Shown here one piece after another: positions 1 through 64,000 of a DNA stretch of 64,000 nt (its first letter is position 1; each line of letters opens with the position of its first letter). Position numbers and translations under genes: made by a program. Source of the stretch: Pseudoalteromonas prydzensis (GTDB taxonomy: Bacteria; Pseudomonadota; Gammaproteobacteria; Enterobacterales; Alteromonadaceae); the NCBI RefSeq assembly GCF_011050055.1, contig NZ_DRGM01000049.1, positions 30,858 to 94,857 of the forward strand, in the 5' to 3' direction. The notes below the pieces were generated by a model. It made no database searches, was not told where the DNA came from, and was given only the letters and a program-made list of their open reading frames with translations.

Positions 1-254
1 CAACCAGTGTGGTGATGAGTGACTATTTTACCCAGCAAAAACAAACTTTATTAGTGCAATATCAAAATCAGCCCGCGCTGACCGATAACTGGCAACAGCA
101 ATTGGTTGAATTAGAAGATGCTGAGCGGGCAATCAAGCAAGCACTGGAAAATGAACCTGAAAATCCAGCGCTGTTAAAAATGCTCGCACAGGTTTATCAG
201 CAACAATTAGACTTAATCAATAAGGTGCATGCACCGAAGTGGCAACAAATTTAG
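1..254 (+). CDS. C-terminal part of an unidentified protein (truncated by window edge)
   Basis: The frame is open from the first base to a TAG at 252-254, so the true start is probably outside the window. A GTG-GTG-ATG cluster at 9-17 could also start an 80-residue protein. The visible part is Gln/Glu-rich and helical (ALENEPENPALLKML) and has no recognisable catalytic motif. The next gene, a secreted DUF4097 protein, begins 11 bases after the stop, so the two are probably co-transcribed. In related bacteria DUF4097 genes often follow a sigma factor and anti-sigma factor pair. An anti-sigma C-terminus is a guess from context only. Confidence 0.5.
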   Translation, partial: TSVVMSDYFTQQKQTLLVQYQNQPALTDNWQQQLVELEDAERAIKQALENEPENPALLKMLAQVYQQQLDLINKVHAPKWQQI

Positions 255-265
255 GAGTATCAACC

Positions 266-1207
266 ATGAAAACATTATTATTAGCACTGACTTTATTGCC
301 GTTTTTAGCCACCGCAGGTGAAAAAATTAATGAACAAATTGAGGTGCCAGTTAATAAGCGCATTTTTATCGATAACCAACGTGGTGATGTACGTATTGAG
401 GGCTGGGATAAGCCACAATTACAGATCACCGGTGAGCTTGATGATAAAGCACAAGGTTACCGTTTAGAGGATCAAGGCGGCCGCATTGAATTTGTTGTTA
501 AAATGCCGCGTAACAATAATGGTTGGAATCGTGGCGATGGTTCTCAGTTAGTTATTTATATGCCAAATAGCAGCGAACTTGAATTTACCGGTGTTAACGC
601 CACTATCAGTGTTAAAAATTTAAACGCTGGTGCTGATATTGATGTTGTTAATGGCGATATCAATTTACAAAGTATCAGTGGCAATATTAGTGTTGATACC
701 GTTAATGGTGATGTCAGTGCGATAGACTTAAAAGGTGATATACGCTATGAAACCGTTAACGGCGAAATTAATGACAAAGATTCACAGGGCACGCTGCGCT
801 TTACTGCCGTCAATGGCGATATTAAATCCAAAACAGCAGCACAAGAAGTTCGCTTAGAAAACGTTAATGGCGATATCGACTTTGCTTTTGTGGCATTAAA
901 AAGCCTACGTATTAGCACAGTAAATGGTGAAAGTGAAATTCATATCAATGAGTTATTAAAGGGCGCGCAAATTACTTATGAATCAGTTAGTGGTGATGCC
1001 GATTTTTATTTCCCTGCTAACGTGTCTGCGCGCTTTGAAATTGAAGCCCATGCCAATGGCAAAATCATTAATGAGCTGAGTAATGATAAGGCCAAAAAAG
1101 CCAAGTACGGTCCATCAAGTGATTTAGAGTTTGCGGTTAACGGTGGTGATGCCGATATTGAAATCGATACTATCAGCGGGCGCATTGAATTACGTAAGAA
1201 AAACTAA
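266..1207 (+). CDS. Secreted DUF4097-family beta-repeat protein
   Basis: Encodes 313 residues. I chose the ATG at 266 because it follows AGGAG with good spacing and begins a clean signal peptide (MKTLLLALTLLPFLATAG); an upstream GTG in frame would put charge-poor sequence ahead of it. The mature protein is built of short repeats around VNGDI, VNGEI and VNGES between roughly residues 115 and 225, typical of the DUF4097 (adhesin-like) right-handed beta fold. Function in this family is not established; envelope localisation is inferred from the signal peptide. Possible co-transcription with the truncated gene upstream. Confidence 0.8.
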   Translation: MKTLLLALTLLPFLATAGEKINEQIEVPVNKRIFIDNQRGDVRIEGWDKPQLQITGELDDKAQGYRLEDQGGRIEFVVKMPRNNNGWNRGDGSQLVIYMPNSSELEFTGVNATISVKNLNAGADIDVVNGDINLQSISGNISVDTVNGDVSAIDLKGDIRYETVNGEINDKDSQGTLRFTAVNGDIKSKTAAQEVRLENVNGDIDFAFVALKSLRISTVNGESEIHINELLKGAQITYESVSGDADFYFPANVSARFEIEAHANGKIINELSNDKAKKAKYGPSSDLEFAVNGGDADIEIDTISGRIELRKKN

Positions 1208-1307
1208 TCTCCCGTAGCAAAGTAGGAAAAGAAATCCTGCTTTGCTCTTTGCACGGCTTAGCCAAGTCGATAGAATAGAGGCCATTCATTGTTAGTATTG
1301 CGAAGTT

Positions 1308-2687
1308 ATGGCTAAACCAGATAAACAAGTCGACACTCTTAAAGTTCCTCCTCATTCCATTGAAGCAGAGCAATCTGTTTTAGGTGGCTTAATGCTTGAT
1401 AATCAAGCTTTTGACCGTGTTGCTGAGTTGGTAGTTTCGCAAGATTTCTATACCCGTACCCACAAGCTAATTTTTGAGGCCATGGTCGAGCTTGCTGAAA
1501 TAGGTGATCCAATTGATTTGATCACCATCTCAGAGAGCTTAGAGAAAAAGAATTTACTCAGTGGCATTGGTGGTTTTGCTTATTTAGCTGAAATTGCTAA
1601 AAATACGCCAAGTGCGGCGAATATCGACGCCTATGCGAATATCGTGCGCGAACGTGCCGTGGTACGTGAAATGATTGGCGTTGCTAATGAAATCGCCGAA
1701 GCAGGTTTCAATCCTGAAGGGCGCACCAGTCACGATTTACTCGACTTTGCAGAAAGTAAAGTGTTTAAAATTGCTGAGCAGCGCACCAAAAGTAATGATG
1801 GCCCGCAAAGCTTACACAGCATCCTAGAAAAAACCGTTGATAAAATCGAAGAGCTCTACCAGTCACCACAAGATGGTGTGACGGGGGTAAGTACCGGTTA
1901 TGCCGATCTAGATAAAATGACCACAGGTTTGCAGCCATCAGATTTAATCATTGTGGCCGCCCGTCCGTCGATGGGTAAAACCACATTTGCGATGAACTTA
2001 GCTGAACACGCAGCGATGACTCAAGATAAGCCGGTGTTAATTTACTCATTAGAGATGCCCTCGGAGCAAATTATGATGAGGATGTTGGCTTCCCTTGGTC
2101 GAATCAACCAGACCAAAGTGCGCACCGGTCAATTAGATGATGACGATTGGGCGCGATTATCATCAACCATGGGCTTATTAATGGAAAAAGGTAAGATGTA
2201 TGTTGATGATGCATCAGGCCTAACACCTACCGATGTGCGCTCTCGTGCCCGTCGTATTGCGCGGGATCACGGTGGTATTAGTATGATCATGGTCGATTAC
2301 TTGCAGCTGATGCGTGTTCCTAGCCTCTCTGATAACCGTACTTTAGAGATTGCTGAAATCTCGCGCTCACTTAAGTCATTAGCAAAAGAGCTACAATGCC
2401 CGGTGGTTGCACTGTCGCAGCTAAACCGTACCCTAGAGCAACGTGCCGATAAACGGCCAATTAACTCTGACTTACGTGAATCAGGCTCTATTGAGCAGGA
2501 TGCCGATTTGATCATGTTTATCTACCGTGATGAAGTGTATAACGAAGACAGCACCGAAAAAGGCGTGGCTGAAATCATCATAGGTAAACAACGTAACGGC
2601 CCAATTGGTAAAGTACGTTTAACCTTCCAAGGTCAGTTCTCGCGTTTTGATAATTACGCAGGTCCAGCGATAGACGATGATTACTAA
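1308..2687 (+). CDS. dnaB: Replicative DNA helicase DnaB
   Basis: 459 residues, the normal length for bacterial DnaB. The N-terminal DnaB domain (about residues 15-115, with PHSIEAEQSVLGGLM) is followed by a RecA-like helicase core. Walker A is ARPSMGKTTFAMN near residue 220 and the Walker B region is MIMVDYLQLM near 325. DnaB is the hexameric helicase that unwinds the fork and recruits primase. Its stop codon overlaps the start of alr by one base, the usual dnaB-alr arrangement in gammaproteobacteria. No intein or insertion is seen. Confidence 0.97.
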   Translation: MAKPDKQVDTLKVPPHSIEAEQSVLGGLMLDNQAFDRVAELVVSQDFYTRTHKLIFEAMVELAEIGDPIDLITISESLEKKNLLSGIGGFAYLAEIAKNTPSAANIDAYANIVRERAVVREMIGVANEIAEAGFNPEGRTSHDLLDFAESKVFKIAEQRTKSNDGPQSLHSILEKTVDKIEELYQSPQDGVTGVSTGYADLDKMTTGLQPSDLIIVAARPSMGKTTFAMNLAEHAAMTQDKPVLIYSLEMPSEQIMMRMLASLGRINQTKVRTGQLDDDDWARLSSTMGLLMEKGKMYVDDASGLTPTDVRSRARRIARDHGGISMIMVDYLQLMRVPSLSDNRTLEIAEISRSLKSLAKELQCPVVALSQLNRTLEQRADKRPINSDLRESGSIEQDADLIMFIYRDEVYNEDSTEKGVAEIIIGKQRNGPIGKVRLTFQGQFSRFDNYAGPAIDDDY

Positions 2688-3766
2688 TGCGTTTAGCCAT
2701 AGCCGAAATTAACTTACAGGCACTTGCCCATAATTTAGCGCAAGTGCGGCAGTTTGCGCCTAACAGCAAAGTCATGGCGGTATTAAAAGCCAATGCCTAT
2801 GGCCATGGGTTAGTGAAAATAGCGCAGCACCTTAATGATGCCGACGCATTTGCTGTGGCACGAATTGACGAAGCTTTAGCACTGCGTGCGGGCGGGCTGA
2901 CCAAGCCTATTGTGTTACTGGAAGGTTTTTTCCATCAAGATGATTTGCCGATTTTATTAGCCAATAACTTTCAAACCATTATCCATGATGAGAACCAGCT
3001 CAGCGCACTTGAAAATGCAAAGCTCGATGAACCAATCAGTTGCTGGCTGAAAATCAATACCGGTATGCATCGTTTAGGGGTTGCACCAACGCAGCTGAAT
3101 GATTTTTATCAGCGCTTACAAGCGACCAATAACGCTAAAGATACGATCAATTTAATGACGCACTTTTCCAGTGCCGATGATATTAGTGATACCAAAACAG
3201 CTGAGCAAATTAGCTTGTTTGATTCATTAGTACAAGGCAAACAACAAGCACATTGTTTAGCAAATTCGGCTGGTATAATAGCGTGGCCTGCGGGGCATGG
3301 TGATTGGGTACGCCCAGGATTAATGCTGTATGGTGTTTCACCTATGCTGAATTGCACGGGGGAGCAGCACAACTTAAAACCTGTGATGCGCTTAACCACA
3401 AAGGTGATTGCTATTCGCGATGTGGATGCTGCGCAAGGCGTTGGTTATGGCGGCTGTTGGCAAAGCGCTCAGCCGACTAAACTTGCAGTGGTTGCCATGG
3501 GTTATGGTGATGGCTATCCGCGCCATGCTAAACATGGCACACCGGTGGTGATTGCTGGTAAACGTTATGGTATTGCTGGCAACATCTCTATGGATATGAT
3601 CAGTGTTGATATTGGTGCAAATGCTGATGGCATCAAAGTAGGCGATGAGGTGGTGATGTGGGGCCCAGAATTACCCGTTGAAGAAATTGCCCAATGTGCC
3701 ACGACAATCCCTTACGAGTTAGTCTGTAATATTACCCCACGGGTAAGCTATGAGTATTTAGAGTAA
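2687..3766 (+). CDS. alr: Alanine racemase (PLP-dependent)
   Basis: 359 residues. Interconverts L- and D-alanine for peptidoglycan. The PLP lysine lies in VLKANAYGHG near residue 35, and the second catalytic tyrosine region is around GYGDGYPRH and GNISMDMISVD (residues 266-300). The ATG overlaps the dnaB stop (TAATG), implying translational coupling. Length and motifs are those of a complete, active enzyme. Confidence 0.96.
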   Translation: MRLAIAEINLQALAHNLAQVRQFAPNSKVMAVLKANAYGHGLVKIAQHLNDADAFAVARIDEALALRAGGLTKPIVLLEGFFHQDDLPILLANNFQTIIHDENQLSALENAKLDEPISCWLKINTGMHRLGVAPTQLNDFYQRLQATNNAKDTINLMTHFSSADDISDTKTAEQISLFDSLVQGKQQAHCLANSAGIIAWPAGHGDWVRPGLMLYGVSPMLNCTGEQHNLKPVMRLTTKVIAIRDVDAAQGVGYGGCWQSAQPTKLAVVAMGYGDGYPRHAKHGTPVVIAGKRYGIAGNISMDMISVDIGANADGIKVGDEVVMWGPELPVEEIAQCATTIPYELVCNITPRVSYEYLE

Positions 3767-3775
3767 TGCCAAGCA

Positions 3776-4015
3776 TTACTCTTTAATAAAATATACATCG
3801 CTAAAGCCCATGCGAGCAAATTCTTCATCACGAAAATTACGCACCGATGCAGAGCCTTTAGAGGTCATTTCAATTTGCTGCACCATTTTTAAATAATTTG
3901 TAAGATCAATGCCCTCAGCCGCCGCTATGGCTTGGTACATATCGTGGTATTTATCTTTAGCGAAGTTTATTTCGCGTGGTTGGTTTTTATATTTGTAAGT
4001 AATCCGGCGTGGCAT
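3776..4015 (-). CDS. Small conserved protein, DUF2960-like
   Basis: 79 residues, convergent with alr (9 bases between stops). The sequence is basic at the N-terminus (MPRRITYKYKNQPREINF) and contains KYHDMYQAIAAAEGIDLTNYL, which I recognise as the pattern of the DUF2960 family found in Vibrio, Shewanella and Pseudoalteromonas. No function is known for that family. No signal peptide or membrane segment. Identification is from memory of the pattern, not a search. Confidence 0.6.
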   Translation of the reverse strand: MPRRITYKYKNQPREINFAKDKYHDMYQAIAAAEGIDLTNYLKMVQQIEMTSKGSASVRNFRDEEFARMGFSDVYFIKE

Positions 4016-4147
4016 AATGAACCTAAAGGTAAAATGAAATTACATTGATTTTACACCTTCTTCGGCATCTGCTCTACCTTTGAATGACTTGTGGCTTAGC
4101 TCAAGTTACAATGACGACCTATTTTGTAGCCAATGCTAAGGAACATC

Positions 4148-4399
4148 ATGAAATTATCTGTTGAGATCAGTAAGTACCCACTGCACCAAGATTACATTCC
4201 ATTTATTAAGGGGTTTATTGACCGTTTAAATACTTACGATGATTTAAAAGTGATTACCAACACCTTATCAACACAAATCTTTGGTGATTACGATTTAGTT
4301 ATGTCGGTGCTTAGCACTGAAATTAAGCGTTCATACGAAGAGTTTGGCAAAGCTATTTTTGTTTGTAAGTTCCTCAATGGTGATCTCTCTCCCCAATAG
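4148..4399 (+). CDS. YkoF-like thiamine/HMP-binding small protein
   Basis: 83 residues from the ATG at 4148, which follows AAGGA; an in-frame ATG at 4133 has no such site. The sequence MKLSVEISKYPLHQDYIPFI and the later SVLSTEIKRSYEEFGKAIFVCKFL fit the ferredoxin-like YKOF/MTH1187-type fold, a family linked to thiamine or hydroxymethylpyrimidine binding. It is the first of three same-strand genes with short gaps, before a PnuC-type transporter and a small-molecule kinase, which supports a role in thiamine salvage. The substrate is inferred. Confidence 0.6.
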   Translation: MKLSVEISKYPLHQDYIPFIKGFIDRLNTYDDLKVITNTLSTQIFGDYDLVMSVLSTEIKRSYEEFGKAIFVCKFLNGDLSPQ

Positions 4400-4424
4400 C
4401 AGCTAAAGCCTTAGTGGATCAATT

Positions 4425-5048
4425 ATGGAATTTATTACTGAAACTCTCGCAGGGTTCACGGCAATGTCGCACTGGGAGTATCTCGCTGTAGCGTTGTCGA
4501 TGGCGTATTTACTACTAGCAATCAAAGAGAGCCTTTGGTGTTGGCCTGCGGCATTTTTTAGCACCTTAATTTATACCATCATGTATTGGAACGGCGCTTT
4601 ACTCATGGAGTCGTTATTGCATTTTTATTATATGTATATGGCGGTGTATGGCTGGGTTATCTGGCGCAAAGGTAGTGCTGAGCAACATGGCTTAGTGATC
4701 ACTTCATGGCGTTTGAAGCAGCATTTCGCCATTATTTCACTGACTTCAATTGTTGCGGTGATATTTGGCTATATTATGACAAATTACACGCATGCCGAGT
4801 TCGCCTATTTAGATAGTTTTACGACTTGCTTTGCGGTAGTCACTACGTATTTAGTGGCGAAAAAAGTGCTTGAGAACTGGTTGTATTGGATTGTTATTGA
4901 TGCGGCTTCTATGTACTTATATTACGAAAAAGGCTACTACCCAACACTTGCGCTGTTTATTTTCTACACCATAATGGCTGCATGGGGGTTTAAAACCTGG
5001 TATGAAGAATACGAGCAAAATCAAGCTAAGCCTTTGGCGCAATTATAA
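4425..5048 (+). CDS. pnuC: PnuC-family vitamin transporter (probably PnuT, thiamine)
   Basis: 207 residues with about seven hydrophobic segments. PnuC-family features are visible: WCWPAAFFSTLIYTIMYWNG near residue 40 and the later WIVIDAASMYLYYEKGYYPT near residue 160. PnuC transporters move nicotinamide riboside or, in the PnuT group, thiamine by facilitated diffusion, with trapping by a downstream kinase. The neighbours (YkoF-like protein upstream, phosphotransferase 8 bases downstream) favour thiamine. The family call is firm; the substrate is inference from context. Confidence 0.85.
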   Translation: MEFITETLAGFTAMSHWEYLAVALSMAYLLLAIKESLWCWPAAFFSTLIYTIMYWNGALLMESLLHFYYMYMAVYGWVIWRKGSAEQHGLVITSWRLKQHFAIISLTSIVAVIFGYIMTNYTHAEFAYLDSFTTCFAVVTTYLVAKKVLENWLYWIVIDAASMYLYYEKGYYPTLALFIFYTIMAAWGFKTWYEEYEQNQAKPLAQL

Positions 5049-5056
5049 GAAGTAGC

Positions 5057-5863
5057 ATGACAGGTAAAGAAATTAGCGGCATTTTTGCCGCTTTTAACTC
5101 GCAACTCAAGGTATTGAGTACTGAGCGGCTAGTTAGCGGTTTAAGTAACGATAACTTTTTAGTGCGCACTGCACAGCAGGCTTTTTTATTAAAGTGCTAT
5201 CGTGAGCATTGGCCTGTGCAGGGCTTAGCAGCGCAAACTGTATTTGCACAACAGCAGGTATGCCCCAAACCACTGTGGACTGATGAAGTGAACAAGCTGG
5301 CGATTTTTGACTATCTAGAAGGGGATATTGCACAAGGTGAATACACTACTGAACTACTACAAAAATTAGTGGCTTTGCATGGTTATCATGTGCAGACAGT
5401 AGCAATGGACATAAGCGATGAGTTAGCTTTTTATCAACAGACTCGCCTATATCAGTATTACCAAGCAAGTGTGACTAACGCATTGCAGCAAATAGCCTTA
5501 TTTCCTCGTGATGAAGGTTTTTGTCATAATGACTTGGTGAAAGAAAACATCATAGTAAACTCGCAAGGCATGTTTTTAATTGATTTTGAATACGCGAAGA
5601 GCAATGACGTCTACTTTGACTTAGCCGCCTTGGTTGTTAGTTTTACACTCGATGATGAACAAAAACAGCGCTTGCTGGCAAACTATCAACAACACTTACC
5701 TAATACGCAGCGTTTTTATCGCAGCGTGAAGAAGCTAGAGTGCTATCAAGTGGTATTTTTAGTCTTGTGTATTTGCTGGTACAGCGCACGCTCAGTCGAA
5801 GATAAAGTGACATTATTACGTACGCAGTTAGATAGTTTGATTAGTTCAAAAAGTAGTGATTAG
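5057..5863 (+). CDS. Aminoglycoside phosphotransferase-fold kinase (probable thiamine kinase-like)
   Basis: 268 residues. The APH/choline-kinase catalytic loop is visible as FCHNDLVKENIIV near residue 155, followed by the metal-binding LIDFEYAK near 175. N-terminal LSNDNFLVR resembles the nucleotide-binding loop of thiamine and choline kinases. Placed directly after a PnuC-type permease, it would phosphorylate and trap imported vitamin. Its stop overlaps the convergent HTH gene by 4 bases. Confidence 0.75.
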   Translation: MTGKEISGIFAAFNSQLKVLSTERLVSGLSNDNFLVRTAQQAFLLKCYREHWPVQGLAAQTVFAQQQVCPKPLWTDEVNKLAIFDYLEGDIAQGEYTTELLQKLVALHGYHVQTVAMDISDELAFYQQTRLYQYYQASVTNALQQIALFPRDEGFCHNDLVKENIIVNSQGMFLIDFEYAKSNDVYFDLAALVVSFTLDDEQKQRLLANYQQHLPNTQRFYRSVKKLECYQVVFLVLCICWYSARSVEDKVTLLRTQLDSLISSKSSD

Positions 5864-6042
5864 AGACCACCAAAACGAGCCGCAAGTTCTTTATATTTTG
5901 CGACTTCATCAGCATCAAATTGCGGCTCGCCATTAGCGTCTTCACCTTTTACAATCAGTAAGCTTTCTCTGGCCAAACGTTTTACACGCTCAGCTTTAAC
6001 ACCTAAAAATTCTGCAACTTGCTCGGTTGACATTAAACTCAT
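5860..6042 (-). CDS. Small helix-turn-helix protein
   Basis: 60 residues. MSTEQVAEFLGVKAERVKRLA is a MerR/excisionase-type helix-turn-helix (residues 4-24) and the remainder (NGEPQFDADEVAKYKEL) matches the wing and C-terminal helix of that fold. It is a stand-alone DNA-binding domain, perhaps a small regulator. Its 3' end overlaps the phosphotransferase gene tail to tail. Target unknown. Confidence 0.65.
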   Translation of the reverse strand: MSLMSTEQVAEFLGVKAERVKRLARESLLIVKGEDANGEPQFDADEVAKYKELAARFGGL

Positions 6043-6297
6043 AAATACTTCCTCATGTTAAACCTTTTACAAGCGCCTTATAGGTTGTTAAACGGGCATG
6101 GATATGTTGCAAAATGTTTATTAATTTTTATTAAGTATAATTTAATAGCTGTTTTTTGCTTGCTTGTGAAGTAATTTATTCTATTTCGCTTAATTAATAA
6201 GCATCTAAGCGATAGATGCTGGTATTTAGTTGCAGATGCCTTTATTATTGCTGCGCCTAAACACTGATATCGCGAGTTGGTGTGGTGGCACAAATGT

Positions 6298-6372
6298 GCT
6301 CTCGTGGTGAAATGGATATCACGTGGCCCTCCGGAGGCTGAGTTGTAGGTTCGATCCCTACCGAGAGCGCCA
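6298..6372 (+). tRNA. tRNA-Arg (anticodon CCG)
   Basis: A complete cloverleaf can be folded by eye. The acceptor stem pairs GCTCTCG with CGAGAGC, the T-arm is GTAGG-TTCGATC-CCTAC, and the anticodon loop CTCCGGA gives CCG. The 3' CCA is encoded at 6370-6372. This reads arginine codon CGG. There is no integrase nearby. Confidence 0.93.
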
Positions 6373-6537
6373 TTTGCTTTAATGTCTTGGTGATAGTGTT
6401 CATTATCATTTTCATAATCGCCGATCAGCTGGTGACTCATTAAAATATCTTTGAAATGCTTTTGTGATTCAAAGTATCCTGCTTTGTGATTAAAAATAAT
6501 TATTTGCTACCCTCAATATTAGCTCGATACATATATG

Positions 6538-6745
6538 ATACCAATCGACTTAAATATTTAACCATTCTAGCGGGCTAAATAAAGCGCTCACAGCGTTAGT
6601 AATTTTTCATGTACGACTACATGGATGCAAGAGGTAGAGCAATGCAGAAGCAATTGCCGAGAACAACTAGGTGTAAAATTTCTGCCTTGTTATCACGCTA
6701 TTTTTCTGTCGCTATAAATGGTCAGTAACTTAACACGATTGGTAT
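6538..6745. repeat. MITE-like interspersed repeat with terminal inverted repeats
   Basis: About 208 bp bounded by ATACCAATCGACTTAA on the left and TTAACACGATTGGTAT on the right, which are inverted repeats matching at 14 of 16 positions. There is no open frame inside. Similar GATACCAATC-ended short repeats are common in Alteromonadales genomes, as I recall. The flanks do not show an obvious target duplication. Confidence 0.6.
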
Positions 6746-7199
6746 TCGTCACGGTTGCGATCTTTATTGGCTGGGGTGTTTGGTTAATAAAAATATCCAC
6801 TGCAAGCAAACGAGTATAAACAAAATAAATCCTCTAGTACTACCACAGCTCCTACACCAAGCTCTGAGTATCTTTTTAGTAAAATAATTCAATCACTCGG
6901 GTAAGACAAGCCGTGGTCATTACTATGCCAGTGGGCTGCGACTCTGACGCGATAATAGGTTATTTACTACAGTAGCTATCACCGGTTACTCATAATAAGA
7001 ATAAAATGAACAACAAAGGTGATAAAACTGATAACAGCACTATACTGATAAGTAACAGCTTTTTTAGGTAATGTTATGCACAATAGAACATCTTTTCAGT
7101 TGCTAGTGGTGCTTATTACGCCGCTATTGATAGTTACCTTGGTTGACCAGCCGTGTTGAACGAACGCACGCTATTAGCCAATCGTATTGCGCAGCGATA
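6746..7199. other. Gene-poor stretch before the sensor kinase
   Basis: No convincing gene. A short open frame directly after the repeat (hydrophobic, ending at an early TAA) and another from the ATG at 7077 (MHNRTSFQLLVVLITPLL, ending in TGA at 7158) look like remnants or leader peptides. The second runs into the kinase region in a different frame. The promoter of the kinase gene should be here, but I cannot single out a clear one. Confidence 0.4.
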
Positions 7200-9305
7200 A
7201 TGAACATTAAAACCCGCATTTTGGTTTTTGTTATCTTGTTCGAGATACTCGCCTATTCAACCTTGCAGTTGTTCAATACTCTGATCTACAAACAAGCTTT
7301 AGATGAGTTTAAGCAAAATGAAATTCAAGCTGTTTTTAACAGTGCTATTTCCCGAATAAATCACCTAGCTGAAAAAATGCAAGGGCATGCTATTGATTTA
7401 GCTATCAATGGAGAGCAGTTGTATTTCTTACGTCAGCAAAAGTCTGCTGCTATGGCAGATATTAAAGATTTGGCACAACGCACATTAGAACATAAATTTG
7501 CGAGCTTTGAGCAAGCTATGGGCGGGGGACTTTGGTATCAACCAAAGGTGCTCAGTGAACAGTATCACTATTTTGGTCCATATATTTATAAAGAAAATAA
7601 CCAACTGCATTTTACTTGGGATCTAAATACCCCTGAATATGATTATTTAAATCAAGCTTGGTATCAGCTAGCGGTAAAGCAGAACTGGGGCTTAGACCAA
7701 GCCAGTTATCGGCCTGTTTTTTGGACTGCGCCGTATCGTGATGATGCGGGGTCGTTTTCGCTAATGATGACTATTGACGCGGTGATGCTTGACGATAACC
7801 GCTCCCCAATAGGTATGGCCACCATTGATTGGTCTTTACAAGCACTCAGCGATTTTTTGGTGAGTGTGAAAGTCTCTGCACAGGCTCAGCCCTTTTTACT
7901 GCATCAAGATTCTGAGTTAATTATAGGCTCTACCGGTGAGCCACAACAAGTTGCGCAGTTTATTAACGACTTCCCTTGGGCGGCGACTTTGCTAGCGGAG
8001 CAGCAGTTTAATAATGCCACTCGTGTTGAGTTTGCACAGTTATCTACGGAGGATGAGTACATTTTTTATCAACTCAGTGAAAATGGTTTTATCTTTGGCT
8101 CTATGGTTCCTAAAAGCGACTTAAATAAGCAGGTTGATAAGGTGTCTTATTTGACCTTAATTACTGGCAGTGCCATAGGGCTTGGCTTTATTTTGCTGAT
8201 GATTTTTATTCTTAAAGCGCTGTTTAGTCCATTTGATCAGGTATTAAATATTATAAAAAGCTCTATTCGCTATGGTAAGAATAAGCAAGTTAATCTATTG
8301 CCAGTAGAATACGTCAAGCGCAATGAATTTACCCCGATTATTGTTGCGTTGAATGATGTGTATTTACAGGTAAAACATTATGTTAGTGATATTGAAGAGG
8401 CTAATGCGAAATTAATCGCGTCGCAGCAACAAGTAAAAAAATTAAATGCTGTGCTGGAGCGAAAAGTAGCACTGCGAACAGCTGAACTTGAGAGTAAAAC
8501 TAAACAAGTAACCAGATCATTGGAGCAACTAAAGCGTACTCAGCAACAACTGATTGAAAATGAAAAACATGCCACCTTAGGGCGGTTAGTTGCTGGCGTT
8601 GCTCATCAGATCAATACCCCTCTGGGGATCTGTGTGACGGCTGCATCGATACTTGAAAGTACCTCGAAAACGATTCATGAAAAAGCAACTAGCGGTAATA
8701 TGTCTCGCGATGAGTTTAATCAGTCCTATGACCGTATAATACAAAGCGCTGAACTGTTGAGTGAAAATCTTCATAAAGCCACTAATCTTATTAATATTTT
8801 TAAGCAGGTGGCGGTAGACAATGATAGCCAAGAAAATCGTTGGTTTAACCTGTGTGAGTATATCGATAATATTTTATTGTCAATTCGTGCACGCATTGAG
8901 CGGACACCGCATAAAGTTACATGTCAATATCAGCAGGAAATTCGTTTTTTTGCTTCACCAGGTGCATTGGCGCAAATTATTGAGCAATTAGTGGAAAATG
9001 CTTTAATTCATGCTTTTGACAACAGCACTGCTGGAGAGGTCATCATTACGCTGAGTAAACATGCGAAAAACCTGCAGCTGACTATCAGCGATAATGGCAA
9101 GGGCATGCCAGATACGGTACGTAAACAAGTATTTGATCCGTTCTTTTCGACCAATAACGCACAGCTAAGTCTAGGGCTTGGCTTGCACATTGTTTATAAT
9201 TTAGTGACTCATAAACTGGGTGGTGTAATTAAGTGCCAAAGCCAATTAGGCGCGGGCACTACTTTTATCATTACAATTCCAATGAGTGCAGCCACAGAGC
9301 CCTAA
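7200..9305 (+). CDS. Membrane sensor histidine kinase with periplasmic Cache-type domain
   Basis: 701 residues from the ATG at 7200; a TTG at 7143 is in frame but would put a polar stretch before the first membrane helix. Order: transmembrane helix (residues 5-25), a large periplasmic sensor domain resembling dCache (30-320), a second helix (about 328-352), a coiled coil, a HisKA-like box HATLGRLVAGVAHQINTPLG near residue 460, and HATPase motifs QLVENALIHAF and SDNGKGMP with a G-rich LGLGLHIVYNLV. The H-Q-I-N-T-P-L form of the H box is typical of DctB-like kinases. No response regulator is adjacent, so it is an orphan kinase. Confidence 0.85.
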   Translation: MNIKTRILVFVILFEILAYSTLQLFNTLIYKQALDEFKQNEIQAVFNSAISRINHLAEKMQGHAIDLAINGEQLYFLRQQKSAAMADIKDLAQRTLEHKFASFEQAMGGGLWYQPKVLSEQYHYFGPYIYKENNQLHFTWDLNTPEYDYLNQAWYQLAVKQNWGLDQASYRPVFWTAPYRDDAGSFSLMMTIDAVMLDDNRSPIGMATIDWSLQALSDFLVSVKVSAQAQPFLLHQDSELIIGSTGEPQQVAQFINDFPWAATLLAEQQFNNATRVEFAQLSTEDEYIFYQLSENGFIFGSMVPKSDLNKQVDKVSYLTLITGSAIGLGFILLMIFILKALFSPFDQVLNIIKSSIRYGKNKQVNLLPVEYVKRNEFTPIIVALNDVYLQVKHYVSDIEEANAKLIASQQQVKKLNAVLERKVALRTAELESKTKQVTRSLEQLKRTQQQLIENEKHATLGRLVAGVAHQINTPLGICVTAASILESTSKTIHEKATSGNMSRDEFNQSYDRIIQSAELLSENLHKATNLINIFKQVAVDNDSQENRWFNLCEYIDNILLSIRARIERTPHKVTCQYQQEIRFFASPGALAQIIEQLVENALIHAFDNSTAGEVIITLSKHAKNLQLTISDNGKGMPDTVRKQVFDPFFSTNNAQLSLGLGLHIVYNLVTHKLGGVIKCQSQLGAGTTFIITIPMSAATEP

Positions 9306-10277
9306 CTAAAGCCACTTTTTATTTTTAAAGTACACGCCAATAGCACCGGTCAGCACGACTAGAAAAATGACAAAGAAGCCAAACGCGTAGGGGCTATCAG
9401 TGCCAGGAATACCGCCAACATTGACACCGAGTAAGCCGGTTAAAAAGCCTAGCGGTAAAAATAGCGCGGCAACGACCGACATCACATACATACGCTGGTT
9501 AAGTTGCTCAGAAACCTGATTGGTAATGGTTTGCTGAATAATCTGTGCACGTTCGATTGAGCTGTCTAGCTCCTCAATAAAACGGATCAGTAAATGGGTG
9601 GTTTCATTCAATTTTGCTTTATCGTTTTCCTCCAACCAGTTATATCGGTTCGCCATTAGCGTGCTAAGCGCTTCTTTTTGCGGTTTTAGATAGCGTTTTA
9701 AACCAATGGTTTGACGCCGTAATTGCGACAGGCCTTGGTTATCGAAACGTTTAGTTGGCTCGTCAATTTCATCTTCGAATTCGTCCAAGGTATCGTCTAA
9801 GTTATCAATAACGCCTTGCATACGCGAAGTGAGGTTGTGTGTTAATTGGCAAACTAGCTCAGAGATACTGCAGGGGCCGGTTTTTGCTATTAATGAGGCA
9901 AGTACATCTTGCACCGAAAGAAGGCGGCGTTTGCGGGTGGTGATCACGATGTTTTTGTTAATAAATAAACGAATCGACACCATGTCTTCAGGGCTTTGTG
10001 CTGGATTTAAATTAACACCACGTAAAAACAGCATACAGCCGTTAGTCACTTGGGTTATGCGTGGCCGTGTTTCATCAGCTGTTAATGAAGCAAGTTCATA
10101 ATCGGTCAGTAGCTCGCTGTTTTTTAGCCAGTCAATCGCTTCAGCTTGACTATAATCTAAATGCACCCAGAGTTTACCTTGTTCAGGTTGCCAATTATTT
10201 AGCTCTGCACTGTTTTCAATTGTATGTGCACCGCCTTGCTCATCCAGGCTAAGTGCGTGTAGTAAACCATTGAACAT
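9306..10277 (-). CDS. zntB: CorA-family zinc transporter ZntB
   Basis: 323 residues. A soluble N-terminal funnel is followed by two C-terminal transmembrane helices, with the family signature GVNVGG near residue 285 (GxN motif of CorA/ZntB). The spacing and the IPGTDSPYAFG sequence after the motif match ZntB better than CorA. ZntB is a proton-driven zinc transporter of the inner membrane. Convergent with the histidine kinase, with only one base between the genes. Confidence 0.88.
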   Translation of the reverse strand: MFNGLLHALSLDEQGGAHTIENSAELNNWQPEQGKLWVHLDYSQAEAIDWLKNSELLTDYELASLTADETRPRITQVTNGCMLFLRGVNLNPAQSPEDMVSIRLFINKNIVITTRKRRLLSVQDVLASLIAKTGPCSISELVCQLTHNLTSRMQGVIDNLDDTLDEFEDEIDEPTKRFDNQGLSQLRRQTIGLKRYLKPQKEALSTLMANRYNWLEENDKAKLNETTHLLIRFIEELDSSIERAQIIQQTITNQVSEQLNQRMYVMSVVAALFLPLGFLTGLLGVNVGGIPGTDSPYAFGFFVIFLVVLTGAIGVYFKNKKWL

Positions 10278-10427
10278 AGTAAATTCTCTTAATTGCTGTA
10301 TGGTTAATATAGTTGACTATTGAAAGAGTTAGGTCAATTAAATTGACTCATCGAATTAATAAAATTATTTCATTGGTGTTTTTACCCGTGTAGCGTATAA
10401 GACAGTTTTTTATTAAAGGGCACATTT

Positions 10428-10856
10428 ATGACGGCAAAGATCATTGTTGGTTGGCGTGAGTGGTTAAGTTTACCTGAGCTTGGCATTAATCAAATTAAGG
10501 CTAAAATTGATACGGGTGCCCGTACCTCATGTATCCATGCACTTAATATTGAAGAATATGAACTAGAAGGCGAAAAGTGGGTGAAATTTATTGCCCAGCC
10601 TTTGCAAGAAGACGAACACACTCAAGTGCAGTGTCATGCTAAAGTAAAAAAGATGAAGTATGTAACGAGCTCAAGCGGGCAACGAGAGCTACGGTATTTT
10701 ATTGAAACAACGCTCTGTGCTGGTGATAAAAGTTGGCCTATAGAAGTGACTTTAACGAGCCGAGCAAGCATGAAGTTCAGAATGTTATTAGGGCGCACAG
10801 CCATGGAAAATCGTATAGTCGTTGATCCGGCTTTATCTCATTTATTAGATAGTTAA
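10428..10856 (+). CDS. RimK-associated aspartyl-protease-fold protein (ATP-dependent zinc protease family)
   Basis: 142 residues with the retropepsin-like signature [12 protein letters not shown] near residue 28 and a second LLGRTAM near residue 122. The family (COG4067, sometimes named RimB or ATP-dependent zinc protease) is regularly encoded beside rimK. The rimK start is 10 bases downstream, so they form one transcription unit. It may process or trim glutamylated proteins; this is from family knowledge and is not proven for this gene. Confidence 0.8.
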
Positions 10857-10866
10857 GGTTTTAACT

Positions 10867-11772
10867 ATGAAAATCGGTATTTTATCTCGTAATAAAAATT
10901 TATATTCAACACGTCGTTTAATCGAAGCTGCCCAGCTGCGTGGCCATGAAGTGAAAGTGATCGATGCGCTGCGTTGTTATATGAACATTAACTCTGAGCA
11001 ACCAGAGATCCACTATCGCGGTGAAAATCTAAAAGACTTTGACACTATCATTCCGCGTATTGGTGCTTCGGTTACTTTTTATGGCTGTGCTGTTTTACGC
11101 CAATTCGAAATGATGAATGTGTTTCCTGTGAATGAATCAGTGGCAATTTCACGTTCGCGAGATAAATTACGTTCATTACAGTTATTGTCGCGTAAAGGCG
11201 TAGGCATGCCGGTAACGGGTTTTGCTAGTAAGCCAGATGACGTAAAAGACTTACTTGAAATGGTGGGTGGTGCTCCGGTTGTAATTAAATTACTGGAAGG
11301 CACGCAAGGCATTGGTGTGGTGTTAGCAGAAACGCGCAAAGCGGCTGAAAGTGTTATTGAAGCCTTTATGGGCTTAAAAGCTAATATCATGGTACAAGAA
11401 TATATTAAAGAAGCAGGCGGTGCTGATATCCGCTGTTTCGTACTCGGTGATAAAGTGATTGCTGCGATGAAGCGTCAAGCACAAGACGGTGAGTTCCGTT
11501 CTAATTTACACCGCGGTGGCAGTGCAACATTAGTACGTATCACGCCAGAAGAACGTAGAACAGCAGTGGCAGCAGCGAAAGCGATGGGTTTGAATGTCGC
11601 TGGGGTTGACTTACTTCGTTCATCTCGCGGACCTTTGGTAATGGAAGTTAACTCTTCACCAGGTCTTGAAGGTATTGAAGTAGCAACAGGAAAAGATATT
11701 GCAGGCATGGTGATCGAATTTATCGAAAAAACCGCTGCGACTAAAAGGACCGCAACGCGTGGCAAAGGTTAA
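10867..11772 (+). CDS. rimK: Ribosomal protein S6--L-glutamate ligase RimK
   Basis: 301 residues, ATP-grasp fold. [21 protein letters not shown] at the N-terminus, the ATP-binding [18 protein letters not shown] near residue 140 and the metal-binding [14 protein letters not shown] near residue 260 are those of RimK. It adds glutamates to the C-terminus of ribosomal protein S6. It overlaps the next gene by 14 bases, implying translational coupling. Confidence 0.95.
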
Positions 11773-12817
11773 AATCAATAGTGCGTTTACTTTATTAGGT
11801 GAAACGGTGGGGGTAGGCGAGCGTAAAACCCTGGCTTTGGAAGCTGCAAAGCTGTATACCCACTCACCGTTAAATATTCCTATCGAAGTGGTGAATGGTG
11901 TGCAAGCAGGGCCAGTATTAATGGTCTGCGCAGCGATTCATGGTGATGAACTCAATGGCGTAGAAGTAGTGCGCCAATTATTAGCAAAAATAGATGCTAA
12001 CCAGCTGCGTGGTACGCTGATTGCTGTGCCGATTGTTAACGTATTTGGTTTTATCCATAAGTCACGTTATTTACCGGATCGTCGCGATATGAATCGTAGT
12101 TTTCCGGGCTCTATCCGTGGCTCACTTGCAGGGCGTATGGCGCATATGTTCTTCTCACAAGTGGCTGTTCACTGTACGCACATTATTGATTTACATACGG
12201 GGGCTATTCATCGCACTAATTTGCCACAAATACGTGCCAACTTAAGTGATGAAGCAACGGCACAGATGGCGAAAGCATTTGGTACGCCGGCGGTGATCGA
12301 TGCCTCTTTACGTAATGGCTCGCTTCGCAGTGAAGCTGCTAACCTTGGTATTCCAGTTATTACCTATGAAGCCGGTGAAGCATTACGCTTTGACCCAATA
12401 GCCATTGCAGCAGGTATGCAAGGCGTTGATTACGTTATGCGACATTTAAAAATGATCCGTGGTAAGCGCGCTAAAAAGTTACCTGAACCGATTATTGCAA
12501 GCTCGACCAGTTGGGTGCGTGCCGAGGTTGATGGTATTGTTCGCGCGCAAGTCTCACTGGGTGAGCGGGTAATGAAAGGCCAAATATTGGCGTATATCAG
12601 TAGCCCATTAGGTGACTCAGAGCTTGAGTTGTTAGCACCACGCAGTGGTATCGTGATCGGCCAGCAAACCATGCCGTTAGTTAATGAAGGTGATGCAGTG
12701 TTCCACTTAGCGTATTTTGCGCATGCAAATAGCTTAGTTGAGCAGCAGTTAGAAACCTTTATTGATGAAATTAGTGATATTGAAGATGAGTTAAAAACAG
12801 CTGATTTAAATAATTAA
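11759..12817 (+). CDS. Succinylglutamate desuccinylase/aspartoacylase-family protein (M14-like)
   Basis: 352 residues from a GTG start overlapping the end of rimK. Zinc-ligand motifs [13 protein letters not shown] (near residue 60) and DLHTGAIH (near residue 145), and a catalytic-glutamate stretch [12 protein letters not shown] (near 200), identify the AstE/AspA group of M14 carboxypeptidases. The C-terminal 90 residues form a barrel-like domain ([14 protein letters not shown]). Family members next to rimK are thought to act with it on glutamylated substrates; the actual substrate is unknown. Confidence 0.85.
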
Positions 12818-12837
12818 GCTAATTTAACGGGTTGATT

Positions 12838-12877
12838 AAAAAGCCGCTGAAGAGACTTTCTTAAGCGGCTTTTTTTT
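12838..12877 (+). terminator. Rho-independent terminator after the rimK cluster
   Basis: An AAGCCGCT/AGCGGCTT stem around 12841-12871 is flanked by A-runs on the left and T-runs on the right, so it can stop transcription from both the rimK cluster and the convergent channel gene. Confidence 0.9.
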
Positions 12878-12896
12878 ACCTTGAACTGGTGGTCAT

Positions 12897-13463
12897 TTAT
12901 GATGGCTTTTTGGGGCCAATAATACGTTTAGTAGCAGCCACTTTTGTTGGTTTTGGCTCATTGCTTAACACCATCACCGGACGGGTAACAAACAAGTTGT
13001 TTGGGTAAATAACGCGATGACCATCAATATGCTCAAGCACCACATTCATTAAGCCCATTTCGACAATACGTCCTTCTACAAAGTTAGCGCCATCAATCAC
13101 TCTAACCCAATAGCCAACACGACAGTCATTTTGAATAAACATCAGTAAAAAGGAGGTGAGGTTGCTTAACAGTGACCAAGCAGCAAACAGTGCAACGCCT
13201 AGCATGGCAAACAAGGATGAGCCAAGAACCAGTAAACCGCGTAATTCAATGCCCCAAAAAACCAGCACTAAACAGAGCATCACAAATGCGAGAATAATTT
13301 TTAGTAGCAGCTCTGCGCGGTATTTACGATGAATGTCGACCTTACCTTTGATGGTTTTTTCGAGCAATTTTTTGGTGAGTTTTAACAGCAATGGAAATGC
13401 CAGTAAGGCAACTAATGTTACCACCCATCTATATTGCATACTAAGAATATCAAGTAGTTCCAC
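12897..13463 (-). CDS. Small mechanosensitive channel-like (MscS-family) protein
   Basis: 188 residues with about three transmembrane helices (residues 12-30, 50-70, 75-108) and a short beta domain containing NDCRVGYWVRVID and EGRIVEMGLMNVVLE, the pattern following the pore helix in MscS proteins. The Gly/Ala-rich pore helix is LFAMLGVALFAAWSLLSN. The C-terminal alpha/beta domain of classical MscS is missing, so this is a minimal member. Sensing of membrane tension is inferred. Confidence 0.75.
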   Translation of the reverse strand: MELLDILSMQYRWVVTLVALLAFPLLLKLTKKLLEKTIKGKVDIHRKYRAELLLKIILAFVMLCLVLVFWGIELRGLLVLGSSLFAMLGVALFAAWSLLSNLTSFLLMFIQNDCRVGYWVRVIDGANFVEGRIVEMGLMNVVLEHIDGHRVIYPNNLFVTRPVMVLSNEPKPTKVAATKRIIGPKKPS

Positions 13464-13516
13464 AACCTGTCCAAATCAGCTTTATCTGAGCCGTATTTTA
13501 GCGTTTTTCGTGACCT

Positions 13517-15226
13517 TTAAAAGGTATTTTTTACAGTGACAAGCCATTGGATTGAGTCAACATCATCATCTTTATCAAGGGGAGCGGCAATATCTAAATG
13601 GATCACGGTACCGGCATTAGCTCTACTTGGTGCTAGCCTTAACCCAACACCAATATTTTTCAACACTTGGCCATTATCGCCGTTATTTTTATCGTTGAAC
13701 CAAGCGCGACCGATGTCAAAAAACGCAGCACCACCAACTTTAAAAAGTTGCAGCAAGTCGTACTCCCAATAGTAACGTTTTTCTAAATTAACTAAAAAGC
13801 TGCGGTCACCTTGTTGATAGTCTAACGGGTAGCCACGTAAACCATTTTCTCCGCCTAGACTCAGTTGCTTGTCTGGGGTGAGATTATTTGCATAATCAAG
13901 GCGCATTCTGGCATACCATGATTGCTTTAAACTGGTATTTAAATAATATTGCACTTGGCTACTTGCTAACAGGTTCTCTGCTTTGCCTTGCTGTTCGTTC
14001 CAATAACCATCGAGACTGGCCTGAAAGCGCCATAGCGTATTGTTACCGCTAAAGTGGGCTTTTTTTGCATGAAAGGAATAAACGGCACGACTTGCATCAT
14101 TGCTTAGTTCTTCACTTGAATAACCGAGTAAAGCTTGTAGGTTCCAACCTAAGTTGAGGTCTTCAGTACGATAAATACTGTCGAAATTTCTTACTTTAAC
14201 AAAGTGATCTTCAAACCAGTTGCCGCTTATATAGGGGTAACTTAGCTCTCGTTTTTCGGCCAGCGGTGTATAGGTGTCAGCGGTGCTGAAAAAGCTCTGT
14301 TGTTCGTGGGTATAACCAACACTGAGACGCTGTGTCCAGCTATTACTAAGTTGTTTGGAATGGCCAAAAAATATACGGTTATATTCGGTTTTTTGAGAAA
14401 ATTTACTGAATACTTCGCCGCGTTTATAGAGCGATTCAATACGTTGATCAGATAAACTCAATAAGCCATAACTATAGGGAGTATCAATCGAATAAAACGG
14501 GTAAGTTAACTCAAGTAAATGGCGTTTCCCATCATCGTTATCAGAATACTCGACGCGGCCACGGTAGCGGCTAGACAGTATATTCGGGTCATCATAAACA
14601 AATAAGTAACCATTGCGCTCAGCATCGGTTGTGCGCGACAGTGACAGGCGTTTCCCCCAGCCAAATAAATTTGATTCGCGAAAGCCGATGCTCGATTTAT
14701 TTTCGCCGCCACTACGACTAAAGCTGATCTCGGGTAGTAATGTCCATAAGTCGCGGGTCTCTACAGTGACATCAATATTACCGTCGCAGTTAGTTTGTGC
14801 ACTAATATTGGCATCATATAAGTAAGCTTGGCGACGTAATAAGCGTTCTGATTCGGCCAATTTTTTTGGCTCATAGGCATCTTCAGGCGTAAATAACAGA
14901 ATGCTTTTAATAACATCAGGCTCAGTGGTCATATGTGCGCGATTAGCAAATCGAAATAGCGCGTTATTTTCTGCTTCGAGTTCAGTATTAAAAACGTTAA
15001 GTTGGTTTAGTTTGATTGTCGCTATTTTAGCATTGGGGGTTTTTTCAGGTAATAACTCTTCGCCATCAAGTTGGCGGTGTAGGTTTTTTTCAGTGGCTGT
15101 AATAGTCTGTTGTTTACTACAGCTTTGTTGAGTTTGAACCGCTGATTGCGCGAGGCAATAGGGTGCATAGAGCAGGTAGCTTGAACAGCTCAAAAATAAA
15201 AATTTAAAACATCTGCTTACGGCCAT
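13517..15226 (-). CDS. Outer-membrane beta-barrel protein of the Omp85/surface-antigen type
   Basis: 569 residues with a signal peptide (hydrophobic residues 8-26). One or two POTRA-like segments (FTPEDAYEPKKLAESERLLRR near 110 and the DVTVETRD that follows) precede a barrel of about 350 residues ending in an aromatic terminal strand (VTVKNTF). The barrel contains GGENGLRGYP near residue 450, matching the conserved lid-loop VRGF/Y motif of BamA and TamA. Likely an accessory Omp85 protein, not BamA itself, given its size and location. Confidence 0.75.
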   Translation of the reverse strand: MAVSRCFKFLFLSCSSYLLYAPYCLAQSAVQTQQSCSKQQTITATEKNLHRQLDGEELLPEKTPNAKIATIKLNQLNVFNTELEAENNALFRFANRAHMTTEPDVIKSILLFTPEDAYEPKKLAESERLLRRQAYLYDANISAQTNCDGNIDVTVETRDLWTLLPEISFSRSGGENKSSIGFRESNLFGWGKRLSLSRTTDAERNGYLFVYDDPNILSSRYRGRVEYSDNDDGKRHLLELTYPFYSIDTPYSYGLLSLSDQRIESLYKRGEVFSKFSQKTEYNRIFFGHSKQLSNSWTQRLSVGYTHEQQSFFSTADTYTPLAEKRELSYPYISGNWFEDHFVKVRNFDSIYRTEDLNLGWNLQALLGYSSEELSNDASRAVYSFHAKKAHFSGNNTLWRFQASLDGYWNEQQGKAENLLASSQVQYYLNTSLKQSWYARMRLDYANNLTPDKQLSLGGENGLRGYPLDYQQGDRSFLVNLEKRYYWEYDLLQLFKVGGAAFFDIGRAWFNDKNNGDNGQVLKNIGVGLRLAPSRANAGTVIHLDIAAPLDKDDDVDSIQWLVTVKNTF

Positions 15227-15290
15227 TTAAATCCTTAAACATGAACTTAGTCTTTGCTTACTACACACTAACTTACTGTATAAGTCCACC

Positions 15291-15590
15291 TCATTGTTGC
15301 ATTTGTGTAAGAAAATAATGTACAAGTACCGCTAATAACTGCTCTGCTGCAACCCCTTCACCATTAATCCACACACTATTACTATAGTGTTCAAAGTTTA
15401 AATTAAAGTTTTGTTGCGCGTAGCTAAAGCGACACTGGTGGCGATCTGCACCGCTGGCAAATTCGCTAATAGTGATCTCGGGGGCATGTAGAAATAAATG
15501 CGCCCATAGCTCAAAGTCATCATCATTGGGCATTTCGCTTGGGCTAATAATGATGGCATTATGGCGGGGATCTAATTGAAATTCAGTCAT
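15291..15590 (-). CDS. Conserved hypothetical protein
   Basis: 99 residues, ending in TGA, directly downstream of recQ (15 bases from its stop) and therefore probably in its operon. There is no signal peptide, membrane segment or familiar motif; the sequence is acidic with several aromatic residues. Unknown function. Its stop shows that UGA is an ordinary terminator in the host genome. Confidence 0.55.
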   Translation of the reverse strand: MTEFQLDPRHNAIIISPSEMPNDDDFELWAHLFLHAPEITISEFASGADRHQCRFSYAQQNFNLNFEHYSNSVWINGEGVAAEQLLAVLVHYFLTQMQQ

Positions 15591-15605
15591 GCTGTTACTC
15601 TGTAC

Positions 15606-17438
15606 TTAGGAAGACGCTAAATAGTTACGAATAGCCTGTAAAAATGGGCTGCCGTATTTGTTGAGTTTGGTAAAACCAACCCCAGATACTTTGAGAAATT
15701 CACTGTCATTGGTTGGCATTAACTGCGCCATTTCTGCGAGTGTTTTATCGTTAAATACCACATATGGCGGCACGTCATCGGCATCCGCAAGCTCTTTGCG
15801 CAGGGCACGAAGTTTGGCAAACAACTTTTTATCATAGTTAAATTGGGCCAATTTATCTTGGTAAACATGCTTGGCTTGGAGACGTGGCTCGGCCATTTGT
15901 AAGCTATACTCGCCTTTAAAAATAGCACGTGCACCTTCAGTTAAGCGCAGCGCAGATCCTTGGGTGATATCTTGGCTTAGCAAACCTTGGTGAATGAGCT
16001 GACGTAAAATACTGAGCCAAAACTCACTACTGTGATCTTTACCTATGCCATAGGTACTGAGCTGATGGTGATTATTATCACGAATACGGCTGGTATTGGC
16101 CCCACGCAGTAATTCCACAATGTAACCTAAACCAAAGCGCTGTTCGGCACGATACACGCATGACAGAGCTTGCTGCGCCACTAAGGTACCATCAAAGCTT
16201 TTTGGTGGATTCAAGCAAATATCACAGTTACCACACGGTTCGCGCTGGTATTCACTAAAATAGTTAAGCAGTATCTGCCGGCGACAAGTTTGCGCTTCTG
16301 CAAAGCTGGCCATGGCATTAAAACGTTGCTCTTCAACACGCCGACGTTGTTCATCTTCAATGTCTTCAAAAAAGCGCCTAACACGGCCAATATCGGCCGG
16401 ATCAAAATACATAATTGCTTCAGCTGCAAGCCCATCACGGCCAGCACGGCCAGTTTCCTGATAGTAAGATTCAATACTTTTGGGAATATCGTAATGCAAT
16501 ACAAAACGGACATTGGGTTTATTAATCCCCATACCAAAGGCAACGGTGGCTACCACAATTTGAATATCATCGCGGGCAAAGCCTGTTTGCACAAATTGGC
16601 GTTGTTCGTTACTCATACCGGCATGGTAAGCCGCTGCATTCATGCCAGCATCGGCAATTTTTTCTGCTATTTCGTCAACCCGTTTACGGCTGGTGCAATA
16701 AATGATACCACTTTGATTTTGTTGTTCTTTTAAGTAGCGAAGTAATTGCGCTAACGGCTTGAACTTTTCTTCAATAGTGTAACGAATATTGGGTCTGTCA
16801 AAACTGCCAGTATGAATATAGGGGGCGGTTAAACCCAGCTGCTGAACTATATCAAAGCGGGTTGCTTTATCGGCAGTGGCAGTCAGCGCCATCATCGGCA
16901 CATGTGGAAAATGCTGTTTAAGCTCGCTTAGTCGACAGTAATGTGGGCGAAAATCATGGCCCCAATGGGACACACAGTGAGCTTCGTCAATTGCAAATAA
17001 ACTAATATTGAGATGGCTTAAGCGCTCTTTAAATTCGTGCTGTAGTACTTTTTCTGGAGCAACATAAAGTAGTTTGAGCAAGCCATTGTGCAGTTGTTGA
17101 TATATCTGCTGTTGTTCGTCGCGGTTAAGGCTGTTGTTGATATACGCCGCTTTAACCCCTAACGCTTGTAGTTGTGATACTTGATCTTGCATTAGTGAGA
17201 TCAGCGGTGAAATAACCACGGTCAGGCCACTCAAAGCCAATGCCGGTACTTGATAGCAAACGGATTTGCCACCGCCAGTGGGTAATAATACCAGCGTGTC
17301 TTGGCCGTTAAGGGCTGCGTCGATCACCGTTTCTTGGCCATCACGAAACTCGCTATAACCAAACACTTGCTTGAGTATAGCGGCGGGACTGCGCACAACG
17401 GTGCTTGGTGTGGGGATTGGTGTATTCATCGCGCTCAT
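15606..17438 (-). CDS. recQ: ATP-dependent DNA helicase RecQ
   Basis: 610 residues, full RecQ length. Walker A LPTGGGKSVCYQVP (near residue 55), the DEAH box with the RecQ aromatic loop FAIDEAHCVSHWGHDFRP (near 150), the helicase C-terminal domain with YYQETGRAGRDG (near 325), the zinc-binding cysteines CRRQILLNYF and CGNCDIC (near 380-405), and an HRDC domain at the C-terminus are all present. Unwinds DNA 3' to 5' in recombination and repair. An alternative ATG lies three codons in. Confidence 0.97.
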   Translation of the reverse strand: MSAMNTPIPTPSTVVRSPAAILKQVFGYSEFRDGQETVIDAALNGQDTLVLLPTGGGKSVCYQVPALALSGLTVVISPLISLMQDQVSQLQALGVKAAYINNSLNRDEQQQIYQQLHNGLLKLLYVAPEKVLQHEFKERLSHLNISLFAIDEAHCVSHWGHDFRPHYCRLSELKQHFPHVPMMALTATADKATRFDIVQQLGLTAPYIHTGSFDRPNIRYTIEEKFKPLAQLLRYLKEQQNQSGIIYCTSRKRVDEIAEKIADAGMNAAAYHAGMSNEQRQFVQTGFARDDIQIVVATVAFGMGINKPNVRFVLHYDIPKSIESYYQETGRAGRDGLAAEAIMYFDPADIGRVRRFFEDIEDEQRRRVEEQRFNAMASFAEAQTCRRQILLNYFSEYQREPCGNCDICLNPPKSFDGTLVAQQALSCVYRAEQRFGLGYIVELLRGANTSRIRDNNHHQLSTYGIGKDHSSEFWLSILRQLIHQGLLSQDITQGSALRLTEGARAIFKGEYSLQMAEPRLQAKHVYQDKLAQFNYDKKLFAKLRALRKELADADDVPPYVVFNDKTLAEMAQLMPTNDSEFLKVSGVGFTKLNKYGSPFLQAIRNYLASS

Positions 17439-17540
17439 TTTAGAGCTTTTAGGCGACCTTGCATAGGTGCTTTTTATCGCACTTTCTTTTTAGTTGTGCT
17501 TTACTCGTCTTACCAGTTATAAAGTTTGCAGATAATAATA

Positions 17541-17996
17541 ATGAATAAAGCCATTTTAATTGATCGAGTTGCTAAAGTATTTGTTGAGCAAATGCCGTTT
17601 AATCAGTTTTTACAAATTAAAGTTAAGTCACTAGATGCTGAGCAAGCGCAAATAAGTTTTCCTTGGCAGGATGTTTTTATTGGTAATCCGGCGCAAAAAA
17701 TTCTCCATGGCGGGGTGATCTCAGCGGTACTAGATAATGTCGGCGGTATGCTTGCTGCGGCTGCGATGATTGATAAACTCAGCGAACTTGATATGCCAAG
17801 CGTGCAAAAAAAGTTGGCAACATTGGGTACCATCGACTTACGAACCGATTATTTACGACCTGGTAAAGGGCTTGAATTTACCGCCAGTGCTAAGCTCATT
17901 CGCTCAGGTAATAAGGTATGCGTATGTCGAATGGAGTTACATAATGAACAAGGTACTCAAATCGCTTTTGGCACGGCGACTTATTTAGTTGGATAA
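17541..17996 (+). CDS. Hotdog-fold thioesterase (PaaI-like)
   Basis: 151 residues from the ATG at 17541. The hotdog-fold thioesterase pattern is seen in ILHGGVISAVLDNVGGMLA (near residue 55) and LRTDYLRPGKG (near 105), including the HGG motif. Likely hydrolyses an acyl-CoA; the substrate cannot be inferred. Divergent from recQ, with a shared intergenic region of about 100 bases. Confidence 0.8.
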   Translation: MNKAILIDRVAKVFVEQMPFNQFLQIKVKSLDAEQAQISFPWQDVFIGNPAQKILHGGVISAVLDNVGGMLAAAAMIDKLSELDMPSVQKKLATLGTIDLRTDYLRPGKGLEFTASAKLIRSGNKVCVCRMELHNEQGTQIAFGTATYLVG

Positions 17997-18048
17997 AGCC
18001 TAGCAGACAGGTAGACTAGCCGTCTTTCATCCATTTCAGAAAAAATTT

Positions 18049-18972
18049 ATGCCAACTAATCCTGAACAGCGTAAAGGCGTTATTTTAGCCTGTATGGCTT
18101 TTTTTATGTGGGGCTTAGCGCCTATATACTTTAAATTGCTGCAGCACATTTCGGCGTTTGAAATACTGATGCACCGAGTTGTATGGTCGGTATTATTTAT
18201 CGTCATTATAGTTGCTGTATTGAAGCAATGGCATAAAGTCCAACATGTTTTCAAACAACCTAAGTTAATTGCCATGTTGGTGATTACTGCCACCTTACTT
18301 GGTTTTAACTGGGGATTGTTTATTTGGGCGGTAAATAATGATCATATGCTTGATGCGAGTCTAGGTTATTACATCAATCCATTATTAAATGTGTTACTCG
18401 GCATGCTATTTTTAGGAGAAAAGCTTCGTAAGTGGCAGGCGTTAGCGGTAGCGTTGGCATTGTGTGGCGTGGTGATCCAAGTGATTAGCTTTGGTTCTTT
18501 TCCGGTTGTTGCCTTGTCATTGGCAAGCTCATTTGCAATCTATGGCTTACTACGTAAAAAATTGCCCATTGAATCATTGCCAGGGTTGTTACTCGAAGCG
18601 TTAATATTATTGCCAGTTGCTTTAGTTTATTGGTGGTTAATGGTGCCTACAGCAAGCTCCGATTTTTCTGCTAATGATTGGTATACCAATGTGTTATTGA
18701 TCAGCGCGGGCGTTATTACGACGTTACCTTTGTTGTGTTTTATAGGCGCCGCTAAGCGATTGCAATATACTACCTTAGGATTTTTTCAGTACATTGGGCC
18801 AAGCTTAATGTTTATTTTAGCGGTGGTGTTTTATGGTGAAGTATTCAGCGGTGAACGTATAGTAACATTTGCCTGTATTTGGAGTGCTTTGGCAATTTTT
18901 AGTTGTGATTCGTATCGGCAATCACAAAAGCGCAAGCGTGAAAATATCCCACCAGTAACTAAGCCTGTTTAA
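18049..18972 (+). CDS. rarD: RarD-type EamA-family permease
   Basis: 307 residues with about ten transmembrane helices. The N-terminal RKGVILACMAFFMWGLAPIYFK and NWGLFIWAVNNDHMLDASLG near residue 95 match RarD (chloramphenicol-sensitive protein) rather than other EamA members. It is an inner-membrane transporter of uncertain substrate. Its stop overlaps the convergent GGDEF gene by 4 bases. Confidence 0.9.
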   Translation: MPTNPEQRKGVILACMAFFMWGLAPIYFKLLQHISAFEILMHRVVWSVLFIVIIVAVLKQWHKVQHVFKQPKLIAMLVITATLLGFNWGLFIWAVNNDHMLDASLGYYINPLLNVLLGMLFLGEKLRKWQALAVALALCGVVIQVISFGSFPVVALSLASSFAIYGLLRKKLPIESLPGLLLEALILLPVALVYWWLMVPTASSDFSANDWYTNVLLISAGVITTLPLLCFIGAAKRLQYTTLGFFQYIGPSLMFILAVVFYGEVFSGERIVTFACIWSALAIFSCDSYRQSQKRKRENIPPVTKPV

Positions 18973-20204
18973 GCACTGACTTTATTACGGCCCGTTTTTT
19001 TGGCCTCATAAAGCTTAATATCAGCCTGTTTTAATAATTCATCGATTTGATAAACAGGCTCGTGTGCGTAACCGATAGACAAGGTAAATTGAATTTTTTG
19101 CTGACTAAGCTCAGGGCTATTAAGCTCAATGAAATGGCGAAAATCTTCAAGGCGTTTTAATACTTCAGTTTTATCCACATCATTAAAATAGACCACAAAT
19201 TCTTCACCACCTAAACGAGCTGCGAAGTACTTTTTAAAATATTTCGCAAAACAGCTAGCAAATCCTTTGAGTACTTCATCGCCAGCATCATGGCCGTAGC
19301 TATCGTTGATAGATTTAAAGTGGTCAATATCAAACATTGCTAAAGAAGGTGTTAATTGTTTTTTCTGCATTTGCTTTAACGATTTCGTTGTTTCTTCAAA
19401 GAAGTAACGACGATTGGGTAACTTAGTTAAATAGTCTGTATTGGCTTGCAAGCGAATGGTGGTAATTTGCTCTAACATGTCAACGTTTTGGCTCAAACGA
19501 CAGTAAAACTCTTCATTGTTAAACGGTCTACGTAAATAATCGTTGGCGCCATTTTTTAAAAAGCGTGCTGAAAGGTGAGCTGCATTAGAGCCGGAAATGC
19601 CAATGATGGCTTTTTCATCATTGCTGTATAAACGGCGGATCTCACTACATAACTCATCACCATTCATGTTGGGCATTTCGTTATCGGTAATGATCACCGC
19701 TATATCGGGGGTGTGTTCAAGCATGGCGAGTGCTTCAACACCATCGTTGGCTTCTAAAATTTGATATTTATGGCGTTTAAGTAAGTTACAAATATGGCGT
19801 CGAGTAGCAACTGAGTCATCAACCACCAATACTTTAACATTTTCGTTGCGAGGTAGGCGTTGCAATTGTTTTTCTAAATATAGATAAGCTTGTTTATTCT
19901 CTTTAGTGATGTAATCAATGATAGGATATTTTTCAACAGTATTACGGGTTTTTAAATCGATGTTGCCAGTCATTACAATCGTGGGGATTTCAGCTGCAAT
20001 AGTGCAGGGAACTGCTTCACCTTGCGGAGCATCAGGCAAAATAAAATCTACAACAGCGCAAAAGTAGCGATTTTTACTGATCAACTCTTTCGCTTGCGCT
20101 AATGAATCTGCTATATCGGCATCATAGCCAACTTTAATTGCAATGTGTTTTTGCACTCGCGCTATAGTTGGCGTATCTTCAATGATGAGTATTTTCCGTG
20201 TCAC
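18969..20204 (-). CDS. Two-receiver response regulator with GGDEF output (diguanylate cyclase)
   Basis: 411 residues from the GTG at 20204, preceded by AAGGTG; a longer frame upstream lacks receiver-like sequence. Receiver 1 starts at KILIIEDTPTIARV and carries an Asp in VVDFILPD. Receiver 2 starts at VKVLVVDDSVATRR with the phospho-acceptor in IITDNEMPNMNG. The GGDEF domain holds DYLTKLPNRRYF and an intact active site GGEEF, so c-di-GMP synthesis is likely. No cognate kinase is adjacent. Confidence 0.92.
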   Translation of the reverse strand: MTRKILIIEDTPTIARVQKHIAIKVGYDADIADSLAQAKELISKNRYFCAVVDFILPDAPQGEAVPCTIAAEIPTIVMTGNIDLKTRNTVEKYPIIDYITKENKQAYLYLEKQLQRLPRNENVKVLVVDDSVATRRHICNLLKRHKYQILEANDGVEALAMLEHTPDIAVIITDNEMPNMNGDELCSEIRRLYSNDEKAIIGISGSNAAHLSARFLKNGANDYLRRPFNNEEFYCRLSQNVDMLEQITTIRLQANTDYLTKLPNRRYFFEETTKSLKQMQKKQLTPSLAMFDIDHFKSINDSYGHDAGDEVLKGFASCFAKYFKKYFAARLGGEEFVVYFNDVDKTEVLKRLEDFRHFIELNSPELSQQKIQFTLSIGYAHEPVYQIDELLKQADIKLYEAKKTGRNKVSA

Positions 20205-20294
20205 GTAACACCTTGTTTTTTGGCCGGACCAAATAGTATTGCTTATACAAGTTGTAACTGTTAAAACACGAAAAAGCAAATAGCACCATTACTT

Positions 20295-20669
20295 TTATAG
20301 GCTATCTGACTCCGAATAGTAGTCTTGACTCTGTGGCGTTGGACTTGAGATCCGAGAGCGCCCAAATAGCGTATGAAATTTAGTTTTACAGGTCGTTAGC
20401 TTGAGGTATTTTATCCAAGCTCGCTCAATTGCGTTAGTTGGCTCTTGACTACCTGAAACAACAGCAAGAAATTGTGCTTGAATTTCGTTTTGTGGTTCAA
20501 GGGTTTTGTTGTATAACCCTTTGAGTACCACGCCGTGTTGTTCAAGTATGTTAGCTTCTAATAAAGTGAAATTACCGCTGCGGCCGAATCCGCGTGGGAA
20601 ATTCTGGTCATCATAAAACTGACGTTGGCTTACAAATGCTTGGCGAAGTAGTGAAATATCGTTGCTCAT
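20295..20669 (-). CDS. maoP: MaoP macrodomain organisation protein (DUF413)
   Basis: 124 residues, with the family core FYDDQNFPRGFGRSGNFTLLE and ERAWIKYLKL. In Escherichia coli MaoP (YifE) acts with the maoS DNA site, near the hdfR promoter, to insulate the Ori macrodomain. The same divergent arrangement with hdfR is seen here. The about 90-base intergenic region is where a maoS-like site would be expected, but I could not identify one. Confidence 0.9.
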   Translation of the reverse strand: MSNDISLLRQAFVSQRQFYDDQNFPRGFGRSGNFTLLEANILEQHGVVLKGLYNKTLEPQNEIQAQFLAVVSGSQEPTNAIERAWIKYLKLTTCKTKFHTLFGRSRISSPTPQSQDYYSESDSL

Positions 20670-20760
20670 GGCTGTTTCCTCATGCCCTATATACTGGCTG
20701 GAGTATGGATCAAGTTGCGCAATTTATTAAACAAAAAATTTTTATCGTGAGGATAAGTAA

Positions 20761-21636
20761 TTGGATATAGATTTATTGAAAACCTTTGTCGAAGTAGTGC
20801 GTACTCGCCACTTTGGCAAAGCAGCAGAAAACCTTTATATTACACAGTCTGCGGTGAGTTTTCGTATTCGTCAACTAGAACAAGGGTTAGGGGTTAATTT
20901 ATTTATCCGCCAACGCAATAATATCCAATTGACCGCCCCCGGCGAGCGCTTGTTACCCCATGCGCAAATGATTATAACAGGAATGCAACGGGCTAAAGTC
21001 GATGTTGCACTTGCTGATAATATGCATAAACAAGTGAGTTTAGCTGGCACCCCTAATATTTGGGATGCTTTTTTACAGTTTGGTATCACAAATATAGTAT
21101 CTGCTATGCCTGGCGTATCGTTGGTTGCAGAAGTTAAAGCACAACAAGAGAGCACGCGGTTATTATTAGAGCGTACTTTAGATTTAGCTATTTTATTTGA
21201 TCCGCCTAAAGTTGATGAGTTGGTCGTTGAACGCATTTGCACCTTACCAATTATTCCTATTAGTGCATTTGAAGGCGCAGCAAATGAAAACTTTTTTGAT
21301 AATCAATATGTCTATGTTGACTGGGGAACTACCTTCTCCCTTTGGCATGCGCGACAATTTACTGGGCGGACACCCCCTTATTTTCGTACCAGCACAGGGC
21401 GCATTGCATTAGATTTGATACTACAATGTGGAGGTAGTGCATTTATTCCTGAAGTTTTAGCTAAAAGCCATCTAGATAAAGGAGAGCTACATCGGGTACC
21501 TGATGTGGAACATACTTCTCGGGATATTTTTGTCGCTTATCACAGAGATAATGAACAAAAACCCCTGCTTGAGACGTTGGTTAATTTATTGCTGGAATTA
21601 ACACCCACAATAAGCAGTGAATTTAGCGCTAAGTAA
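20761..21636 (+). CDS. hdfR: LysR-family regulator HdfR
   Basis: 291 residues from a TTG start. The alignment with HdfR begins at this codon (MDIDLLKTFVEVVRTRHFGKAAENLY), and no other start fits. The winged helix-turn-helix occupies residues 1-60 (TQSAVSFRIRQLE is the recognition helix), followed by a substrate-binding domain. HdfR represses flhDC in E. coli; its role here may differ. Divergent from maoP as in enterobacteria. Confidence 0.88.
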   Translation: MDIDLLKTFVEVVRTRHFGKAAENLYITQSAVSFRIRQLEQGLGVNLFIRQRNNIQLTAPGERLLPHAQMIITGMQRAKVDVALADNMHKQVSLAGTPNIWDAFLQFGITNIVSAMPGVSLVAEVKAQQESTRLLLERTLDLAILFDPPKVDELVVERICTLPIIPISAFEGAANENFFDNQYVYVDWGTTFSLWHARQFTGRTPPYFRTSTGRIALDLILQCGGSAFIPEVLAKSHLDKGELHRVPDVEHTSRDIFVAYHRDNEQKPLLETLVNLLLELTPTISSEFSAK

Positions 21637-21795
21637 GCTATATGTGACATTTTTATGTTTATTTGATGTCTTTTTTTATGCCTTTTTATGAATAATATAA
21701 GGCAAAAATATTTCAGTTGTAATATTTATGTCATTTATCGCAGGCAAAATGCAGCGAATTAAAAATTAGTCTGTTGCGTTTATTGAGGAAATAAT

Positions 21796-22713
21796 ATGAA
21801 ATTTGCAAAGTCGACCTTATTACTAGCTGTGTTAAGTGGTTTATCGTGTCCTGCATTTGCTGATGTTGATGTGTATGGTAAAGCAAATGTCTCCGTGCAA
21901 TCTTCGGATGATGGTGAAGGGTCATTCAGCGAAATTAAAAGTAATGCATCGCGAATTGGTTTTAAAGGTTCTGAAAACATCAGTGCTGGCTTAGAAGCTA
22001 TTTATAAGTTCGAATTTCAAGTTAATGTTTCTGATGATTCAAAAGACACGATTACGTCACGTAATCAATACGTTGGTTTAAAAGGTGGGTTTGGTCAACT
22101 TGTGATTGGCCGTAATGATACCGCTTTGAAGCAATCACAAGGGAAGTTAGATTTATTTGATAACCTTGAAGGTGATATCAAAAATTTATTTAAAGGTGAA
22201 AACCGCCTGAGTGATACGCTAACTTATTCATCAAAGGATTTAAGTGGCTTTAAAGTGCTTGCAACTTACGTTGCTGAAAAAGACAGCGAAGGCGATAGCG
22301 GTTATTCATTAGCACTTACTTATGGCGATGCTGGACTGAAGAAAAGCAACGTTTATGCATCAGTTGCTGCCGACAGTGAAGTTAATGGTTATGATGTTGT
22401 ACGCGCTACCGTGCAAGGTAAAGTAGCTGATTTTAAACTAGGTGCAATGTACCAAAGCCAAGAAAAAGTGGATGGTAGCGGTGATGCCGATGGTTATTTA
22501 GTTAATGCGGCTTACACCCTTGATAGCAATACATTTAAAGTGCAATACCAAGTAATGGATTTTGATGCGGGTGATAAAAAGTCTGCTATCTCTGCTGGTG
22601 TTGATCACTCATTGAGCAAAAACACCACGTTATTTGCCTTCTATACTAATTTTGATATGGACAGCAATGTTGATCAAGATTACTTAGGTGTTGGCATGGA
22701 ATACAAGTTTTAG
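21796..22713 (+). CDS. Outer-membrane porin (gram-negative porin family)
   Basis: 305 residues with a signal peptide ending at FADVDVYGKAN. Family features include SRIGFKGSENISAGLEAIYKFE near residue 50 and RNQYVGLKGGFGQLVIGR near 90, and an aromatic last strand ending in GMEYKF. Forms a trimeric general diffusion channel by family analogy. It has a ribosome-binding site (TGAGGAA) before the ATG and is followed by a terminator. Confidence 0.9.
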   Translation: MKFAKSTLLLAVLSGLSCPAFADVDVYGKANVSVQSSDDGEGSFSEIKSNASRIGFKGSENISAGLEAIYKFEFQVNVSDDSKDTITSRNQYVGLKGGFGQLVIGRNDTALKQSQGKLDLFDNLEGDIKNLFKGENRLSDTLTYSSKDLSGFKVLATYVAEKDSEGDSGYSLALTYGDAGLKKSNVYASVAADSEVNGYDVVRATVQGKVADFKLGAMYQSQEKVDGSGDADGYLVNAAYTLDSNTFKVQYQVMDFDAGDKKSAISAGVDHSLSKNTTLFAFYTNFDMDSNVDQDYLGVGMEYKF

Positions 22714-22731
22714 TCTTGAGACTGTTGAAAA

Positions 22732-22755
22732 AGCCTTACTTCTTACAGTAAGGCT
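22732..22755 (+). terminator. Terminator after the porin gene
   Basis: An AGCCTTACT/AGTAAGGCT stem with a six-base loop, preceded by an A-run and followed by a short T-rich stretch. It lies between the convergent porin and recG genes and can serve both. Confidence 0.85.
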
Positions 22756-22763
22756 GTTTACTA

Positions 22764-24845
22764 TTAAGCTTGTGCATACACTGATTTACCCGCAAGCCAG
22801 CGATTGATAAGTTGTTCTACTTGTTCAGGGTACTGGCGGAGCATTTGTAGTGCGATAGGTCTGACTAAGTTGAGTGTGTGCTTATCTCTGGTTAAGTCAG
22901 CAATTTTAAATTCTGCTAAACCTGTTTGTTTAGTGCCGAGCACTTCACCTGGACCACGAATTTCTAAATCGCGTTCAGCAATTACAAAACCGTCATTGCT
23001 ATCTCTTAGCACAGCTAAACGTTTTTGTGCCGTATGAGACAAGGGGGCGTGGTATAAAAGCACACAATGGGATGCGATTGCACCGCGGCCAACTCGGCCA
23101 CGTAACTGATGTAATTGCGCAAGGCCAAGCCGTTCAGGATTCTCAATGATGATCAAACTGGCATTCGGCACATCTACACCGACTTCAATGACTGTCGTCG
23201 CGACTAATATATGAATGTTCCCAGCTTTGAATTCACTCATAATGGCTTGCTTTTCAGCTGCTTTCATCCGGCCATGAACTAGCCCTACAGTTAACTCAGG
23301 CAGTGCATGAGTTAACTGCAGTGCGCTATCTTCTGCTGCTTGACATTGTAATGCTTCCGATTCATCAATTAAGGTGCATACCCAATAAACTTGGCGGCCT
23401 TGCTCGGTACAGGCTGTTTTTACCCGCGCAATAATTTCATCACGACGGGTATCAGGTAGTGCAATGGTTTTAATTGGGGTACGTCCGGGTGGCAACTCAT
23501 CAATCACGGAGGTTTCTAAATCGGCATAAGCGGTCATCGCCAGTGTGCGTGGAATCGGTGTGGCTGTCATCACCAGTTGATGTGGATAGCAATCACCAAA
23601 ACGGCCTTTTTCTCGTAGCGATAAGCGCTGGTGGACGCCAAAACGGTGTTGTTCGTCAATAATAATAAGCACTAAGTTATTAAAAGTTACTTGTTCTTGA
23701 AATAACGCATGAGTACCAACAATCATTTGCGCTTCACCAGAGGCTATTTTCTCAAGTATTGCGCTGCGCTCTTTCCCTTTGGTTTTTCCGCCCAACCAAG
23801 CAGTAGTAATACCTAAAGTTTGAAACCAGTTTTCGAAAGTAATGCCATGTTGCTCAGATAAAATCTCTGTGGGTGCCATTAACGCGACCTGATAACCTTG
23901 TGCGATAGCCGTTAAGGCACTCAAAGCGGCAACTAATGTTTTACCTGAGCCCACATCACCTTGGACTAAGCGCATCATCGGGTAGGGATGTTGTAAATCA
24001 CTTTTAATTTCTGCAACCACTTTACTTTGCGCGTTGGTGGGAGCAAAAGGCAGCTGCGCCAAAAATTTACTTTCTAATTGGTTGATTGGATCCAGCGCCA
24101 CGGCTTTTACTTGTTGCCCTTGTTGGCGTAATTTTAATAGGCTGAGGTTTTGCGCCAGCAGCTCTTCAAATACTAGGCGTTGTTGTGCAGGGTGCAGGCC
24201 TTGCTCAAGGGCACTTAAATCAACGTCATTGGCTGGACGATGTAGTAATAAAAGTGCGTGAGTTAAATCCATACCGGCATGTTGAAATTGCGCTGGTAAT
24301 AGCTCTTCAACTTGATATTTATTCAGTAATTCAATTGCTTGATCACTTAAAGCCCGAATAGAGAGTTGCTTTAAACCTTCTGTTGTTGGATAAACTGGCG
24401 TTAGCGTGGTTGCTGTTGGTTGTTCACTCGGTGTATCGCTGAGGCTGTATTCAGGGTGAGTCATTTCATAACCCACTCTGCCACGGCGTACTTCACCAAA
24501 ACAGCGGATCACTTTTCCACTGCTTAAGTTATTTTTTTGTGCCGCCGTAAAATTAAAAAAGCGTAATGTTAAGCGCCCTGTGCCATCATTCACTTGGCAC
24601 ACCAGCATACGTCGTTTACCAAAAGTGATCTGACTGGTTTCTATGCTTGCTTCAATCGTAACATGGCTATGCACCGCTAAATCACAGATATTATAAACTC
24701 GGGTGCGATCTTCATAACGCAGAGGTAAATGAAAGAGCATATCTTGTACTGTGCTGATCCCCAGCTTTTTAAGGCGTTCAGCCATTTTTGGGCCAACGCC
24801 TTTGAGATCAGTGATTGGGTAGCGGCTTAACGTTGGCTTTGACAA
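22764..24845 (-). CDS. recG: ATP-dependent DNA helicase RecG
   Basis: 693 residues, the usual RecG length. An N-terminal wedge/OB domain (residues 60-150) is followed by SF2 motifs: Walker A LVQGDVGSGKTLVA near residue 295, the DEQH box IIDEQHRFGVHQR near 395, and motif VI LHQLRGRVGRG near 590. It branch-migrates and remodels stalled forks. The gene order recG then trmH, with spoT nearby, resembles the E. coli spoT-trmH-recG block, here with asnA, FapA-like and ridA genes in between. Confidence 0.97.
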   Translation of the reverse strand: MSKPTLSRYPITDLKGVGPKMAERLKKLGISTVQDMLFHLPLRYEDRTRVYNICDLAVHSHVTIEASIETSQITFGKRRMLVCQVNDGTGRLTLRFFNFTAAQKNNLSSGKVIRCFGEVRRGRVGYEMTHPEYSLSDTPSEQPTATTLTPVYPTTEGLKQLSIRALSDQAIELLNKYQVEELLPAQFQHAGMDLTHALLLLHRPANDVDLSALEQGLHPAQQRLVFEELLAQNLSLLKLRQQGQQVKAVALDPINQLESKFLAQLPFAPTNAQSKVVAEIKSDLQHPYPMMRLVQGDVGSGKTLVAALSALTAIAQGYQVALMAPTEILSEQHGITFENWFQTLGITTAWLGGKTKGKERSAILEKIASGEAQMIVGTHALFQEQVTFNNLVLIIIDEQHRFGVHQRLSLREKGRFGDCYPHQLVMTATPIPRTLAMTAYADLETSVIDELPPGRTPIKTIALPDTRRDEIIARVKTACTEQGRQVYWVCTLIDESEALQCQAAEDSALQLTHALPELTVGLVHGRMKAAEKQAIMSEFKAGNIHILVATTVIEVGVDVPNASLIIIENPERLGLAQLHQLRGRVGRGAIASHCVLLYHAPLSHTAQKRLAVLRDSNDGFVIAERDLEIRGPGEVLGTKQTGLAEFKIADLTRDKHTLNLVRPIALQMLRQYPEQVEQLINRWLAGKSVYAQA

Positions 24846-24905
24846 AATAGGCTCAAATCATTCATTTTTAGATGGTTTTTAGTTTACGTGTGAACGCTTT
24901 AGTCA

Positions 24906-25592
24906 TCAAGCATGTTTTAATCGTTGCCAAAATACTTCATCAGCAATGATCTCGCCGTTGTCATCTAAGGCTGGGTAAGGCAGCGATTTTTCTTTGCACT
25001 TTTGCGCAATGATTGGGTGGCAGCCTTCAAATAACATCTTATGTTTGACTGTTTCATCAAGCATGGTTCGTTGGTATAAACCTGCATTGAGACGTTGATT
25101 TTGTGCTTCGAACAAAATTAATGCTGCCGCCACAGACACATTAAGTGACTGTGCCATACCTTGCATCGGAATGATGATATTTTTATCCGCGTGGGCAAGT
25201 GCTTGTGGAGATATGCCGGTTTTTTCTTGGCCGACAATAATGGCTGTTGGCAGAGTATAATCAATGTCACGATAATCAACGGCATCAGGGCATAAATTAG
25301 TGGCAAGAACTTGTACTTTTGGGTTGTGCTGGCGCATCATCGCCACCGCACTATCAATATCTTTATGTAGATGAGTGGCGATCCAATTTTTACTGCCACC
25401 CGAGGTATTATTAGTCAGCCATTTTTGATTTTGCGGCCATACCGCATGCACATGATGGCAACCCACAGCGTCTGCACTACGGACAATGGCAGACAAGTTA
25501 TGGTGTTTATGCACATCTTCTAAGCACACGGTTAAATCGGTTTGACGGCGATTGAGTACGTGCTTTATGCGATGGTAGCGAGTAGTTTCCAT
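24906..25592 (-). CDS. trmH: tRNA (guanosine(18)-2'-O)-methyltransferase TrmH
   Basis: 228 residues of the SPOUT class. NLSAIVRSADAVGCHHVHAV (motif 1), IVGQEKTGIS (motif 2) and IPMQGMAQSLNVSVAAALILFE (motif 3, with the knotted SAM site) are clear. Methylates the ribose of G18 in tRNA. It lies upstream of recG on the same strand with a 60-base gap. Confidence 0.95.
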   Translation of the reverse strand: METTRYHRIKHVLNRRQTDLTVCLEDVHKHHNLSAIVRSADAVGCHHVHAVWPQNQKWLTNNTSGGSKNWIATHLHKDIDSAVAMMRQHNPKVQVLATNLCPDAVDYRDIDYTLPTAIIVGQEKTGISPQALAHADKNIIIPMQGMAQSLNVSVAAALILFEAQNQRLNAGLYQRTMLDETVKHKMLFEGCHPIIAQKCKEKSLPYPALDDNGEIIADEVFWQRLKHA

Positions 25593-25646
25593 TTTTAGCC
25601 TTGTCTGAACTCATAAAATTGCCGCTATTATACGGGAATTAGTGAG

Positions 25647-26105
25647 CTAAGGCATTACCGAGCGGCTAATTGGGTTTTGCAGCGATATTAGCGTTTCGGT
25701 TGATTGTATTGCTTCGATTGCTTGAATTTTATTGATCAGTACATCTTGTAAATGATCAATTGAACGCGTCATTACCTTAATAAAAATACTGTAGTTACCT
25801 GTCGTGTAATAAGCCTCAACCACTTCTTCAAGCTCCTTTAAATGTAATAAGGTTTGTGGGTAGTCACGGGCATTATTAAGGTTTATGCCAATAAAACAGC
25901 AGACGTCATAGCCCAGTTGTTTGGCATTAATGCTTACTTGGGTGCCGGTAATGATCCCCGCTTGTTTCATTTTTTCCACTCGAACATGAATAGTGCCAGC
26001 ACTTACTGCAAAACGTTTGGCTAATTCTGCGTAGGCAGTACGGGCATTATCCATTAAGGCGTGCAGGATCTGTTTATCGAGATTATCGATTTGATAATTT
26101 TCCAT
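25647..26105 (-). CDS. asnC: Lrp/AsnC-family regulator AsnC
   Basis: 152 residues. An N-terminal helix-turn-helix (LDKQILHALMDNARTAYAELAK, ending near residue 45) is followed by the RAM ligand domain. It is divergent from asnA, the classical AsnC target, across 198 bases of AT-rich DNA that should contain its operator. AsnC activates asnA when asparagine is scarce. Confidence 0.93.
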   Translation of the reverse strand: MENYQIDNLDKQILHALMDNARTAYAELAKRFAVSAGTIHVRVEKMKQAGIITGTQVSINAKQLGYDVCCFIGINLNNARDYPQTLLHLKELEEVVEAYYTTGNYSIFIKVMTRSIDHLQDVLINKIQAIEAIQSTETLISLQNPISRSVMP

Positions 26106-26303
26106 ATAAATAAAGCGCTTTAATTATTGAATCTTTATTTTTTATACCATTAAATTAATCAAATTAATATATTAAAGCTCTTTTTGTTATTGGTTATTGA
26201 ATTAAAGTGCTAAATGGTTGAGGATTGCTTTAACGACATGGTTGCTGCAGCGCAATCATGCACCTTTAGCAAGTAACAATAACTGGGAATGAGGCCAATT
26301 ATT

Positions 26304-27299
26304 ATGAGTTCACAATTTATGCAGCAACAGCAGCAAATTAGTAAAGTAAAACAGTATTTTTCACAGCAATTAGAGCAGCAATTAGGGTTAATTGAAGTAC
26401 AAGCGCCTATTTTGGCTAAAGTAGGCGATGGTATTCAAGATAACCTAAGTGGCACTGAAAATGCGGTTGCGGTAAATGTTAAAACCATTCCTGATAGCCA
26501 ATTTGAAGTGGTTCACTCGTTGGCAAAATGGAAGCGAAAAACATTAGCTGATCATGGCTTCGCTATTGGCGAAGGTTTATATACGCATATGAAAGCACTG
26601 CGTCCGGATGAAGAGTCATTAAGCCCGATACACTCGGTGTATGTTGATCAGTGGGATTGGGAAAAAGTAATTTGTGCCAGCAGTGAGCGCTCTCTGGATA
26701 AGTTAAAAGAAACAGTACGCGCTTTGTATCAGAGCTTAAAAGCAACCGAGCAATTTGTTGCTGATGAATTTGCGATCAGCCCTTTTTTACCAGCTGAAAT
26801 TACCTTTGTGCACAGTGAGCAACTACGTCAAATGTATCCTGACTTTACCGCCAAACAGCGCGAAAAAGCAATTACCCAAGAATATGGCGCGGTGTTTTTA
26901 ATTGGCATTGGTGGCGCATTGGCTGATGGAAACATTCATGATGTGCGTGCGCCTGACTACGATGATTGGTCAACCCAAACCTGCGAGCAGTACAGTGGCT
27001 TAAATGGCGATATTTTATTATGGAACCCAGTGCTTGAAGATGCATTCGAAATATCGTCAATGGGTATTCGTGTATCACCCGAGGCATTAGTGGCCCAGCT
27101 AGCAATTACTGGTGATGAAGGGCGTTTAGAGTTTGATTGGCACAAACAATTGCTTGCTAAAGAGTTGCCACAAACAATCGGCGGTGGTATTGGTCAGTCA
27201 CGTTTGGCTATGTTGTTATTGCAAAAATCGCATATCGGCCAAGTACAAGTTGGCGTGTGGCCTGCAGAGTTAAAACAGCAAATGGCTGGTATTTTATAA
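26304..27299 (+). CDS. asnA: Aspartate--ammonia ligase AsnA
   Basis: 331 residues from the ATG at 26304, which follows a GAGG site; the upstream in-frame ATG adds five residues without homology. [35 protein letters not shown] and the C-terminal [16 protein letters not shown] are characteristic of this class II synthetase-like enzyme. Makes asparagine from aspartate, ammonia and ATP. Regulation by the divergent asnC is expected. Confidence 0.97.
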
Positions 27300-27311
27300 C
27301 GTAGACGAGAA

Positions 27312-27339
27312 ATAGAGACTATCAGTTGTTAGTCTCTAT
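27312..27339. terminator. Bidirectional hairpin between asnA and the FapA-like gene
   Basis: An ATAGAGACTA/TAGTCTCTAT inverted repeat lies in the short gap between these convergent genes. The T-tract is poor, so its strength as a terminator is uncertain. Confidence 0.55.
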
Positions 27340-27349
27340 CTGCTTGTGA

Positions 27350-28954
27350 TCAACTGGTTTTAAATTCAATCTCTATTTTGCCTTCTTGCAGTTTTACGTT
27401 ACAAGGAGGATAGCTGCGATTAGTTTTTAATACTTTATCGAAAATATGAATTTCGACCCCAGAATGCAATTTTTTATTGACCGCTAAATTAGCATTATTC
27501 AGCAAGCCATATAAATTTTGTTCCAAATTTGATAAGCGCTTTTCTAATTGCTCTGCTTGCTGACAGTAATGATTCTGAGTGGCGCCTATTTTTGCTAACA
27601 GTAGTTTTTTCTTTTCAGCATCCTTGAGTAAGTCTGCTTTTTCAATGGTGGCTTGCAAAGTATCGAGTTGCTCGTCAGTTTTAGCGAGCTCTTTTAGACA
27701 CTCATCTGTTTCTGCCGTTATGGCTTGCCCTGATGCTGCCATATTAATGAACATTTTTGCACCAGACTCATTGCCAATTTCACCCGCAATGATCATCCCC
27801 GCATCGAGGACTTCGCCACCAAATAACTTACCTTGCGGATTGTCTGTTTGGCCAATTTGTAATAACCCTGTGGCTTTCATGGCACAATGGCTTGCTTGGC
27901 GTTCAATAAAAATATTATTACCAGCTAGGTAACTATATTGCGCGTGAGATAGATGAATATTACCACTACTAATAATTTTGCATGAAAGCGTTTTATCATC
28001 TAGCTGGTGGCCAATTACACCTTGTTTAATTGTAATATCGCCTTGCGCTGTTAACTCACCTGATTCGACCGTGCCCATAACGGTTATATCGCCTTTGGCG
28101 GTAACTTTCATGCCCGGCTCAATGTTATGAGTGACAATCACGCTGCCATCAAAATTAATATGGCCGCTTTTAACTGTGACATCGCCAATAGTAAAAATAT
28201 CATCAACGCGCATGCCATTTTTAATTTCTACCGGTACGCCGGCAATGGTTGAGATTAATTCTAGAGGATTGGTTTTTGATATTTCGCTGCCTTCACCAGC
28301 GACTAACGGGCTACTTTCTCCCGCTTTTGCCGGCAGTACATCACCTTTTACGGTAAAGCCTTCTTTACCAGGAGTTGCGGGTTGCTGTCGAATTAACAGT
28401 GTACCGGGTTCAACACTGGCTAACTTGCCAAAATCGCGCATATCAACAGTACCATCTTCGCGCAGTTTCGGGGTATGCAAACGCTCTTTTAACGTTTGCA
28501 CTTGAGAGAGTAGTATTGATGATTTTCCGTTTTCAGGTAAGCGACCTTTCGCGAGTATGCCTTTAACCGATGTGCCTGCGGGTAATTCAAATTGCTGCTG
28601 TAGAAGCTGCTCTAGAAAAGCTTGTTTGTAGCCTCTAGCAACTCCTGCTTTGATCAGCTGTTGTTTAGCTTGATCAAGGGCTAACACTTTACCACCTTGC
28701 GCGGTTGTAAGTTCACCAGTCGCTAACATTTTATCATCACTGATAGTCACTGTTAGGGTGGCATCATGCTTACTTGCTACCACTAAACTACGTTCATTGC
28801 TTGGTTCTTTAAAAAAAGCGTTTATGGCGTCATGATCTATCCGGCATTCACAGAATGTCGATTTTTTCAGTGCTTCTATAATAAAGGCAGCACTTGGTGG
28901 CGAATGTTCTATAACATCGAGTAATACATTACCGTTATGAGCAAGCTTAAACAC
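27350..28954 (-). CDS. FapA-family (DUF342) beta-helix protein
   Basis: 534 residues. The N-terminal part has the FapA domain features and the middle (residues 160-400) has the repeated GDVTVKSG, GDITVMGTVESG and GDITIKQGV turns of the DUF342 beta-helix. A coiled coil lies near residues 415-480, before a short C-terminal domain. In Vibrio and relatives, members affect flagella or surface attachment; the role here is unknown. Single gene with its own promoter region. Confidence 0.85.
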   Translation of the reverse strand: MFKLAHNGNVLLDVIEHSPPSAAFIIEALKKSTFCECRIDHDAINAFFKEPSNERSLVVASKHDATLTVTISDDKMLATGELTTAQGGKVLALDQAKQQLIKAGVARGYKQAFLEQLLQQQFELPAGTSVKGILAKGRLPENGKSSILLSQVQTLKERLHTPKLREDGTVDMRDFGKLASVEPGTLLIRQQPATPGKEGFTVKGDVLPAKAGESSPLVAGEGSEISKTNPLELISTIAGVPVEIKNGMRVDDIFTIGDVTVKSGHINFDGSVIVTHNIEPGMKVTAKGDITVMGTVESGELTAQGDITIKQGVIGHQLDDKTLSCKIISSGNIHLSHAQYSYLAGNNIFIERQASHCAMKATGLLQIGQTDNPQGKLFGGEVLDAGMIIAGEIGNESGAKMFINMAASGQAITAETDECLKELAKTDEQLDTLQATIEKADLLKDAEKKKLLLAKIGATQNHYCQQAEQLEKRLSNLEQNLYGLLNNANLAVNKKLHSGVEIHIFDKVLKTNRSYPPCNVKLQEGKIEIEFKTS

Positions 28955-29099
28955 GGATTATCCTTTTGCAACATTTAAGTTAAAGGTTTTTATAATTATA
29001 TAAGGATAGAGTGCTAGAGATTTGGATAAGTGTCAAGAAAATCGAAGATGAGGCTGGGATAGAGTAATACACCTAAGTCTTTATTCTTAGATGTATTGC

Positions 29100-29135
29100 T
29101 ATACCCAAATCACCGTTAGATATGATTTGGGTATA
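29100..29135 (-). terminator. Terminator of the gmk/spoT/ridA transcript
   Basis: TATACCCAAATCA pairs with TGATTTGGGTATA across an 10-base loop immediately downstream of ridA on the minus strand. A second smaller hairpin at about 29067-29096 follows. Confidence 0.75.
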
Positions 29136-29141
29136 ATGAAC

Positions 29142-29534
29142 TTAATTTGTTGAAGGTAACTCCATAATTCCATCAATTTCAACTTGCACGTTTTTTGGTA
29201 GTGCACGTACACCAATTGCTGCTCGGGCAGGGTAGGGTGCTTTGAAATATTGGCTCATTACTTCATTTACAGTGGCAAAATTAGATAAGTCAGTTAAATA
29301 GATATTAACTTTTACCAAATCTTGGATGTTGCCACCGGCTTCTTCACATACCGCACTAATATTTTTAAATACTTGATGTGTTTGCTCTGCGAAATCTTCA
29401 GAGATCACTGCCATCGTTTCAGGTACTAAAGGGATTTGACCTGATAAGTAAACGGCTGTGCCAACTTTAACTGCTTGACTATAAGTACCGATTGCCGCAG
29501 GTGCTTGATCGGTAGAAATAAATGCTTTATTCAT
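29142..29534 (-). CDS. ridA: RidA-family reactive intermediate deaminase
   Basis: 130 residues, with AIGTYSQAVKVGTAVYLSGQIPL at the start and RAAIGVRALPKNVQVEID near the end (the conserved arginine is in the first A-R-A-A-I-G-V). Hydrolyses reactive imine/enamine intermediates from PLP enzymes. It follows spoT by 12 bases and forms an operon with it, as in many gammaproteobacteria. Confidence 0.95.
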   Translation of the reverse strand: MNKAFISTDQAPAAIGTYSQAVKVGTAVYLSGQIPLVPETMAVISEDFAEQTHQVFKNISAVCEEAGGNIQDLVKVNIYLTDLSNFATVNEVMSQYFKAPYPARAAIGVRALPKNVQVEIDGIMELPSTN

Positions 29535-29546
29535 GATTTTCCTTTG

Positions 29547-31652
29547 TTATTTTTTACGATAGACTTTTTGCACATCAGGCATAACACGAATGCGGCGCAT
29601 GATATTAGCAACATGGACACGGTTTTTCACGGTGATCCCTAAATCTATCACGTATAAATTACTTTCTTTTTCATCTGTGGCAATTTCCACAATGTTTGCT
29701 TGGGTTGTAGCAATTACATTGGTTAGTTTTGCGAGCGCGCCTTGGTGATTGATGATTTCCACACGCAGTGCTGCAATATATTCTTTTTCAGGGTTATCAT
29801 CCCATTTTACAACCAAGTACTTAGAACGTTCAGTTTCCCAGCCGCGAATGTTTTTACATTCTTGGCGGTGTACGGTGATGCCTTTACCTTGGCTGATATG
29901 TGCGGTGATAGCATCCCCTGGCACTGGTCGACAACATTTAGAATAGTTAACTAGCATACCTTCAGTACCAATAATGGTCGCTTTAGCATTTTTAGTCATA
30001 TCGCCTAAATCATCATTGTCATTTTGTAATAGGCGACGCGCGATCAACATGCTCATTAAATTACCGCAGCCAATTTCAACCAATAACTCTAATACAGTAT
30101 TAAGCTCATGTTCTGCTAAGACGCGATTGATATTTTCTTCAGGTAAGTCATCGAATTTAGTTTCACCTAAGGCTGAGTCGAGTAAGCGACGACCAAGTAG
30201 TAAAGCTTCTTCATGATGCTGACTTTTCAGGTAGTTACGAATGCCTAAACGGGCCTTGCCAGTAACAATAAAGTTGAGCCAAGTGGCATTTGGGTGGGCG
30301 CCAGAGCTGGTGATGACTTCAACGGTTTGCCCGGTATCGAGTGCTTTACTTAACGGATGAGGTTTACGGTTAACGCGTGCACCCACACAGGTATTACCAA
30401 CATCGGTATGGACCGCGTATGCAAAATCAACGGCGGTTGCACCCATAGGTAGCTCGACTATGCGACCATCAGGGGTAAACACATAAATCTCTTCAGGGAA
30501 TAGCTCTGTTTTAACGTTTTCAACAAACTCAAATGATGAGCCCGCGCTTTGTTGCAACTCTAGTAAACTTTGCATCCATTGACGTGCACGTTGTTGTGCC
30601 GTATGGCCTGCGCTATCACCGGCTTTTTTATACATCCAATGCGCAGCAACCCCTTTATCTGCCATGTGATCCATATCGTGAGTACGAATTTGGATCTCAA
30701 CGGGAATGCCATGTGGGCCAACAAGTGAGGTATGTAACGACTGGTAGCCATTGGTTTTCGGCACTGCGATATAATCTTTAAAGCGCGTTTCGATTGGCTT
30801 ATATAAATTATGTGCAACCCCTAATACGCGATAGCAGGTATCCATTGAATCAACGGCAATTCTAAATGCGTAAATGTCCATTACTTCATTAAACAGTAAC
30901 TCTTTATTGAGCATTTTTTTGTAAATACTATATAAGTGTTTTTCGCGCCCTGAAACGGTGGCTTTGATGCCAGCTTCTTCAAGTCGTGCTGTTATTTCGG
31001 TTTGGATATTTGAAATGACTTCTTTGCGATTACCCCGTGCTTTAGCGACTTCAGATTTTAAAGCGCGATGACGCATCGGGTAGAGAGCTTGAAAGCCTAA
31101 ATCCTCTAGTTCATTCTTGATATCGTGAATACCGAGGCGATTAGCAATGGGTGCATAAATCTCTAATGTTTCACGTGCTATGCGACGTCGTTTATCGGGG
31201 CGTAGTGCACCCAGCGTGCGCATATTATGTGTACGATCGGCTAACTTGATCAAAATAACCCGAATATCTTGGGTCATTGCCATAATCATTTTTCGGTAGT
31301 TTTCAGCTTGGAATTCTTTTTTATCTTTAAAGCTGAGTTTATCCAGTTTGCTAACGCCTTCAACCAACTCGGCAACGGTATCGCCAAATATTTCGGCTAA
31401 ATCTTGTTGGCTAAAGTCAGTGTCTTCGATCACATCATGCATTAATGCAGCCATTAACGTTTCATGATCTAAATGCATGCCAGCCAAAATTTGGCTTACT
31501 TCAACAGGGTGAGTAATGTAAGGTTCGCCGCTTGAGCGAGTTTGACCTTCATGGGCCTCTCGGGCTACCACGTAAGCTTTTTGCACCAGCTCTACATCAG
31601 CAGCAGGCAAGTATTCTGAGATTTTCTTTTTTAGACCTTCAAAAAGATACAT
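29547..31652 (-). CDS. spoT: Bifunctional (p)ppGpp synthetase/hydrolase SpoT
   Basis: 701 residues, the E. coli SpoT length. The HD hydrolase motif LMHDVIEDT (near residue 70), the synthetase domain with YQSLHTSLVGPHGIPVEIQIRT (near 305), the TGS domain (EIYVFTPDGRIVELP near 388) and a C-terminal ACT domain (VEIINHQGALAKLTNVIA) are all intact. Controls alarmone levels in starvation. It sits in the rpoZ-spoT-ridA string downstream of gmk. Confidence 0.97.
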   Translation of the reverse strand: MYLFEGLKKKISEYLPAADVELVQKAYVVAREAHEGQTRSSGEPYITHPVEVSQILAGMHLDHETLMAALMHDVIEDTDFSQQDLAEIFGDTVAELVEGVSKLDKLSFKDKKEFQAENYRKMIMAMTQDIRVILIKLADRTHNMRTLGALRPDKRRRIARETLEIYAPIANRLGIHDIKNELEDLGFQALYPMRHRALKSEVAKARGNRKEVISNIQTEITARLEEAGIKATVSGREKHLYSIYKKMLNKELLFNEVMDIYAFRIAVDSMDTCYRVLGVAHNLYKPIETRFKDYIAVPKTNGYQSLHTSLVGPHGIPVEIQIRTHDMDHMADKGVAAHWMYKKAGDSAGHTAQQRARQWMQSLLELQQSAGSSFEFVENVKTELFPEEIYVFTPDGRIVELPMGATAVDFAYAVHTDVGNTCVGARVNRKPHPLSKALDTGQTVEVITSSGAHPNATWLNFIVTGKARLGIRNYLKSQHHEEALLLGRRLLDSALGETKFDDLPEENINRVLAEHELNTVLELLVEIGCGNLMSMLIARRLLQNDNDDLGDMTKNAKATIIGTEGMLVNYSKCCRPVPGDAITAHISQGKGITVHRQECKNIRGWETERSKYLVVKWDDNPEKEYIAALRVEIINHQGALAKLTNVIATTQANIVEIATDEKESNLYVIDLGITVKNRVHVANIMRRIRVMPDVQKVYRKK

Positions 31653-31780
31653 TCACACTCCAATGTTCTCGTGAAGCAAATAGATAACGGTATGTTAAGA
31701 ATATACGATGAAAAGAAGGGATTGCCAACGGCTAGCGTAGAAATACTACGCCGTTGGCTAAATCAGACCAGAAAGTCAGA

Positions 31781-32056
31781 TTATTGGTTGCCGCCTACAA
31801 TTGCTGCAACCGCAGCCATTTCAGCTGCTTCTTGGTGTTGTTGCTCTTCACGATCGATAAGATCCATCGATGAGCTATCTACTAAACCAAGTTCAATTTC
31901 ACGTAAAGCAATAACCGTTGGTTTATCGTTTTCAGGGTCAACTAATGGCTTTTTACCACCAACCGCGATTTGGCGGGCACGACGAGCCGCAACTAAAATT
32001 AAGTCAAAACGATTACCAATTGCATCTACTGCATCTTCAACAGTTACGCGAGCCAT
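31781..32056 (-). CDS. rpoZ: RNA polymerase omega subunit
   Basis: 91 residues from the ATG at 32056 ([20 protein letters not shown]), exactly the E. coli length; a longer frame upstream is not homologous. Assists assembly of RNA polymerase. Lies between gmk and spoT as in E. coli. Its C-terminus is Ala/Glu-rich as usual. Confidence 0.97.
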
Positions 32057-32174
32057 CTTCAGCACTCCAAATAAATTTTTAAGCAAAGACGTAGTTTACT
32101 GCACGCAGTCAGATTCGCCAATAGCTTGTGGTTAATTTAAACAAATAAAATACTTACTGAACCTAAATTAGGAT

Positions 32175-32795
32175 TTAACGCAGTAAGTCTACGAGTAAAT
32201 CTTGATGGCGAATAGCTTGGCTTTGTAGCGATAAGCGTTTTGCCAATACGATCGTCTCAATTTCCTTCAGCGCAGTTGCAAAATCATCGTTAACCACGAC
32301 ATAGTCATATTCATTGTAATGAGACGTTTCAGATTGGGCTTTCGCCATGCGACCAGCAATGACTTCTTGTGAGTCTTGACCGCGATTATTTAAACGTGAT
32401 TCAAGTTCTGCTTTTGAAGGTGGTAGAATAAAAATAGTCTCAACATCAGCCACTAATTCGCGGACTTGGCGTGCACCTTGCCAATCAATATCTAAAAATA
32501 CATCAATACCAGCTGCAAGCTGATCTTCAATTGCTTGCTTTGATGTACCGTAGTAATTATCGAACACTTGCGCCCATTCAAAAAAATCATCTTTGGCAAT
32601 TAAAGCCTTAAACTCATCAACCGTTACAAAGTGATAATGCACGCCATTCTCTTCACCAGGACGAGGCGAGCGAGTAGTGTGTGAAACCGATACTTTCATA
32701 TCAGTGTGCTTTGCTAATAAAGCACTAATTAGGCTTGATTTACCTGCACCTGAAGGCGCTGATAATATAAATAAGTTTCCGCGAGTTTGCGTCAT
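32175..32795 (-). CDS. gmk: Guanylate kinase
   Basis: 206 residues. The P-loop [17 protein letters not shown] and the GMP-binding [19 protein letters not shown] are standard. Phosphorylates GMP to GDP. It heads the gmk-rpoZ-spoT-ridA string. Upstream on its strand the chromosome is interrupted by the genomic island; yicC, probably its ancestral upstream neighbour, is now 28 kb away. Confidence 0.97.
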
Positions 32796-32822
32796 GACTT
32801 TGTTCTCTACTAAAAAATAAAT

Positions 32823-32850
32823 AGGCTTGAGTTACAAGTAACTCAAGCCT
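32823..32850 (-). terminator. Hairpin terminator left behind on the gmk side of the island
   Basis: A perfect 13-bp inverted repeat AGGCTTGAGTTAC/GTAACTCAAGCCT with a two-base loop. On the minus strand it precedes gmk, so it most likely ended the yicC transcript before the island separated them. The T-tract is moderate. Confidence 0.75.
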
Positions 32851-32999
32851 TTAATATTCGTATTGTACTTTATTTAAGTGATTTTGCTCAAGTTGAGCGA
32901 GTTATTGATCACTCTATATTCTGGATCTGCTTAAGTAATGCGATGAATAACTATTTAAAATATAGTATGTTAGGGTGATTTTTTCTTTTAGAAATGTAC

Positions 33000-33023
33000 A
33001 TCTGTCACCATTTCTGTCACCAC
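33000..33023 (+). other. Left attachment repeat (att)
   Basis: A 24-bp sequence made of two CTGTCACC units separated by ATTT, identical to the copy at 61113-61136. Similarity stops on both sides, as expected for an integrase core. Confidence 0.85.
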
Positions 33024-33074
33024 TTACTCAAAGTTGACTTGCTACCAATTCACTCGACTTTTAACTCATCTATT

Positions 33075-33497
33075 CTAACAGCTTTTTATCCATTTCTGAA
33101 CTTCATTATAGCGCCAACCGACTCGACTTGTTGTGAGTTGGACTCTAGCGCAAAATCTCCCAGATCGTTCCAGTCGCCATATAGATGTACGTGATAAATT
33201 CGTTAGTTTTTGTACTTCTTTTATATCAATAATTTTATCAGGAGTGTTTATGTCTTTTACTTCATTGGCTGGTTGTATTTGTTGTGCTAGATACTCTAAA
33301 AGCTGAAAGCCAAAGAATTCAGAGGTATCTTTCGCTATTTGTATGTATTCAATTTTATGTTGTTTTTGAAGGTCTGTTAATATATCTAATGTGCAATGCA
33401 GGAAAAGAGAAGCTTCTGTTTGAGAAAATCGGCTGTACAAAGAAATGCCCATAGAATCAGCCATATCACATATTTGTTGATTAAATGGTTGCTGCAT
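33075..33497 (-). CDS. AlpA-like excisionase/regulator with a second N-terminal HTH-like region
   Basis: 140 residues. The C-terminal 50 residues are AlpA-like: IKEVQKLTNLSRTSIWRLERSG is the helix-turn-helix and WRYNEVQKWI the terminal helix. The N-terminal part (SQTEASLFLHCTLDILTDL) resembles another excisionase-type HTH. Located 50 bases inside the left att site, where a recombination directionality factor is expected. Probably promotes excision or controls integrase expression; not demonstrated. Confidence 0.75.
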   Translation of the reverse strand: MQQPFNQQICDMADSMGISLYSRFSQTEASLFLHCTLDILTDLQKQHKIEYIQIAKDTSEFFGFQLLEYLAQQIQPANEVKDINTPDKIIDIKEVQKLTNLSRTSIWRLERSGRFCARVQLTTSRVGWRYNEVQKWIKSC

Positions 33498-33655
33498 TAC
33501 TTATGTTCCAATCCTTTTGATAGCAGGTTAAACATCGATTGCTTAACTTTAAGTTAATAGTTTTTTATATGAAAATCAAAACAATATTATGGGTATTGCA
33601 TTTTTAAGCGATCAGGCACAGTATTAGTATAAAGTTCCATTAATGGATTATTGTT

Positions 33656-34060
33656 TTGAGCGCCCATTTTTATCATCCGAAAGATGATTCTCTTGAAGAA
33701 AAAACAAAAGCCTATCAAGAGGCTTTTAAGGCTTGGCAAAATATTGAGGCAAGCTTTCATTTTTATGACCAAGAAGGGTGGGAGAATTGTTTAGGCGATA
33801 AAGATGAACTTCAAAGTGCGATGGATATTACTCAAAATACACTTGATAAAGCTATTAGCTCATTTTCACGAGAAGAGTTAATGAGTCTGTCTGACCAAAA
33901 AATACTATCTATTGATGAGCTTCAATTATTAGAATCTGGGCAACAACAAAATAATAGAGATATTAAAGAATCAATTATTGAAGATAGAAAAAGAGAGATG
34001 AGTGAAAGTCGGGCTAAAAACTCTACTTCTCGCGATAGAGATATGGGAATGGAGAAGTAA
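33656..34060 (+). CDS. Hypothetical charged protein
   Basis: 134 residues if begun at the TTG at 33656; the start is uncertain and no clear ribosome-binding site is seen. Highly charged and helical, with a Lys/Glu/Arg-rich C-terminus (IIEDRKREMSESRAKNS). No recognised domain or signal. Typical island cargo of unknown function. A weak hairpin at about 34065-34092 follows it. Confidence 0.5.
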   Translation: MSAHFYHPKDDSLEEKTKAYQEAFKAWQNIEASFHFYDQEGWENCLGDKDELQSAMDITQNTLDKAISSFSREELMSLSDQKILSIDELQLLESGQQQNNRDIKESIIEDRKREMSESRAKNSTSRDRDMGMEK

Positions 34061-34177
34061 AATTGTACTAGCTCATTCATAAGCTAGTGCACATAAGCTA
34101 ATACAGCGAATACTTTAAAGCTAATGTCTTTTAATACATTAGATCTTGTTTACCTCCCCCTGTAATATAGGTGGTTA

Positions 34178-35323
34178 TTATATTGAATTTACTTTAGCTT
34201 TTAATAAGCTTATTTGATCATTTAAAGCTTGAATGTCTAATTCGGTTTGCTCTCGATTTTCCGATACTTCATTATGATTAGCTCTGCTTTTATCTAAATC
34301 AACGATAATAGTTTGTAACTCACTATAGTTATCTTTAACATAGTCATAATCAAACTCTGGATAGTAAGTATCCTCATAAAAAAATATTTTTTGTAATTTA
34401 TAACAGCCATAACTTTCAGAACACTCTTGGTAAAAAATAGCTGTGTTATAATTCAATATTAGTTCTTCACCATCGTATTGTTCAAAGCTTGGATTATTTT
34501 GATCAATAGCAATACCATAAAAAATTGTATTTTCCGTATGAGTTTTAGAGAGGCTTACAGCATATTTTTCATTATTTTTTGTAACTAAAGGTCTGGTAAA
34601 GCCAACTTCATATTTAAGTTCTTCAATAAATAATTTTTGCGTTTCTTTATTGCCACTATGAATATATTCTAAAAAACCTTCTCTTAAACTTGTTTCAGCG
34701 AGAGAACTATCTTCATAAATATTATATGCCGTTAAATCATCAATATTAATTTTTCCATCTTGATTTATATCAGGTACACCTAATCTCTTTATAATATATG
34801 CCAATTGTTCATCACTAATTTCAGTTATATCTTCTAAAATAGTCATAAGTGCTGTAGATATAAAATTAATTCGATAACTACTCGTTTCATAAAGTGTTGC
34901 TATAGGCACAATGCCTGATACGTTGCCTTTTACTTCAATCTGATCACTTTCTACAATAATGCCATCGTCATTCGGGTCAGTGTCAATTCCACCTGTAGAT
35001 ACCACTTTAACAAACTTTAAATCTGCATTATAACTTTCAATTGATGACTTCAAGTTATCAGCATCAACTGAAAAATATCCTTTATCATCGGTGATAGCTG
35101 TAGCTAAGGTATAACCGTCTAAAGCTTGAATTGAAACAGTTGCACCTTTTACAGGCCCAAGCTCAATAGCCCCTGAAGACTGAGTCGGTGGCTGAATAAC
35201 TACTGGAACATCTGGGGTTATAGTAGAATCTTCTTTTTTACCACCACCTCCACATCCAACAACAAAAAGAGCTGATAATCCAACTAATATGAACGATGAG
35301 ACTACTTGTCTTGATATCAACAT
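34178..35323 (-). CDS. Secreted lipoprotein with EF-hand/dockerin-like segment
   Basis: 381 residues. Signal peptide with lipobox LFVVGC, so the mature protein starts at Cys-24 followed by a run of glycines. Residues 50-95 resemble a carboxypeptidase-regulatory-like beta domain (GPVKGATVSIQALDGYTLAT). Residues near 195-215 contain INQDGKINIDDLTAYNI, a calcium-binding dockerin-like loop. The rest is unrecognised, with a coiled C-terminus. It is downstream of the HEAT-repeat gene and toxin on the same strand and may be part of that unit. Confidence 0.65.
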   Translation of the reverse strand: MLISRQVVSSFILVGLSALFVVGCGGGGKKEDSTITPDVPVVIQPPTQSSGAIELGPVKGATVSIQALDGYTLATAITDDKGYFSVDADNLKSSIESYNADLKFVKVVSTGGIDTDPNDDGIIVESDQIEVKGNVSGIVPIATLYETSSYRINFISTALMTILEDITEISDEQLAYIIKRLGVPDINQDGKINIDDLTAYNIYEDSSLAETSLREGFLEYIHSGNKETQKLFIEELKYEVGFTRPLVTKNNEKYAVSLSKTHTENTIFYGIAIDQNNPSFEQYDGEELILNYNTAIFYQECSESYGCYKLQKIFFYEDTYYPEFDYDYVKDNYSELQTIIVDLDKSRANHNEVSENREQTELDIQALNDQISLLKAKVNSI

Positions 35324-35375
35324 TATTGATCCTTAATTTACGTAAAATATGTCTTGAGGTATTTAATTATTTTAC

Positions 35376-36023
35376 CTACTCTTTAGCCTTTTCAATTTTT
35401 TTAAGTGCTGACTTAGCTTTACCTCTAATCCAACTATCTGAGTGAGATACAAACTTCCTAACCTTCTCTAGTGTTTCCAAAGCTTTTAAATTACCTAAAG
35501 CAATCAAGGTTGCTGAAATAATTGATCTTTCTGAAGTTGTTGATTCAAATTTCATGTCTAACAAAGAGCAAAGAAAAGAAATGGATTCTTTTCCTTCATG
35601 TTTAGAAATTATTTCTATAAAAGGGCTGATTGATTTTTGATATTTTTCATTCTCAAAATAAACCTTCAACCTTGTTGTATCTACTTTTAGAGCTTTTGGA
35701 GCTGATTTGTTCAATATTAAGACCGTATTAGCAATTTCCCATCTTACACTTTCATTCTCTATAGACTCAAAAATATCAAGCATTTCATTAGCTACAGGAG
35801 TTTCTGAGTAAGCTAAACTTTCAGCAATCCATCTAAGTGCTTCTGATGAATAATCTTTTTTTAGATGCTTAATGAATTCTATCGGAGCATCTGGGTGCTG
35901 TGTAATAACAACGTCAAGATCAGACGGTTTGTTCACAAATAACCCCAAACCTTCTAAATCAACTATTAAAGGTCGTATCTCTTCAAATCTTGCAATATTT
36001 TCAGTCGTCATTTTTTCAGTCAT
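35376..36023 (-). CDS. HEAT-repeat protein, candidate immunity protein
   Basis: 215 residues made of helical pairs. HEAT-like units are seen at SSEALRWIAESLAYSE, NESVRWEIANTVLILN and SDSWIRGKAKSALKKI. It begins about 20 bases after the stop of the nuclease-toxin gene on the same strand, the usual position of an immunity gene. Immunity proteins with HEAT repeats are known in polymorphic toxin systems. Binding to the toxin is inferred from position only. Confidence 0.65.
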   Translation of the reverse strand: MTEKMTTENIARFEEIRPLIVDLEGLGLFVNKPSDLDVVITQHPDAPIEFIKHLKKDYSSEALRWIAESLAYSETPVANEMLDIFESIENESVRWEIANTVLILNKSAPKALKVDTTRLKVYFENEKYQKSISPFIEIISKHEGKESISFLCSLLDMKFESTTSERSIISATLIALGNLKALETLEKVRKFVSHSDSWIRGKAKSALKKIEKAKE

Positions 36024-36043
36024 AATTTTTCAGTTATAATTTT

Positions 36044-39000
36044 TTAGTGCGGCATATCAACGAAGATAATCTTTATATCTCCTGTATTAACAGCTTTTAA
36101 TAATGGTTTACTTAGGTAAGCGCTTTCACGTATATAAAGATTAAATTTAATCCCCTTATCTTTTGCATACTGAATATTATCTTTAATTTGTAAAGTTAAC
36201 CCTTGTTCTTTGACATTTTTAACTTCAGTCAAGGATTCACCTTTGATATAGCCATCAGATATGCGAGTACGTCCATCGATTTCAAAGGTTGTTCTAGTGC
36301 CAATGTTATAGTTTTCAGCTACAATTTTTTCACCAGCTTTACCTAATGCTTGAGCTCTTTTCCCTACATTATTTTCAATTTCATCTACTAATTCTTTGTT
36401 ACCAACATCCTTATGGAAAAGATTAGCGGCTTCTTGTTTATCTTTGTCTGTGCCTAGTCTGAATGTCTCTCTAAATTTATTCGATGAATCAGGAGAAAGG
36501 CTATTCAGTACTTTTTTACTCGCTTTCACTCCATATTTGTATGAATTCACTGCATTTATAAGCGAGGTCATCCACTTTATATCAGAGTACTTAGTAGCTT
36601 TACCGTATTTAACTGCCCACTTTGCACCTTGAGCAGACCCCCCAGACACTAAAGTAACACCGATTTCTAAAGAAATTCGCGTTTGTGCATATCCATTTGT
36701 ATAAGCTAAATCCTCTAGAGACCAATGAGATATTGCTGCTGGTATGAGAGGTACTGCATCAATAAACTCTTGGTATAGCTGTGAAGCAAATTCGTTCAAT
36801 TCCCCTGTATTTTCAACTAACCTATCCGCAGTTCCAGAAGGATCATCCCATGAGTCTCGTACAAACTTTAAAGAACTTCCTATAACGGCTGCAACATCAG
36901 ATGGAAGTTCAGCATATGCACTTACAAAGTCCATTAATGCTTTTGCTTGCCCTTTCTTAAACTCTATTCTAATTTTTACTACTTGATTAAGCGAAAAATC
37001 TGTTTTTCTTAAGATAGTTTGTATTGTTTCTTCAAAATCAGGATGACTTTCAATGGCTTTTTGCCAGTCAGATAATCCCCACTCTTTATAATCATCCAGA
37101 TTACACTTACCAACATATCGATCACTACCTTGGGTAATCAATTCATCTTTCAAACGATTTGAAACTGATGTTAAATAATCAATTTTTTGAGTATGATTAT
37201 TTACAAATTTAGTCTCGTATTCAGTTTTTACACCATCGATGGTGTAACTAGATTCAACTCTTGCTGGATAATTTTTACAATCAGCACTAACTACGTAACT
37301 TTCATAATCATATGTTGTTTTAATTTCGTAATTTATCCCTGCTCCCAAACCAGCAAGCGCTGAACATTGACTATCAATAGATGCACACGAAATTAATGTT
37401 GCTCTATCTTTTCTACAATATTCTGGTTTACCATCTATAACTCTAAAAGGGTCATATTCAAGTAGTGAATTTTTATCTTCCCAATTAAACTTTTTATTAA
37501 GTTGGCAACTGTTACTCAGCGATGCAATTTCAGATGCATATGATATTTCTTGAGATGTTTGCTGCTCTAATAAATTCTCTTTATCTTCTAGCTCTTTATT
37601 GGCATTTTCTAACGCTTCTTTGGCAAGATTATACCCATCATTATCATAAAGTATGAATTCTTGGCTAAATACATTACTTGGGTTATTAGAAGCATCATAA
37701 GCTGTAGCAGTGACAATTATATCTTTTTTCCAACAAACCTCATCGTTGCGATAATATTCATTGTTAGGACAATCAGCTATATCTGCATTAGTAAATATAT
37801 ATGAACTTTCAACACTTGTATTACCACCAGAAATATTATGTGATTTTTCAGGTGAATCAATGCCATCCCAATTTACATCTAACATAGATAGATTATTGTT
37901 ATTATCAAATATGTCAAATTTCAGTGTGGCTGTTTGCCCAAGCACCACACATTTTTTATCCGTTCTAGTTAAACAGCTTTCTAAGTTTTGGGTAATAGTT
38001 AATATTGGTGCTGAATCTGAAATTGTTGTGAAGCTTGCTGTAACTGTACAATCGCCACTTAATGTAATATTAATGCTTGATTGTAATAAGTCACCTTGAT
38101 AAGAGCATTGCCCACTTGTACTCCATTGAGAAAATTTATAGCCTGTATTCGGAGCGGCAGTTAATGAGTTAGTTACACTTTCCTGAGTGTATGACTCGGT
38201 GCAATCGTTCGGACAATTTATCCCTTCACCTGTAACTGAGCCGTTTTCAGAACCTACATTCAGACTATAATTATCTTCTTGTTTGATTTGGAATTCCCAA
38301 ACAGATTCTTCACTAAGTTCTGTAGGATTATTAAGATTACCAGTGAACGTTTGACAAACTATTTTATAGTTTCTATTAACTTGACTTGCTTGTGGTGTAT
38401 CAACAATTTTTTGCCCATTGGTTACCACAAGAGTTTGTTCTAGAATCAAATTATCTTCTTCATAAAATAATACTGAACATTTAGCTTTATCCGTAAGATC
38501 TGATGTAAAACTTAATGAATATTCATAGCTCTGACCAATAAACAATATTTGAGGTATTTCATTACCAGAAAATTTAAATTCGGGCTTCGGTAAATTATTA
38601 TCATTACTGATTACAGTAAATTCAGTTGGTTCACCATCTGGAGAAAAGCCTCGACTGAAAGAAGTCGTATTTCCATCATTGTCTGAAGCACTGAATGTTA
38701 CGGAATACGTGCCTTTAGCATTGATTGGTACGGTTTTTCGAAATGTATAACCTGTTTTAACATCTCCTTCAATATCATCTAATATCACACTGTCTGAAAT
38801 ATTTAACACTGAATCATAATAATAAGCTGTTACATCAATGATCTCTGTAGAATCTTGATCTTTCCAAACAGCTTCAAATGTAATATTTTCATCCACTTTT
38901 ATTGCTGTTGGTGAAAAACTTGAAGATACATGTTCAGGGGGTTCGTTAGAGCTTTCTTTAACTAAAAATTTTACATTACCTTGATATACTGTTGTATCTT

Positions 39001-39820
39001 GAGTTGATCCGTTTTTACTATCAGTCGCTTGGAATTCAACTTCGTACTGACCAATGGCCGTCATAGTTACGGCTTTATTGAACGTATAGCCAGTTGCTAC
39101 GTCACCTCCTATGTCATCTAATATCTCTTCCGTCCAAGTCGAGGTACCAGTTTTACGATAACGAGCTTTAACGTCAAAAATGGCATCCGAATCAGGATCT
39201 TGCCAGATCGATTGAAACATTACACTTTCATTTACTCTAATATTAGAAGGAGTAACATCAGATCGTATTAAAGAAGGGCTTGAGTTAGTTAGCTCATTCG
39301 TAATAGTTACTGTTTCGCTCTCAAGTGTACAATACTTCTTTTTATCAGTATTTAAAACGACTGCAATAAAGACATAGTATTTATCTTCGTCAATGTTTCC
39401 AACTGGCTTCGATATAAATCCAGCAGTTGAACCATGAAGAGCTTTCGAACTGGAACGTGTTATTTCATTTTGGTTCGAGTTATATAATATGAATTGAGCT
39501 GTTAGATTTTCATGTATCGCATTTCGAGGGTATCTAAACTTAAAGAGGGCAGTATTCTCTGTGGTTTCATAAACAGATACATCACCTGAGTTTAATATGC
39601 TTTCGGAAACCATATCTCTAACTTCTGGACTACTACACCTATCAAACTGCAAAGATAGAGAGTTATCAGAAATTACTAAAGTTGCATATGCACTACTCGA
39701 AAGCATTGAAACTATAGAGTAAAACAAGAAAGATAACATAATCTTCAATAAGTTTTTCACAGGCACAAATCCGTATTTATTAATTGTTTCTATAACGATT
39801 ATTTTCAGCTTGATTGACAC
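36044..39820 (-). CDS. Large secreted multidomain protein with C-terminal Tox-REase-7-like nuclease
   Basis: 1258 residues from a GTG at 39820; a GTG 20 codons later would give a tighter signal peptide (hydrophobic stretch ending SSSAYA near residue 47). Two Ig/cadherin-like repeats lie near 190-400 (DPDSDAIFDVKARY and DQDSTEIIDVTAYY). Next is a divergent InlB B-repeat (YKFSQWSTSGQC, near 560), then a coiled region and a cysteine-rich stretch. The last 120 residues (GKAGEKIVAENY, then SLTEVKNVKEQGLTLQIKDN and YAKDKGIKFNLYI) fit the Tox-REase-7 restriction-fold nuclease, with the E-V-K catalytic motif. A likely polymorphic toxin acting on competing cells. Confidence 0.75.
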   Translation of the reverse strand: MSIKLKIIVIETINKYGFVPVKNLLKIMLSFLFYSIVSMLSSSAYATLVISDNSLSLQFDRCSSPEVRDMVSESILNSGDVSVYETTENTALFKFRYPRNAIHENLTAQFILYNSNQNEITRSSSKALHGSTAGFISKPVGNIDEDKYYVFIAVVLNTDKKKYCTLESETVTITNELTNSSPSLIRSDVTPSNIRVNESVMFQSIWQDPDSDAIFDVKARYRKTGTSTWTEEILDDIGGDVATGYTFNKAVTMTAIGQYEVEFQATDSKNGSTQDTTVYQGNVKFLVKESSNEPPEHVSSSFSPTAIKVDENITFEAVWKDQDSTEIIDVTAYYYDSVLNISDSVILDDIEGDVKTGYTFRKTVPINAKGTYSVTFSASDNDGNTTSFSRGFSPDGEPTEFTVISNDNNLPKPEFKFSGNEIPQILFIGQSYEYSLSFTSDLTDKAKCSVLFYEEDNLILEQTLVVTNGQKIVDTPQASQVNRNYKIVCQTFTGNLNNPTELSEESVWEFQIKQEDNYSLNVGSENGSVTGEGINCPNDCTESYTQESVTNSLTAAPNTGYKFSQWSTSGQCSYQGDLLQSSINITLSGDCTVTASFTTISDSAPILTITQNLESCLTRTDKKCVVLGQTATLKFDIFDNNNNLSMLDVNWDGIDSPEKSHNISGGNTSVESSYIFTNADIADCPNNEYYRNDEVCWKKDIIVTATAYDASNNPSNVFSQEFILYDNDGYNLAKEALENANKELEDKENLLEQQTSQEISYASEIASLSNSCQLNKKFNWEDKNSLLEYDPFRVIDGKPEYCRKDRATLISCASIDSQCSALAGLGAGINYEIKTTYDYESYVVSADCKNYPARVESSYTIDGVKTEYETKFVNNHTQKIDYLTSVSNRLKDELITQGSDRYVGKCNLDDYKEWGLSDWQKAIESHPDFEETIQTILRKTDFSLNQVVKIRIEFKKGQAKALMDFVSAYAELPSDVAAVIGSSLKFVRDSWDDPSGTADRLVENTGELNEFASQLYQEFIDAVPLIPAAISHWSLEDLAYTNGYAQTRISLEIGVTLVSGGSAQGAKWAVKYGKATKYSDIKWMTSLINAVNSYKYGVKASKKVLNSLSPDSSNKFRETFRLGTDKDKQEAANLFHKDVGNKELVDEIENNVGKRAQALGKAGEKIVAENYNIGTRTTFEIDGRTRISDGYIKGESLTEVKNVKEQGLTLQIKDNIQYAKDKGIKFNLYIRESAYLSKPLLKAVNTGDIKIIFVDMPH

Positions 39821-40057
39821 AACCTAAAACATATCATCAAGCTTACAATATGATCACTTGAGTTATAAAATATGATCAATTGAGTTACATTGTCAAACTA
39901 TAAGTTATTAATAAATATTGTTATTTTGTATTTTTGATTGAAGTGGAAGAATTGGAGGAAATGCAAGAATTGCACTTTGCCATAAAGTAAGTTTTGAGAA
40001 AAGTAGACATCAGAACATCCTAAAAGTATTCTCATATTTAAAGTTGTAGGAGAACTT

Positions 40058-40888
40058 ATGAGTAAAGAAAATTTGGAGAGCGTTACAGAGTTATGGATGA
40101 GAGTTTTAGCAAAATGCAACGAAAAAAATATTAATATAACCGCAGAGTCTAAAACATACTTTTTTGTTAGCTATTCAAGCCTGCTAAGAAATGTAAAATC
40201 AACTCAAAAAATAAAACCTATCTATGTAAAAAAATTGGCTGAATTTTTGGAAGTATCTGAACTACAAATTTTAGATTGGCACGAAAACAAGGACGTAACT
40301 AGCTTAGCTGAAGATAGTGAAAATGCTTTTGAAAGTTCAACAAATGTGATTGAACAAACAAAAAGCGCTTTTGGAGCTGGAAAAAGAACTAAGATTATTA
40401 TTTTCTTAGCGACCTGTTTATTAACTTTGCTCTGCCTTTCATATTACTTATTAAACTATAACACTACCCTCAACAGTGAAAAAGGTCGTATGTATTTCGG
40501 TGAAGGTACTGATATTTCACTATCTATGTCTAAAGTAGGAGATGACTTTCAATTACCATTATATAACTATGATTTTAAAAATGTTGAAATTAAAGTTGAG
40601 GAAGAGAAGATACACATTACAGCTGATATAGATACTTCTAGGATTGAAGCCCCTACGATAACATACATTGGGAAGTTTGAAGCCTCGGGATTGTATTTGG
40701 ATGGGAATGCAGCAGTTACTTATAAGATCTTGATAAATGCCAACAATGAAGCTTGGATTGGCGTCATGATGCTGAAAATAGAAACATTGGAATCTCCAAA
40801 AGGTTATTGGTTAACTATACTTAATGATCCAGACGATGAAACCTTCGGTAAATTTTTGTTTGGCGATGCTTATTTACATAAACATTAG
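40058..40888 (+). CDS. Membrane-anchored protein with N-terminal HTH-like region
   Basis: 276 residues with an AGGAG site before the ATG. Residues 1-80 look like a phage-type helix-turn-helix (IKPIYVKKLAEFLEVSELQILDW), followed by a linker, one transmembrane helix (about 111-131) and an extracytoplasmic domain of 140 residues with no match I can name. The layout resembles membrane-bound one-component regulators such as ToxR or CadC. Divergent from the large secreted protein, so it could control it; this is inference. Confidence 0.5.
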   Translation: MSKENLESVTELWMRVLAKCNEKNINITAESKTYFFVSYSSLLRNVKSTQKIKPIYVKKLAEFLEVSELQILDWHENKDVTSLAEDSENAFESSTNVIEQTKSAFGAGKRTKIIIFLATCLLTLLCLSYYLLNYNTTLNSEKGRMYFGEGTDISLSMSKVGDDFQLPLYNYDFKNVEIKVEEEKIHITADIDTSRIEAPTITYIGKFEASGLYLDGNAAVTYKILINANNEAWIGVMMLKIETLESPKGYWLTILNDPDDETFGKFLFGDAYLHKH

Positions 40889-40939
40889 TTGGATATTAAT
40901 GATAGTTACACTGATTTTGTTAAGGGGGAAAAGGCTAAA

Positions 40940-41695
40940 TTACTTTAATTCCTTCTTCACCGTCCCCCAAGCCATATTCAAAGCCTTGGCTTTTTCTTCT
41001 TCTTGCTTTTTTAATTTTTCACTCAGTCCAGCGAGCCGATCTGAGTGATATAGCTTCATTAACTTCAAGTATGCTGCCTTATACTGCTTTAAACTTTCCC
41101 CTTGACCTAAGCCTAAGATCTCACACGCATCAGCAAACACTAATGGATTGAGATGTCGGTTGTTACTACTCGATTGTGAACTTGAGGACTGCTTAGAGTT
41201 AGCTTGGTTTTGATTGTTACTTTGTTCACGTGAGTAGCGCTCTCGCTCTTTGCGAAGATTTTCAGTTTCGCGCTTTATAGCCTCTTCGGCTTCACGTCTT
41301 TGTCTTTGAATATCTTGTTCTGCTTGATATTTCTGATTTCGTAATTCTTCTTCCACTTGTCGCTTTTGCTCATATAATTCACGCTGCGCTTGGTGTTTTT
41401 GTTCTTCAATATTTGAGGCATAAGCGCTACTTAATTTTCGTAATCGAACTGCTCCTATTACGTCACTCAACCGCATGCGAATAAATGTTAACGGTCGATT
41501 GAAATTTAAAATAATACCAATGACAAAAAACACAGTCGCAAAGTTTCTGTTTTCTAATTCAGAAACAATTATCCATACTCCCAAGAGTGGGAATAAACCG
41601 ATCAACATAAGTACTGGATTTAATCGCACATACAATTTACCAATTAAATAGCCTAACAATATAAAACCAGCCGCACCAAAAAGGAGTGAAGTCAT
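40940..41695 (-). CDS. Membrane-anchored J-domain-like protein with HSD in place of HPD
   Basis: 251 residues from the ATG at 41695, which follows AAAGGT. Three hydrophobic segments lie in the first 75 residues, then a long charged coiled coil (EEQKHQAQRELYEQKRQVEE and onward), then a C-terminal J-like domain (ACEILGLGQGESLKQYKAAY, LMKLYHSDRLAGLSEKLKKQ). The canonical His-Pro-Asp tripeptide is His-Ser-Asp, so stimulation of DnaK may be altered. Its start overlaps the preceding small membrane gene by four bases. Part of the coupling-protein operon. Confidence 0.7.
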   Translation of the reverse strand: MTSLLFGAAGFILLGYLIGKLYVRLNPVLMLIGLFPLLGVWIIVSELENRNFATVFFVIGIILNFNRPLTFIRMRLSDVIGAVRLRKLSSAYASNIEEQKHQAQRELYEQKRQVEEELRNQKYQAEQDIQRQRREAEEAIKRETENLRKERERYSREQSNNQNQANSKQSSSSQSSSNNRHLNPLVFADACEILGLGQGESLKQYKAAYLKLMKLYHSDRLAGLSEKLKKQEEEKAKALNMAWGTVKKELK

Positions 41696-41922
41696 AATTG
41701 TTGCACCTTTTTGTAAAGTGGTTTCCATGTATGAATGAGGAAGCCGACAACAAAAGCTGCGGTTAACGGCCACCAATTAAGATCTGAAATAAGAGTCAAT
41801 ATAGGTAATAAAAAAAGTATCACGATAATGCCTATTATCGAAATACCATTTCTAAAAAACCAGCCGATGAATAGTCCGATAAACCAAAAGAAGCCTAAAA
41901 AAATGAGTGTGTCTGTATTCAT
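41692..41922 (-). CDS. Small membrane protein in the coupling-protein operon
   Basis: 76 residues, nearly all in three hydrophobic helices (FLGFFWFIGLFIGWFF; IGIIVILFLLPILTLI; WPLTAAFVVGFLIHTW). Overlaps the downstream J-like gene (ATGA) and follows the VirD4-like gene by two bases. The coupling ATPase here has no membrane helices of its own, so this protein may supply its membrane anchor. That role is inference. Confidence 0.55.
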   Translation of the reverse strand: MNTDTLIFLGFFWFIGLFIGWFFRNGISIIGIIVILFLLPILTLISDLNWWPLTAAFVVGFLIHTWKPLYKKVQQL

Positions 41923-41924
41923 CC

Positions 41925-43385
41925 CTATAACCTCAACGTAGTATCAAAATCTAGCGTGATTGACGTCTTACTTGTTTGTGCTGGTGCTTTTTTAGTGAAC
42001 CGTAAATAACGTCCATGCTCAAAGTAGCTCATACAGGTAATAATGGTTGGTTGCTTGTAAGTTGATATAAACACTGCTTGATTACTTTGCATCGTTCTGA
42101 GTTGATCAGGTGCTAATAATGGCATGTGTGCATAGGATGTTTGAATATCCGTAAAGTTTTCACGCTGGCTAATAGTGCGCTCTCCAATCACCTTTGAAAA
42201 TTCGGTATTGGTATCTAAATCGCTTCCTCTAAAAATAAGGTAACTGCCAATACCTGCTTTAATGGCTTTTGCTTTTTGCTCGCCGTATTTGTCGTCAAGT
42301 TGTGAGATCCCTTGAAAAACCAGTGAGAGCGAAACACGGTACTTGCGTACATTATTAATGCTAGTATTGAAGTCATTAATGTAACAATTTCCCATTTCAT
42401 CAAGAAATCCAAAAATATCGAGTTCGTTTGGTGTCGGTTTGTGAGCCATCACAGTAGATAAAAAACGTGTATAAAATAAGTCGATTATGAACTGATAATA
42501 GGCTTGTTTAGATTCGGAAAAGTTTAAATAGATAATAACTTTTTGATTTCGAATATTTTTCAAATCTAAGCTATCGGTACGCATTAATTCTCGAACATTT
42601 TGATTATTGAGTTGCTTCAGGGCTGTTTTACAAATGGTGACATAGCTACTGAGCATTTTTTCGTTATTAGTGGTGATCCCTAACCAAGACTCCCAAAGTG
42701 ATCGATCATCTGAGTCAAATGGGTTAATAGAGTTTTCAGCTACCCAATTATCAAGGCTAGTTCCATCACTGCCAAATCGTAAAACCAGAGAGTTTAACTC
42801 AACCAGATTAAGGTTATTTGGCTGAGAGTAGGCTAGGCATTTAGCTAAAACTTCGAGTATTGAAATTGCGCCTTCGTTCCACATAGGCTCTTTGTCTGAG
42901 CCATATTTTGACATAATGATAGAGGCACATATTTGCTCTATTTCAATGGTATGTCGTGCATCTAAACCAACAAAAGGGTTAAAACGTGAAGACGATGGCA
43001 AGTCTTCGGGGCATAAACGCACAATACGAAAACCCCTTGAGACTAAATGACCACTGGTGAGTTGATAGACTTCACTACTGGGGTCATTCACTACTATAGA
43101 GCAATCAGATGAGCCGAGTTCTAATATTGTTGGGATAATAAAAGCTGTTGTTTTTCCTGAGCCTGGTTTAGCGATCACGGCTACATGTTCAAATGAATCT
43201 TTGAGTGACAAGCGTTTATCATTTCCGTTAATCAGCAAGCCTTTGTTGCTGGTTGAGAACATTGAGGTCAGTTCAGCTTTATTGGCAAAACGCGCTCCTT
43301 GCTCTTGTACCAGTAATTTTTTCTTGGCAATAAAGTTTCCAATACTAAACAGGCTTGAAAAAGTATCTTTGATGATTTTAGACAT
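41925..43385 (-). CDS. Type IV coupling protein (VirD4/TraG-like ATPase)
   Basis: 486 residues. Walker A is AVIAKPGSGKTTAFIIPTI near residue 75, Walker B FGFLDEMGN near 322, and there is a conserved NDPSSEVYQ near 105 after the first strand. These fit the VirD4/TraD family that brings relaxase-bound DNA to a conjugation pore. Unusually, no N-terminal transmembrane helices are visible. Sits two genes downstream of the relaxase, within the mobilisation operon. Uses standard code throughout. Confidence 0.85.
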   Translation of the reverse strand: MSKIIKDTFSSLFSIGNFIAKKKLLVQEQGARFANKAELTSMFSTSNKGLLINGNDKRLSLKDSFEHVAVIAKPGSGKTTAFIIPTILELGSSDCSIVVNDPSSEVYQLTSGHLVSRGFRIVRLCPEDLPSSSRFNPFVGLDARHTIEIEQICASIIMSKYGSDKEPMWNEGAISILEVLAKCLAYSQPNNLNLVELNSLVLRFGSDGTSLDNWVAENSINPFDSDDRSLWESWLGITTNNEKMLSSYVTICKTALKQLNNQNVRELMRTDSLDLKNIRNQKVIIYLNFSESKQAYYQFIIDLFYTRFLSTVMAHKPTPNELDIFGFLDEMGNCYINDFNTSINNVRKYRVSLSLVFQGISQLDDKYGEQKAKAIKAGIGSYLIFRGSDLDTNTEFSKVIGERTISQRENFTDIQTSYAHMPLLAPDQLRTMQSNQAVFISTYKQPTIITCMSYFEHGRYLRFTKKAPAQTSKTSITLDFDTTLRL

Positions 43386-43387
43386 AA

Positions 43388-43723
43388 TCAGCGCTCCCTA
43401 TTGCAAGAGTGATTTTTATTTATGTTAGAGCGCGCACGACTTTTTCTTTGCTTAGCAATTTGTTGGTTTCGTTGAAGGGTTTGTTGCTGCTTTTGTTCGA
43501 CTTGTTGAGCGAGTTCATGATTTTGTTTTTGTTTTACATGTAAACGAGATTTTCGTCGTTGTTTTGATTGTTCATTTTGCTGAGCAAGTACTTCGGCTTT
43601 TTCATCTGCTTTTTGAGATGAAGCTGGTTTAATATAAGGAGGCTGATCATCACTGACTTCTTGACCCGCACGACTTGCAGAAAAGAAGCTAAATAAGCCA
43701 TCAAAAAAGCCAAAGATATCCAT
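43388..43723 (-). CDS. Small Gln/Lys-rich protein of the mobilisation operon
   Basis: 111 residues, with a short hydrophobic N-terminus (MDIFGFFDGLFSFFSASRAG) and a long Gln/Lys/Arg-rich coiled coil. It lies between the relaxase and coupling-protein genes. Ends in TGA two bases before the next ATG, so UGA is a genuine stop in this operon. Function unknown; perhaps a DNA-binding or bridging protein. Confidence 0.6.
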   Translation of the reverse strand: MDIFGFFDGLFSFFSASRAGQEVSDDQPPYIKPASSQKADEKAEVLAQQNEQSKQRRKSRLHVKQKQNHELAQQVEQKQQQTLQRNQQIAKQRKSRARSNINKNHSCNRER

Positions 43724-43741
43724 ATACTCACCTATAAATAG

Positions 43742-44695
43742 TTAGCGTTCAAAATCATTATTGTTTTGTTTGTTGTCATTGTCTTTTCTATTACTGCGCT
43801 GTGTATTCACCTGCGCTTTTCTACGTTCTACTTCATCATTGTTAGTCTGTGATTTATCATCGCTTTGTTTCGATGAAGGTGATGGTTTTTCATCTTTTTG
43901 TTTGTGTTTCGATTGTGATGAGAGAGATTCAATTTGAGTAAAGGCTTCTTCTAATCCGAGTGTTTTTAAGCGATACTTTTTATTATCAAAGTTGGTTATA
44001 AAGCCAATAGTATTTCCACGGTTATACATTTCAATATTCTGCTCAGCTAAAGAAGTAAAAACATCATTCATTGATCGACTTTGTGAAAAAATATCACGGA
44101 GTGTTTGAGTGACTTTTTCTTTCTTTTCAAGTCGCCCACCTTTGCGTTGTACTTCACCAGCCTTGTTTGATTGCTTTTGCTTTTTTTGTTCATGAGTCGC
44201 ATTTAAAAGAATATCTTGTTCAAGTTCTGGGTAGGTTTCAATGACGTATTTTTCTGTTTCTTTTTTAACTTTATCAAATTCGAATTTGGTTAAACGCTGG
44301 TTTTTCGATGAGTCAATTTCATTACTACTGATCATTAAATGAAAATGTACGTTGTTACTTTTTTCATCATGCAAATAGCCTGTTACTAGATTATGCTCAC
44401 AGCGTTTTTGGGCATATCGTTGAACAATATCAAAAAGTCGCTGCTTTTCTTGCTCTAGAGTTAATTGTGATGATTTCGTGATAGAAATGATTTCATGAAA
44501 TAGATAATTGCCATTTTTTCGAGATCGTACTTTTTGAGCATTTGCTGAAAATTCAGCAACGATATCTTTATCTTTTCGTGCATAAATATTTTGAGTGAAA
44601 AAATCATATTCACTATTTTGTGATGAGCCATTTTTCATGTAATGGTAGAGTTGCGAAAAGCTTCGGCTTTTACGACTCATCGACTTTATAATCAT
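43742..44695 (-). CDS. Mobilisation relaxase (MobA/MOBP-like)
   Basis: 317 residues. The N-terminal relaxase domain shows the three-histidine metal motif as NVHFHLMIS near residue 120. Candidate catalytic tyrosines are in FSQLYHYMKNG near residue 15. The C-terminus is a Ser/Asn/Gln-rich disordered tail. It nicks oriT and pilots the strand. Overlaps the MobC-like gene by four bases. No primase or helicase domain is attached, as in mobilisable elements. Confidence 0.85.
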   Translation of the reverse strand: MIIKSMSRKSRSFSQLYHYMKNGSSQNSEYDFFTQNIYARKDKDIVAEFSANAQKVRSRKNGNYLFHEIISITKSSQLTLEQEKQRLFDIVQRYAQKRCEHNLVTGYLHDEKSNNVHFHLMISSNEIDSSKNQRLTKFEFDKVKKETEKYVIETYPELEQDILLNATHEQKKQKQSNKAGEVQRKGGRLEKKEKVTQTLRDIFSQSRSMNDVFTSLAEQNIEMYNRGNTIGFITNFDNKKYRLKTLGLEEAFTQIESLSSQSKHKQKDEKPSPSSKQSDDKSQTNNDEVERRKAQVNTQRSNRKDNDNKQNNNDFER

Positions 44696-45063
44696 TTATT
44701 CGCTTCCTTTGTAATAAAGGTAGCTATGCCATCTTCAAGCTTTTTTAATTCCATTAATAAATCACGTTCATCAACCATTACTTTTAATGTGTTCGAACGA
44801 TGGGCAATTTGATTAATGTTATTAGCAACATTGCGCAGTAAATATTTCATTTCTTTTATTTCATTTTGCAGTTGGGATGAAATAAACGGGGATTTATTTA
44901 GGTGATGTTGAACCAGTTGGGCGATAAATGAGGTTGGTTTGGTGTGATTGAGATCAGCAAGATAGCTCACTTTAGTAAACTCATCAGCAGATAGACTTAT
45001 GTTGATTCGCTTTCGCTGATCAACATAGTCATCTAAATATTGCTTTCTCTTTGCACTTACCAA
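44692..45063 (-). CDS. MobC-like relaxosome accessory protein
   Basis: 123 residues. The ribbon-helix-helix-like N-terminus (KRINISLSADEFTKVSYLA) and the LLRNVANNINQIAHRSN stretch near residue 80 are typical of MobC proteins, which bind oriT and help the relaxase. First gene of the minus-strand mobilisation operon. Its upstream region is the candidate oriT. Confidence 0.8.
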   Translation of the reverse strand: MVSAKRKQYLDDYVDQRKRINISLSADEFTKVSYLADLNHTKPTSFIAQLVQHHLNKSPFISSQLQNEIKEMKYLLRNVANNINQIAHRSNTLKVMVDERDLLMELKKLEDGIATFITKEANK

Positions 45064-45480
45064 CAGTATGCTTCCTCAAATTAGTTTAGGTGTTAATCTA
45101 AAGATTTGGGGGGTAAGGGGAGTCCCCTTATGGGTTCTAGGGCTAGCCCTAGCAAGAGAGCAATTGGTATAGTTGGTTACCAACTTGCAATCTTGCTACT
45201 ACTGTATTAAAGCATAGACACATTAATGTACTTTCGCATTATTTTTAACCCATAAAATTAACAAGAACACTATAATTTCACTTCTCATTTCACTGATATC
45301 GTCACTGCGTGAGTATGTAAAATGAACAAATGGGTAAACGCTCTGATGAACAAGACTGAAACCTAAAGCTAGAGTCTATTGATTGGACTAAAAGAGAGAA
45401 CTACATTATGAATTCTTTTTTACTACTTGAATAAATAAAAATTAGCCTTATTTATTAGTTTTAATAAAAGGAGAATTAAT
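45064..45480. other. Intergenic region with candidate oriT
   Basis: About 417 bases between the divergent mobC-like gene and the next gene. It has a cluster of symmetric sequences at 45110-45180: the hairpin TAAGGGGAGTCCCCTTA, the 16-bp palindrome CTAGGGCTAGCCCTAG, and a TTGGTA/TACCAA pair. Such structures next to mobC/mobA usually mark the transfer origin. The nic site cannot be fixed by eye. The rest (45200-45470) shows nothing clear except an AAGGAG site before the next gene. Confidence 0.5.
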
Positions 45481-46029
45481 TTGTATAAAACTGAATTTAT
45501 TGAAGCTGTAAAAAGAAGTTCTAGGCTTGGTCTCACCGTACCAGATGTTGGTTCTTGTGATAGCTCGAGTTTTCTTCAAAAGACAAATCCAATAGAACTT
45601 GCTACAGTCATTAAAAAAGAAATGGGGCTGTTAACAGAGAAAGAAATCGTTGGACAGTGCTTATCTCTACACTATAGATTAAAGCAAGTATTTACGGATT
45701 TTTTTGACTGCCCAATTTTTTATACTATCGGGTATGTTGAATTTAAAAACTCAACTATGTTCAAACAAACCGAAGAATCTCTCGTTGAAATGCTAAAAAC
45801 AGGAGTTGAAGGAGAAGTAAGCTTACACGCTTGGTTGACTCTTCCTTCTATGGAAGTGCTTGATTTCAGCCTGCCAACATCATATGCCAAAGTAAACAAC
45901 ATTCCAGAAGGTATTGGCTCTGCAATTGCTGAACAGGCAAACAAGTTAAGTTCGAACGGAATGACATACAAGCCACTTATTGTTGGAGAAGATTTTTTAT
46001 TCAAATCTAAGATAGTACGTTTATTCTAA
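45481..46029 (+). CDS. Hypothetical island protein
   Basis: 182 residues from a TTG at 45481, supported by AAGGAG eight bases upstream. No domain recognised. It contains Cys and aromatic residues around LKQVFTDFFDCPIFYTIGYV and HAWLTLPSMEVLDFSLPTSY, giving the impression of a compact cytoplasmic enzyme-like fold. Followed by a terminator-like hairpin. Cargo of unknown role. Confidence 0.55.
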   Translation: MYKTEFIEAVKRSSRLGLTVPDVGSCDSSSFLQKTNPIELATVIKKEMGLLTEKEIVGQCLSLHYRLKQVFTDFFDCPIFYTIGYVEFKNSTMFKQTEESLVEMLKTGVEGEVSLHAWLTLPSMEVLDFSLPTSYAKVNNIPEGIGSAIAEQANKLSSNGMTYKPLIVGEDFLFKSKIVRLF

Positions 46030-46037
46030 ACAGTTTT

Positions 46038-46079
46038 AAACTGGCCCTGAGACTGTTGTTATGTAACAGGGTTAGTTTT
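46038..46079 (+). terminator. Terminator-like hairpin
   Basis: AAACT...CCCTG pairs with CAGGG...AGTTT, followed by a T-run, nine bases after the preceding stop codon. Confidence 0.65.
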
Positions 46080-46668
46080 GCATTGATTCTAAGTTTATTG
46101 TATTCACTATTTCATCACCTAATAGATTGATTGTCAGCTATTAAGGCTAAGGTGGTTGAGTTTCTTGTTATATTGTTATCACTATTACAATAAAAGTTAA
46201 AATGAACTTACAGAAAATAAAAAGCAAAGTTCAAGATACTATAACATTAGATGTAAGATACAAATCTGCCAAGCTGGAGTAAATAATGTATAACAATAAT
46301 CAAAAGCCATCGTGGAATCACGCAGCCCTAATTCTCGCTAAAAATATTCCTGTGCTATTCGTATAAATAACTGTTCCCTTCAAGTATGAGGGCGGCGTCC
46401 ATGGATATAAAAATGTATTCGGCTATACTTTCTCAGTGAATGCGTTCTTGGGGCGAAATGTTGATTTTATCTTCATTTTCCTATTCTAATTACAATATTC
46501 GGTTGCGTGATGGAAAAGCTGAAGTTTTGACTGGAATAAGATAATTTTGCTCTTCAAGTAATTCAAAGAATTAAACTAGCTTCAGGATAAATTTGTTAAT
46601 TTATATTAAACTTTTTATGTTTGAGGCCGATAATGAAATAGGTACCAATTGTTAAATAGGGAATATTT
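46080..46668. other. Gene-poor stretch
   Basis: No open frame of useful length on either strand, and none appears when UGA is ignored as a stop. Contains AT-rich promoter-like DNA and a GC-richer patch at about 46386-46405. I see no repeats or RNA genes in it. Confidence 0.4.
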
Positions 46669-47241
46669 ATGAAAATACAAAGCGGTTTAGGAAACCCCTC
46701 AGCTCACTTCCAAAGCTTAGAGCAAAATAATCGGCAAGTTATTGTTAATCGCCATTCTAAAAGCGAAGAATTAGTTCCAAACAAATCAGATACATCTGTC
46801 GGGGGGATGCAGACTGAGCGCAGTGACTTTAACGCTTTACTTGCAGTAAAAGAGCTCGATATTAGTAATATTTCACCTCAAGAGTTTACTAGCTTGATCG
46901 CTGATATTACCCGTCTGTCGAGTGAAACAGGTAGGGGAAATGATGAATCTATTAAAGGTTTAAGTAATTTTAGAGTGTCCCTAGAAGTACGTATGGCAAC
47001 GGGGAAATTAGCTCCTAATGCAAAGCTTGATATGCAGCAGTATGTAAATGAGTACACTGAAGAATCTGAAAAGCTATCCAAGCAGGACAATAAAACCTAC
47101 CGTTATTCACCAATATATGCCAATCAGTCTAAACAAGCGATAGACACAATTTTTACGCAATCTAATATCGAAAATTTACAGTTAGAAGCTATTGAGTTTT
47201 TGAAAAAAAGTGGCAGCAGTTTAGTGGATAAAAAAGTGTAA
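46669..47241 (+). CDS. Hypothetical island protein
   Basis: 190 residues, ATG at 46669 after GGGAATATTT. Mostly polar and helical (LSSETGRGNDESIKGLSNFRV, then a Lys/Glu-rich stretch). No signal peptide or membrane helix. No family recognised. A strong terminator follows. Standard code. Confidence 0.5.
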   Translation: MKIQSGLGNPSAHFQSLEQNNRQVIVNRHSKSEELVPNKSDTSVGGMQTERSDFNALLAVKELDISNISPQEFTSLIADITRLSSETGRGNDESIKGLSNFRVSLEVRMATGKLAPNAKLDMQQYVNEYTEESEKLSKQDNKTYRYSPIYANQSKQAIDTIFTQSNIENLQLEAIEFLKKSGSSLVDKKV

Positions 47242-47250
47242 ATTATAAAA

Positions 47251-47280
47251 AATAACGCCAGCAGTATGGCGTTATTTTTA
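47251..47280 (+). terminator. Terminator
   Basis: A perfect ten-base stem AATAACGCCA/TGGCGTTATT with a six-base loop and T-rich tail, between convergent genes. Confidence 0.85.
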
Positions 47281-47295
47281 CGTTAATTCTTAATT

Positions 47296-47754
47296 TTATC
47301 TAAAGTGACGAGTTTCCGATTTGAATCGCCCACTTCCATCTCCACCACCTTTGTTCTCTACTACCCAGAAGTAGTCTCCGGCGCTTGGATAAGACGATAC
47401 ACCATAACGTCCAGTCCTGACTATTGTGCCATTTGAGTCGGTAAGGTAAACGTAATATGTTGCGCCTGAATCGTTTCTTACCACATGAAATGATTGAAGT
47501 TTATTACGGCATTCATAAGACACCGTAAATCTATCTACAATTTTTATTTCATTTGGATTAACTAACTCGTAAGCAGTAGATTCGAGTTCCCTGCAACGGT
47601 AAGGGTAATCTATGCTTTTAACAGATTGCTGTGTTGTATATTCAGAGATAGCACTCTGAATTCTAGATTCAACTTCAGGGTTTGCAAAAGCTGAAAAAGC
47701 GGACAAAGAGAAACATCCAAATAGAAAGGCATTTATTCGTAAAGATCTTTTCAT
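47296..47754 (-). CDS. Secreted hypothetical protein
   Basis: 152 residues with a signal peptide (hydrophobic 9-22, cut after AFA). The mature part has two cysteines (CRELESTAYEL and YECRNKL) and a beta-rich C-terminus. An AAGGAG site precedes the ATG. No family recognised. Periplasmic or secreted location is inferred from the signal. Confidence 0.55.
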   Translation of the reverse strand: MKRSLRINAFLFGCFSLSAFSAFANPEVESRIQSAISEYTTQQSVKSIDYPYRCRELESTAYELVNPNEIKIVDRFTVSYECRNKLQSFHVVRNDSGATYYVYLTDSNGTIVRTGRYGVSSYPSAGDYFWVVENKGGGDGSGRFKSETRHFR

Positions 47755-47960
47755 ATTAAAACTCCTTTTGATCGTAAATAACCTAAGATAATAATAATTA
47801 TCCTGAGCTTAATCTTTAAGCTCAATTACTAATATTACATAGAAAAATTAGAAATTATAGTGTTATATAGCTTTTTTGAGGGGTATTTTTTATCTCTGCT
47901 ATTTAATTTACTCATTAAATGAGGCGTATTAAACTATTGGATTATAAGGGCATTACGTGA

Positions 47961-48854
47961 CTAAAAATTCAACGGATGTTTATTTACCTGCTTATGCAGG
48001 TGATTTACTGATGCGCTTAAGTACTTTTCGGTCGTTGAAATATCACTGTGTCACATCATCTTAGAAAGAGCGTATAGATCACAACCTCACTCAAGCATCA
48101 AAGTGGCAAAGGTTCTACGTAATTTATGAGCATAAAACGAAATTCAGCTATATTGCTTTAATTTTGTGATATACGTTCTTAATGAGTTGTAACACATGCC
48201 AGTATCACTCTGACTTGAAGTAAAAAAATAAATACACTTTCTATTGAGCCTCATTCGATGCTCTAGGTATTTTTCTAATGAGCTTATTAATGATATAGGC
48301 ATTGGTATTATCCTGTCTTTAGCGCCTTTTCATTGCTGTACAAATAGCGTTCTATTTTTAAGGTCAATATCCGACATTTTGAGCATTCTCAATTCTGAAA
48401 ATCGAATGCCGGTATATATAAATGTTGAGATAATGGCAACTCATCTTGCTTTGTAAAATTGATATTGTGTCGGCATATTTCTAGCGTATTCGATCAGATT
48501 TGATGCTTGGTCTTGAGGAAGTCATTTCATTGACCTTTTGGGTATCCTAGGTTTTGGAATTCAAAGTATAGGATTCTCATCAATAATTTTTTCATTTACA
48601 CACCATTTTAAGAAAAGGCTTAATGAACACATATGATTTTTAATGGTTTTGGGTGCCCATTTCCTATCGATTTTTCAGTGAATGATAAAGTTTTCGATAA
48701 ACTCTTTGTTCAACTCTTCAATATACTCAATAGGTCTATATTTTAATAACAATCAAAATTCACTTTTTAAACTTTTAATAGTTCGAGGCGAGTACCCAGA
48801 AAATATTTCAGAATACACAAGGAATTTTTTATGAAGTTCTACAATATTTTTCAT
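47961..48854 (-). CDS. Tyrosine recombinase 1, readable only with UGA = Gly
   Basis: 297 residues when UGA is read as glycine. The frame has nine TGA codons, no TAA or TAG inside, and ends in TAG. An N-terminal SAM-like core-binding domain (residues 1-110) precedes the catalytic domain with R151 (in TGIRFSELR), the QGKGAKDRIIPM loop, H243-x-x-R246 (HKLRRTF), H269 in GHSDIS and Y278 (EKYLS). UGA supplies the first Gly of GKGAKDR (48330-48332), one Gly of LEGG and the Gly of GHS (48051-48053), all strongly conserved. No Shine-Dalgarno precedes the ATG. Under the standard code it would appear as six or more fragments. It is similar in spacing and length to the recombinase upstream, so they are probably paralogues. 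Confidence 0.88.
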
Positions 48855-48876
48855 AGCAAAAAAAATAACAAAATAA

Positions 48877-48919
48877 AGAGCCAGTAGTCATCGGGCTATA
48901 CCCGAGTATCACTGGCTCT
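48877..48919 (-). terminator. Long hairpin between the two recombinase genes
   Basis: AGAGCCAGT pairs with ACTGGCTCT and an inner TCGGG pairs with CCCGA. T-rich DNA lies on both sides in the respective directions, so it may act as a bidirectional terminator after recombinase 2. Confidence 0.7.
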
Positions 48920-48968
48920 CATTTTTGCTAGTTTTTATTGTTGTTTTTTGGCTTTGTGTTCTTCTAAA

Positions 48969-49020
48969 TGGTTGCGGGGACAGGAATTGAACCTGTGGTC
49001 TACGGGTTATGAGAACACCA
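48969..49020 (-). pseudogene. 3' fragment of an initiator tRNA (tRNA-fMet)
   Basis: The minus strand reads CTCATAACCCG, then a T-arm ACAGG-TTCAATT-CCTGT, then CCCCGCAACCA. This matches the anticodon-to-3'-end half of initiator tRNA, including the CAU anticodon and encoded CCA. The 5' half is absent: there is no TGCGGGG acceptor partner and the 5' anticodon strand does not pair. Fragments like this are left when a tyrosine recombinase integrates at a tRNA 3' end. The T-stem keeps perfect pairing but differs from the E. coli sequence, so it may derive from a foreign tRNA. Confidence 0.8.
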
Positions 49021-49137
49021 GTCGTAGAAATACAGCCTGTTTTTTCCCTTTATTTAGCCAAAAATTAACGATAAAGTCGTTGTTTGCAAAATGATAGTCA
49101 GTGACCATCGGGTGAAAGCATCTTATTGATAAATTCT

Positions 49138-50034
49138 TTAGTGTCAAATTAAAAAATCAACATTACAAATTTGCTTTTTTAGAGTTTTTAATGAAATAGA
49201 TAAGTACCTTTGTGTTGTACTAATATTTGAATGTCAAAGTACTTCTTTAATTGTAAAAAGATTAACTTCCGCCTCTATGGCCATTCTAGCAAAGGTATGT
49301 CTTAGCATATGTGGTGAGAAATAAACTCTTGAAGCCTTTCTAATCTTATCGCACATGTAAGCTATATTTTTTTGACTTAGTTGCTTGTGCGATCTCACAC
49401 TGGTAAAAAACCAATTTGAAGGTGATAGTAATAGTTTTCGAGTATTAACATAGTCTTTTAACCTAAAAAGAAGCATTTGATGAATAGGAATAATTCGATC
49501 TTTACCTCACTTACCTTTTCTAATATAGATTTCACTTTCGACTAAATTTACATCAGCTATTGTAAGATTTAATAATTCTTGCAACCTGATTCAAGAAAAT
49601 AATAGTGTTGAAATGATAGCTATATTTCTAGAGCGTTCAAGCTTGTATTTCCACGGATATGAATCTGTTGAAAACAGGATACTTTTCACATCTTGATTTT
49701 CAATAAACCTTGGTAATGCCTTGTCTAATTTCGGTCTTGGAATGTCAATAACAGGGTTTTTCTTGATGTAACCCTTTGCTGAACACCATGTAAAAAATGA
49801 TTTAAGATTTTGCCACTGATTTCTATAGGTTTTTGCTGACCAACAGCGATCTTTACTTCTAGCGATCAAAAAACTTTCTAGTAGCTCTGATGTATATTGT
49901 TTTACATCTTTATCAGGTAGATCATGCATTAGTATGTTTAGAGTACTCAATACGCTTTTATAACTTTTAGCTTTATTTCCTTTAGCCACTAAAAAGTACT
50001 TTTTAAATCAATTTAACAACTCTGTTATCTGCAT
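49138..50034 (-). CDS. Tyrosine recombinase 2, readable only with UGA = Gly
   Basis: 298 residues from the ATG at 50034; the frame crosses five TGA codons and ends in TAA. A GTG at 49989 would avoid the first TGA but cut the first helix. Catalytic residues R150 (GIRLQELLNL), the KGKGGKDRIIPIH loop, H242-x-x-R245 (HMLRHTF), H268 in GHSNIS and Y277 (TTQRYLS). UGA falls on the Gly before I-R (49591-49593), the Gly of KGKG-GKDR (49507-49509) and the Gly of GHS (49234-49236), three near-invariant positions. No Shine-Dalgarno. Followed by a tRNA-fMet fragment, a hairpin and recombinase 1. Confidence 0.9.
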
Positions 50035-50114
50035 ATGGGTTACTTAAAATTATTATCTAAAAGCTTATAATTAGAATATAATCAGCTTATTCGTACTTCA
50101 AAAAAGGAATTAAA

Positions 50115-50993
50115 TTGAACAGCCAATTATGGAAAAGTATTAGTGATTTTGTTGAACTAAATGAATATCCGAAACTGCCATGCCCGTTTTGTCACGAAGT
50201 AGAATTAACAATAGATAAAAACAGCGTTCAAAGCCGTGCATTATCTAAAAATTATGAGAAATCAGCTCCTTCACGACATTTTCAATCAGTTAAAAATAAG
50301 CTAAGTCAGGAAATATCTGAGCAAAAAAATACCATTAAAGAAATGTATGATGAGAATAAACTCTTAGGGGTTCTTCTTGGTGCAGGACTCGTTTTCACTC
50401 GACTTAATCAACCTAATTATGAGTTTCATAAGTTTATTGCATTTATGTCTTGCCAAAGCTGTGGTGATAATGTCGCAGTCAATGGCTTAGCTCAAATTCA
50501 TAATAAAACTAGACAAGATCAAGTTCAATTAGTGCCTATTTATAAGATTGAACACTTTTCGACTCCAATACCATTATTCAAAATTGATTCATCTGTTCCT
50601 ACTAAAATTCAATTAGAGTTACTAGGTGCATTTAGTTATTTTCATATAGACACCAATTCTTCGGCAAATAAACTACGTAGAGCTATTGAGCATTTTTGTA
50701 GAGAGCTGAATGGTGGCAATGCTAAATTAGCCCACCAAATTCAAAAGTTAAAAAAGACTTACCCTTTGGAAGCTGATCTACTTGATACTTTAAGATTAGT
50801 TGGAAATGAAGGCACGCATTCCGATGGTGTCGATGAAGATGATTTATTAACTGCTTTTAGGATTTTTGAAGAGGTTCTTACTATTTTTAAGAAACAAGAG
50901 ATACTCAATGAAATGAAACTAAATCAGAAAATATTAACTGATAAATTCGATAAAAAAATGTTAACTGATGAGAATGTTGTTTCTACACAATAG
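50115..50993 (+). CDS. DUF4145 protein with zinc-ribbon cysteines
   Basis: 292 residues from a TTG at 50115 with AAAGGA upstream. Two cysteine pairs (CPFCHE near residue 22 and CQSCGD near 118) suggest a split zinc ribbon, and the C-terminal DUF4145 domain is seen at LRRAIEHFCRELNG and LLDTLRLVGNEGTHSD. DUF4145 domains are frequent in restriction and other defence proteins, often fused to nucleases or helicases. Standard code with about a dozen GGN glycines and no in-frame TGA. Converges on a recoded gene across a shared terminator. Confidence 0.75.
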   Translation: MNSQLWKSISDFVELNEYPKLPCPFCHEVELTIDKNSVQSRALSKNYEKSAPSRHFQSVKNKLSQEISEQKNTIKEMYDENKLLGVLLGAGLVFTRLNQPNYEFHKFIAFMSCQSCGDNVAVNGLAQIHNKTRQDQVQLVPIYKIEHFSTPIPLFKIDSSVPTKIQLELLGAFSYFHIDTNSSANKLRRAIEHFCRELNGGNAKLAHQIQKLKKTYPLEADLLDTLRLVGNEGTHSDGVDEDDLLTAFRIFEEVLTIFKKQEILNEMKLNQKILTDKFDKKMLTDENVVSTQ

Positions 50994-50996
50994 TAT

Positions 50997-51029
50997 TATT
51001 TGATATGGGATTAACTCCCATATCAAATA
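50997..51029. terminator. Bidirectional terminator
   Basis: A perfect 14-bp stem (TATTTGATATGGGA/TCCCATATCAAATA) with loop TTAAC, between the convergent DUF4145 gene and the small recoded gene. The minus-strand TAA of the recoded frame lies inside the loop. Confidence 0.85.
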
Positions 51030-51445
51030 TTTAATTGCTCGAATAGATATTTGCAGAATTTATCTTCAACTAATTCAGCTATATCCATTGAAATATTATC
51101 TTTGAGATCTTCAACTGCATTTTCAGAGTAATCAAAGCTACTACACATGAAATTACCGTGTACATATATTTCAGTTCAAGCTCCTGTAAAGTCATTAACA
51201 AAATCATACCCAGTTACCTCAGATATCTTACTTCTAGCTTCTTGCATCACATGGTCAAGAACTCAATATACAGGATCAATATTGTCCCAACTTTCAGAGC
51301 CAATGCTTTCACGAAAATCATTAATGATATCAAATAACTCATTTTCACTCATATCAAGATCGTCACCAATTTTACAAACAGCACGAATATCTAAAGAGCC
51401 AAATGGGCAAAAGTAACCTTGTAATTCACTCACTGTATTTCTCAT
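51011..51445 (-). CDS. Small unknown protein, UGA-recoded
   Basis: 144 residues if UGA is Gly (ATG at 51445, TAA at 51011-51013). TGA codons lie at 51263-51265 and 51176-51178, plus a third at 51023-51025 four codons from the end. If that last one were a true stop, the protein would be 140 residues. The text reads naturally through the sites (DPVY-G-VLDHVMQEA; NDFTGA-G-TEIYVHGNFM). Acidic, no signal peptide, no family recognised. No Shine-Dalgarno. Lies downstream of the standard-code helicase on the same strand. Confidence 0.7.
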
Positions 51446-51597
51446 AATTCAAGAAATTAATTAATAAAGTGATTTTGAAACATCGGTATGACGCAAGAAG
51501 TCAAAGAACCGTTATTTTACAAGGTACGTAGGAAAATCGGTTATTGACTCGCAGGGTCAACCGATATAATTACTGAACTTTATGATTATCTAAACAC

Positions 51598-54588
51598 CTA
51601 GTTGTTGGTAATAACTCTTAATTTAACACCGCTAATTTCATCAATGTAAGCAGCTGTTGCACCTATAATAGAACGCTGATCATCCGATATTACAGATTTT
51701 GAAATAGCTGGCTGTACAATTGCGACACCAAGCCTAAAAGAAGAGTATCGAGCAACTTTAGCTAGATGGACTAAATTTTCGTAATGGCCTTTGTCTATCC
51801 TTGATGGCTTTTCTTGTTGTAACCTTTTACGTTCCCTGTCCATCAATCGTATGATTAACTTTTCTTTATCACCAAACCATTTGATACTTTTAGCTGCTTG
51901 ACCAATGACTTCATATACATCACTAACTCTTGCACCTGGACTTGCTATACCATTCTTCTTAGAACAATATTTACAGTGAAAAAGATCAATAACCAGTTCT
52001 TTATCATCGATGTTTTTTATCGCTACAATGTCTGCAATCTCTCCAGCTCCATCATCATCAAATACTAAATCATAATTATCTTTTAACTTTTGAATTGTAT
52101 GATATTGAATTGAGTTAGTAATTTTTTCAGGTGTTTGTGACTCAATAGAGATATCAATACCCGTCCAATCCCAACACTCTATATTATTTTTGTCATACCT
52201 ATATGCATATTCTTCATTAGGGTAATATCTAAAACCACCGTCTATAACAGACGTATCACATAGAAATAACGTAGGGGGGTGCTCGGTGAAGAATTCAGTA
52301 AGTTGATATGATTGTTCTCCAAATTTAATCTCAACATTTTCGTTGGAACTAAAGTTAACTTCACCGTGAGAGACGATAGTTGCTGTGATGATTATCTCAC
52401 CATATTGCGATTTTAAAACAATATTAAATGTTTTCGAATCATCATCTTGTTCTTTGGCAATTAATAATTCACAGTGAATTAAATTCTCTTGCCAACCAAT
52501 AGAGTGAATGGTGACTTTAGTTTCATTTTTTCTGAGTAATTCTACTGGCCATTCAACAGTTAGAGGTACAACCGTGGGGTATTCAGATAATTCTTCCGTT
52601 TGCATTGCTGTTTTCATAACTTGATTCGTATCAATTGTATCATCCAATACTTTTGTACCAACTTGATTGCACCAAGCAACCCACTTATCTAGAGAATCGC
52701 TATCCATTGCCCAAATCTTCCCTTTATAAGAACATCCTAAGCTAACTAATTGACCGTTTTCATAACCTTTCCCAAAAACATTTGATTTTATTGCTCTATT
52801 TGCCTCTATATCAGGGATTTGTTCATTAATTTCAGTACCTGTGTGCATTGAGTAGCGTAAGCCTTTCTTGTTTTTATTCAATCCAACATTTTGAAGTTTT
52901 AATCTTTTAAGGCCAGCCAAAGATCTGAATACATGCTCTCCTTTTATTTGAAAAGAATTTTTAGCAATTAACTTAGCAAGCCTCTTTACCATTCCATCTT
53001 TGGCTGATGAATGAATGAATAGCAGATCATTAACTTGATCATAATAGGCAATATATAAATCCCATGATTCATCAAATAACTCTTTTGAGCTTGTCCACCC
53101 AACTGGTATATATGATTTTACTGAAAAAACTAACATAGTTTTTTCATCATTTAGAATATAATCAGAAATTTGAGCTTGATGAGTTGCAAATAGTTGGTAT
53201 CTTTCAGGTGACCATGTCGCATGTTGCATTGTATAAATCGTTGTACTAATGCTAGGCTTTAAACCTAGATCTAATAATTTACTCGAATTAGAAAATTTAG
53301 CTCTGAACTCTTGATACTCCTGTTCATCATTAATTTTACGAGAGCTAATATCGCTTACTAAGGAGTTCCAATCAGAGTCTTCTTTATACAATTCTTCTAG
53401 ACTTTCATTGACATTAGGGTTTGCTATATTAGCAATAAATTTAGCGTCACCGACATCTGCTATTGTTCGTGTAAAACGACCTGTAAATTGAAGCATTATA
53501 TTAATACTTTTATGCGGGACATGAATGGCTGATATTTTTAATTGTGGCAAATCAAAACCTTCGCCTAACATGTTTACGCAAACAATAACTTTATGCTTTC
53601 TATCGATAATATCTTTTAAAACTTCTGCTTTTTTCTTAACTTTACTATTTATTAAGATTGGATTTAAATCTTTTTCTAGAGCATAAATTTCAAAAATTTC
53701 TTCAGCCTTTGTTATCGTATTAGCTCTTGCCATAAGTATATGGTCTAGACCTGCATTGAGATCTGCTCTTAAAAGAGCTATGGCTTTGTCTGCGATAGCT
53801 TTGTCTGCATTTTCTTCTATAAACTCTTTAACTGGATGAAATTCTATAGGTTTAAAATATCCATCTTCTTGTGCTTTTTTTAATGGATAGTTAAAAATTA
53901 TTTTCCCTTCAACCCTTGAACCATCACTTCGAAATGGTGTGGCAGTGAATTGAAATACAGACTTATTATCAAAGCTTGATTTTATTCTTGCCCAAGTTGC
54001 TGCTGTTACGTGATGAGCTTCGTCGACTATAAGATGACTACAATTATCAATTAATTTATAAAAAAATTGATCCGTGAATTTAGACAATGCCGAAGCGGAA
54101 GCTACAATAACATTTGCTTTTAGTAATTTATCTAAATCATCTAGATCATCTACTCCATGCTTGATTGTAGCAACTACAGGGTTTTCAACAGTGTCACCAA
54201 TTAAGCCTAACTCTCGCAAAAGACCAAGTTGAACAAACTTATTTTTGGTTTGTTCACGTAATGCATCCGATGGAACAATAACTAGTGTCTTTTTAAAGTG
54301 CCCAGCTACCACAATAGAGAGTATGGTTTCAGTTTTCCCCGTTCCTGTAGGCATAACTAATGTTGCGGCAGATTTACTATCAGAACGTTCATAACCTAAT
54401 GCAGCAAAAATACCTCCAATTTGAGGTGACCTTAGTCCCTTAATTTGATTTTCAATATTTTCTTCTTTGAACAAAAAATTAGAATTACACCAAGAAGAGT
54501 AAATATCTTTAGGTGTAGTTTGTTCAGTATCAATTGGTTGCCATGTAATAGTGCTATTTTTTATTTTGCTTTCTTGTAAATCTGCCAT
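51598..54588 (-). CDS. SF2 DEAH-box helicase, defence-type
   Basis: 996 residues, standard code. Walker A is VMPTGTGKTETIL near residue 80, the DEAH box LIVDEAHHVTAATW near 190, motif III FQFTATPFRSDG near 215, and motifs V-VI are MLGEGFDLPQL and MLQFTGRFTRT (about 340-375). The C-terminal 600 residues are unrecognised but include a late E-x-x-D-x-F-H-C-K-Y-C stretch that could be nuclease-like. Such lone helicases in islands often belong to antiphage systems. Preceded by AGGA. It has many GGN glycines and no UGA, unlike its neighbours. Confidence 0.8.
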   Translation of the reverse strand: MADLQESKIKNSTITWQPIDTEQTTPKDIYSSWCNSNFLFKEENIENQIKGLRSPQIGGIFAALGYERSDSKSAATLVMPTGTGKTETILSIVVAGHFKKTLVIVPSDALREQTKNKFVQLGLLRELGLIGDTVENPVVATIKHGVDDLDDLDKLLKANVIVASASALSKFTDQFFYKLIDNCSHLIVDEAHHVTAATWARIKSSFDNKSVFQFTATPFRSDGSRVEGKIIFNYPLKKAQEDGYFKPIEFHPVKEFIEENADKAIADKAIALLRADLNAGLDHILMARANTITKAEEIFEIYALEKDLNPILINSKVKKKAEVLKDIIDRKHKVIVCVNMLGEGFDLPQLKISAIHVPHKSINIMLQFTGRFTRTIADVGDAKFIANIANPNVNESLEELYKEDSDWNSLVSDISSRKINDEQEYQEFRAKFSNSSKLLDLGLKPSISTTIYTMQHATWSPERYQLFATHQAQISDYILNDEKTMLVFSVKSYIPVGWTSSKELFDESWDLYIAYYDQVNDLLFIHSSAKDGMVKRLAKLIAKNSFQIKGEHVFRSLAGLKRLKLQNVGLNKNKKGLRYSMHTGTEINEQIPDIEANRAIKSNVFGKGYENGQLVSLGCSYKGKIWAMDSDSLDKWVAWCNQVGTKVLDDTIDTNQVMKTAMQTEELSEYPTVVPLTVEWPVELLRKNETKVTIHSIGWQENLIHCELLIAKEQDDDSKTFNIVLKSQYGEIIITATIVSHGEVNFSSNENVEIKFGEQSYQLTEFFTEHPPTLFLCDTSVIDGGFRYYPNEEYAYRYDKNNIECWDWTGIDISIESQTPEKITNSIQYHTIQKLKDNYDLVFDDDGAGEIADIVAIKNIDDKELVIDLFHCKYCSKKNGIASPGARVSDVYEVIGQAAKSIKWFGDKEKLIIRLMDRERKRLQQEKPSRIDKGHYENLVHLAKVARYSSFRLGVAIVQPAISKSVISDDQRSIIGATAAYIDEISGVKLRVITNN

Positions 54589-54716
54589 AAGGGATGTCCT
54601 AGTTATCCAATTAAATTTTTATTAATTATTAGGTCAATTTATCATCAGAATGTTACTAAAACCATATAAACCTTAAACATTTAAAGTTGGTGCTATTAGT
54701 AATAGATTCGATCAAG

Positions 54717-56405
54717 TTATTCTGCTTTTACTGATAAATTTTTCCTTGCCTTATTCTTATTAAAACTCCCACTTTCATTAATCAGTCAGTGGCTTTTTAA
54801 CAAGTATTGCATCTGAGTTCTATCTTCTGCTTTTCCTCACATTCAAATATGAGCTTCCACAGATAAAGGTTCATCAGGATTTCAGCTGATCATTTTGTTA
54901 TAAAACTCAATGAGGTTTTGCTTCCATCTTGTTCATCCAGCTTCACTAGGGCTTTCACCAAACATTCCATTGGCAATATCAAGACGGTTTGGGTCTAAGT
55001 GTAAGCCCTGAACATCAAACGAGTTACTTTTTACTTCTTGGATTAGTGAGTCAGTAATCTGCTTATCAATTAAATCAAAACCAATTCACTTAACAAAACG
55101 AAGGATTCATCTTTTTTTGCTATCTTGCTCTTTTACTTTCTCTCTGTTGGCTTGAATAGCAATATCTAGTCAGGTTTTGTATTTTTCCATTGCTGTATCG
55201 AGGGTATTTTGAAATTTTTGCATCAAGCTATCAAGATTACTTGTTTTGAGATCGTCTATATTTTCTATAAAAGACACATCAATTTGATAACACAATTTTA
55301 GTGTTGATTTTATCTCATTAAGTCCAGCTCTATGTTCAGAGAGATCTTTGATATGCTCTTGAACAGCCATAGTTTTTAAAAATCATGCAGCTCTTATTTT
55401 AGGCATAGTATCCATGTAGGCTTTTTGATATTCCAGTTCAGGCTTGTGTAAATCTGCGAGAGGGAAATTAGAGTCTATCGCGTATGAATCACTATCGAGT
55501 GAAATTTTTCTAGAAGGTGGATTTTGTCACATATCAATCGTGATAATTTCATTTTCTTCACCGCGAGATAATAGGGCACTTCACTCCTTTTTGATATTGC
55601 TACCAGAAAGCGATAATAAATAGCTGGTTTCTAACGATTTACTTGATGAATATTTTTCTTCAAACGCTCTAATTTTATCACTAAAACTAGGATCTATATC
55701 GATCAGTGTGAGTGTTAATTCTTGGAAAACACGAGATTCAGGATTTAGTGAATCAGCTTTTTTAGCTGCGAGTAATAGCTTTTGTAGTTCATGAGGGTTT
55801 TCTAAAAGAAGTTCTTTTAGCTCGATGTATGCTGAAGTATCTCAATCGTTGAGCTTGTTTAATAGTTCTAGTGTTTGCGTACCTTCAAGCTCATTGTGAT
55901 CAAGTTGATCATACAATTGTACAAATCGTTCAACGCAGGCTTCATCTGCATTAGAAAATTTTTTATTCATTTCAATATCAGCTGAAAGCTCGGTTCAAAA
56001 CTCTCGATTAAAAAGGCTAATAGATGTTTTATTCGTAGGGAATCAGTTCATCTCTATGTACGAAGCTGATTCCCTACTTTGACTTATTGTGAGGAACAAT
56101 GAGTCAAGCGCTGATATCTTTTGGTGCTTAAGTAATTCAACAAAAGGCAAATATCAGTCATTTTTTTCAAATGTTGCAAGTTTTTCTAATCAAGCTAAAC
56201 GTACTTGAAAGCTTTTTACTTCTGTATCTATTTGACTTCATTCAGCTAAATTTTCCTTAATTTGCTGTATGTATTTGTCTCATAGACTATGTAATGAACT
56301 ATCTCACAATTGTGTATCAAGTTTTCAAGATAATGATTTGATTATGCTTAAACGTTCTTGTTTTTGCACATCAGCTTGTAAAAGCTGTTCCCCCATTTTT
56401 TCCAT
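54717..56405 (-). CDS. 562-residue unknown protein with 20 in-frame UGA codons
   Basis: Reading UGA as Gly gives one frame from ATG 56405 to TAA 54717, crossing 20 TGA codons and no TAA or TAG. By hand count it has about 12 GGN glycines and a single TGG. As Gly the protein would be 5-6% glycine, which is normal; as Trp it would be nearly 4% Trp, which is not. Long helical and charged stretches dominate (LLLENPHELQKLLLAAKKAD; MEKYKT-G-LDIAIQANREKV) with no signal peptide. I recognise no family. It starts 17 bases after the stop of a standard-code secreted gene and has no Shine-Dalgarno. Confidence 0.8.
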
Positions 56406-56422
56406 CTGATTTATAGTTAATA

Positions 56423-56890
56423 TTATTTATAATCTTTACCGAATAATGCCCTATATAGCCTGAGGCTTTTTTCACCTTCTTCTTTTGTTAATTCAACACC
56501 GTACTTTTGTTTGTAGTCTTTTTTAATTTGAAAGTGCTCAGCTAAGAGATGCAGATTTGAAAATTCATCTTTGGGGAGTTGAGTGAAAACTGACGTAGCA
56601 TCAGGATCAACTTCCTCAATATCAGTAAGTAAATTTTTAAATACATTGTTACTTGCCAAGCCAAGTGCAATACCTTCCAAAGCCCATACTTTATCTTTGT
56701 CACTTAATTCTAATGTGTCGTAAAACTTAATGAGTTTCGGCTCAATATCATACATAAAATCAGTCAATATTTGGTTATAAGTGAATTTTGCATAATCAAT
56801 TTCGTAGGCTGATTTTTGTTCTGCGGAAAATGCAAAACCCGAAGTAAAACATACAAAAAGAATCGCTATTAAATATGTTAATTTTTTCAT
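56423..56890 (-). CDS. Small secreted hypothetical protein
   Basis: 155 residues, standard code, AAGGATG before the ATG. Signal peptide cut after FAFSA. The mature protein is helical and acidic with no cysteines. Lies directly upstream of the 20-UGA gene on the same strand and divergent from an XRE regulator, which may control it. No family recognised. Confidence 0.6.
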   Translation of the reverse strand: MKKLTYLIAILFVCFTSGFAFSAEQKSAYEIDYAKFTYNQILTDFMYDIEPKLIKFYDTLELSDKDKVWALEGIALGLASNNVFKNLLTDIEEVDPDATSVFTQLPKDEFSNLHLLAEHFQIKKDYKQKYGVELTKEEGEKSLRLYRALFGKDYK

Positions 56891-56989
56891 AATCCATCCT
56901 TATTAATTTTTGAGGGGTTTACCCCGTGGTAATTTACACCACAAAAATTGAATATTCCAATACTTTTAAAAAGTTCTTTGGAATGAACA

Positions 56990-57235
56990 TTGGATATAAA
57001 AATAGCTTTTGGCCGAGTGCTAAGAGATGTTCGAAAGAATGGTAAAAAGAAGATGTCGCAAGAAAGCTTAGCTCTCGAAGCTAATATTGATCGCGCACAT
57101 GTCTCTAAACTTGAGCAAGGTGTTTTTCAGCCGACACTTTCAACCATATTTGATATGGCAAAAGTATTGGAGTGTTCACCTGCTGAGTTAGTCGATTTGG
57201 TAGACAAAGAGCTACGTGCTAACCAAGATACTTAA
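56990..57235 (+). CDS. XRE-family transcriptional regulator
   Basis: 81 residues from a TTG. Cro/C1-type helix-turn-helix: FGRVLRDVRKNGKKKMSQESLALEANIDRAHVSKLEQG, with dimer-like C-terminus. Standard code. Divergent from the secreted gene. Its last 24 bases overlap, tail to tail, the end of the recoded replication-relaxation-like gene. Confidence 0.85.
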   Translation: MDIKIAFGRVLRDVRKNGKKKMSQESLALEANIDRAHVSKLEQGVFQPTLSTIFDMAKVLECSPAELVDLVDKELRANQDT

Positions 57236-58075
57236 GCTATCCTGCATTGTTTTAAAGCGAAAGTGCGGTCGAAATTTTGCAAATCAACTCACTTGCTCTA
57301 GTCTACGAATCACCGAATCCATACACGACTTATTTTCAAATACGTAATAAATACAACTGTTTTTCTGTGAGCCATATTTTTTGTTTACCACTCAGAGTGA
57401 CAAAAAGAAACAATGCCACTGTATTTGCCTGAGTGCTCTTTTGGCATCATTGCCCATATGTTGCTCAAAGAGAATAAGTTGGCTTCACTCTGGTGAACTA
57501 TAGCCAATAATTGCATCAGGAATTATTTGTAAATCTCAGGCGCTTAGTGAAGCCTTAGATTTAGAGGTAACTCAACTCGATGAGTTATTACTTCACTCGC
57601 GTTCAAAATAACAATGAAAGAAATTCAATCAATATCACTGCCTACTTATCCATTTGATAAACGATATTTTAAAATCAATAGTCGCTATACGATGGTAATA
57701 ATCAGCAGCAAAGAAACAACTTCGCCCGAGTGGTCGTTTTATATTTTCTAGTGAATATTTTCATTGTTCAGCAAGCCATTTGGCTCACCTTTGTGTGAGG
57801 CAATACACTGGAGCAAGAGGTCACTTTCATGGCATAAAACCAAACTGTAAACCTGTCACTAGAGGCTTATCTATCTTCCTTAATGCACGTAAATAACGAT
57901 TCACCGTTGAGATACTTACATTCGGTAAAATAGTACACAGTTGCTTTGATGTAAGGTATTGGAATATGGCTAACGCTTCTAAAACGTAGCTCTGAGCTAG
58001 AGTTGATTTCAATGCGTTAATATTTAGGAGATAAACCTGAAAGATCAATGTGTTTAGTGAGCCTATTTGGCTCAA
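57212..58075 (-). CDS. Replication-relaxation-like protein, UGA-recoded
   Basis: Up to 287 residues (TTG at 58075; a TTG at 58012, four bases after the upstream stop, gives 266). Twelve TGA codons, none TAA or TAG, ends in TAG. An N-terminal winged helix (FQYLTSKQLCTILPNVSISTVNRYLRAL) is followed by a wing and the family-like YCLTQRGAKWLAE, where UGA supplies the Gly, and then IPDAIIGYSSPE-G-SQLILFEQ, matching the PDA and E-x-D-like core of replication-relaxation proteins. In Gram-positives and CPR bacteria this family accompanies a VirD4/HerA-like ATPase, as here. The last eight residues come from sequence antisense to the XRE gene. Confidence 0.8.
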
Positions 58076-59333
58076 AGTTAATTATTTTTTTAAAATAATA
58101 TTTTGATAATTGAATCTTACGTATTTGTTTCCATAGCGTATAAGGCATTGAATGAGCATTATTTAAAAGAAAGCTTGGTACCCTAATTTTAAACGGTAAT
58201 GCCATTGATGACTTTATCCAAAATTCTCAATGTTTCAAGTTTTCTATTTCACTCGCTGGTATTGCTGTTTCATCTTCAATGGCCTTTCTGCTTTTTCGCT
58301 CATTTTGTCAGGCAATAATTACTCATACTCACAGTAATGCTTTTTGAAGATATTTATCTCAACATTGTCCTATGTATTGACTCGCCAGAACAAGATACAG
58401 CTTGTACTTACGTAATTGAGTTAAAGCTTTTTCGAGATCTGGTGATATAAAATTATGAAACTCATCAATAAATAGATAAGTGGGAACTCTTTTTGATTGT
58501 ACTTTATTGGCTCTTTTTAGAGCTATAACACGCAGTAGGGCAACAATAAAACGTCAATAGGCTTCCACGCTATCACTTCCGAGTTCTCACAGTGGCAGTC
58601 TAAATATGATGATTTTCTTCTGTTGTACTAAATTTTCAAGGTCGATTGAATCAGTTCAAGTGAGTAATCGTTGTAGTATTGGATCGTTGAGTAATACTTG
58701 CAGCCTCATTTCTATAGCATGTTTGCTGATTGATAGTGATTTAGCTTTAAATTTTTGAGAGAAAAAGCTGCGATGTAATTGATTCTCTAGCTGTAATCCA
58801 TGCTTTATCAGGTCTGAATTTTCATCATCATTCATAAATCGTTTTAAATCGATCAGTGAGCTATTTCTGCGCCTGAGTAGAGTGCTGACACATGGGTACA
58901 AAATTGCGTTCATTTGACTCGTAGTAGTGGTTCACTTGAGCAATACATTGAATATTTTAATAATTTCTTGCGTCATGAGATTAATACTATCGTCATGTGT
59001 ATCAACAAAACTAAAAGGATTAATTGACGGGTACGCATTTGAGCTTAAAGACGGATCTATATACACTAATCTATCTGCTATTTTTTTGTTTGAAAACTCT
59101 TTAAATCTCGCGATTTCTTTCGACATATCTCAATGTGGATCAAGCAGTACAATGGCATTTTTTGGTTTCGCTGATCGTATTTCAGAGTAAACTAATTGCT
59201 TTATTAGTTCACTTTTTCAACTTCATGTTTTTCAAGAAATATAGATGTGTCTTTGTTTGTGAGAAGTGCTTATTTTCTTGCATAATTTACGTTGGAAAAA
59301 CCAGTTATTCATCATTCAAATAAATCGAATCAT
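58017..59333 (-). CDS. VirD4/TraG-like DNA-transfer ATPase, UGA-recoded
   Basis: 438 residues with UGA = Gly (ATG 59333, TAA 58017). Fourteen TGA codons, no other stops. The Walker A motif SGKTGSGKS (residues 33-41, bases 59211-59237) has all three glycines encoded by TGA. The LLDPHGDM motif has its Gly at 59130-59132 by TGA. Walker B-like LFIDEFHNF is near residue 290. Later KALLGVGVIIAG and LKHGEFWIK also use TGA at conserved glycines. Family members move DNA through type IV secretion systems. No Shine-Dalgarno; an ATG pair at 59315/59312 is an alternative start. In an operon with the replication-relaxation-like gene. Confidence 0.92.
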
Positions 59334-59430
59334 ATCGTTTTTATTAAAATTTAAATGCGCTTTAACTCAGCAGCTTATGTACAATTTTTACAGCAATACA
59401 ATGAGAGTTACTTAAGAAAAATGTTTTCAA

Positions 59431-59453
59431 CTTTACTTATAACATAAGTAAAG
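59431..59453. repeat. Perfect 10-bp inverted repeat
   Basis: CTTTACTTAT and ATAAGTAAAG are separated by three bases. It overlaps the end of the small recoded gene and lies about 100 bases upstream of the ATPase start. Could be an operator or a short terminator; it lacks a T-run. Confidence 0.7.
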
Positions 59454-59622
59454 ACCCTCCATCTTTCGCATACAAGCGAACCATCTTGATGATTCATTGG
59501 ATCTGTTTCGTATTTAAATTCAATAAGTCATAAAAAACTTTCGAACGTTCTCAAGTTTTTTGACCATTACTTGGTTGGTATACGTCGATAGAAATAGACG
59601 TAAGAAATGTTTCTTTTTCCAT
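59437..59622 (-). CDS. Small recoded ORF upstream of the ATPase
   Basis: 61 residues with UGA = Gly (ATG 59622, TAA 59437), two TGA codons (SNGQKT-G-ERSKVF and KQIQ-G-IIKMV). It ends in a perfect inverted repeat. Basic, no family recognised. Same strand as and upstream of the recoded ATPase. Being short, it is the least certain of the recoded genes. Confidence 0.5.
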
Positions 59623-59837
59623 TAAAAAAAGTTAGAAATATATAATTGCCAGACGTCTTAGGCTCAGCAATTATACTCAGCAGATATTAATTCAACATTA
59701 AATTATTAGACTTTTTTTCTAAAATATAAAAAATGCGCAATACAAAGGGGTAAAATTTACCTAAAAAAATGTTCATTTTAAAATTTTTAGTTGTTTTACC
59801 CATATTTATACGTTTATTTGAAAGTTGCTCTATATTT

Positions 59838-61043
59838 TTATCTCATATTTACATTAATAAGTGGCTCTATCATATCGGCTATTTGAGTCAGTGCTGATTT
59901 GCGTTCATCAAGATAATCATAACGATCATAAATCCCTTCCACACCTTTGAGTTTATGATTTAAACAACGTTCAGCAACATGACCAGCGATTCCATTTTTA
60001 GCTAATAAGCTTCGACACGTTCTTCGTAAGTCATGTACAGTAAAATGGGCTACAGGCATTTTTTCTTCACGAAATAGTTTTTGAATAGCAGCATTTAAAG
60101 TGTCAGGACTTATATGCCCAAAGCGTTTACTTAAGCGTCTATTAGGGAAAACGTACTGCGAACCATATGCTCGTAGTTTTAATTCTTGTAACCAGTCAAT
60201 TGTTACTGAATTTAATGGTACAGAGATTCCTCGGCCTGTTTTACTTCTTTCTTGGGGGATATGCCAAAGCTCTGCTTGAAAATCAAATTCCTCCCATTTA
60301 GCTGCTATAAGTTCACCTTTTCGTACAGCCAGTGCAATAAGCAGAGCAGTAGCAAGGTAATTATCCCGTGTAAACTGATTATGGTTTTCTCGAAAACATA
60401 AAAAGATTTGTTTGATTTCTTCAAGTGATAAAGCACGACTTCGACTTTGTTCGACTCCACCTGCGTCAGATAATGTAAAAGCTTCGGCTGGATTCGTTGT
60501 ACGTAAATCGAGTTTAATGGAATGACGGAAAAGTTGCTTGCAATACATTAAAGCATCATTGGCTATAGTGGGTCGGCTACTTTCAGCTATATGTTGAATA
60601 ATGGCTCTAATATCTCGTGGTGTAACTTGCTGTATGGATAGCTCACCTACAAACGGGGCAATATCTTTTGTATATACACGTCTAGGGATATTAGGGTGCT
60701 TTAAACGTTTTTCACAGTCTTTTAACCAATCTTCTGCAAGGTCATTCACTGTGTTGATTACTTCTTTATCAAGCCGTTTTCTTTCAGCTAAAGGGTCAAT
60801 ATTTCCATTCTTAATATCAACTTTAATTTGAGCCGCTTGTAATTTAGCCTCAGCAAGGGAGAGCTCAGGGAATTTTCCAAGAGTCATTTCTTTGCGTTTT
60901 TTATAAATACTGTATCGAATCGTAAAAAAAGCGCTTCCCTCATCGCTTATACGAATGTATAAGCCATTTGAGATAGCGTATTTTCCTACGGCCTTATCTT
61001 TGATAAGGCTCTTAATTTTTTGAACTGTAATTATTGCTGTCAT
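59838..61043 (-). CDS. Island integrase (DUF4102-type tyrosine recombinase)
   Basis: 401 residues, standard code, AAGAGG before the ATG. The N-terminal DUF4102 arm-binding domain (GLYIRISDEGSAFFTIRYSI; EMTLGKFPELSLAEAK) is followed by the catalytic domain: R in AVRKGELIAAKWEEFD, HDLRRTCRS, H in NHKLKGVEG and Y in YDRYDY. The start is 70 bases from the right att site, with the gene reading into the island. This should be the enzyme that inserted the island. It is unlike the two recoded recombinases. Confidence 0.92.
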   Translation of the reverse strand: MTAIITVQKIKSLIKDKAVGKYAISNGLYIRISDEGSAFFTIRYSIYKKRKEMTLGKFPELSLAEAKLQAAQIKVDIKNGNIDPLAERKRLDKEVINTVNDLAEDWLKDCEKRLKHPNIPRRVYTKDIAPFVGELSIQQVTPRDIRAIIQHIAESSRPTIANDALMYCKQLFRHSIKLDLRTTNPAEAFTLSDAGGVEQSRSRALSLEEIKQIFLCFRENHNQFTRDNYLATALLIALAVRKGELIAAKWEEFDFQAELWHIPQERSKTGRGISVPLNSVTIDWLQELKLRAYGSQYVFPNRRLSKRFGHISPDTLNAAIQKLFREEKMPVAHFTVHDLRRTCRSLLAKNGIAGHVAERCLNHKLKGVEGIYDRYDYLDERKSALTQIADMIEPLINVNMR

Positions 61044-61063
61044 TTCAACCTCTTATCCGTGAA

Positions 61064-61073
61064 GTGGTGACAG
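61064..61073 (+). promoter_or_regulatory. Inverted copy of the att repeat unit (probable integrase-binding site)
   Basis: GTGGTGACAG is the reverse complement of the CTGTCACCAC end of the att repeat 40 bases to the right. Together with the direct CTGTCACC units it forms a likely cluster of integrase sites, placed between att and the integrase start. Confidence 0.55.
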
Positions 61074-61112
61074 GTTCCTACTATTTTAGGATAGCTTTCA
61101 GATTTTTCAAGA

Positions 61113-61136
61113 ATCTGTCACCATTTCTGTCACCAC
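61113..61136 (+). other. Right attachment repeat (att)
   Basis: Identical to the 24 bases at 33000-33023 (two CTGTCACC units separated by ATTT). It lies about 104 bases downstream of the yicC stop, so yicC is not altered by the insertion. Confidence 0.85.
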
Positions 61137-61240
61137 ATTTACGTAACTAAGAGCAAATTGTGGTAACAAGTTGAAACGATGAAGTTCCATAAGCTATAGA
61201 TTTTATTGGTTATTTTAACATTCTGAAACAGCCTGAAACA

Positions 61241-62101
61241 TCATTCGATGTTTTGGATCTGCTCTCTCATTTGCTCAATCAATACTTTAAGCTCAACCGC
61301 TGCATTGGTAATATCACTGTTGATTGATTTAGAGGCGAGGGTGTTCGCTTCGCGGTTAAACTCTTGCATCATGAAATCTAAACGACGGCCACAAGCACCA
61401 CCTTTTTTAAGGATTTTTTTAGTTTCTTTTACGTGTGACTTTAAGCGGTCGAGCTCCTCTGCCACATCTTGTTTTTGTGCAAGGTAGATAAGCTCTTGCT
61501 CTAGGCGAGATTCATCAATGTCGGTTTTTAAATCTTCTAACTTTTGGTTGAGCTTTTCACGCTGCCATTTCGTTATTTCTGGCATGTGGGTTTCTACAAC
61601 GGCTACTTGCTCTAAAATTGTATCAAGGCGAGTGGCGATCATTTCTTCAAGGTTTGCACCCTCATCACCGCGGGCTGCTTTAAAATCTTCAATTACTTGG
61701 TCAAAACCTGCAATAAGCGCCGTGTTTACGCTATCCATATCGAGTTCTTCAGCTTCCATAACACCAGGCCAGCGTAAAATATCAACAGGGTTAATGTCAC
61801 CATTACTTTGCTGCTGCACCCACTTAGCACTATTAATTAGCTGTGCTGCTAATGCTTCATTAATAGAAAGCTCACCAACGTGTGCTGGATTCGCCACAAA
61901 TTTTAAAAATACTTCGACTTTGCCGCGCTGTAAATGTTTACGCAGGCGCTCTCGAATTACCGGCTCCATGCCACGAAATTGCTCAGGTGCGCGAATAAAG
62001 GTTTCAAGGTAACGTTGGTTAACTGAACGAACTTCCCACGTGCCGGTGCCCCAATCGCCTTTAATTTCGCGACGCGCGTAAGCAGTCATACTGTGGATCA
62101 T
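61241..62101 (-). CDS. yicC: YicC-family endoribonuclease-like protein
   Basis: 286 residues, full length. MIHSMTAYARREIKGDWGTGTWEVRSVNQRYLE and the C-terminal CGRRLDFMMQEFNREANTLASKS are characteristic. YicC is an RNase implicated in RyhB degradation in E. coli. The gene is divergent from rph. Its natural terminator appears to be the hairpin at 32823-32850, now 28 kb away on the other side of the island. Confidence 0.95.
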   Translation of the reverse strand: MIHSMTAYARREIKGDWGTGTWEVRSVNQRYLETFIRAPEQFRGMEPVIRERLRKHLQRGKVEVFLKFVANPAHVGELSINEALAAQLINSAKWVQQQSNGDINPVDILRWPGVMEAEELDMDSVNTALIAGFDQVIEDFKAARGDEGANLEEMIATRLDTILEQVAVVETHMPEITKWQREKLNQKLEDLKTDIDESRLEQELIYLAQKQDVAEELDRLKSHVKETKKILKKGGACGRRLDFMMQEFNREANTLASKSINSDITNAAVELKVLIEQMREQIQNIE

Positions 62102-62279
62102 GGATGGTTTCCTAGTTTTATTTAAACAATTTTAACGTGATTATACCGTAACACTGTCTAAGCTCTAGCGGAAATTTTTGTTGCTGAGAATTTTACAATT
62201 GGCTTTTGTTTAAATCAGCATGGCATCTGAGTACACATCGACTTATAATACGTAAAATTATGAATTAAGGGGATCGTTA

Positions 62280-62993
62280 ATGCGTCCAAGCGAAAGAACA
62301 CCTAACCAAATTAGACCGGTTACATTTACCCGTAACTACACTTTGCATGCTGAAGGCTCAGTGCTGGTTGAGTTTGGTAACACTAAAGTACTTTGTACAG
62401 CCACTGTTGAATCAGGTGTACCGCGTTTTATGAAAGGCCAAGGTAAAGGATGGATCACAGCTGAGTACGGTATGTTACCGCGCTCAACCCATACTCGAAA
62501 TGGCCGTGAAGCGGCGCGTGGCAAGCAAGGCGGTCGTACAATGGAAATTCAACGTTTAATCGCACGTGCTCTTCGTGCTGCGGTTGACTTAAAAGCGTTA
62601 GGTGAAAATACCATCACTATCGATTGTGATGTTATCCAAGCCGATGGCGGTACCCGTACAGCATCAATCAGTGGCGCATGTGTGGCATTAGTCGATGCAC
62701 TTACTCATATGCGCAGTAAAGGTATGATCAATTCAAACCCACTTAAGTTTATGATTGCGGCGATTTCTGTTGGCGTTTATAAAGGCCAAGCAATTACAGA
62801 TTTAGAATATTTAGAAGACTCTGACGCTGAAACAGATATGAATGTCATTCTAACTGAAACCGGTAAAATCATCGAAATTCAAGGCACCGCAGAAGGCGAA
62901 CCGTTCTCGTTTGATGAACTAGATGAGTTACTCACGCTTGCCAAGCATTCAATCCGTGAAATCATTGACGTGCAAAAACAAGCATTAGCTTAA
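62280..62993 (+). CDS. rph: Ribonuclease PH
   Basis: 237 residues. [37 protein letters not shown] and [15 protein letters not shown] are RNase PH signatures, and the phosphate-binding arginine region is [17 protein letters not shown] phosphorolytic 3' exonuclease that trims tRNA. It is AAGG-preceded and followed by pyrE after 20 bases, as in E. coli. Confidence 0.97.
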
Positions 62994-63013
62994 TAAGTAA
63001 TAGGTTTATAGTA

Positions 63014-63658
63014 ATGAAAGATTATCAAATCGAGTTTATTGAATTCGCCTTAGAAAAACAGGTGCTAAAGTTTGGTGAGTTTACCTTAAAATCTGGCCGT
63101 ACTAGCCCTTACTTCTTTAATGCGGGGTTGTTTAATACAGGTCGTGACCTTGCTCGTTTAGGTCGCTTTTATGCGGCAGCCCTTGAAGATGCAGGTATTG
63201 AATATGATGTTTTATTTGGCCCTGCTTATAAAGGTATTCCAATTGCAACAACTACCGCAGTAGCACTTGCAGATCATCATAATAAAGATGTGCCTTATTG
63301 CTTTAACCGCAAAGAGAAAAAAGCACATGGTGAAGGCGGTACATTAGTTGGTGCTGAGCTAAAAGGCAAAATCATGTTAGTAGATGACGTGATCACTGCT
63401 GGAACAGCAATTCGTGAGTCTATGGAAATCATTGCTGAAAATGGTGCAGATTTAAGTGGTGTACTAATAGCTTTAGACCGTCAGGAAAGAGGCAAAGCAG
63501 AGCTATCGGCTATTCAAGAAGTTGAACGTGACTTTGCCACTAAAGTTGTTTCAATAGTCAAACTGGCAGATCTAATTAGCTACCTTGAAACGAAAGGGTC
63601 TATGAACGAGCATCTTGCATCTGTAAAAGCCTATCGTGAGCAATATGGTATAGCTTAA
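63014..63658 (+). CDS. pyrE: Orotate phosphoribosyltransferase
   Basis: 214 residues. [18 protein letters not shown] at the N-terminus, [10 protein letters not shown], and the PRPP-binding [16 protein letters not shown] near residue 120 are complete. Converts orotate to OMP in pyrimidine synthesis. In an rph-pyrE operon followed by a strong terminator. Confidence 0.97.
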
Positions 63659-63683
63659 TCTAAGTATACGTAAAGTTATTCAA

Positions 63684-63714
63684 CAAAAGCCCGATGATTT
63701 TCATCGGGCTTTTG
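63684..63714 (+). terminator. Terminator of rph-pyrE
   Basis: CAAAAGCCCGATGA pairs with TCATCGGGCTTTTG across a three-base loop, with T-rich sequence after it. Confidence 0.95.
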
Positions 63715-63826
63715 CGTTTTATAACTGCATAAAGTTATTGTGAAGTTAAAAAAGTATCTCTTTTGTAGTGTTTGGTTTGAATTTTGAACGAACAGCACTT
63801 TATTTGAAGTTTTCTTTAAAAAACGC

Positions 63827-63854
63827 TTGCGTAAAAATCTCTACTCCCTATAAT
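63827..63854 (+). promoter_or_regulatory. Sigma-70 promoter P1, probably for an rRNA operon
   Basis: TTGCGT and TATAAT with a 16-base spacer, followed by a GC-rich start region (CGACCCCACTGAGACGGC) resembling the discriminator and leader of rRNA promoters. An A/T-rich UP-like stretch lies upstream. No coding frame follows before the window end. Confidence 0.7.
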
Positions 63855-63960
63855 TCGACCCCACTGAGACGGCAGAGCGCAACGCATAGCGGGGCATCAG
63901 CTACTTAGTAAGTCGAGTAAAACTTGAGTTTAGATTTTTTAGAAAGTTTAAATTTAAGTG

Positions 63961-63988
63961 TTGACAAAAAAATAGGAAAGCGTAATAT
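63961..63988 (+). promoter_or_regulatory. Sigma-70 promoter P2, probably for an rRNA operon
   Basis: A consensus TTGACA and TAATAT with a 16-base spacer, then GCGCAGCCC. Tandem with P1 about 130 bases upstream, a layout typical of rRNA operons. The transcribed gene is outside the window. Confidence 0.7.
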
Positions 63989-64000
63989 GCGCAGCCCTAG

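Follow-up and report, generated by a model that had tools for sequence, protein, structure and literature searches.

How can a gammaproteobacterial chromosome hold genes whose reading frames are open only if UGA is a sense codon? The question arises from a window of 64,000 nucleotides of Pseudoalteromonas prydzensis DNA (the whole stretch that we analysed), in which a first-pass annotation had described a continuous block of seven such minus-strand genes and had proposed that they were either foreign DNA that had been captured or part of an element able to decode itself. Frame analysis confirmed that the seven frames are continuous only with UGA as a sense codon. The earlier count of about 64 in-frame TGA in about 2,090 codons was of the right order, and our recount gave 66 in about 2,100 codons. 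As had also been claimed, none of the seven frames contains an in-frame TAA or TAG, and all terminate at TAA or TAG.

Borders and distribution of the island

The genes lie in a mobile island of 28.1 kb between gmk and yicC. Its left end adjoins gmk (32175-32795) and its right end adjoins yicC, and each carries a 24-bp direct repeat (33000-33023 and 61113-61136), the two 24-mers being identical. A standard-code tyrosine integrase with Arm-DNA-bind_3, int3 (59838-61043, minus strand; Pfam PF00589 and PF13356), adjoins yicC and has no in-frame TGA. The island therefore possesses the direct repeats and the resident integrase for site-specific integration that characterize integrative elements of the yicC type; it is, judged from its sequence, a bounded integrative element, with excision and transfer predicted from its genes. 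The island genes that were scanned with Pfam include no phage structural gene. The window sits in a metagenome-assembled genome (MAG) of 224 contigs with 8.6% contamination.

Isolates of Pseudoalteromonas rubra (S2471), Motiliproteus and Colwellia (sp. 1_MG-2023) carry UGA-written relatives, as do several MAGs; six other genomes were compared in detail (seven elements including the window's). The element is rare, because a search of 369 genomes of the class gave a close relative only in its own genome; two further genomes gave distant relatives (26-27%), which are without stops.

The UGA-coded gene set

All seven UGA-coded genes are on the minus strand. Two encode Xer-type tyrosine recombinases that match PF00589 with X placed at TGA, namely intA (47961-48854, 9 TGA), which also has relatives, and intB (49138-50034, 5 TGA). 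The tra gene (58017-59384, 15 TGA) encodes a VirD4/TraG-type ATPase (PF02534, E 3.6e-07 with X at TGA), and upstream of it lies small (59437-59622, 61 aa, 2 TGA), whose P. rubra relative is 80% identical and retains both TGA. The product of rr (57212-58075, 12 TGA, start uncertain) is Replic_Relax-like: of five relatives tested, one reached the PF13814 cut-off and four fell below it, and its modelled structure has a winged helix and a nuclease-like domain. Comparison of rr with solved structures gave no sequence match and weak fold matches, of which the best had E 0.017 and none reached E 0.001. The functions of big (54717-56405, 20 TGA; P. rubra relative 66% identical) and g51011 (51011-51445, 3 TGA; kept in P. 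rubra with 2 TGA and in Motiliproteus with 8) are unassigned. Upstream of g51011 is a conserved non-coding extended hairpin (51446-51588, minus strand), with 96% identity to P. rubra over 149 nt and 77% to Motiliproteus over 96 nt, and with fold z-scores of -4.2 in the window, -3.3 in P. rubra and -0.8 in Motiliproteus.

The island contains five frames that are 280 aa or longer and have 5 or more TGA, and the rest of the window contains none; 200 dinucleotide shuffles of the island gave a mean of 0.005 such frames and a maximum of 1. A looser cut-off (140 aa, 3 TGA) gave 18 frames window-wide, including several artefacts that are antisense to or overlap other frames, against a mean of 0.85 and a maximum of 4 in the shuffled island; g51011 is therefore supported by conservation and not by length.

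The block is not continuous, contrary to the first description, as four standard-code genes without in-frame TGA are interspersed: 50115-50993 (plus strand), 51598-54588 (minus), 56423-56890 (minus; relatives in P. rubra and Motiliproteus) and an HTH regulator on the opposite strand (56990-57235, plus; 85% identical in P. rubra and 59% in Motiliproteus). The second of these, of 996 aa, has no TGA and 12 GGA; the first six UGA-set genes hold 64 TGA versus 40 GGN, 9 of these being GGA. UGA-coded Rep3 and DUF2958 genes (L141 and L139) were dropped as members of the set: their TGA codons fall beyond the domains that matched and could be normal stops. Rep3 has one TGA at codon 11.

Glycine at UGA, selection and descent

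UGA-set genes were compared with their relatives in blind alignments, in which X was placed at every TGA beforehand. At the columns with TGA in any of 10 TGA-bearing loci, nine standard-code loci carried glycine in about 40 of 63 cases (weighted) and tryptophan in none. Between the window and P. rubra, the 81 aligned pairs containing TGA comprised 45 TGA/TGA, 18 TGA/GGN and 18 others. These results show that UGA is glycine in the seven-gene set, as the first-pass annotation had read from motifs. UGA at conserved glycines together with the absence of UGA stops, the mark of code 25, is confined to this set.

The dN/dS values of the window's set were 0.05 (tra), 0.06 (rr), 0.11 (g51011), 0.13 (big) and 0.15 (small), while intA and intB were saturated; the set is thus under purifying selection in five of seven genes. 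The three stop types, frameshifts and relaxed selection expected of pseudogenes were not found, and the earlier argument against random decay holds on the low dN/dS and intact frames. In the tra tree, 22 UGA rows formed a single branch (support 95/98), which persisted when 34 recoded columns were masked (SH-aLRT 93). The tree left out P0036, P0039, P0043, P0049, P0050, L054 and L055, of which P0036 and P0043 are ambiguous, with one tryptophan each at a TGA column; the masked tree additionally left out L048, L052, L053, P0044, P0047 and P0048. The UGA set has persisted for long as one clade.

Pairing with a standard-code transfer module

A second transfer module, all on the minus strand and in the standard code, lies in the same island. 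It comprises a MobC-like gene (44692-45063; PF05713) with a TGA stop in 7/7 elements, a 317-aa putative relaxase (43742-44695), so named because it is adjacent to MobC, a VirD4/TraG-type coupling ATPase (T4CP; 41925-43385; PF02534, E 1.5e-59) with TGA-free relatives in all six other genomes, a small gene of 111 aa (43388-43723) and a DnaJ-domain gene with a weak match (40940-41776; PF00226, E 0.00057). MobC and VirD4, as mobilization genes of an integrative and mobilizable element (IME), thus match Pfam, and the putative relaxase matches neither Pfam nor NCBIfam. Functions are doubled in the island, with two VirD4-like ATPases and two integration systems.

The mobC-relaxase-VirD4 module is standard-coded, with UGA as stop, in all seven elements, and in each of them UGA-written tra and rr are paired with standard-code T4CP and relaxase. 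TGA terminates 10 of 33 standard-set genes, so that UGA does serve as a stop within the element, whereas the 31 UGA-set genes end in TAA (18) or TAG (13). The two sets differ in their closest partners: the window's tra is 58% identical to Motiliproteus versus 51% to Colwellia, and rr 61% versus 41%, whereas T4CP is 69% identical to Colwellia versus 34% to Motiliproteus, and the relaxase 64% versus 40%. The pairing of the two sets therefore outlives reshuffling. Other members are less constant, intA and intB having been found in only 2/7 elements and big and g51011 in 3/7.

Search for a UGA-reading tRNA

No tRNA was detected in the island by ARAGORN (normal, with introns or at low threshold), permissive Rfam scans or T-arm and anticodon patterns; the low ARAGORN threshold gave 158 and 125 spurious models, which were set aside. 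The element stretches of the relatives likewise gave no tRNA (ARAGORN and permissive Rfam), and the upstream regions of eight elements gave no suppressor tRNA. Full inventories were drawn up for two genomes. The P. rubra isolate gave 78 tRNA hits of 31 isoacceptors, including Gly(GCC) and Gly(TCC), with no TCA anticodon among them, and the other, an incomplete MAG, gave no tRNA-Gly(UCA). A pattern search of seven host genomes returned 63 matches versus 69 in the reversed control, which is chance level overall; one genome alone (G006) gave 8 versus 0, and for its match inside the element (G006:C25:19975-20003) ARAGORN gives no tRNA. A self-encoded suppressor tRNA was accordingly rejected. The proposed element with its own decoding thus stands as a bounded element with relatives, but a decoder of its own is not supported, as no UCA tRNA turned up in the island, the relatives' loci or the P. 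rubra hits.

The 3' half of an initiator-tRNA (fMet)-like sequence, read directly from the sequence, lies between intB and intA (48969-49013, minus strand). At the corresponding place the P. rubra element has an fMet 5' half of apparently foreign origin, which differs from P. rubra's own fMet and whose 29-nt core occurs in 0/398 Pseudomonadota genomes. A split suppressor tRNA was rejected, since the anticodon reads CAU and both halves are incomplete.

Links to bacteria that read UGA as glycine

Code-25 Absconditicoccaceae are described as epibionts on gammaproteobacteria (PMC13059738, PMC8080830), and one phage of theirs is described as carrying tRNA-Gly(TCA) (PMC13059738). A relative of intA (P0053, 59% identity) has tryptophan at three glycine-conserved columns and was therefore gene-called with TGA as tryptophan; judging from this gene calling, its 724,625-bp contig appears to be a wholly UGA-recoded, code-25 genome. 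No intB relative on a contig as long was present among the 120 of 688 matches listed. Fifty tra matches placed none of the UGA transfer genes in a code-25 genome: the 12 that were clearly UGA-called lie on contigs of up to 12.6 kb, none of them named as Absconditabacteria or Gracilibacteria. Patescibacteria are reported to have relaxases only rarely, with 109 counted across 103 genomes (PMC12102498). Among viral contigs, the tra query found distant relatives only, the intA query one weak match and the fMet-half query one contig; their opal tRNAs included no clear glycine type.

A proposed element with two hosts and two codes

The leading explanation, to which we give about an even chance, is an element with two hosts and two codes. 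The standard set (the P4-type integrase int3, MobC, the putative relaxase and VirD4) would serve a gammaproteobacterium, whereas the UGA set (the Xer pair intA/intB, Replic_Relax-like rr, VirD4-like tra, small, big and g51011) would serve a UGA = glycine bacterium, presumably of the Absconditabacteria/Gracilibacteria type, some of which are attached to gammaproteobacteria. The island would integrate and be mobilized at home by its standard-code genes and then cross into such epibionts, where the second transfer and integration kit, in the epibiont's code, would take over; the fMet half beside intA may mark the attachment site there. In the gammaproteobacterium the UGA set would be silent, because release factor 2 should stop translation at the first UGA, and the genetic code would thus lock each half to one host. 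The explanation draws on the glycine reading, the purifying selection and the single clade of the UGA set, its pairing with a standard-code set, the doubled functions, the lack of a decoder in the searches at home, the contig of P0053, the foreign fMet half and the epibiont life of code-25 Absconditicoccaceae. One point against two hosts is that the nearest named standard-code relatives of the UGA genes are gammaproteobacterial (Vibrio, Pseudoalteromonas), so that the tra family may have functioned in gammaproteobacteria. Others are the tra matches, which placed no UGA transfer gene in a code-25 genome, the long contig's identity as code 25, which follows from gene calling, the rarity of relaxases reported for Patescibacteria, the patchy occurrence of intA, intB, big and g51011 and the internal stop in the Motiliproteus big gene.

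We consider it rather unlikely that the UGA set is plasmid DNA of UGA = glycine epibionts, picked up by gammaproteobacterial islands, inert and bound to decay. The lack of a decoder among the P. rubra tRNA hits would agree with this, as would a single TAA/TAG within the big gene of Motiliproteus and an integrase copy in the P. rubra element (L108 11327-11710) that has decayed and contains TGA, TAA and TAG. However, of 29 gene copies examined, 28 are free of in-frame TAA and TAG, and these intact frames, the low dN/dS, the single clade spanning several genera and the same pairing in 7/7 elements despite reshuffling favour repeated use over one-way capture. The gammaproteobacterial relatives and the constant pairing also qualify the earlier proposal of captured foreign DNA.

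Expression at home, switched on when a phage, plasmid or other element acts as helper and supplies tRNA-Gly(UCA), is an improbable alternative. Recoded phages use suppressor tRNAs for late genes, and phages with suppressor tRNAs are known. The Absconditicoccaceae phage (PMC13059738) supports such a helper, as does the fair frequency of UCA tRNAs, found in 10/80 viral loci chosen by anticodon pattern. Against it, no such tRNA was found in the islands or the P. rubra genome, the host-genome pattern search was at chance overall, and no helper of glycine identity was seen in a gammaproteobacterium. Decay, programmed readthrough or sequencing error as the source of the TGA codons is most improbable: the fragmented, partly contaminated MAG would allow for it and the literature reportedly discusses bacterial genes whose in-frame stops are read through (PMC7918605), but these genes also occur in isolate genomes, where TGA stands at matching codons, which contradicts the base errors that the first-pass annotation had named as a refutation of its finding, and the genes carry up to 20 TGA each, with TAA and TAG practically absent, GGA depleted and glycine at the TGA columns.

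In many discussions, alternative genetic codes figure as a barrier to gene flow. If the two-host explanation is correct, the island and its relatives would be mobile DNA adapted to cross such a barrier; they would name an exchange route between gammaproteobacteria and tiny epibionts and offer a sequence-level test of epibiont-host pairs. When a whole isolate genome is annotated with a single code, real genes stay hidden.

Comparison with known systems

The island resembles yicC-integrated mobilizable genomic islands and IMEs in its integrase beside yicC, terminal direct repeats, mobilization genes and cargo, but none with an additional, recoded set for transfer and integration is known to us. 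With code 25 (Absconditabacteria SR1, Gracilibacteria BD1-5) it shares UGA as glycine alongside GGN and genes ending in TAA or TAG; there, however, the entire genome is recoded and tRNA-Gly(UCA) is present, whereas here part of an element in a standard-code genome is recoded and no such tRNA was found. Like recoded phages with suppressor tRNAs, it combines standard-code genes with recoded ones in a single mobile genome in standard-code hosts. Such phages are marked by structural genes and bring their suppressor tRNA, whereas the island gave no tRNA and, among its genes scanned with Pfam, no structural gene; it is not a phage by its identified genes, and its reassignment is to glycine. Code-11-compatible phages of Gracilibacteria and Absconditabacteria (PMC10746230) are likewise mobile DNA thought to cross between code-25 and standard-code bacteria; they avoid in-frame TGA and are readable in both codes, whereas each set of the island is readable in one.

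Reading of UGA as glycine

The seven minus-strand genes of the island (intA, intB, g51011, big, rr, tra and small) were open only with UGA as a sense codon, and together contained 66 TGA and no in-frame TAA or TAG. Five frames of this kind were present in the island, compared with a mean of 0.005 in shuffled islands. All first searches were run with X at TGA codons, so glycine was not built into the answer. Queries in this form identified tra as a VirD4/TraG ATPase and both intA and intB as tyrosine recombinases. In the protein database, the tra relatives with the highest identity (92, 83, 79 and 76%) had tryptophan where the query had X, as a gene caller that set TGA to Trp would be expected to produce, while the standard-code relatives had glycine. 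At the 27 columns where at least one of ten loci had TGA, Gly made up about 40 of the 63 weighted residues from nine standard-code loci; Asp, Ser, Asn and Ala came next, and Trp never occurred.

The window and P. rubra copies were also compared in a codon alignment that scored TGA as Gly. Among 81 aligned codon pairs with TGA, 45 were TGA/TGA, 18 faced GGN and 18 faced other codons (Ser 5, Lys 3, Val 2, Thr 2, and Ala, Ile, Arg, Cys, Met, Glu and Trp one each). These alignments indicate that UGA is glycine in the seven genes, and both the need for sense UGA and its position on glycine residues, as claimed in the first-pass annotation, were borne out.

Two codes in one island

We compared seven elements gene by gene (the window, P. 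rubra, Motiliproteus, two Colwellia, and the MAG loci L046 and L040), reading gene ends onward from the matched stretch, so the end positions of some few diverged genes are less sure. In-frame TGA was present in small, tra and rr in 7/7 elements, and wherever found in g51011 and big (three elements) and in intA and intB (two elements). The T4CP and relaxase were standard-code in all seven elements; 13 of these 14 genes lacked in-frame TGA, and the fourteenth had one, at codon 319 of 321, which is probably its stop. TGA was the stop of 10/33 standard-set genes, including mobC in 7/7 elements, while the 31 UGA-set genes ended in TAA (18) or TAG (13). Stop usage and in-frame TGA counts therefore indicate that, within the same island, UGA acts as a terminator in one set and codes for glycine in the other.

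The identity matrices of the two sets disagreed (correlation 0.56–0.65 between sets, 0.88 and 0.98 within). By tra and rr, the window was closer to Motiliproteus than to Colwellia, whereas T4CP and relaxase gave the reverse. The two sets have thus been reshuffled among elements but remain paired, suggesting that the elements need both. Separately, the P. rubra element holds a decayed copy of an integrase (L108, 11327–11710), which contains TGA, TAA and TAG. The L046 element carries a Rep3-type plasmid initiator gene (L141, 9216–10127) in which codons 11, 260 and 286 are TGA; the latter two may be ordinary stops, a reading that does not explain codon 11.

Spread and age of the tra family

Scanning the tra alignment against 84,980 species genomes yielded 20 loci, none with TAA or TAG in the matched stretch. 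Ten had in-frame TGA there: P. rubra (16), Motiliproteus, Colwellia sp. 1_MG-2023 and a Colwellia MAG (7 each), and the MAG loci L046 (6), L039 (3), L040 (2), and L042, L043 and L054 (one each). The first three sources are named as strains, not MAGs. The ten loci without in-frame TGA were all at most 41% identical. One branch (95/98) in a 64-protein tra tree separated all 22 UGA-written proteins from the rest, and it persisted (93) after recoded columns were masked and long rows dropped. Since their neighbours were standard-code groups, including Vibrio and Pseudoalteromonas members, this looks like one old code change inside a mobile-gene family, retained ever since. dN/dS was 0.05–0.15 for tra, rr, big, g51011 and small; intA and intB were saturated in dS.

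The island, its host and the search for a decoder

The 28.1-kb island (33000–61136) lies between gmk and yicC, with a 24-bp direct repeat at both ends, a tyrosine integrase adjoining yicC inside it, and G+C of about 33% vs about 41% outside. The element is rare: it occurred in one of 369 genomes of the class, its own. That MAG comprises 224 contigs (93.8% complete, 8.6% contamination); its chromosomal spoT is 66–68% identical in DNA to E. coli spoT and its chromosomal tRNA-fMet is the same as that of P. rubra, so the chromosome fits a gammaproteobacterium.

The island's cargo includes a 1258-aa protein (36044–39820) that resembles a polymorphic toxin, having surface-type repeats and, at its C terminus, a Tox-REase-7 domain. 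A conserved hairpin is flanked in the window by a 996-aa ResIII/DEAD helicase-like gene (51598–54588) and in the P. rubra element by other DNA (L037, 14893–16248); this spot is a cargo swap point. In the Colwellia MAG element, the cargo includes RexA-like Abi and RhuM-family genes (L139, 4668–5645 and 6643–7662).

The suggestion that the element has its own decoding found no support in the island, where ARAGORN and permissive Rfam scans found no tRNA. ARAGORN detected UCA tRNAs in 10/80 viral loci and is therefore able to find them where present. No UCA tRNA was found in the incomplete own MAG or among 78 tRNA hits of the P. rubra isolate (draft genome; 150/266 candidates scored), which represent 31 isoacceptors including Gly(GCC) and Gly(TCC). 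Upstream of small (window about 59625–59690; L037, L041, L042, L139, L141, L142), a promoter-like TATAAT was seen by eye, accompanied by TTGACA in L141 and L142. In several elements a hairpin follows it directly before small, terminator-like in Colwellia; attenuation is possible.

Proposed mechanism and links to UGA=Gly bacteria

In a gammaproteobacterium, integration and mobilization of the island would fall to int3, MobC, the putative relaxase and VirD4, and translation of the UGA set would halt at UGA. Inside a UGA=Gly cell, translation would run through the UGA ends of mobC and other genes, and the UGA set would become functional: the Replic_Relax-like rr would act with tra serving as its coupling ATPase, and intA/intB, the Xer pair, would integrate the island at tRNA-fMet. 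The rr structure model combines a winged helix with a nuclease-like domain; its fold matches, to BamHI and the nickase Nt.BspD6I, are weak. An extended, conserved hairpin beside g51011 (51446–51588) may be a DNA-processing site.

A tRNA-fMet 3' half (48969–49013) lies beside intA in the window. In the P. rubra element a 5' half lies beside intA, its D-arm unlike that of P. rubra's own fMet; its 29-nt core occurred in 0/398 Pseudomonadota genomes and in one viral contig. The fMet half looks like a candidate intA/intB attachment site for a foreign tRNA gene.

Among bacteria, UGA is read as glycine by Absconditabacteria and Gracilibacteria. Peptides demonstrate this in a marine BD1-5 bacterium, according to PMC4032931. 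Absconditicoccaceae with this code (code 25) have been described as attached to gammaproteobacteria, and a preference for such hosts has been proposed (PMC13059738 and PMC8080830). An intA relative from the protein database, P0053, was 62% identical to P. rubra intA (nearer than to window intA), had Trp at Gly-conserved columns and lay on a 724,625-bp contig. The long P. rubra, Motiliproteus and Colwellia contigs did not appear as full-length entries among the tra and intA matches listed, so this long contig, called with TGA as Trp, is probably recoded throughout. P0053 would then be one piece of sequence tying the UGA set to a UGA=Gly genome. No code-25 genome was seen to carry the UGA transfer genes; of the tra hits, the 12 that were clearly UGA-called lay on contigs of at most 12.6 kb.

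In searches of the open-access literature, no description of genes with UGA=Gly on a proteobacterial island came up. The nearest system in print (PMC10746230) is a group of phages that reportedly interact with both CPR and non-CPR bacteria and, unlike these elements, avoid in-frame TGA.
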